The notes below the pieces were generated by a model, which was not told the DNA's origin, ran no database searches, and saw nothing but the letters and a program-made list of their open reading frames with translations. Below are positions 1 through 32,125 of a stretch of DNA of 32,125 nucleotides, in pieces. Positions within the stretch are counted from its first letter, which is position 1, and the number at the start of each line of letters is the position of its first letter. Position numbers and translations under genes: made by a program. The stretch spans positions 1-32,125 of the forward strand of contig CAIRBT010000022.1 of NCBI GenBank assembly GCA_903876875.1. The letters run 5' to 3'. The DNA comes from an uncultured Geobacteraceae bacterium. Its GTDB lineage: Bacteria; Desulfobacterota; Desulfuromonadia; Geobacterales; Pseudopelobacteraceae.

Positions 1-757
1 CCATGCTGGCAATGACCGATCTGATGGAACCGTCTTTGCAGCGCACTGAAGTTTCCAGCGGTTCAAAAACACTGCCCTGTTCTTTAGCCTTAGTCAGACT
101 GGCTTCCCACTCTGCTTTCAGCTGTTTGAGAACCATCTCGTCAGCGGACACCATCTTCCACCAATCGTCAAGGGAGGCCACATCCCCCATTGAATAGCCA
201 AAGGTATCAATAAAAGCGGGGTTAAAAAAGGTAAAACGGGTATTTTCATCTATCAGTGCCTGGGGAACCGGCGAAGCATTAATGGTTGATTTAAAGCGGA
301 GACCACTATTGAATAATTTATTTTCATACTGTTTCAGATCCAAAAAAACCTTTACTTTTGCCTGGAGCATGGCGGGATTAAAGGGCTTGGTGAGACAGTC
401 CACGGCACCGGTGGAATACCCCTTATAGATACTCTCAACGTCATTAAAGTAGGCCGACAGGAATATTATTGGCATGTGACGCATCCGTTCCTGGCTGCGG
501 ATCAACTGTGCCAATTCATACCCATCCATTCCGGGCATCTGGACATCCAGTATGGCCAAGGCGGGAGCTTCCGGTTCAGACATGAGAATTTCCAGGGCAG
601 CATCGCCACTCTCGGCAAGCAGTAACTCAGCCCCGATATGTTCCAAAGCAGACTGTATAACGAACAAATTGCTGGGTAAGTCGTCTACAATCAATATCTT
701 ACACAAATTAGGATTCACCGGGTCAAGCTTGATTGTACGCCTATAGATATGGGGCAT
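1..757 (-). CDS. REC-PAS response regulator/sensor, N-terminal part (cut by window edge)
   Basis: The reading frame starts at the ATG at 757 and runs off the left edge, so about 252 N-terminal residues are visible. Residues about 18-140 form a receiver domain: the acidic pair is at 25-26, the phospho-acceptor is D71 in [10 protein letters not shown], and the conserved Lys lies in [11 protein letters not shown] domain begins near residue 155 (INASPVPQALIDENTRF). The start is supported by a GGAG about 6 nt upstream and because D71 falls in the same register as in the paralogue starting at 12004, which matches closely over the whole receiver. The truncated remainder could be a kinase, a cyclase or PAS only; nothing here decides. 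It has its own promoter-like sequence and is separated by about 475 bp from the large operon. Confidence 0.9.
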   Translation of the reverse strand, partial: MPHIYRRTIKLDPVNPNLCKILIVDDLPSNLFVIQSALEHIGAELLLAESGDAALEILMSEPEAPALAILDVQMPGMDGYELAQLIRSQERMRHMPIIFLSAYFNDVESIYKGYSTGAVDCLTKPFNPAMLQAKVKVFLDLKQYENKLFNSGLRFKSTINASPVPQALIDENTRFTFFNPAFIDTFGYSMGDVASLDDWWKMVSADEMVLKQLKAEWEASLTKAKEQGSVFEPLETSVRCKDGSIRSVIASM

Positions 758-822
758 CTGTCACTCCACGTTTTTTAAGGGAACCAACCTTTTCTACGGC
801 ACCAGCTCATTGAAGCTAATGT

Positions 823-851
823 ATTATAAATCAGATATTTACCAATATTAA
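823..851 (-). promoter_or_regulatory. Putative sigma-70 promoter of the REC-PAS gene
   Basis: On the minus strand TTAATA (851-846) and a perfect TATAAT (828-823) are separated by 17 nt. This predicts a start near 815 and a leader of about 58 nt before the ATG at 757. The -10 is excellent and the -35 matches 4 of 6. Seen in sequence; use is inferred. Confidence 0.5.
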
Positions 852-963
852 TACTTGAGTATGAACGTTATTACACTATTGCAACACATTTGTCTGTCGT
901 TAGAATGCTACAAAACAGAAAAATGTCTTGGCACAAGGAGATCCTGTTAACAGCAACGGCCAA

Positions 964-988
964 TAACGGTAAAGAAGGTTTGCCGTTA
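964..988. repeat. Intergenic stem-loop
   Basis: TAACGGTAAA, a 5-nt loop and TTTGCCGTTA form a 10-bp stem with one G-T wobble. No T tract follows on either strand, so it is not a standard terminator. It lies about 80 nt upstream of the small ORF at 1068. Apart from this stem and a 10-nt palindrome (ATCGTACGAT, 1033-1042), nothing recognisable was found between 860 and 1067. Confidence 0.45.
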
Positions 989-1067
989 CAGAGCAAATAC
1001 GGTGTGGCTATCCACTATTCGATACGCGTCAGATCGTACGATACCCGCCAGATCAAGGGAGAAGACA

Positions 1068-1205
1068 ATGATGAGGATAGATTACACGTCATTTCATAAT
1101 GCGATTGCCCAGCTGGAGATGGGCCGAGGAGTCTGTCGGACCGAGGGAAGCGTCGCAAAATTCGGCTTGGCGAGAGCAGATTTCGATGGTTTTGAAGGTC
1201 AATAG
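1068..1205 (+). pseudogene. Small 45-codon ORF, possible remnant of a nucleotidyltransferase substrate-binding (HI0074-like) protein
   Basis: A 45-codon frame starts at ATGATG (1068) with AAGGGAG 6-7 nt upstream, a credible ribosome binding site. The first residues (MMRIDYTSFHNAIAQLE) resemble the N-terminus of the nucleotidyltransferase substrate-binding family linked to MNT/HEPN modules, which are normally about 130 residues. The remainder does not resemble that family, and the frame ends inside the hairpin at 1197-1219. I read it as a truncated or frameshifted fragment. It could also be a random short ORF. The family match rests on a short stretch read by eye. Confidence 0.28.
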
Positions 1206-1219
1206 TCGTTCTATTGACC
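1197..1219 (-). terminator. Hairpin just downstream of the 17-kb operon
   Basis: GGTCAATAG, a 5-nt loop and CTATTGACC form a perfect 9-bp stem, beginning 13 nt past the stop codon of the last operon gene. The tail on the minus strand (TTCAAAACC) is only weakly T-rich, so intrinsic termination would be modest. Position argues for an operon-end terminator or 3'-end stabiliser. It also overlaps the stop codon of the small plus-strand ORF. Confidence 0.5.
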
Positions 1220-1232
1220 GAAAAAACAGCCG

Positions 1233-4200
1233 TTAGCTGCCACACAGGTCGTGGAGTTTTTTGACCGAAGCGGAGACGCGACCCATCTGCTCCCGCAGTG
1301 CCGGTATGAAGCGGTCACGGGAGAGTAAAGCCCCCCCCTTCACGGTCGCCTCCACCTCCGTGGCAACCCGGTTCAACCCCGGAGCAGCCACATTGGCCGC
1401 CAACCCTTTCAGGGAATGGGCGCGGCACCTGACAACCTCTCGCTCATCCTGTTCAATGGCTCCGCACAGCTCTTCGGTAACCACGGCAGCCTCTTTCACA
1501 AAACAGGCCGCCATTTTAAGCATCAGCGGCACATCGTCCATGCAGCGTTTCAGAAGTTCGGCCACATTAAGCCCCGGCAATATTTCCGGTACGCTGCACC
1601 CTTCGGACGGCGGAACCGGTGCTGTTGCCCCACGCGCTGCACCACCCCGTTTGACCATAGTAGCCACCATACGAAACAGTGCGTCCGGATTGACCGGCTT
1701 GGTAATGAGCTCGTCCATTCCGGCCTGCAGACACCGGTCACGTTCTTCCGCCATGGCATGGGCCGTCATCGCCACGATGGGCAGGCGGGAAGAGTCCCAC
1801 TGTTCCCGGATCTTGCGTGCCGCCGTGAGGCCATCCATCACCGGCATTTGCACGTCCATCAGCACCAGGTCAAAGGCACCCTGTGCCTCAGTAACCTGGG
1901 CCACCGCTTCACGTCCGTTGGCTGCCGTGACAACGGCAACACCGACCCGCTCCAACAGTTCCGCTGCCAACTGGGTATTGATGGCATTATCATCAACCAG
2001 CAAGATGGTGACACCGGCAAAGGTCCCGGCGTTATAAGAAAGTGGTGCCAAAGGGGACGGAGAAAACAGATGGCTCCCCATTCTGCCATTGTTCACCGTT
2101 TCACCACCGGTGCCCTCCCCGCTCCCCAGACCGCACCAGAGGGAGAAACTAAAGCAGCTCCCGACACCGGGCTTGCTCGTCACACTGATTTCCCCCCCCA
2201 TTAACTGTACCAGACTCTGACAAATAGAAAGCCCCAGACCGCTCCCCCCATACTCACGGGTGGTTGACGTATCTGATTGGGTAAAGGGGAGAAAGAGCGA
2301 ATCAAGCTGCTCAGGTGGAATGCCGATACCCGTATCCTCCACGGCAAAGAGGATGTTAACCCGCTTGCCCGGCTCGTCCCGTTCCACGAGGGCAGCCGAC
2401 AGCGTGACCGTACCCTGTGCGGTAAACTTGATGGCATTGTTGAGCAGATTATTAATAACCTGCTGAAGGCGCAGCGGATCGCCGATCAGGAGTGGCGGTA
2501 GGGCATCGGCTTGGGGCAGAATCAGAGATAACCCCCGATTCTCAGCGGCTATTTTTTGCAGGGTTGCTATATTCTCGTACAACTGTACCGAAGAGAATTC
2601 CACCTCCTCAATGGTGAGCATATTGGCCTCGATTTTTGAGAAATCGAGGATTTCATTCAATATGCCCATGAGCGTTTCACCCGAATAGGTTATTTTGCTC
2701 AGATAGTCATGGACTTTCGGGGAAAGCTCCTGTTGCAGTGCCAGATAGCCCATACCGATGATACCATTCATGGGGGTGCGAATCTCATGGCTCATGTTGG
2801 CAAGGAAACGACTCTTGGCAAGATTTGCCGCTTCAGCCGAAGCGATGGCCTTTTCCCGCTCCGCTTCGTAGCGGGAACGCTCGGTGATATCGGTATCAAC
2901 CCCCCTGTACCCCGCCAGGGTGCCGGACTCGTCGAGAATCGGCACACCGTTGGTACAGATAAGCACCTGCTGCCCCTCTTTATGGGTGTACCAACTCTCA
3001 AGGTTTTTAATGTTTGCCGTATGCTGACTCACCTCACTAAAGAGCATCCGCACCTGTTCGGCCTCCTCAGCCGACATAAAATCATAAATAGTCCTGCCGA
3101 CAATTTCGGACGGTTTATACCCCAGGACGGCATACACCTGGGGTGAGCAGTAGGTGTAGCACCCGTCCCGGTCAACTTCCCATACCCAGTCAGACATGGT
3201 CAAGATAATGGCATTGAGGGTTTCATTGGCAGCAATTGCATCTGCGTTGGCCTGCAAAAGTGCCAGTTCTGCCTGTTTGAGATCGGTAACATCACTAAAT
3301 GACCAGACACGTCCGACAATGGTGGCACCAACTTTTTGCGGCTGGGAATTACGCAAAAAGATACGACCATCGGCAAGATGGAGTGTGTCATAACTGGACG
3401 CCTCCGGATTTTCATACAGTTCACGAACTTTTTGTAAAAACTGCTCCGGATCTGCCATTTGGGCAACAACATGTGCCAGCACAGGATCCTTAGCTTCCTT
3501 ATTGAGCAGAACCGGTGGCACCTGCCAGAGGTCAAGAAATTTTTGATTCCAAAGGGAGATATGGCCGTTCAGATCGACCGCCAGCACCCCATCCATGGTT
3601 GCTTCCAGGGTACCGCCGAGCAGTGACATAAATGACGCCAATGACTCGCTGGTCTGTGTGATGGCGGTAATATCGTAATTAACTCCCGCCATACGGAGCG
3701 GTATGCCATGTTCATCCCGTTCAATCTGGGCAAAGGCTCTGATATTGTGAATGGAACAATCGGGCCACACCACGCGAAATTGAATATCGAACTCTTTCTC
3801 TCCGCGCAAGGCCATGGTGATCGCTGCGCTGCACGATTCAACATCATCCGGATGAACCCCCGCCATCCAGGCATCATAGGCACCGGAAAAGTCCTCGGCA
3901 CGTACCCCGTACAACCGGTACATCCACTCATCCCAGATGAGCTGATTTTCCGGAACGAACCATTCCCAGACGCCGATTCCTCCCGAATCAACGGCCAGAG
4001 CAAAACGATTGCTTAACGCTTCAAAGCGATTTTTCTGTTCCGTAAGCTCCGAGGACATGGCACCTGCCAGTGCCAGAGCTTTGTCCCGGGTACTTGACAG
4101 AAGGTAACTAATGGCAGACAAAAGAAAGCTGAAGAGGATACAGGAGGCAAGTGCCAAACGGGAATTAACCAGCTCAAGGTGCTTTGAAAACGACGGCAGA

Positions 4201-5147
4201 CAGTTAAAAACAATACACCATTTTTTCCCATAGGCATCAAGGGTAACCGTGCGGGTAAAATAAGGCGTAAAATCATGGGGGACTTCGGTATGTTCCGTTA
4301 GCACGCTCCTGAACATCAGCTCTTTTTCGGAGGGAGTGTCACCGGCATAGACATCAAACCCCACATCTGCAGGGAGTTTTGCCATGGTGCCGTAAATAAA
4401 GTCATTCATTCTAATGGGGCTGTAAACAAAGCCATAAAAGGCTTTCCGCCGCAACTCCACCGAATCGGTTGGCATCCCCCTGCGGTAGATCGGCGCGTAC
4501 ATGAGCATACCGCTCTGTTTATCCTTTTCCGTCTCCTGCACCAGAATTATTTTAGCGGCAATGGTCGTAGAACCGCTGTCGATGGCCTTATCCATGGCGG
4601 CGCGCCGTACCGGCTCGGAATACATATCATAACCAAAAGCTCGCTGATTTCGCCAGTTGAACGGTTCAAGGTACATGATCGACGTGTAAGCCGATCGCTC
4701 CCCCACGGGCCTGAGTGTATATTCGGGAAACCCCTCACCCCGCACCGACGCCACATGCGTATCCCTTTCAGCCGGAGTCAGCCAGATACTGAAACCGACC
4801 CCCAATATGCCGGGATGATTTTCATCAAGACGGAGTGCCGAGACAAAGCGCCGCCATTCATTGCGAGTAACCTGGCCACTGCCATTAAACAGCCCAACAC
4901 CCCCCAAAAGCACCTGTTCGTGATCATGGAGCCGATTTTCAATCTGTCGGGAAACCACGGTAGTAATATCATTAAATGTTTCTGCGGCTTTACTTTGATA
5001 GTTCTCGTCAAGTAAACGCCAGAGAAATAGTGACGTTGCCAGTGACGCACAGAGCACCAACGCGGGAAGACCGCTGGCACGTGCAAGCAACGCTTTTATA
5101 GTGAATTTACCAACGGCACGGTTTTCCGCCGCAAATAAAGAACCCAT
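1233..5147 (-). CDS. CHASE-PAS-PAS-PAS hybrid histidine kinase with REC and HPt
   Basis: This 1304-residue membrane-bound hybrid kinase is the last gene of the large operon. TM1 lies at about 28-46, a periplasmic CHASE-type ligand domain at about 80-280, and TM2 at about 332-354. Three PAS domains follow (about 375-490, 510-620 and 645-765; the third begins LNAIILTMSDWVWEVD). The HisKA domain carries H787 in [12 protein letters not shown]. The HATPase has its N box (NNLLNNAIKF) and G boxes (DTGIGIP, GGSGLGLS). The receiver acceptor is D1098 (LMDVQMPVMDG) and the HPt histidine is H1244 (AHSLKGLAAN). All catalytic residues are present, so a complete His-Asp-His relay exists in one chain; the final acceptor receiver must be another protein. 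The single-domain receiver encoded 26 nt upstream is the obvious candidate (inference). A Shine-Dalgarno AAGGTGG precedes the ATG at 5147. The CHASE ligand cannot be predicted. Confidence 0.93.
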   Translation of the reverse strand: MGSLFAAENRAVGKFTIKALLARASGLPALVLCASLATSLFLWRLLDENYQSKAAETFNDITTVVSRQIENRLHDHEQVLLGGVGLFNGSGQVTRNEWRRFVSALRLDENHPGILGVGFSIWLTPAERDTHVASVRGEGFPEYTLRPVGERSAYTSIMYLEPFNWRNQRAFGYDMYSEPVRRAAMDKAIDSGSTTIAAKIILVQETEKDKQSGMLMYAPIYRRGMPTDSVELRRKAFYGFVYSPIRMNDFIYGTMAKLPADVGFDVYAGDTPSEKELMFRSVLTEHTEVPHDFTPYFTRTVTLDAYGKKWCIVFNCLPSFSKHLELVNSRLALASCILFSFLLSAISYLLSSTRDKALALAGAMSSELTEQKNRFEALSNRFALAVDSGGIGVWEWFVPENQLIWDEWMYRLYGVRAEDFSGAYDAWMAGVHPDDVESCSAAITMALRGEKEFDIQFRVVWPDCSIHNIRAFAQIERDEHGIPLRMAGVNYDITAITQTSESLASFMSLLGGTLEATMDGVLAVDLNGHISLWNQKFLDLWQVPPVLLNKEAKDPVLAHVVAQMADPEQFLQKVRELYENPEASSYDTLHLADGRIFLRNSQPQKVGATIVGRVWSFSDVTDLKQAELALLQANADAIAANETLNAIILTMSDWVWEVDRDGCYTYCSPQVYAVLGYKPSEIVGRTIYDFMSAEEAEQVRMLFSEVSQHTANIKNLESWYTHKEGQQVLICTNGVPILDESGTLAGYRGVDTDITERSRYEAEREKAIASAEAANLAKSRFLANMSHEIRTPMNGIIGMGYLALQQELSPKVHDYLSKITYSGETLMGILNEILDFSKIEANMLTIEEVEFSSVQLYENIATLQKIAAENRGLSLILPQADALPPLLIGDPLRLQQVINNLLNNAIKFTAQGTVTLSAALVERDEPGKRVNILFAVEDTGIGIPPEQLDSLFLPFTQSDTSTTREYGGSGLGLSICQSLVQLMGGEISVTSKPGVGSCFSFSLWCGLGSGEGTGGETVNNGRMGSHLFSPSPLAPLSYNAGTFAGVTILLVDDNAINTQLAAELLERVGVAVVTAANGREAVAQVTEAQGAFDLVLMDVQMPVMDGLTAARKIREQWDSSRLPIVAMTAHAMAEERDRCLQAGMDELITKPVNPDALFRMVATMVKRGGAARGATAPVPPSEGCSVPEILPGLNVAELLKRCMDDVPLMLKMAACFVKEAAVVTEELCGAIEQDEREVVRCRAHSLKGLAANVAAPGLNRVATEVEATVKGGALLSRDRFIPALREQMGRVSASVKKLHDLCGS

Positions 5148-5173
5148 GGTGCCACCTTATGGTTAATTTCCGT

Positions 5174-5551
5174 TCAACTATAGGACTCCAACAACTCTTT
5201 TACCGTACTTCGCAGAAGATTGTAATCAAGAACTTTTAAGAGGACCCGATCAGCACCCATAATTGTGGCGGTATGTTCCAGGTCATGGATATCCACCCGG
5301 GGAGAGCCACCGGTAATGACAATAATGCCCATTCCAATGTAGATATTTTTGAGATCCTGCAACACCTCAAGGCCGTCTTTTTCAGGCATCAGAATATCGG
5401 TAATAACAATCTGGTACGACTGTTCATCGGCCAATTTCATACCCTCTTTGCCGTCCTTTGCGGTATCAACCTCATGGCCGTCCAGGGTTAAATACTTCTT
5501 GATAATTTTCCTGATATCTTCCTGATCATCGATTACTAATATTCTGGCCAT
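5174..5551 (-). CDS. Single-domain CheY-like response regulator
   Basis: This 125-residue protein is a lone receiver domain with no output domain. The acidic pocket is D8-D9, the phospho-acceptor is D52 in VITDILMPEKDG, the switch Thr is T80 (VITGGS) and the conserved Lys is K106. The residue after the Lys is Val (LLKVLD), whereas most receivers have Pro there; this may alter the beta5-alpha5 loop. The start ATG at 5551 follows a strong AGGGGAG. It lies between two hybrid kinases, 55 nt after one and 26 nt before the HPt-bearing one. This suggests a shuttle receiver that accepts phosphate from the HPt domain or acts as a diffusible output on a protein target. Function is inferred from architecture and position. 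Confidence 0.92.
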   Translation of the reverse strand: MARILVIDDQEDIRKIIKKYLTLDGHEVDTAKDGKEGMKLADEQSYQIVITDILMPEKDGLEVLQDLKNIYIGMGIIVITGGSPRVDIHDLEHTATIMGADRVLLKVLDYNLLRSTVKELLESYS

Positions 5552-5606
5552 ATAATCTCCCCTGTTGTTTGTCTGAGTATGTTGCTGCTAACTCCAAACC
5601 TGTCGT

Positions 5607-8324
5607 TCAGAGAAGCTCCACTATTTTCCGCAATAACTCGTGTGGATTAATTGGTTTTACCAAGAGTTCTGCATCACCAATATCACTGACATTCTTAATA
5701 ATATCGCGAGTATGCCCACTCATAAAAATGAACTTGACCGTTGCTGATAACGCCCTGATTTCATCAAATACCTCCTTACCGCACTTCCGAGGCATAACGA
5801 CATCGGAAATTATCAGAACAATATCCTCCGCCCGCTCCCTGAATTTTTCTATCGCCTCAATGCCATCACCCGCCGTGATAACGTCAAAACCTCTGCGGGT
5901 AAGGAATTCTTCCAGTGCAATGCGATATTCAGTAAAATCTTCAACAAGCAGGATTGTGCCGGCCATCTTTGTTACATTGAGCTGACTGTTGTTCTGAGGC
6001 TGAGCGACAATCCGGGGTTCCGTAACGACCGGCAGAGTGATTGTGAACTGCGATCCTTGTCCCAAACGGCTGTCAACGGTGATAGTGCCGTTATGCTGTG
6101 TAACGATACCAAAGACCATTGCCAGCCCGAGACCGGTTCCCTTGCCGATCTCTTTCGTGGTAAAGAAAGGGTCAAAAATCCGTTGTATGATATCTTCCGG
6201 AATCCCCTCCCCCGAGTCCCGTACCGTTATGTCAACACTGTTATCCGGAGTGATGAACGTTTCAGAGCCATCCAGCGTATCGCTGCCGGAGTGAAGTGCA
6301 ACCGAAATATGCAGTGTGCCACCATTTGGCATGGCATCACGGGCATTTGTTGCAAGATTAATAATGACCTGTTCGATCTGCCCCCCATCGATATTGACCG
6401 ATATGGGACGATCATGGGGAATGACCGTACATTCAATATATTCCGGAAGCACCCTGCGTATCAGCTGCCCCGTTTGCACAATAACTGCATTAAGATCCTG
6501 TACGGCTATTTTCATGATCTGGGTGCGACTGTATGCCATCAGACCATGGGTTAATTTATTGGCATTTATGGAAGCTTCGAGAATACTGGCGGCATACTCC
6601 TGCTGTTCCTGACTCAATTCACCACTGTCGTATAACAATGAGCCGTAACCGTTAATTATACTCAACAAATTATTCAGATCATGGGCTATCCCCCCTGCCA
6701 GTTGCCCAACCGTCTCGATTTTCTGCATATGGATAAGCTGCTCCGTAAGGGCCCGTTTCTCAGTACTATCCTCCTTAACCGCAATAAAGTGCGTGATAAC
6801 ACCATTACTGTCGATAACGGCAGAAATCCAGGCATACTCGTGATACAACTGGCCGCTTTTGTTCTTATTGACAAAGTCCCCTTCCCAGGTTTTTCCCTGC
6901 AGAATCGTTGCCCAGAGTTTTTTATATGTGTGCGGTGCTGTTTGATCCGATTTTACCAGTCGAATATGCCGGCCTATGACCTCTTCAGCCGAATACCCGG
7001 TGACGTTGGTAAACTTGGGATTGATATATTCGATAATTCCCTGCGTATCGGTAATGACAGTGCTGACAGGACTCTGCTGAACGGCCTGTGAAAGCTTCAG
7101 AAGTTCGGCCGTTGAGGTATGGAGTTCGGTAACATCTTTATCCACCCCCCGATATCCTTTCAGATTCCCCTCGTCATCCATAATCGGCACACCGGTAGTT
7201 GAGTGCAATACCCGTTTCCCCGCCTTGGTTATATTCCAGTTCATGAGGTCAACAATCCGCTCTTTCTGTTGAACTATTTCACGGAACTTCCCCGAAATGA
7301 CAGGTACTTCTTCGGGCGGCATGAAATCAAAGGGATGTTTACCAAGCATCTCCGCCGGGGAATAGCCAAGCTGCTGTTCAACCCGTGGGGAACAGTAGGT
7401 GTAGCGTCCTGCGGCATCAACTTCCCAGTACCAGTCCGACATACTTTCCAGTATATCGTTCAAAACAGTGTTGGTTTTCAGGGTCTCGTCGTGCATTCGC
7501 TGCATGGTGATTTCAGTATGTTTATGCTCGGTTATGTCGAGCATTGTCCCGTGCATAATGAGTGCCCTGCCATCTTCGCCCCATACGGTAACCCTGCCGC
7601 TGTCCCTCACCCAGACCCACTGACCACAGCTGTGCTTCAACCGCATTTCAACAGTAAAATGTTTCTCATGATCGGCAAAATGCCTCCCCAGATTGGCCCT
7701 GGCGACAACCAGGTCCTCGGGATGAATGAGTGCATGGAGTGTTGAAATAGTGACCGGTGAAAGTTCTGCCAGGGTATGCCCCAGCATGGTAGCAATACGA
7801 TCATTGATAACGACGTTACCGGTTTCAATATTCCACTCCCAAACCCCCGCATCGGTCGCCTTGAGGATATTTTCCAGACGATGCTGCTCGGTAAGAAGTG
7901 CTTTTTGAGAAAAAGTTGCATGATAACGGGCATGTCGCAGTTCGCGTTCATTAACCTTGTGGGCGGTAATATCAGTCATGACAATTAACAGTTCATGGGG
8001 ATGATTTTTTTGTATGGTAAACTCAACCACCCCATGACCTCTGGTGCCGGTGCCCCCCCCCATAATAACCGGCAACGACTCACACACCATGCCACTGTCA
8101 TCAGTAAAGGCGCTAATCAAACGGTGAATTTCCTTAGTCACCGGATCCAACACCCGGAAAATATTATCCAGTTTCACCTCGGTGGTGAACCCCATGAGTA
8201 ACGAAGTAGCGCGTGGCGTGAGCATCAGAATGTCACCGGTACCGGTAATCCGGAGCAGTGCCACCGGAGAGCGATACAGGAAGGTCAACAAATCATCATA
8301 AGCCGTGCCGTTGTCGGTAGTCAT
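5607..8324 (-). CDS. Soluble PAS(4)-HisKA-HATPase-REC hybrid histidine kinase, immediately downstream of the PYP gene
   Basis: No membrane segment is visible, so this is likely a cytoplasmic kinase. Residues, numbered from the ATG at 8324: PAS about 10-115, 145-260, 280-395 and 405-515; HisKA with H548 in AGGIAHDLNN (the AHDLNN subtype); HATPase with [17 protein letters not shown] and GTGLGLAM; C-terminal receiver with D841 (ISDVVMPRKCG) and VKPINP. An in-frame GTG at 8336 directly abuts the PYP stop codon. I prefer the ATG at 8324 because GGTAGGTG sits 9 nt upstream; AGGGG is only 3 nt from the GTG. Translation is probably coupled to the PYP gene. The tight linkage makes this the best candidate for a kinase that responds to PYP, perhaps through its first PAS domain. 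That link is an inference. Confidence 0.92.
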   Translation of the reverse strand: MTTDNGTAYDDLLTFLYRSPVALLRITGTGDILMLTPRATSLLMGFTTEVKLDNIFRVLDPVTKEIHRLISAFTDDSGMVCESLPVIMGGGTGTRGHGVVEFTIQKNHPHELLIVMTDITAHKVNERELRHARYHATFSQKALLTEQHRLENILKATDAGVWEWNIETGNVVINDRIATMLGHTLAELSPVTISTLHALIHPEDLVVARANLGRHFADHEKHFTVEMRLKHSCGQWVWVRDSGRVTVWGEDGRALIMHGTMLDITEHKHTEITMQRMHDETLKTNTVLNDILESMSDWYWEVDAAGRYTYCSPRVEQQLGYSPAEMLGKHPFDFMPPEEVPVISGKFREIVQQKERIVDLMNWNITKAGKRVLHSTTGVPIMDDEGNLKGYRGVDKDVTELHTSTAELLKLSQAVQQSPVSTVITDTQGIIEYINPKFTNVTGYSAEEVIGRHIRLVKSDQTAPHTYKKLWATILQGKTWEGDFVNKNKSGQLYHEYAWISAVIDSNGVITHFIAVKEDSTEKRALTEQLIHMQKIETVGQLAGGIAHDLNNLLSIINGYGSLLYDSGELSQEQQEYAASILEASINANKLTHGLMAYSRTQIMKIAVQDLNAVIVQTGQLIRRVLPEYIECTVIPHDRPISVNIDGGQIEQVIINLATNARDAMPNGGTLHISVALHSGSDTLDGSETFITPDNSVDITVRDSGEGIPEDIIQRIFDPFFTTKEIGKGTGLGLAMVFGIVTQHNGTITVDSRLGQGSQFTITLPVVTEPRIVAQPQNNSQLNVTKMAGTILLVEDFTEYRIALEEFLTRRGFDVITAGDGIEAIEKFRERAEDIVLIISDVVMPRKCGKEVFDEIRALSATVKFIFMSGHTRDIIKNVSDIGDAELLVKPINPHELLRKIVELL

Positions 8325-8336
8325 AGAACGATGCAC

Positions 8337-8717
8337 CTACCCCTCGTACCGTACCAGTATATATCGTGTCGGAGAGCTCTCTTCATACAACAACCGCAGT
8401 CGCACCTGGGTCGGGCGCATCCGCCAGCTGAACACATAATCCATGAGCACATCCAATGATTTCCCGGCGGCACCGGCCGCTTCAAACTGCTGCGCGACCA
8501 TGTAGTTATTCATACATTGTGCCAATTCTGTAAACAACTGAGAACCGCGCGCCTGGTCAGGTGAAACCCGCGAATGACTGGATTCATAGGCATTGTAACG
8601 GCACACCGCACCGCCTGAATCAAAACCGATAACACCGAAATCAAGCGAATCCAGCTCCAGATCCGTCAGCCCCTGCAACAGTTCCAGAATACCTTCCTGA
8701 TCAAATAACATACTCAT
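8337..8717 (-). CDS. pyp: Photoactive yellow protein (xanthopsin) homologue, candidate blue-light sensor
   Basis: This 126-residue protein has the length and layout of Halorhodospira PYP (125 residues, PAS fold, p-coumaroyl chromophore on Cys69, hydrogen-bonded by Tyr42 and Glu46). Here Y41, E45 and C68 occur with exactly the same spacing (YNAYE, then LAQC 27 residues after the Tyr). The preceding block LDSLDFGVIGFD matches LDGLAFGAIQLD. RMRPTQV (99-105) matches the QMTPTKV strand, and Met100 is conserved. Differences: the Arg52 position holds Val with Arg one residue earlier, Tyr98 is Trp, and the residue before the Cys is Gln rather than Pro; these could tune colour or photocycle rate. The ATG overlaps the upstream kinase stop (ATGA), with AGGAG 7 nt before it, so it is translationally coupled. 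No Tyr ammonia-lyase or p-coumarate-CoA ligase gene lies in the window. Family assignment is strong; photoactivity is inferred. Confidence 0.85.
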   Translation of the reverse strand: MSMLFDQEGILELLQGLTDLELDSLDFGVIGFDSGGAVCRYNAYESSHSRVSPDQARGSQLFTELAQCMNNYMVAQQFEAAGAAGKSLDVLMDYVFSWRMRPTQVRLRLLYEESSPTRYILVRYEG

Positions 8718-11700
8718 ATCGTTTCTCCTCTTTTAATGCCGTACCCCGGTAAATCTTTGGCACACTCAGAGAGTGCCAACCGGAGCCGTGAGCCGGTGAC
8801 CGGCTTCATCTCATGTTTCAATTCTCCAAAATCACCGGAATGACGCTGTTCTTCAGCTATTTCATAGGCGGATAAGACAATTGCCGGCAGTGACCGGTTA
8901 TGGCTGTGTACCTGTTTCATCATGGCAAGTCCGTCCATCACCGGCATCTTGATATCGGTGATAATAATATCCGGATGGTACTCATGGTAGGCGGCCAAAC
9001 CTTCTGCTCCATCTTTTGCCGTTATCAGGGTTCCGACCATTCGGGAGAGAAACTGACTGTACTGATCCCGTGTCACGTCGTCATCCTCAACATACAGCAC
9101 GGTCAACCCCTTCAGCCGATCCGGGTGATCCATATCGATTTCAATGGTCTTGCTCCGTAAGGGGTGAGCTGCCGGTGACAGCCATTTAACGAGAAGTGCC
9201 GCAATAACGTCCTTTTTGACCGGCTTGGAAATAAAATCATCCATCCCCAGATCAAGACATTTGTCACGGTCCTCTTTCATGGCATTGGCGGTCATGGCAA
9301 TGATCGGCACGTCGTGATTCAAGACCGTGGAGCTTTGATCCCTGATCACCACCGTGGCTTCAAAACCATCCATGATCGGCATCAGGCAATCCATCAGCAC
9401 CAGATCATAGGTAACCCTGCTGAGTGCGGCCACCGCCTGCTGACCATCGGCCACCGTATCGACGGTATAGCCGAGGGTTTTCAGCATATGCAGTGCCACT
9501 TTCTGATTGATGATATTATCTTCTGCCAGCAGAATGCGTACCGAAAGGTCACCAATTTTTTGAGCAGAGGGGGAAAGAGTTCCCTGACTCTGCTCCAACG
9601 TGGTCTGCCTGGCTTTCCCCTCGTCCGTCGTCTGTTTTGTAAGACGGGCGGTAAACCAGAACGTGGAGCCCCTTCCCTCTTCGCTGACAACCCCGATCTC
9701 CCCCCCCATGAGGCCAACCAGCTGTTTGCAGATAGACAACCCCAAACCGGTTCCCCCGTATTTACGGGTGGTGGAGGCATCGACCTGGGTAAACGGGGCA
9801 AAAATCGCAGCACGGCGGGATTCCGGTATGCCGATGCCGGTGTCCTCAATGGCAAACCTGACGATTGCTGTACCTTGGTGCTCCGACTCCAGCGAGACAT
9901 GCACGGTAACGGAGCCCTGCTCGGTGAACTTGAGGGCATTGCCGACCAGGTTGGTGATCACCTGTCGGATCCTCCCCGGATCCCCTTGCACGCTGCACGG
10001 TACGGCCGAATCAATGCGATAGGTCAGATCCAGCCCCGATTCAGCAGCCCGATAGGCTAAAAGCCGGTTGATATCATCCAGTATCTGCAGCACATTAAAA
10101 TCAATCTGTTCTAATTCCAGCTTTCCCGACTCAATTTTCGAAAAATCAAGAATATCGTTAATCAGTGCCAGCAGACATTCACCACTTCTGCTGACTATCT
10201 CGGCGTATTCACGCTGTTCCCTGGTCAATGCACTCTCCAGCAGGATACTGGACATGCCAATGATGCCATTCATGGGGGTACGAATTTCATGGCTCATGTT
10301 AGCAAGGAATTCACTTTTAGCCCGATTGGCCACATCGGCCTGTTCTTTCGCAACAATAAGTTTTTCGGTCAGGGCCTTCTTATCCGTCACGTCTTCTTTG
10401 ACCGCCACAAAATGGGTAATGGCACCGGTTTCATCCTTAATGCCGGAAATTGCCGCATGCTCGTAATAGATGGTGCCATCTTTCCGTTTATTGACAAGCT
10501 CCCCCTCCCAGGTGCCACCGGAACGGAGTGCCGACCATAACGCCCGGTACGTTTCAGGCGGGGTGATGCCGGACTTGAACATGCTCGGCCGGTGACCGAT
10601 AATTTCTTCAACAGCGTAGCCGGAAATGGTGGCATACATCGGGTTCACATACTCAATAATCTCATCTTTATCGGCAATCAGCACGGCGGAGGCAGAATAT
10701 TCGACGGCCCGTGCCAACTTGCGCATCATGATTTCCGACTCCCTGCGAGGGGTAATGTCCTCGTGGGATATGACGGCGTAGGGGACACCATTCACCTGGA
10801 ACGGGCTGGCCTTACAGGCAAACCAAAAATCCTTTGAAGGGGTCGAGCAGAAATATTCCCTCACGAATTCAGGTAAGGTACCCTGGAGGACAGCAGAAAT
10901 TCCGTTGGTGAACTCGCTGATCTGTGGATCCGGCTCTCCGGCAAGCGGCTGGCAGGCAAAGAAATAGTTGGCTCCCACACCGGTATGCTCGACTATCCCG
11001 TTATTATCTTCACTAAAGGTCTGCCACGCCCCGTTTGTGGTGATGATAGTCCCCTTTTCATTAATAACACAGATATGGGCATTGATGCCGTCCAGGGTGG
11101 ATTTATAGAATTTTTCCTGTGCTATCAGGTGCTCTTCGGCTTTTTTTAATGCGGTGATGTCGGTGACCAGTACGAAAAAACCGGTGGTGCGGTTTCCGTC
11201 ACTAACCGGAATATAATTTGCCCAGGTATAGCCGGTACTGCCGTCTGCCTTGGTGATGGTACGTTCAAAATGTTGTTGTTCCCCCCGCAAGGCGGCCCTG
11301 ATATACGGCTCGTTTTTCGCAAAGAGCGACTCTCCCTGCATCTCACGAATATGGATCCCTTTCATCTCTTCAGCAGTTTTACCAAACCACTCCTTATAGG
11401 CGTGATTGGCAAATTGACAGCGGAGATTACCATCCCAATAGCCGACCATTCCCGGCAGTACGTCGATCAGTTTCCGGATAAAAGCTTCACTCTCTTCAAC
11501 GGCTGCCGCCATGGCCTGTCGCTCTTTTTCGGCCTGTTTCTGCTGGAGACCACTATTGTACAGCCTGTTCTCATAGCGTTTTAACTCAAGAAACACCCGT
11601 ACTTTTGCCTGCAGTACGGCCGGGTTAAACGGCTTGGTCAGACAGTCAACCGCACCGGTGGTATACCCTTTATAAATACTTTCAATATCGTTGAAGTAGG

Positions 11701-12004
11701 CCGAAAGAAAAATGATCGGCATGTGGCGCAGCCGCTCCTGGCTCCGAATTAACAGTGCCAATTCATAACCATCCATGCCCGGCATCTGCACATCCAGAAT
11801 CGCCAGGGCCGGTGCCTCTGCTTCCGCCATCAGTATTTCCAGTGCCGCGTCACCACTTTCGGCGAGGAGCAATTCGGCACCCGCCTGTTCCAGAGCGGTC
11901 TGGATGACATATAAATTGCCCGGCACGTCATCAACGACAAGTATTTTACACGAATCCACATCGACAGGTTGTGGCACGCTCGTCCGCTTGAATGGAGCTG
12001 TCAT
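8714..12004 (-). CDS. REC-PAS(3)-HisKA-HATPase-REC-REC hybrid histidine kinase
   Basis: This is a 1096-residue soluble hybrid kinase, numbered from the ATG at 12004. An N-terminal receiver covers 18-138 (D71, [10 protein letters not shown]). Three PAS domains lie at about 175-295, 305-420 and 430-545. HisKA carries H572 ([12 protein letters not shown]). The HATPase is complete ([24 protein letters not shown]). Two tandem receivers follow with D872 ([11 protein letters not shown]) and D1017 ([11 protein letters not shown]). The frame is open to 12070, but the ATG at 12004 is preferred: AGGGAG lies 9 nt upstream, there is no overlap with the previous gene (13-nt gap), and D71 then aligns with the paralogue at 757. 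The C-terminal half is a close paralogue of the upstream CheB-CheR protein, whose ATPase domain is missing; heterodimers are conceivable. Its stop overlaps the PYP start by 4 nt. Confidence 0.92.
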
Positions 12005-12017
12005 AGTCACCATCTCC

Positions 12018-15000
12018 CTAGCCCGGTAACCCGCTCGTACATTCCAACAAAGCCATTTTAAGCTTTGCACCCGAAACCGGCTTTATCTCATGCCTGATCT
12101 CACCAAGCTCTTCGGCTTGTCCCGTATCCTGGCCGATTTCAAAGGCGGACAGGACGATGGCCGGCAGTGATTTGTTATAACTGCGGACTTCACGTATCAT
12201 GGTCAGACCGTCCATGGTCGGCATGGCGATATCGGTGATAATGACATCCGGATGGTGTTCGTGATAGGCGGCCAAACCTTCTTCGCCATCTTTGGCGGTT
12301 ATTAAGGTACCGACCATCCGGGAGAGGAACTGGCTGTATTGGAAGCGGGTCTCATCATCGTCTTCCACATACAGTACCGTAAGATTTTTGAGGCGCGCCA
12401 GATCCTGCTTACCCACATCAATGGTTTTATTACGTAACGGATGTACCGATGGTGACAGCCATTTTTCGATGACAGCGGCAAGTTCATCCTTTTTGACCGG
12501 CTTTGAAATATAGTCATTCATCCCGGTGTTGAGACATTTATCACGGTCTTCCTTCAGCGCATTGGCGGTCATGGCGATGATTGGTACGTCGTGATTCAAA
12601 ACAGCGGAGCTGTGATCCCTGATAACGCGAGTAGCTTCAAAACCGTTCATGATCGGCATCATGCAATCCATCAGCACGACATCATATTTGACGCTGGACA
12701 GTGCCTCTACCGCCTGTTGCCCATCGTCTACCGTGTCAACAGCGTAGCCGAGTGTTTTCAGCATATGCAGAGCGACCTTCTGGTTGATGGCGTTATCCTC
12801 CACCAAAAGCAGACGTGCGGTAAGGTCGGATATCTTTTTAGCCGAGCGCAGAATGCCTTCCTTGGATCGTTCGATTTCCTCCTGCCGGGCTTTCAAGGCT
12901 TCGGCACACTGTGTTTCAAAACGAACCGTAAACCAGAAGGTGGAACCGGTATCCACTACGCTGTTGCCCGACTCTATTTTAGAGAAATCGAGGATATCGT
13001 TAATTAAGACCAGCAGATGTTCGCCACTTCTGCTGACAATCTGGGCATATTCACGCTGCTCCGGGGTCAGGGAGCTTTCCAGCAGGATGCTGGACATGCC
13101 TATCACACCATTCATGGGGGTGCGGATTTCATGGCTCATGTTAGCTAGAAACTCACTCTTGGCCCGGTTGGCCGCCTCGGCCTCTTCCGTCTTATGTGCC
13201 AGAGTAGCGTTGAGCTGTTCAAGCATGATTTGCGCCTGCTTGAGTTCAGTAACATCGGATAATAACACAAAAAAGCCAGTGACCTGACCATCAATGATGT
13301 CAGGAATATAGTGACCCCACATATACCCGGTGCTGCCATCGGCCTTGGTAGTGGTTCGTTCAAATTGCTGGTAGTGCCCCTGCAGTACGGCGGTAATGAA
13401 TGGTTCGTTCTTGTTGAAAAGGTCGTCTCCCAACAACTCACGGATGTGTATACCCCGAACCTGCTCCATGGACTTACCGAACCAATGCTGATAGGCATTA
13501 TTGGCAAAGCAACAGCGTAAATTGCTATCCCAATAACCAACCAAGCCAGGAATATTATCGGCCATATTCTTGAGAAACCGCTCATTCTTCTCAACGTTCA
13601 GAGCTAATTTTTTTTGTGTGGTAATATCCGTGTGGGAAATGACCGCACTATACCCCTGTTCATCAATGATGGCGGTCACCGTACAGAGGTACCACCGTTC
13701 CACCTCCGCTCCATGGCACGGATACTCTACGGAGTACATTGACAGTGTACCGTCAAGCACCGCCGTCAGGTTTTTGGTGAAGTCGGCCACCAAGGGATCG
13801 CCCACGGCTTTATTCAGCACAGCAAAATAATTGTCTCCAATACGATAGCCACTGCCATCGGCTCCGTTGTCAACGGCAAAGCGTTCCCAGGCCTTATTGA
13901 TAGCCGTGATCTCCCCCGCACTGTTCACCACACAAATATTTTCATTCAGGCTGTCAAGAATGGAACAGGTGAAATGATGGGACTTTGCCAAATCTTTGGT
14001 CTGTGCCTGTACCATCTGCTCCAGCTCTTCGTTTGAGCGGAGAATGATCAGTTCTGCTTCCTTGCTATGGGTAACATCGGTAAACAGGATGACCACACCT
14101 TCGATGGTTCCCGAATCGGTCTTGTAGGGCAGAATACGGATTAAAATGTAGCGACTGCCGGAGGGAGTGGCATCCTCCTTTTCAATGGTGACCCCGGTGG
14201 TGAGCACGGTCCGGATATCATCCAGCATGCGCGATTGATCGGACAGATGGTAAGCGATATGGTCAATGGGGCGGCCGATATCATGGGGTACCAGACGGAA
14301 GAACCCGGACACCTCCGTATTAAATTTCCGGATGCAGAGGCGGCTGTCAATAAACACAATACCCACATCAATACTGGAGAGGAGATTTTCCAGGTCATAA
14401 TTAAGGTTAATCAGTTCGGTATTTTTTCGTTCAAATTCAGAATTGACGGTAAAAAGTTCTTCATTCACCGAATGCAATTCTTCATTGGTACTTTGCAACT
14501 CCTCATTGGCTGCCAGCATTTCCTCATTGGTAGCCTGTAACTCTTCGTTACTGGTCTGCAGCTCCTCATTGGTTGCCTGCAGGTTTTCTCTCGTCAGATT
14601 AAGGTCAAACTCCAGGTCAGAGATGTGCTGGCGATATAACAGATCTTCTTCAAAGGTAATGGCGGCAACACCACTTTGGGGTGGCGCCACGGGGAGCGGC
14701 TTGAACTCTTCCGAGGTAAAGCAGATGAAGTAATGGGTCATTTTAACCCGTTCATCATAGAGCGGTTCTGCGGTAACGGTAACTTTCACCGTCTGCTCTT
14801 CTCCGCAGAGTAATTGGAGACCACTCATGGCAGCAGGAGTATTGTCGCGCATCGCCCGTTGAATCGTGGTACTGACGGCCACATTCAATTCGGGTATCAG
14901 CAGGGAGGTGATTTCCACATGATTACGCCCCTGTGCCGGTCGCAGGTAGGGTTGAATATCGCCAAAATAATGCAGTACATTCTGGTTCGCATCCACCAGG

Positions 15001-16574
15001 ATACCGGCGGGAACGTACCGGGCAAGCAGCAGGTCATAGTCGTTCAACAGTTGCCGATCCAAATTTACCGAACGCGCCTGGGCCGGAACCATGCGTGTGG
15101 TGGCCTGAAACTGGGTCGGTGCCGGAGAGACCCGTATATCATGCTGGAGGCGTAACTCGCGTTTTTTACGGAACAGTTTGAGGCGGGATTCAAGCACTTC
15201 AAACTCGGTTGCCAGGGGACCAATCCCTTCGCTGCTGCCAAGGAACAGCACACCGGATACTTTCAAGGCATAATGAAAGAGTGCGATGATTTTATCCTGC
15301 ACTTCAGGTTCAAGATAAATGAGCATGTTGCGACAGCTGATCATGTCGATCTTGGTAAAGGGGGGATCACTAATGAGATTGTGGGGAGCAAAAACCACCA
15401 TACGCCGGATGTCCTGACTGAGGCGCCAGGAATCATCGAGCTGCCGCCGGAAAAAACGGGTGAGCCGGTCATTGGAAACATTCACCAATCGTTCACGATT
15501 GTAAACGCACGCGGCAGCAGTTTCGAGAGAACGTTTATGAATATCGGTGGCAAAGATGGTAATTTTCCCCATATATCCCGCACATTCGGCCGCCTCGGCA
15601 AAGATAATGGCAAGGGAATACGCCTCTTCGCCGGTGGCACAACAGGCGGACCAGATACGTAACTCATCGGTTTTCTGAGCGGAGGCGATTAATTCCGGTA
15701 CAATTATTTTGGCCAGATAGTCAAAGGCTTCCGGATCACGGAAGAACTCGGTGACACCGATCAAGAGATCCCGATAGAGGGCGTCCAGCTCTTCAAAATC
15801 ACCGGCCAGGATGGAAACATAGTCTTCAGTCGTCGAAAGGGATTTAAGCTCAATTCTCCTTCTGATGCGTCTCCCCACGGTGGTTGATTTATATTTGGCA
15901 AAATCCACATTAAAGCCCCGCCTCAGCAGGGCAAATATTTCGGCATACTCCCCATCTTCCGGAAAGACCTCTACCGTGTGGGATACTTTTGAGCGAACCG
16001 CCTTGGGATCTTTGCAATATTCGGTGAGAATTTTTGGCATCCGTTCCGGCGGCAGCTGAAAATCAAAATGGCCGCTGGCGATTGCGTTACGCGGCATGCC
16101 ATCAAACTGAGCCGAATCCGGTGACTGTACCAACACCAGCCCACCCGCATCATAGATGGAACGTATCCCCCGGGATCCATCGGAGCCGGTGCCTGAGAGC
16201 ACAATGGCAATTGCCCGATTGCCAATCTCTGAGGCAAGGGAATGAAAAAAAGCATCAATGACCAGCTCCATAGGCTCACTGGTCGGCTTCTGTTTCAGAG
16301 TTATCCGCCCCGCTTTCACGCCAATGTGCAGGCGGGGTGGTGAGAGGTAGATGACATTGGGCTTCAGCTCAAGATTGTCCTTGGCCTGAACAATTGACAT
16401 GGAGGTGTGCCGTGCCAGCAGGTCATCCATGAGACTTTTGAAGTCAGGTGACAGGTGCTGAACCACCACAAACGCCATGCCACTGTCAACCGGCATCACT
16501 GAAAAGAATTGCTCAAGGGCTTTTAAGCCGCCCGCAGAGGCACCAAGGGCAACTATAATGAGATGTGAGTCCAT
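12018..16574 (-). CDS. CheB-CheR-PAS hybrid histidine kinase-like protein lacking the HATPase domain
   Basis: This is a 1518-residue fusion. The CheB methylesterase domain (1-190) has its triad S13 (GASAGGL), H40 (VQHLSPD) and D132 (GTGSDGS), with no regulatory receiver in front. The CheR domain (about 215-480) has a Cys at 311 where the SAM-binding motif normally reads SAGCATGEE. A long coiled coil of ATNEELQ-type repeats spans about 650-715. Three PAS domains follow (about 720-830, 865-980, 990-1110). HisKA carries H1148 ([12 protein letters not shown]). Immediately after DFSKIESG (about 1203) the chain jumps in frame to STFWFTVRF, the end of an HATPase domain. About 145 residues present in the adjacent paralogue, including all N and G boxes, are missing. 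Two receivers follow (D1303, D1448). It cannot bind ATP for autophosphorylation, but could be phosphorylated in trans or act as a scaffold. A GGAGG precedes the ATG. Confidence 0.9.
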
Positions 16575-16610
16575 AACTCCTCCGTAGCTACAACGTTATC
16601 TTACGGTATA

Positions 16611-17288
16611 TTAACTGCGTACTACCGCCGGTAACTCTTCCCATATCTGGCGGGCACAGGCAACGGTACTCTCTGCATCTTCTTCATGGGCATCCGCTCC
16701 GATCTCTTTCCAGAGACCGGGAGTGGTATTCATGGCAAAACCACCAACAAAAACCGCCGGTGGTGGAGTCATATGAGCTTCACGTATTTTGGTAATAATG
16801 TGACGAGCCGCTTCGACATTGGTCAGCATCGTAATGGAAAGAGCCACTATATGGGGGCGATAGCGTGTTATCGCCGTCAAAATTACAGATACCGGCACGT
16901 TGGCACCCAGGTAACAGATTTCCCAGCCATCCTGTTCCAGCATATCGGCAAGGATCCAGGCACCAAGTTCATGGTATTCATTGGCAACGGTGGAAACAAC
17001 GATCCTCCCTTTTGACGGGATCGCACGGATAAACCGGGCGTTCAACGTCGAAAGCACCCTTCCCACCAGGGAGGAAGCCCGATGTTCCTGTGATTCGGTC
17101 AACGTCCCCCGTTCCCATCTCTCGCCTATATCATTCATGGATGGTTGAATAATATAGCGATGGAACTGACCGAACTGATCCGCCGAAGTCAAAGCAGCCG
17201 AGACCGCAAGGCAGGCGGGGAAATTCCCGGCAACTAACGCTTCAATAAAGCGCTCTTTCAGCAGAGTCCAATCAATCGGAGTGGTCAT
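16611..17288 (-). CDS. Stand-alone cobalamin-binding protein with CarH-type light-sensing motifs
   Basis: This 225-residue protein has a helical B12-binding-2 cap (about 8-88) and a Rossmann-like B12-binding domain (about 93-220). W58, nine residues and then E68-H69 reproduce the Wx9EH motif that shields adenosylcobalamin in CarH photoreceptors. E104-x-H106-x-x-G109 is the lower-axial His signature. Downstream IVALSIT (about 151-157) and VFVGGFAMN fit the nucleotide-tail pocket. There is no MerR-type DNA-binding domain, unlike CarH, so the output must be by protein contact, as proposed for AerR-like proteins. It sits second in the operon, 12 nt after the REC-PAS-PAS gene and 36 nt before the CheB-CheR gene. 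GAGAGGAG lies 6 nt before the ATG. It could instead be a corrinoid methyl-carrier protein, but no methyltransferase partner is adjacent. Light sensing is inferred from the motif. Confidence 0.85.
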   Translation of the reverse strand: MTTPIDWTLLKERFIEALVAGNFPACLAVSAALTSADQFGQFHRYIIQPSMNDIGERWERGTLTESQEHRASSLVGRVLSTLNARFIRAIPSKGRIVVSTVANEYHELGAWILADMLEQDGWEICYLGANVPVSVILTAITRYRPHIVALSITMLTNVEAARHIITKIREAHMTPPPAVFVGGFAMNTTPGLWKEIGADAHEEDAESTVACARQIWEELPAVVRS

Positions 17289-17300
17289 GTCCGGCTCCTC

Positions 17301-18503
17301 TCAAACGTCAACACCATCGGTTTCCCGATGTTTCGTCTCAGTACTATCAGTGACAAAGCCATGCCACTGAATACTGCCATCGGGCAGCTGTTCCGGCTGA
17401 GCCGTGCTCGTGAGCCAGCGAATCCCCTTCTTCGCACGTACGACCCGAAACTCGTGAATCAGGGGGCGAAAGGTGCGCGCCGACTCGGCAATTGCGGCAA
17501 CAAACATGCTGTAGTCTTCCGGGTGCAGCATGGTGAAAAAACTCGTAGCATCTTCCTCTACCTGCTTGGGCGTCAGATCGAAAATGTCCCGAATAGCATC
17601 GCTGGCGTAGGGAAAGCAGGAATTGCCGTCGGGAAATATACGGTACTGGAAAATCATCCCCGGCAGGTGACGCCCCAGCGACATCAGCAGATCATGGCTT
17701 TTGTGCAGCTGCTCCTCCAATTTTTTCCGCACTGTTATGTCGCGGATGATGCCAATGAGATGCCATGCCGATCCTGGGCGATGAACCGCCAACGACAATT
17801 CAATCGCAATATCCTGACCATCCTTTCGTACTACCGAAAGTTCAATTGTTTTGTTTTTGGGAGTATCCAGTCCAATGGAGAGAAAATGCCGGATAGCGGC
17901 GCGATACGTTGAGATGCAGTGGGGAGCCAGCAGATCACTGAATTTTCGCTCGGCAACTTCCGTCCTGTTGTAGCCGAGGAGATGTGACGCTGCCACATTC
18001 CACTGGGCTATCTGTTCCTGTGCATCAAGCATGAAACTGGCTTCGGCAGAGAACTCAAAGCACTGCCGAAACCGCTCTTCACTTTCCTGGAGCTGTCGTT
18101 CGACTCTCAAGCGATGGGCACAGGTGAGTAAGCTTTCAAATAACTGTTTAATACTCATGGGCTTGCGCACATACGTGTCAATATGAGCGTCAATGGCCCG
18201 TATCAGGTAATCGAGTCGCTCAAAGGCGGTCACCATGACTATTGGCACCGACCGATCCAGCACACGTATCTGTTCCGCCATGGTCAAACCATCCATGGTC
18301 GGCATTTGAATATCGGTAACGATTATGTCCGGCACCTGTGAGGTAAAAACATCCAGCCCCTCTGCACCATTACGTGCCGTGAGCAGCTTTGCACAATAAC
18401 GGGCGAGAACCGGAACAGTTGCCATAAAAAGATCATCTTCATCCTCAACATAGAGAATAGTGAGAGTTTTCAAGTAATTGCTGTCAATAATGTCTTTATT
18501 CAT
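17301..18503 (-). CDS. REC-PAS-PAS response regulator without kinase or DNA-binding output
   Basis: This is a 400-residue protein, first gene of the operon. Residues about 11-128 form a receiver (VEDEDD pocket, D64 in VTDIQMPTMDG, VRKPMS). Two PAS domains follow (about 150-265 and 275-390). The chain ends after the second PAS with no catalytic domain, so it may bind a kinase or the B12 protein rather than act on DNA. The frame stays open to 18608, but that start would overlap the predicted sigma-54 promoter. The ATG at 18503 gives MNKDIIDSNYLKTL, matching the start of the paralogue at 31516 (MDIDKSFLKTL), and is preferred. The Shine-Dalgarno there is modest (GGGAAGAGAG, several nt away). Confidence 0.88.
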   Translation of the reverse strand: MNKDIIDSNYLKTLTILYVEDEDDLFMATVPVLARYCAKLLTARNGAEGLDVFTSQVPDIIVTDIQMPTMDGLTMAEQIRVLDRSVPIVMVTAFERLDYLIRAIDAHIDTYVRKPMSIKQLFESLLTCAHRLRVERQLQESEERFRQCFEFSAEASFMLDAQEQIAQWNVAASHLLGYNRTEVAERKFSDLLAPHCISTYRAAIRHFLSIGLDTPKNKTIELSVVRKDGQDIAIELSLAVHRPGSAWHLIGIIRDITVRKKLEEQLHKSHDLLMSLGRHLPGMIFQYRIFPDGNSCFPYASDAIRDIFDLTPKQVEEDATSFFTMLHPEDYSMFVAAIAESARTFRPLIHEFRVVRAKKGIRWLTSTAQPEQLPDGSIQWHGFVTDSTETKHRETDGVDV

Positions 18504-18601
18504 AGGTTTCTCTCTTCCCACCCGTTTCACCGATACGTCTGCAACCAACTGTCTCGAATAAAAACAGAACGCACAAAAACGAGTATAAGTTTGGTTAAGT
18601 A

Positions 18602-18617
18602 TGCACATTAAGTGCCA
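18602..18617 (-). promoter_or_regulatory. Sigma-54 promoter of the 17-kb signalling operon
   Basis: The minus strand reads TGGCAC-TTAAT-GTGCA. The -24 element is perfect, the GG-N10-GC spacing is exact, and the -12 element matches 4 of 5 of TTGCW. A start site near 18591 would give a leader of about 88 nt before the ATG at 18503. The next gene upstream on the same strand encodes a sigma-54 activator, which supports the call. Confidence 0.72.
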
Positions 18618-18680
18618 TGTACAAGCGAGAACATAATACCCATTAATAATGATACTAAAATTTTACGGAACAAAAGATAT

Positions 18681-18721
18681 TGTTTGTATTTAAAACATTT
18701 TACAAGCAATATGCTTTAAAA
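18681..18721. promoter_or_regulatory. AT-rich dyads, candidate enhancer (UAS) for the sigma-54 activator
   Basis: Two inverted repeats lie here. TGTTT and AAACA are separated by 7 nt (18681-18697). A longer one (18698-18721) has outer arms TTTTA/TAAAA and inner arms AAGCA/TGCTT around ATA, with a one-base bulge. The longer dyad is centred near 18710, about 120 bp upstream of the predicted sigma-54 start site, a usual enhancer distance. No T tract or GC-rich stem suggests a terminator. The binding role is inferred. Confidence 0.42.
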
Positions 18722-18745
18722 TAAGACATAACCTGAAGGGAATAA

Positions 18746-21103
18746 TTATTTGAGGGTGTAATACGCCGAACGACCTATCTTCAAAGCTTTGGCAGCCAGG
18801 GATTTATTACCGCCACAACGCTCCAGAGTAATGGAAAGTATCTGTTCATCAAGTGATTTCAAGCAGAGTTCATCGGTAGGAAGGGAAAGCGTATAGTGGG
18901 TGACGTGGGAAGCGGGCAGCTGTTCCGAGCCCACCGATTCGACGTTCAGCATGATATGTTTTGTATCGATGGTACCACCACCGGAGACAAGCAGAGCCCG
19001 CTCAAGGCAATTACGCAGCTCTCTGATATTACCCGGCCAGTGATAGGCATATAACCGCTGGAGTGCCCGGTCGGTAAGTTCGGTTTTATGTCGCCCCACC
19101 TGCTTGCCCAGCTCTGCCAGTAAATAGTCACAGATTGTCGGCAGATCCTCCATACGGTTCCGTAACGGTGGAATGGTAAGGGGAAAAACGGAGATGCGGT
19201 GATAGAGATCCTCCCGAAATTTCCCTTCAGCAACCATCTTGTGAAGAGGCTGGTTGGTGGCGACGATGATTCGGCACTCCACAGCTTCTGATCTTTCGGA
19301 GCCGACTTTTTCGAAGACACGCTCTTCAATAACCCGCAGCAGCTTCGCCTGGAGTGAAAAGGGCATATCACCAATTTCATCGAGAAAAATGGTGCCCCCC
19401 CGCGCCCAATGGAATTTGCCGTCCCGCTCATAATCGGCACCGGTAAAGGCACCCCGCTTATGCCCAAACAGATCACTCTCCAGCAGATAGTCCGGAATAG
19501 CGGCACAATTTACCGTCACAAAGCGACCGGTCACACCTTTCTGTGCGGTGTGAATGGCCTTTGCCAGAATCCCCTTGCCGCAGCCGCTTTCTCCATACAG
19601 TATGACGGTAGTTTGGGGGGAGTGGGCCACAATGGCGGCAAAGCTCAGAACCTTTCTCATTTCAGCATTGACGGTCACAATATTTTGGAAGGAATCCCCT
19701 TCCTGTTCCTGCTGTTTATAATAGTCCAGTTCATTTCGCAACATGGCTCTATCAGTGATATCCTGAAACGTGCCGGTTGAGAGATGGGAAGCAGTACCGG
19801 CAGTACCGGTGTTTTCCCAGATAATATCGATATACTTCTCCTTTTCACCAGCCAGCAGCAGACGCAGTGACAGGCTGCAAGAAGTATGGGCAGAGCGGGA
19901 TTCCCGAAAGGCATGGAGACTCTTTTCCCGGTCATCGGGATGAATGAGCGCAATGAATCGGTCGGCGGTCAGCGGAAACAGAGACTTCAACTCAAGGATG
20001 CGGCCGACCTCCTCTGAGTAGATAATACGACCCGTTTCGTGGTGATATTCCCAACTCCCCAGCTTGGCAATACGCTGGGCCTCTTTCATGCGTGCCTGAC
20101 TAACCTGCAGAGCTTGCTCGGCCAAGACATTGTCACTTTTGTCATGGAGCAGCAGTGCACAGTATCCTGGAGCGGGGGCAAACGCGTAGAGAGAATAATG
20201 ACGATTATGGAGGGGGCAGTAGCGGGTCACGCGCGTGGATTCGCCGGAAATTACCGCATTTTTACATACCTCAACAATGGATAACTGCTCGTTGAGTGAT
20301 AGTTCGGAAACGCTTTTCCCCACCACGTTAGAACTATTCAGCCCGGTAATCCTTTCAAAAGCACCATTGATTTCAATAATGCGAAAATCAGTAATATTCG
20401 CCAGGTTATCATAGACAACCTCATGAAGCGCAAACCCTTCGGTCATGGTATGAAAGAGTGCCTTGTACTTTGCTTTACTCTTGATCACCTCGTCCCGCAA
20501 TAATCGCGATTCGGTAATGTCACGGGCAACAATCAAAATCCCGATAACGTCAGTGGAGTTATTATACAGCGGTTTTTTCAGTGATTCAAAACAGCGGCGA
20601 CTGCCGTCGGGAAGGCTCAACCAGTAATCGGATTTCAGACTGATACCTGTGGTAACTACGGTTAAATCCTCCTCCCGCAAGGCGTCAACCACCGCCGCAT
20701 CGGGAATAAAATCGGCGTCATATTTCCCTATCACCTCTTCACGGCTACAGCCACACCCCTTTTCTGCAAAGGATCGGTTACACCCCCTATACACCCCGGA
20801 CGGGTCTTTCCAGAGGATAAAATCCTGCATGGAATCAACCACGAGATTAAGGACTTCTGAATTATTAAACGCATAGAGCGACGTATATTGGGTCAACAAC
20901 TCTTCGTTACGATGCACTGCCTCCATCAATTCGGCATTTTGCATCTCCAGTTCAATCTGATGAACCTGCAACTCATGGAAGTGGCGTATATCGGTAAAGT
21001 GAGAGAGGGGGGAGCCATCACCACCATCTGCCACAGCCAACAACTCTTCGGCGCGCGCCCTCAGCTTATGCGATTTTTCTTCAAAGTTGCGTATGATCGA
21101 CAT
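18746..21103 (-). CDS. PAS-containing sigma-54-dependent transcriptional activator (enhancer-binding protein)
   Basis: This is a 785-residue protein. An N-terminal helical stretch contains the HQIELEMQNAEL motif often seen ahead of PAS domains. Three PAS/PAC units lie at about 85-200, 210-330 and 340-450. The AAA+ sigma-54 interaction domain (about 475-705) has Walker A GESGCGKG at 504-511, the sigma-54-contacting GAFTGA loop at 551-556 and Walker B with D575 (IFLDEIGD). A Fis-type helix-turn-helix ends the chain (GGNKSLAAKALKIGRSAYY). There is no receiver domain, so control is by PAS ligand or protein contact, not by phosphorylation. It is encoded directly upstream of, and on the same strand as, the sigma-54-promoter operon. 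The ATG at 21103 is the first possible start, because a TGA in frame lies a few codons upstream; its own ribosome binding site is weak. Confidence 0.93.
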   Translation of the reverse strand: MSIIRNFEEKSHKLRARAEELLAVADGGDGSPLSHFTDIRHFHELQVHQIELEMQNAELMEAVHRNEELLTQYTSLYAFNNSEVLNLVVDSMQDFILWKDPSGVYRGCNRSFAEKGCGCSREEVIGKYDADFIPDAAVVDALREEDLTVVTTGISLKSDYWLSLPDGSRRCFESLKKPLYNNSTDVIGILIVARDITESRLLRDEVIKSKAKYKALFHTMTEGFALHEVVYDNLANITDFRIIEINGAFERITGLNSSNVVGKSVSELSLNEQLSIVEVCKNAVISGESTRVTRYCPLHNRHYSLYAFAPAPGYCALLLHDKSDNVLAEQALQVSQARMKEAQRIAKLGSWEYHHETGRIIYSEEVGRILELKSLFPLTADRFIALIHPDDREKSLHAFRESRSAHTSCSLSLRLLLAGEKEKYIDIIWENTGTAGTASHLSTGTFQDITDRAMLRNELDYYKQQEQEGDSFQNIVTVNAEMRKVLSFAAIVAHSPQTTVILYGESGCGKGILAKAIHTAQKGVTGRFVTVNCAAIPDYLLESDLFGHKRGAFTGADYERDGKFHWARGGTIFLDEIGDMPFSLQAKLLRVIEERVFEKVGSERSEAVECRIIVATNQPLHKMVAEGKFREDLYHRISVFPLTIPPLRNRMEDLPTICDYLLAELGKQVGRHKTELTDRALQRLYAYHWPGNIRELRNCLERALLVSGGGTIDTKHIMLNVESVGSEQLPASHVTHYTLSLPTDELCLKSLDEQILSITLERCGGNKSLAAKALKIGRSAYYTLK

Positions 21104-21119
21104 GGGAGAACCTTTTCAT
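21081..21119 (-). CDS. 12-codon upstream ORF overlapping the start of the sigma-54 activator gene
   Basis: An ATG at 21119 has a near-perfect AGGAGG 5 nt upstream. It opens a 12-codon frame (MKRFSHVDHTQL, then TGA) that overlaps the first codons of the activator gene in another frame. The activator's own ATG lies 16 nt downstream with only AAGG before it. The arrangement suggests translational coupling or attenuation, unless a sequencing indel explains the frame offset. Confidence 0.35.
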   Translation of the reverse strand: MKRFSHVDHTQL

Positions 21120-21134
21120 TATTTCCTCCTCAGA

Positions 21135-21163
21135 CCAGTAATCAATTGGAGTGTACCTGTCAA
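21135..21163 (-). promoter_or_regulatory. Putative sigma-70 promoter of the activator gene
   Basis: A perfect TTGACA (21163-21158) is followed after 17 nt by TACTGG (21140-21135), a poor -10. The -35 is convincing and the -10 is not, which would suit a weak or activator-dependent promoter. Confidence 0.3.
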
Positions 21164-21190
21164 GGATAATCCGTACGCAAAACTTTTCTA

Positions 21191-21219
21191 TTGACGGTTT
21201 CCGGTATTATTGGCATTAA
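21191..21219 (+). promoter_or_regulatory. Possible promoter of the chemoreceptor gene
   Basis: TTGACG (21191-21196), 17 nt and CATTAA (21214-21219) lie about 65 bp before the ATG at 21284. The -35 matches 5 of 6 and the -10 only 3 of 6, so this is a weak call. Confidence 0.25.
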
Positions 21220-21283
21220 AGTATGTTTGGGAATTATTCTGGCTTCCACCACACACAGAGCAGACACAAATGAGGGAATTTAA

Positions 21284-23332
21284 ATGTTTATCATGAAACT
21301 GTATCTCAACCTGTCGGTTAAAACGAAAATGGTTATTTTTACCGGCAGCTTTTCATTGTGGCTCCTGCTTATTGCGGTCATGGGCATCTTTAATAACCGT
21401 GAGGTGGCAACGGGGTTTATTGAAGCAAACAGTGCCCTCGATACAATCGTGTCATTTGAAAAATTGCATAACGAATGTGACGACCTACGACTGACATTAG
21501 CCACTGCTCTCGCGGAACAATCCGCAGAGCGGCTGACTGAAAACAGACGTGAGGTGGAAGGGCGAACAAACCGTATCACCACCATCATCGACACAATCCG
21601 TGCCAAGAAAAGAGGGGGTGAAGAGGAACAAAAAGTCTTCACCTCGCTGGAAAGTGCCTGGTCCGTATACCGTACCCAGATAATGAAATTACAGGAGTTA
21701 GAGAAATCATCCGTTGCAGGTGATCGCCAGGCAGCTGCTGTTTTTATTACCGAACAGGTGAATCCTTTCTACAAAAGCCTTGATGTGGCTCTGGCAGCCG
21801 CCCTTAAATTCCACCACGAGCACAGCAGCACCATGCATAAGGCACATCTTCAGCAGGCAAAGCTGTTCCAGTGGCTCGGTGGTGCCCTCGCCGTCTTTTC
21901 CATCTTGCTGGCCAGCATCTTTAGCTGGCTGCTGACCCGCTGCATTACCCGCCCAATTATATCGCTGTCCCACAACGCACACCTGATTGCCGAGGGAGAT
22001 CTCAGAATTGAGATAGATATTGATTCTCGGGACGAAATTGGTCAGTTGGGTGAATCGTTTAAATTGATGGTTAACTCTCTGAAAGAACTGATAAGTACAC
22101 TGGCCGATTCGTCTGCCCAGGTATTGGATTCCTCAGCAATCATGTCGTCAAACGCCGATGAGATGGCACAGGCAGCGGATAATGCTGTTTCCCAAACCAC
22201 GACCGCTGCCGTGGCCACCGAGGAAATGTCGGTCACGTCGGGGGACATTGCCCATAACTGCCAAGTTGCTGCGGAATGCGCCCAGAGGGCACGTGATGCG
22301 GCACAGAACGGGGCAACCGTTGTTGAAAGAACAATTATGGTCATGGAAAGGATCGCGGAGCGGGTGCAGGTTTCCGCACGTACCGTCGAAGACCTGGGTA
22401 CACAAAGTGATCAGATTGGCTCAATTATCGGTACCATTGAAGATATTGCCGATCAAACGAACCTGCTGGCTCTGAATGCCGCCATTGAAGCGGCACGGGC
22501 AGGAGAACAGGGGCGTGGCTTTGCGGTGGTTGCCGACGAGGTACGGGCACTGGCGGAACGAACCACCAGAGCAACGCGGGAAATCAGCGGCATGATACTG
22601 GCAATCCAGAAAGACACCAGGTCGGCCGTTTCAGCCATGGAAGAAGGTGTTGCCGAAGTCGAGGAGGGAACCCGGGAAGCCGCCCGTTCTGGCCAGGCTC
22701 TCCACAACATTCAAGAGGAAATCAGCAGCGTCAATCTGCAGGTTCAACAGATTGCCACGGCTGCCGAAGAGCAGACCACCACGGCGCGGGATATTAGCCA
22801 TAACATCCATCTGGTTACCGAAGTCGTCAAAAACACCGCCGATGACGCCCGGCAATGCGTCACCCTGTCACAACAGTTGAGCACCCTTTCAACCGTTCTG
22901 AAAAATGTGGTCGGCAAATTTACCTTTTCCGAATCCAACACGTTTTTTGTCTGGAACAACAGCTACAGTGTCGGCAACGACGCCATGGATCAAGAGCACA
23001 AACGTTTGGTTGAAATCATCAACAATCTGTACGGTTCCATGCGCTTGGGCAAAGGCAACAAGGCAATCGGGACAACTCTGGATCGCCTGGTTGATTATAC
23101 CAGAACGCATTTTACCAATGAAGAATCCTACATGAAGCAGATTGGCTATGCCACCTACGACAGCCACAAACGGGAACATGCTGACCTGACAAAACAGGTG
23201 GTAGCTATTCAAAACAAGTATCATGCCGGTGCGGTACTGAGTTTGGAGGTTATGAGTTTTTTAAAGGATTGGCTGGTTACCCACATCCAGGGCTCGGACA
23301 AACTGTACGGCCCAAAGGGCAAGAGATTTTAA
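21284..23332 (+). CDS. Methyl-accepting chemotaxis protein with C-terminal bacteriohemerythrin domain
   Basis: This is a 682-residue chemoreceptor. TM1 lies at about 16-36, a periplasmic four-helix-bundle type ligand domain at about 40-185, TM2 at about 187-212 and HAMP at about 213-266. The cytoplasmic signalling domain has the hairpin tip [19 protein letters not shown] and pentapeptide-like flanks. A hemerythrin domain (about 552-677) carries all seven di-iron ligands: H572, H609, E613, H628, H632, H667 and D672. DcrH of Desulfovibrio has the same architecture and senses oxygen or redox state. Here the domain probably reports O2 or NO to the chemotaxis machinery. GAGGGA lies 6 nt before the ATG. 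The last 4 nt overlap the convergent peroxidase gene. No cheA or cheW gene is in the window. Confidence 0.95.
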
Positions 23333-23811
23333 AGTAAGGCTCCTACAATATACTTTTCCATCTTTTCCGGCGTGGTTGTCGGTGCGTACCGCCCGAGCAC
23401 CACGCCATGCCGATCAACAAGAAACTTGGTAAAATTCCATTTGATAGCTTCACTCCCCAGCACCCCTTTGGCGGCACTCTTCAGATATTGGAACAGGGGT
23501 GAAGCCGTGGCACCATTGACCTCTACCTTGGCAAACAGGGGAAAGGTCACGTCATAGGTAAGGGAACAGAAGTTTTGTATTTCGGTAATTTCCCCCGGTT
23601 CCTGGGCGCCAAACTGATTACAGGGAAACCCAAGTACCACAAACCCCTGTGAAGCGTACGTTTTGAACAGTACCTCAAGCCCCTTGAACTGGGGGGTAAA
23701 GCCACATTTGCTGGCGGTATTGACAATCAGCATAACCTGACCGCGGTATTCTTCCAGAGTCGTTAATTTCCCATCGGCTGTCTGCAGCTGAATCTCGTAT
23801 ATAGCGGGCAT
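23329..23811 (-). CDS. Glutathione peroxidase-family (probably thioredoxin-dependent) peroxidase
   Basis: This is a 160-residue thioredoxin-fold peroxidase. The peroxidatic Cys is C36 in NTASKCGFT, read by a TGT codon, so it is Cys and not selenocysteine. The FPCNQFG block covers 62-68, and W125-N126 (KWNFTKF) completes the active site. A second Cys, C82, sits where the resolving Cys of yeast Gpx3 lies, which points to a 2-Cys thioredoxin-reduced enzyme acting on H2O2 or lipid peroxides. Two earlier in-frame ATGs overlap the upstream kinase stop, but AGGAG lies 7 nt before the ATG at 23811, so that start is chosen. It is cotranscribed with the MASE3 kinase, which hints at an oxidative-stress role for that kinase (inference). 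Confidence 0.92.
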
Positions 23812-23825
23812 GGCGGCACTCCTCA

Positions 23826-26780
23826 TCATTCATTATCCAGCATTTCCCTGACTTTCCTCAGCAATTGCGTCGGTTGCACCGGCTTCATGAGCAGCTCAAC
23901 CGATTCATCCAGCAACACCCGATCCTTGATGAAATCAGCGGTATAGCCACTGAAAAAGAGCAGCTTGACCCCCGGTTTAATGCCGCTTATTTCCCCATAG
24001 GCGTCACTGCCGTTCTTCTTTGGCATTATTATATCCATAAGAATCAGAGCGATATGGTCTTGATGCTTTTTGAATTGTGCGACAGCATCCTCACCATCTT
24101 CGGCAAGGACAACCGTATAGCCCTGACTTTGCAGCACCTCAGCCACCAGAGCGCGCACCGTTGAATCATCTTCGGCAACAAGTATGGTTTCATCCCCCCC
24201 CACCGGTATCATGGACACTCCTTTGACTACCTGAGGTGCCTCACTATTTTCGACAAGGGGCAAGTAAATCCTGAAAGAGGTTCCGCAACCGTATTCACTC
24301 TGCACCGTAATGAAACCGTTATGTTGCGTGAGGATTCCGTAGATAATAGCCATACCAAGTCCCGTACCTTTGCCCACCTCCTTGGTAGTAAAGAACGGCT
24401 CGAATATATGGTCGATATCTTCTTTACTGATACCGGTTCCGGTATCGGATACGGTGAGCAGGGCGTAACTGCCCGGCGGAACATTAGCATGAGCAGATTC
24501 CACCGGCGAAGTATCAACAACAACACACTCACTCGTAATGGAAAACAGACCACCACCTGACATGGCATCACGAGCATTGGTAGCAAGATTAATCAACACC
24601 TGTTCCAACTGCCCCCTGTCCCCAACAATCGGCAGCTCTGCGGCACAGCAAGCCGATTGGAAGGTGATATCCTCGCCGATAACCCTGGTTAAAAATTTAT
24701 GCACATGCTGCACAACATTATTGAGATTTTCCTGTTTCATAATCAGAGGCTGTTTATGGCTAAATGCTAACAAACCATGGGTGAGTTGGGCCGCTTTATC
24801 AACAGAAGTGGAGATATCCTCCACCATCTTCGTCTGGCGAGTAGTTAAACCGCCGGCTCTCTGCAGGAGAGAGCAGTAACCACCAATAACCGTGAGAATA
24901 TTGTTGAAGTCATGGGCGACCCCACCGGCAAGCTGACCAACAGCTTCCATCTTTTGAGCCTGACGCAGTTGTTCTTCGAGTATTTTACGCCCCGTTATAT
25001 CACGTAAAAAGGCATAAAACCGCCCCCCCATATCGGAAGAATAGGTGATACTGACAGACAATTCGACTATTCGGCCGGCCTTGCAACGATGCCTGCTTTC
25101 ATAATGTGCCCCACCATGCTGAATAATATCACTGATTCTCCGGGTGATCTCCTCAGGGGAGTCTCCAACCACCATATCGAGCAGGCTCATGGTATGCAAC
25201 TCATCGCGGCAGTAACCGGTAAGCAGACAGTAGGCATTGTTTGCCTCCAGAAGCTTCCCGTGTGCATCCATAACAAGAAAGCCATCCAATGCAGTTTGAA
25301 TGATAGTCCGGTACTGGGATTGGGACATCTCATGCTTAACTCGGATTCGCAACGTTGTAATACCAAAGGCCATGTCTGAGGCAAGCTCCTCCAGCAGACG
25401 AATCTCATCATCGGTAAACGCTCCGGGATCGGCCGAATAGATCATGAAGGCACCGAAGACCCGCCCGGTTTCATCCTTGAGTGGCAAGGCAATGGACGAA
25501 CGGTAGCCTCTCCGCAAGGCATTGTCACGCCAAGGAGCCGCCTGTGGATCTGTGGCAATATCCTGGAAGCAGCCGGTCTGTCCACTGCGGATCACCCGAC
25601 CGGTCTGACCCTGACCATATTCCGAGTCAGCTGCCCAGGTGATATGGATTGAGTCGAGATACCCATCAACACTGCCGCCTGAAGCAACCGGCTGCACCGT
25701 TTTTGCCACATCCTCCAGGGCGAAGCCGACCCAGGCCATCCGATACCCCGCTTCATCGCAAACAATCCGACAGATTTCCTTCAGCAGCGTCTGTTCATCC
25801 GATGTATGCACAAGGACCTGATTACAGTAGCTGATGGCATGTAATTCCCGATTAAGGCGTGAGAGCTTCTCTTTTGCCTGCTTATGCTGCCCAATTTCAG
25901 ATTCCAGAGATTGATTGGTATGGGCCAACGCAGTAGTTCGTTGCTGCACCACTTCCTCAAGGTGTTCCTGGTTATGGCGCAGTGCCTTTTCCGCTTCATT
26001 CAGGTCATGGAAAATGAGTTCATAGGGTTCTTTCAACCCGGTAACAACCAGAGACTGATAGATAAGTGCAAAGGCCAACAGCTTCAGAAAGTGGCCCACC
26101 ATATTGGCAGCCCCGTAGACGCTGATATAGGAAGAGAACGCCAGTTCGCCACCTATCGTACAGACAATACTGGCAACAATAAGGGCGAACACCGTGGGCT
26201 TAAAAGTAGCACGCACCCGGTATGTAAGTACCAGTGCTACCGTGAGAAGCAGACTGATGGCATATTCACTGACAATTTTAAAAGGAGTGAGTCCCCTCCC
26301 CTCCAGGAAGCAATCGGGAAAGTATCCGAAGAAAATAAGTGCCGTGGTGAAGGTGGTTAAGATAACCGCGATAGCAAAGAATATTTGTTCGGTTAAATTT
26401 CGTCGCGCATAAAAAGGAGCCGTCAGAAGGAGCAGAGCCTGTAAGAAGCGGGCAGCAATCCAAAGCTGGGTCGGCAAATTTGCCCCGGAATCGGCAACAA
26501 TCCCCAGCCCTTTATACGTAAGGGTATGGAGCAGATCAATCACCGCAATGAAGCCATAGCCGATACCGAGAATTTTGAGGTAACCGGTGGGCAGAAAGCG
26601 GCTGGTATTCCAGGTGAGGGTAAAGAGGGAAAAGGCAATAACTATCGTCGAGATTTCGATCAGGCTATGGAACAGCAGATAACTCTTCAAACTGCAAACA
26701 TACAGACAAAGAGCAATGAGGGTTGCCGTACCGGCATACAGTATTCGATGGGCGGTCTCTGTCGAGCGGGTCACTGACAT
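23826..26780 (-). CDS. MASE3-GAF-PAS hybrid histidine kinase with C-terminal REC
   Basis: This is a 984-residue protein. The N-terminal 255 residues form about seven membrane helices with the character of a MASE3 sensor domain (for example [17 protein letters not shown]). A coiled coil, a GAF domain (about 325-490), a PAS domain (about 495-610), HisKA with H623 ([10 protein letters not shown]), HATPase ([25 protein letters not shown]) and a receiver with D916 ([18 protein letters not shown]) follow. All catalytic residues are intact. AGGAG lies 4 nt before the ATG at 26780. The peroxidase gene starts just beyond its stop. The MASE3 ligand is unknown. Confidence 0.93.
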
Positions 26781-26832
26781 TGCACTCCTTTATTTTTTTC
26801 GAAGGGGCGAGAAAGACATTCAGATGAAGAGC

Positions 26833-26860
26833 AGTATAACATCATAATGAGTAGGTTCAA
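26833..26860 (-). promoter_or_regulatory. Sigma-70 promoter of the MASE3 kinase-peroxidase operon
   Basis: On the minus strand TTGAAC (26860-26855), 16 nt and TATACT (26838-26833) lie about 52 nt before the ATG. The elements match 4 of 6 and 5 of 6, with acceptable spacing. Confidence 0.5.
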
Positions 26861-26940
26861 ACTTAATGAGATTGATTTTTTCTAAGTATAAAGCACAATC
26901 CCATATTTTGCCAGTAAGAACCGCTTTACAAAAAACCACC

Positions 26941-27040
26941 ACCCCGTCAGGCTACGCCTGCCACCCCTCCGGAGGAGGGGAATTGGAGCAACTGCGGATT
27001 AATCATGACATGGTAAGACTGTCCCTCCTCCGGAGGAGAA
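26941..27040. repeat. GC-rich palindromic repeat region in an AT-rich gap
   Basis: The 379-bp gap 26781-27159 holds no gene. Besides the promoter at 26833, it contains a hairpin CAGGC-tac-GCCTG (26948-26960), the sequence CCCCTCCGGAGGAGGGG (26964-26980) and, about 45 nt on, the perfect 14-nt palindrome CTCCTCCGGAGGAG (27025-27038). The two GC-rich units share CCTCCGGAGGAG. They look like a dispersed intergenic repeat pair or the ends of a small non-coding element. The flanks are markedly AT-richer. A small GGTAC-cca-GTACC dyad lies at 27123-27135 before the next gene. Confidence 0.55.
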
Positions 27041-27159
27041 TAATATTTATATTATCCATTAAATACTGAAATTTAGACAACAGGCTCCTAGCTTTAAATC
27101 CTCCTCCGCTTGACAAGAGCGCAGGTACCCAGTACCGTTGGCGACAGGAGATCAATACC

Positions 27160-28098
27160 ATGAAAGAATTTCTGTTAGAATTTCTCATCTGCCCGGGATG
27201 CCTCCCGAAAGAGTATGCTCTGGAGGGTAAGGGGCTCAAAAGAGACACCACCGGCACGGATATTGTGGCCGGCACACTCTGCTGTCCCCGTTGCAAGCGG
27301 GTGTTTCCGATAAAAGAGGGCATAGCCTATCTTCAACTGCATCAAGAGCTGAACGGTATGCGTTATGAAGAGTCCGCGATGACAGCGCGGTATTTACTGA
27401 GCCATTATGGAGATCTCGTTGCTCCACCTGCCAACAGGGAAGCAGCGTATTTTTGGGGCACACTGCTTGCTTCAAAGCCATCATCAGCAGCGTTTGATGC
27501 CGGATGCTCAGTGGGTCGTCAGGTGTTTGAGATGGGTCGTAAAAATGGCTGGGCGGTCGGCTGTGATCTTTCCGAAAGCTTTATTAAAGCGGCACGAAAA
27601 CTCATGATTAATCGTCAATTCACGTTCTCCCTCCCATTGGAAGGCAATTTACGGGAAACTTTTGAAATTTCACTCCCAGATTCATGGCAAACCGACATGA
27701 GCGAATTTATTGTAGCCGATGCCCAATACATCCCATTTCAACGAAATGTATTTCAACAGGTTTCATCGCTGAACCTGCTTGACAGAGTCCCCTACCCTCT
27801 GGCCCATCTATTCGAAATGAACCGGGTCGCCTCACTGTCAGAGGCCACATTCCTGTTTGCCGACCCGTTTTCCTGGTTAACGTCACCGGCTCCTGAGGAG
27901 AAATGGCTCGGTGGCACTGCTCTCGGCCAGTATGCAGGAAGGGGAAAAGATGTTGTCAAAGGTCTGCTGGAAGGTAACAAGTCAATTCTGATGCCGTCAT
28001 GGCAGGTTGTTAAAAGTGGACGACACCAATGGTCTCTCCGCACCCACCGTAATCACCAAGAACTCATGGCAAGTGAGTTCATGGTCGCAAAGCGCTAA
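27160..28098 (+). CDS. Class I SAM-dependent methyltransferase with N-terminal zinc-ribbon (Trm112-like) segment
   Basis: This is a 312-residue protein. The N-terminus has a four-Cys zinc-ribbon pattern (C11xxC14 and C42xxC45, in ICPGC and CCPRC) followed by FPIKEGIAYL, as in Trm112/YcaR-like segments. The SAM-binding motif I is FDAGCSVGRQ (112-121), with an acidic motif II in GCDLSESF and a later DAQYIPF segment. The substrate cannot be told; similar fusions methylate small molecules or lipids. CAGGAG lies 9 nt before the ATG. It is a single-gene unit flanked by palindromes and a toxin remnant, so it may be accessory cargo. Confidence 0.85.
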   Translation: MKEFLLEFLICPGCLPKEYALEGKGLKRDTTGTDIVAGTLCCPRCKRVFPIKEGIAYLQLHQELNGMRYEESAMTARYLLSHYGDLVAPPANREAAYFWGTLLASKPSSAAFDAGCSVGRQVFEMGRKNGWAVGCDLSESFIKAARKLMINRQFTFSLPLEGNLRETFEISLPDSWQTDMSEFIVADAQYIPFQRNVFQQVSSLNLLDRVPYPLAHLFEMNRVASLSEATFLFADPFSWLTSPAPEEKWLGGTALGQYAGRGKDVVKGLLEGNKSILMPSWQVVKSGRHQWSLRTHRNHQELMASEFMVAKR

Positions 28099-28128
28099 GG
28101 ATTAGAAAGCAGGGAGTCTCTCCACAAC

Positions 28129-28239
28129 TCACCAAATCGTCATAACATGTCCATAGGTGAGGATCTTAGAATCACAAGTCACCAGCGGCACGCCAAGCCT
28201 CCGTGCCAGTGAAACAATAATTCTATTTAAATCTTTTTT
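28129..28239 (-). pseudogene. C-terminal remnant of a PIN-domain (VapC-like) toxin
   Basis: A 36-codon open stretch on the minus strand ends in a normal stop. It reads RIIVSLARRLGVPLVTCD and then SKILTYGHVMTIW, the typical C-terminal third of PIN-domain ribonucleases, including the metal-ligand Asp and the aromatic tail. It is closed upstream by a TGA that abuts a run of seven A, with no start codon and no N-terminal two-thirds. No antitoxin was seen. Nothing else is recognisable in 28099-28327. Confidence 0.6.
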
Positions 28240-28327
28240 TCAAGGAAATAGTGTAGGACTTTTTCTGACTAGTAAAAATGAGCATATCTCTACACTGGCC
28301 AGTTGTGGAATATGCCGTTTGCAGGGA

Positions 28328-31300
28328 TTACAAGGTGCGGCGAACAAGCTCTCTTTGGGGGAAGCCGTCCCACTCACCACAGACGATGCCCAGGGTGGTT
28401 ATTACCTGTTCCAGCTCACCGCCCACGCGCTCCAGAGTGGCAGTAACGTCCGGCAGTGGCTCCCCCCCAGAGATGGCGTATTCAAGCACCTCTGCCAACC
28501 GTTGCAACTCCTCCGCTCCGATGGTTCCCGCACTGCTCTTGAGGGTGTGGGCAGTGCGTGCTGCCAGAGCGACATCCCCATTATGCAGACTCTCCCTGAT
28601 AATTGCGACGTCTCCCCCCTTGGTTGTGATAAACGTGCGAATGAGCTTTTTATAGAGGTTAACATTACCTTCAAAACGGTCCAAAGCAGCGGCAACCTGT
28701 ATCCCGGTGATAGCGGTAATAAGGTCGGGAGCGGCGACCACCACCTCCTGTTCTTGACACACGGCCGGTGAGGTGGACGGCACAGCCAAAAAGGCCGCGA
28801 TTGTCCGAAACATGGTGCGCACGTCCAGTGGTTTGGTGATATGACCATCCATACCGGCCTCTGCTATTTTCTCCTGTTCCTTCACCTGAGCATAGGCTGT
28901 CATGGCTATGATGGGGAGGGATGTAAAACGGCCGTCCCCCCTGATTAAACGGGTCGCTTCATAGCCATCCATGATCGGCATCTGTATATCCATCAGTACC
29001 AGGTCAAAGTTGCCTTCTCCTCCGGTTAGCAGCGACACCGCTTCGGCACCGTTTGATACCACCTCCAGGATAACGCCGGTATGCTCAAGCAGCTCAATCA
29101 CCACCTGTTTATTTGTTTCATTGTCTTCCACGAGCAGTATTCGATATCTGCTGAAATCGTATGACGTCAGAGACGAGTACGTGACATTATCCGGTTCCCT
29201 GCTCTCTTCACTCTTTCCCATAGCAAACCAGGAGGTAAAGCGGAACGTACTCCCCTCCCCCGCCACGCTTTCACACCAGATTTCCCCCTCCATCAACTCT
29301 ACCAGACGTTTTGAAATGGACAATCCCAGTCCCGTGCCGCCAAAACGACGGGTAGTACTATCGTCAGCCTGAGTAAAGGGGTGGAAGAGTTTACCGATCT
29401 GCTCCGGTGAAAGGCCAATGCCGGTATCAGACACCGCAAACCCCAGTTGCTGGCGACCATTTCCCTGTTTGAGCAGTGCCAACCGGAGAGCCACGCCCCC
29501 CCGTTCGGTGAATTTCACCGCATTGCCCAACAGATTGACCAATACCTGGGAAAGCCGGTGGGGATCACCAATCAGGTACGGTGCAATCTCCGAACTGATG
29601 TCAAAAGAGAGGTTCAGACCCTTATCCAGGGCATTTTGCTGGACAATGCTCAGGGCATTTTCTATGACAATGGCCGATCTGAAGGTCACCTGCTCAAGAT
29701 GAAGCTGTTGGGCATCCGCCTTGGAAAAATCAAGAATATCGTCAATAACCGTCCGCAACAGATCCCCGGCAGCATGAATTCTTCCGGCATAGGTATGCTC
29801 TTTGGGCGGCAGCTGGGCATTCAAAAGCAGCATTGAAAAGCCAAGAACCGCATTTAAAGGGGTACGAATTTCGTGGCTCATGGTTGAAATGAAGGTACTT
29901 TTGGCACGAGTCGCGGCTTCAGCCTGTTCTTTTGCAATTTGTAATTCTGCGAAAAGCTGGCGAGTGGCGGTAATGTCCTCACAGACCGCCATGTAGTGGA
30001 CAGCTTCTCCGTTACTGTTACGAATCGCAGATATTGACATCCGCTCCCAAAAGGAGCTGCCATCTTTACGCTTGGTGGGAAGCTCCCCCTGCCAGGTTTT
30101 ACCGGCGGCGATGGTTCCCCATAAATCGGCAAATAGTTCGGCGGGAGTATCTTCGGTTTGCAAGAGGGTAGTTTTTTTACCAACGACATCTGCGAATGAA
30201 TAACCTGTCATGCGGGAAAACTGCGGGTTAACGAACTCAATCTCACCGTGTAGATTTGTCATTACAATTGAAACGGGGCTCTGTTCAACGGCACGGGAAA
30301 GCTTAAGCAGCTCCTCTTCATAGGTGCGAATGCCGGTGATATCCTTTTCTACACCACGGTAACCTGCCAAATCACCGTTACTGTCAAAAATGGGCACGCC
30401 GGTTGTAGAAAGCAGCACCCTGCGGCCATCTTTATGAATATTCCAGTTTTCAAGCTCTGTTATGCGGGCTTTTTGCTTCCAAAGCTGGTCGCACAGAACC
30501 TTGGTTTTTTCAGCCTCTGGGGGTTCCATAAAGTCAAAGGGTGTTTTCCCAAGTAATTCATCGGCCGTATAGCCGAGAACATCTTTTACATGGGGCGAAC
30601 AATAGGTGAAGCGACCTTTCAGATCTACGGCCCACACCACATCAGCCATACTTTCGATGATGCTTGCCAGTTGTGCGTTCGCACTTTCAAGTTCTTTATT
30701 GGTTTTATGTTCTTCCAACAGTTGCTGCCGTTCCAGTTCTGCTTGCTTGTGCAGAGTGGTATCCCGCAAGTCACAAATAGTCATGGGTTTGCCATGAATT
30801 GTTATCTTGCTTAACGAGACATTACACCACTGTTTACTGTCATCGGCACGTTTGCATAGTAAATCAAAATGAGCCCTCCCGTTACGAGCCGTTTCCTGCA
30901 GTTGTTCTGTAAAAATCGCCCGTGACACCAGGCCATCGGGCTGAAATGTGGGCATAAAATGTTCAGGCTTCAGCCTGATTATCTGTTGGCGATGGCATCC
31001 CATCATAGCTTCCGCAGCATTATTACAATCGGTAAACGCACCGTCGCACAGCAAGAACCGTACATCGGTAGAGCCCTGAAACAGTTGTTTAAAATGATCT
31101 TCGCTGGCTTGAAGCTCTTTCACAACCCGTAAATGATAGGCACAGGAGGTGAGGCTTTTGATAAGCCGACTTCGTTCAACCGGCTTCGTCAAGTATTGAT
31201 CGACATTTGCGTCGATGGCGTGTCTCATATAGGTGACATTTTCAAATGCGGTCAGTAAAACGATTGCCCCGGACCAGTTGAGCTTACGGATTTCTCCGAT

Positions 31301-31516
31301 CATGGTCAGGCCATCCATTACCGGCATCTCGATATCCGTAATGACAATATCCGGCGTATGGGCTTGGAACACCGCCAACCCTTCCTGTCCGTTCCGCGCT
31401 GTTAACAGCGTAGCACAGAGGCGGGACAAGAGTAGTGAGCTTGACGCAAAAGCATCTTCTTCGTCTTCAACGTAGAGAATGGTGAGTGTTTTGAGGAATG
31501 ACTTATCAATATCCAT
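28328..31516 (-). CDS. REC-PAS(3)-HisKA-HATPase-REC-HPt hybrid histidine kinase
   Basis: This is a 1062-residue soluble hybrid kinase, numbered from the ATG at 31516. An N-terminal receiver has D61 (ITDIEMPVMDG). Three PAS domains lie at about 145-265, 290-400 and 415-525. HisKA carries H548 ([12 protein letters not shown]). The HATPase is complete ([24 protein letters not shown]). A second receiver has D843 (LMDIQMPIMDG) and the HPt histidine is H990 (AHTLKSSAG). The frame is open to 31618, overlapping the preceding regulator gene. The start MDIDKSFLKTL matches the paralogue at 18503 and avoids the overlap, though its ribosome binding site is weak (AAAGG about 10 nt away). The N-terminal receiver is closely related to that of the first gene of the large operon. 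It lies 34 nt downstream of the truncated LuxR regulator and probably formed an operon with it. Confidence 0.92.
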   Translation of the reverse strand: MDIDKSFLKTLTILYVEDEEDAFASSSLLLSRLCATLLTARNGQEGLAVFQAHTPDIVITDIEMPVMDGLTMIGEIRKLNWSGAIVLLTAFENVTYMRHAIDANVDQYLTKPVERSRLIKSLTSCAYHLRVVKELQASEDHFKQLFQGSTDVRFLLCDGAFTDCNNAAEAMMGCHRQQIIRLKPEHFMPTFQPDGLVSRAIFTEQLQETARNGRAHFDLLCKRADDSKQWCNVSLSKITIHGKPMTICDLRDTTLHKQAELERQQLLEEHKTNKELESANAQLASIIESMADVVWAVDLKGRFTYCSPHVKDVLGYTADELLGKTPFDFMEPPEAEKTKVLCDQLWKQKARITELENWNIHKDGRRVLLSTTGVPIFDSNGDLAGYRGVEKDITGIRTYEEELLKLSRAVEQSPVSIVMTNLHGEIEFVNPQFSRMTGYSFADVVGKKTTLLQTEDTPAELFADLWGTIAAGKTWQGELPTKRKDGSSFWERMSISAIRNSNGEAVHYMAVCEDITATRQLFAELQIAKEQAEAATRAKSTFISTMSHEIRTPLNAVLGFSMLLLNAQLPPKEHTYAGRIHAAGDLLRTVIDDILDFSKADAQQLHLEQVTFRSAIVIENALSIVQQNALDKGLNLSFDISSEIAPYLIGDPHRLSQVLVNLLGNAVKFTERGGVALRLALLKQGNGRQQLGFAVSDTGIGLSPEQIGKLFHPFTQADDSTTRRFGGTGLGLSISKRLVELMEGEIWCESVAGEGSTFRFTSWFAMGKSEESREPDNVTYSSLTSYDFSRYRILLVEDNETNKQVVIELLEHTGVILEVVSNGAEAVSLLTGGEGNFDLVLMDIQMPIMDGYEATRLIRGDGRFTSLPIIAMTAYAQVKEQEKIAEAGMDGHITKPLDVRTMFRTIAAFLAVPSTSPAVCQEQEVVVAAPDLITAITGIQVAAALDRFEGNVNLYKKLIRTFITTKGGDVAIIRESLHNGDVALAARTAHTLKSSAGTIGAEELQRLAEVLEYAISGGEPLPDVTATLERVGGELEQVITTLGIVCGEWDGFPQRELVRRTL

Positions 31517-31550
31517 GGGGTAGGAGCCTTTGAGGAGTTTGTACGGCAAA

Positions 31551-31985
31551 TCAGGACTCCGAGAGCGTACTCGCAAGCGTTGCCCATTGGGCAAGACTCG
31601 CTGCGTTGGTGGTATCAAGCTTTCTCATGAGGTTGGAGCGGTGTACATCGACGGTATTAATGCAAATACCGAGGCGTTGGGCAATGATCTTCGACGTGTA
31701 CCCCTCCCCTACCAGTATGAGCACTTGCCGTTCTCTCGGGGTAGTTTGCTTTTTGAGAATAGCTATTTTCTCCTGCAGACCGTCTTCTTCTCCACCACTT
31801 CGTTGAAACTTCGGAATACGTTGCAGGCGTCCTGCAATGGCCGAGAGTAACTCTTCCGGGGTGAACGGCTTGGACAGATAATCATCTGCCCCTTCGTGCA
31901 TGCCACGACGCACGTTACTCCGATCACCCAAAGCGGTCACAAAAATAAAGGGGATGGCCTTTATTGTCCGATCATTACTCAATAT
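31551..31985 (-). pseudogene. NarL/LuxR-type response regulator, N-terminally truncated
   Basis: About 143 codons remain. The first part is the second half of a receiver (PFIFVTALGDRSNVRRGM, then GADDYLSKPFTPEEL, with switch Thr and Lys). A linker and a LuxR-type helix-turn-helix follow (TPRERQVLILVGEGYTSK, then NTVDVHRSNLMRKL). The acidic pocket, the phospho-acceptor Asp and about 70 residues are missing. No ATG start exists; only a TTG (31982) opens the frame, and an in-frame stop lies not far upstream. The stop of another gene is at 32003, so the truncation point lies within about 20 nt of foreign sequence. The surviving helix-turn-helix could still be expressed, but phospho-control is lost. 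Confidence 0.7.
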
Positions 31986-32002
31986 TTCCCAGTGTTGTCC
32001 GG

Positions 32003-32125
32003 TTAGGTTTTTGCACGGCGTCGTTTTGGCTTTAACCGTTTATTTTTGTTAGTTCGGCTCTGTTTTCGGACTTGTTGCCTCTGTAGTTCTTCTGTTGCTT
32101 CATTAGCAATCTGATTGCGTAATTC
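32003..32125 (-). CDS. 3' end of an unidentified gene with a strongly basic C-terminus
   Basis: Forty codons and a TAA stop are visible before the right edge. The segment is rich in Gln/Glu (ANEATEELQRQQVRKQ) and ends in a basic tail (KRLKPKRRRAKT). It is not recognised. Its abrupt placement against a decapitated regulator gene suggests it may belong to an inserted mobile element, but no transposase motif is visible in this piece. Confidence 0.45.
   Translation of the reverse strand, partial: ELRNQIANEATEELQRQQVRKQSRTNKNKRLKPKRRRAKT

Follow-up and report, generated by a model that had tools for sequence, protein, structure and literature searches.

The locus examined here raises the question of what a cobalamin-binding protein is for when its gene stands among genes for receivers and histidine kinases. 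In the preliminary description of the window (the whole 32,125-nt stretch of DNA that was analyzed), the gene at 16611-17288 was read as encoding a CarH-like B12 photoreceptor domain, lacking the MerR domain, that feeds a phosphorelay by protein contact.

Domains and motifs of the cobalamin-binding protein

The open reading frame at 16611-17288 (minus strand) is complete, starts with an ATG directly preceded by a ribosome-site-like sequence (GAGAGGAG), and encodes a stand-alone cobalamin-binding protein of 225 aa, assigned below to group A. Pfam recognizes two domains, both above cut-offs: B12-binding_2, the helical cap (E 3e-8; residues 11-82, 17043-17258, minus strand), and the Rossmann-type B12-binding domain (E 1.2e-22; residues 94-208, 16665-17009, minus strand). 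The search finds no MerR or other DNA-binding domain in the protein, which holds only the two B12 domains, from residue 11; on this point the preliminary description is borne out. A script check confirmed the upper-face motif W58-x9-E68-H69 (17082-17117, minus strand), with E59 directly after the Trp, the lower-ligand motif E104-Y-H106-E-L-G109 (16962-16979, minus strand), preceded by Asn at residue 103, and also G55ERW58 and G128-A-N-V-P132 (16893-16907, minus strand). The first two motifs had been put forward jointly as the signature of a light sensor. The residues are present and Wx9EH is indeed diagnostic, an intact Wx9EH separating photoresponsive CarH from B12-independent CarA; ExHxxG, however, is a general B12-binding motif common to light-independent proteins and is not diagnostic (PMC9304148).

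The published green-light signature comprises GxxW, EH, GxxH and GxxxP (PMC11796333). Of this SignatureFinder signature the protein has GxxW, EH and GxxxP (G55ERW58, E68H69 and G128ANVP132) but not GxxH, which reads N103-E-Y-H106; across group A the Gly position is N, S (L001), N and G (the C103 paralogue), and Asn also occurs in group B. The classic CarH motif D/ExHx2G-x41-SxT/V-x22-27-GG is present as E104-H106-G109, S151-T153 and G182-G183, with a last spacing of 28, one past the stated 22-27. Since the best solved relatives, CtMerR (8jbs, 2e-19) and photocobilins (8j2w, 3e-17), are light receptors, the Wx9EH and ExHxxG motifs are not there by chance. TtCarH was left out of the profile search because its inclusion would have made support for CarH circular; with a profile free of any CarH, photocobilin 8j2w ranks top at 115 bits, compared with at most 88 bits for other B12 proteins and methyl carriers and a weak 26 bits for AerR. 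An AlphaFold model built from a two-sequence alignment has a mean pLDDT of 59.6 and was for that reason kept out of the evidence; Foldseek ranks photocobilins and CtMerR first with it, as the sequence predicts. Three partial matches lie in faecal phage-like records, and no function is drawn from them.

Residue by residue, the likeness to CarH is partial. TtCarH (5c8d) has Wx9EH, ExHxxG and the B12 module in common with the protein, at 25% identity, whereas the CarH/LitR family carries a MerR DNA-binding domain and, in many but not all members, the bis-His histidine, and the protein has neither. The position of CarH His132, the cobalt ligand of the bis-His light state, is occupied by E59, so no such state would be expected to form. 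R176-D201, the dimer salt bridge of the CarH literature, corresponds to Y105/N130, and the TtCarH bridge is not kept. Because H132, R176-D201 and the GxxH glycine are replaced by E59, Y105/N130 and N103, a tetramer-to-monomer switch of the CarH type is not predicted, and CarH proper is ruled out as the identity of the protein by the missing DNA-binding domain and the loss of several CarH-specific residues. CtMerR, the best single solved match, and the photocobilins also lack the CarH light-state His, yet respond to light (PMC11796333); CtMerR differs in carrying a DNA-binding domain. The photocobilins (SasPcob 8j2w, AbDPcob 8j2y; PMC10979010) resemble the protein in the B12 module and Wx9EH, but they carry a bilin-binding globin domain that group A does not have, and the protein has NxxH instead of GxxH. 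No bilin-binding globin-like domain is recognized in the protein or in the other proteins of its operon.

Family relationships and genome inventory

In a maximum-likelihood tree the MetH and MtgC proteins of the order stand apart from every Wx9EH domain, among them those of TtCarH, CtMerR and SasPcob (bootstrap 99, SH-aLRT 96), and a quick tree with more rows gives the same split (99). Assignment of the protein to the CarH/photocobilin Wx9EH side, apart from the methyl carriers, is thus supported; the exact place of the CarH rows is unsure because of long branches, and the order's two AerR-like rows are placed on the side of the methyl carriers. The 'CarH-like' label therefore stands as regards membership of the Wx9EH side but is too narrow, as the closest kin are proteins joining a photoglobin-like domain to a B12 domain.

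The group-A proteins form a single clade (100/99), which the tree joins to these photoglobin-like-domain + B12 proteins, group B (99/96); group B as one side of a branch receives 78/29. Group A has four known members: the protein at 16611-17288, a paralogue on contig C103 of the source genome (65% identical), and those of G013, a Geobacteraceae MAG (54%), and of genome G025 (45%). All four keep Wx9EH intact, as do nearly all members of groups B and C; no MetH/MtgC row has it. The second group-A gene of the source genome (L055 1-402) runs off the end of its contig at about residue 131. Group B has about 150 aa more at the N terminus, an additional domain in front of the same B12 domain; group A would either have lost that domain or be sister to the group-B proteins, so that the protein would derive from, or be sister to, the B12 half of photocobilin-type proteins. 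Pooled with Ilyobacter and alphaproteobacterial homologues, the group-B domain gives a profile match (E 2e-8) to the C-terminal domain of photocobilin-like proteins from Streptomyces; pooled with Ilyobacter alone it gives E 3e-4, compared with 0.3-0.6 for controls, and no PDB match to it is found by sequence. One photocobilin-like gene, on a Streptomyces plasmid (L074 2986-4065), lies directly 5' of a gas-vesicle gene cluster.

Group C consists of stand-alone B12 domains whose genes mostly adjoin a heme-oxygenase gene, and both heme oxygenases of the source genome adjoin group-C genes. Heme oxygenases fused to a further domain, unassigned, about 200 aa long and with SSRGMP conserved, are encoded at L051 7217-8509, L053 1582-2871, L057 6722-8041 and L048 16944-18245 and also in L104, L107, L108, L109 and L110, beside or near Wx9EH-type B12 genes; the fusion is possibly the partner that makes and binds bilin in a split photocobilin. 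The C-terminal half of the heme oxygenases resembles photoglobin by hhalign (E 0.005 and 0.001, controls near 0.5), a likeness that is suggestive only, and homology as a firm claim was rejected. A further, C-fused type, B12-PAS-PAS-HisKA-HATPase, is encoded in the source genome (C79) and in G013; the fusions at L054 8117-10798 and L056 5917-8613 have ER in place of the EH of Wx9EH and are followed by a single-domain response regulator, and L054 also holds a BtuR/CobO gene (4986-5567) on the same contig. B12-binding_2 domains number eight in the 3.93-Mb source genome, of which one belongs to MetH, one to an MtgC-like carrier and six to sensor-type proteins; the genome's two BtuR/CobO adenosyltransferases make a supply of AdoCbl plausible. 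In two genomes AerR-like B12 genes (L045 11660-12307, L046 11723-12385) lie within a few kilobases of a photoglobin-like-domain + B12 gene, beside histidine kinases and uroporphyrinogen-decarboxylase-family genes (L045 10633-11673, L046 10695-11789; the family assignment was checked with Pfam in L046).

The operon and its linkage to kinase genes

All genes of the operon are on the minus strand. The first, 12 nt upstream of the B12 gene, encodes a REC-PAS-PAS protein (17301-18608; likely true start ATG 18503), and 36 nt downstream of the B12 gene lies that for a CheB-CheR-PAS-HisKA-REC-REC protein (12018-16574). The latter overlaps the gene for a REC-PAS-PAS-HisKA-HATPase-REC-REC hybrid kinase (8714-12070), the nearest complete kinase; a small PAS-like protein with a weak match (8337-8717), a PAS-HisKA-HATPase-REC hybrid kinase (5607-8336), a single-domain response regulator (5174-5551) and a CHASE-PAS-HisKA-HATPase-REC-Hpt hybrid kinase (1233-5147), the probable end of the operon, follow. 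The gaps from 17301 downward are 12, 36, -53, -4, 0, 55 and 26 nt, from which co-transcription is likely. The placement of the gene among REC-PAS and hybrid kinase genes is confirmed by these same-strand neighbors as read with Pfam. Pfam identifies no corrinoid methyltransferase gene in the operon, which also has no CheA-type kinase gene, and the window contains no cobalamin riboswitch or other Rfam RNA.

A candidate operon regulator, a PAS + sigma-54 activator (18746-21103, minus strand), is encoded just beyond the first gene. A sigma-54-like promoter with one mismatch, TGGCACTTAATGTGCA (18602-18617, minus strand), adjoins the activator gene and lies about 100 nt 5' of the probable REC-PAS-PAS start at 18503; it is suggestive only and is treated as a lead, since the window holds 4 such sites against 1.4 expected. 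Divergent from the activator gene is one for an MCP with a C-terminal hemerythrin domain (21284-23332), a likely oxygen sensor beside the B12 operon.

In the CheB-CheR-PAS protein HisKA passes straight into REC, the HATPase domain having been lost in-frame near 12965 by comparison with both the adjacent kinase (8714-12070) and the G013 homologue. The adjacent kinase has a full HATPase domain, with flanks similar to those of the join, and the absence is either a real deletion or an assembly error. As predicted from its domains, the protein cannot itself be a kinase, barring such an error, because it has no HATPase.

Linkage to kinase genes is strong and recurrent in the family. Counted with a single gene-calling and probe set for both classes, 23 of 30 sensor-type B12 genes of the order, but none of 20 MetH/MtgC controls, lie immediately next to a kinase or receiver gene on the same strand (Fisher p 2e-8, to be read with the fact that paralogues and related genomes make the loci not independent); a signalling gene of any kind lies within two genes in 27/30 and 3/20, respectively. 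CheB-CheR-PAS genes flank the group-A gene on both sides in G013, and an MCP gene adjoins the group-A gene in G025 and two group-B genes. A histidine kinase and response regulator neighbor the related B12 gene in Azospirillum. For Ilyobacter and the more distantly related members of the phylum, the adjoining gene is mostly a GGDEF gene. A photoglobin-like-domain + B12 gene followed by a GGDEF gene occurs in Ilyobacter and several members of the source's phylum (L059 4557-6600, L093, L094, L096, L098, L099, L101), an arrangement that would pair the same sensor with a diguanylate cyclase encoded separately. The photoglobin survey of Schneider et al. (2022) may already report some of the linkage to kinases.

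Proposed mechanism and competing explanations

On balance we lean, if only slightly, toward a stand-alone AdoCbl light-sensor subunit of a two-component system. The dark form would hold AdoCbl between the helical cap and the Rossmann fold, with H106 as lower ligand and W58, E68 and H69 packed against the adenosyl group; on exposure to blue-green light the Co-C bond would be cleaved, the adenosyl group driven out and the cap displaced. As the protein has no DNA-binding domain, output would pass through the operon's proteins: the altered surface would be read most likely by the REC-PAS-PAS and CheB-CheR-PAS-HisKA-REC-REC proteins, and the signal then passed to the complete hybrid kinase (8714-12070). 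The steps are not equally secure. Cofactor occupancy is very probable, whereas a response to light and signalling to the operon's proteins are each judged reasonably likely; that a B12 sensor of this kind feeds a phosphorelay by protein contact, as the preliminary description suggested, we infer with good support.

The light-sensor reading draws on the intact Wx9EH, the photoreceptors that head both the solved relatives and the CarH-free profile, the 99/96 split of the tree, the heme oxygenases beside sister-group genes, the two BtuR/CobO enzymes and a precedent, the stand-alone photocobilin that, when illuminated, switches on a distinct diguanylate cyclase in trans (PMC10979010). Against it stand N103 at the position of the signature Gly, an Asn that group B also has, the substitutions E59 and Y105/N130 (tempered by the light responses of CtMerR and photocobilins without that His), the ER of the fused B12-kinases and the rarity of group A, found in only 3 of 141 genomes of the order. 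Geobacterales are mostly anaerobes and the source genome has no phytochrome, so that a use for light is not obvious. Input to kinases is favored by the neighbor counts, by the B12-PAS-PAS-HisKA-HATPase fusions of the source genome and G013 and by the CheB-CheR-PAS linkage kept in G013, but the direct CheB-CheR partner has no HATPase. The same operon could instead give a light sensor a chemotaxis or adaptation output through CheB/CheR parts or MCPs, in keeping with the CheB-CheR-PAS genes of the source genome and G013 and the MCP genes beside one group-A and two group-B genes; as the operon's other genes encode kinases and receivers, with none of the CheA type, we consider this very improbable.

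N103, E59 and the anaerobic host group would also suit a light-independent cobalamin or redox sensor that reports corrinoid state (adenosyl-, methyl- or hydroxo-cobalamin) or oxygen to the kinases, in the manner of SAerR or AppA-like domains, light being incidental. AerR is itself a stand-alone B12 co-regulator (PMC9144470), and AerR/SAerR of Rhodobacter capsulatus acts by protein contact, although on a transcription factor and not a kinase. Such a sensor is an unlikely but serious alternative: an intact Wx9EH, the motif in contact with the adenosyl group of CarH, is retained across group A and in almost every member of groups B and C, the latter two carry or adjoin photoglobin-like or heme-oxygenase proteins, and AerR scores far below the photocobilins. 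A scaffold past cofactor use, merely docking signalling proteins, has a parallel in CarA, which works without B12 (PMC9304148), and would agree with the rapid divergence of group A (45-54% identity between species); yet CarA lost the Trp that the protein kept, and all residues of both motifs are conserved in the three full-length group-A proteins, among which only 34% of positions are invariant, so that this explanation is improbable. A methyl-carrier corrinoid protein serving a distant methyltransferase, which the preliminary description had named as a contrary outcome, is not borne out and has only the slimmest chance. MtbC/MtgC and MetH have the two-domain fold and the D/ExHxxG lower-ligand motif in common with the protein, and in NCBIfam MtgC/MtbC (75 and 64 bits) score slightly above CarH (60), but every one of these matches is far under its cut-off (370, 350 and 400, respectively); the methyl carriers have Phe for Trp, no EH and methyltransferase partners, lie on the opposite side of the tree, and, in the 20 genes counted, have no immediate kinase neighbors. 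This identity is accordingly rejected on motif, tree, neighbors and cut-offs.

Wx9EH B12 photoreceptor domains are known; the clade described here would be a variant of these, in a little-studied family with genes recurrently beside those for kinases. The tested B12 photoreceptors found in the literature act on DNA, a transcription factor or a diguanylate cyclase, whereas the putative partners here are histidine kinases, receivers and a CheB-CheR-PAS protein. It is conceivable, though we would not yet call it probable, that an entire class of B12-gated two-component systems exists in Geobacterales and their relatives, turning light into phosphorelay output and comprising stand-alone, photoglobin-fused, heme-oxygenase-paired and kinase-fused Wx9EH domains; group A would then be the form without bilin, working in trans on a CheB-CheR-PAS/hybrid-kinase operon. 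If true, a phosphorelay gated by a B12 domain would give the commonest bacterial signalling system a green-light input and supply small modules for the optogenetic control of kinases, and the reason why mostly anaerobic iron reducers hold so many B12 sensors would become testable.
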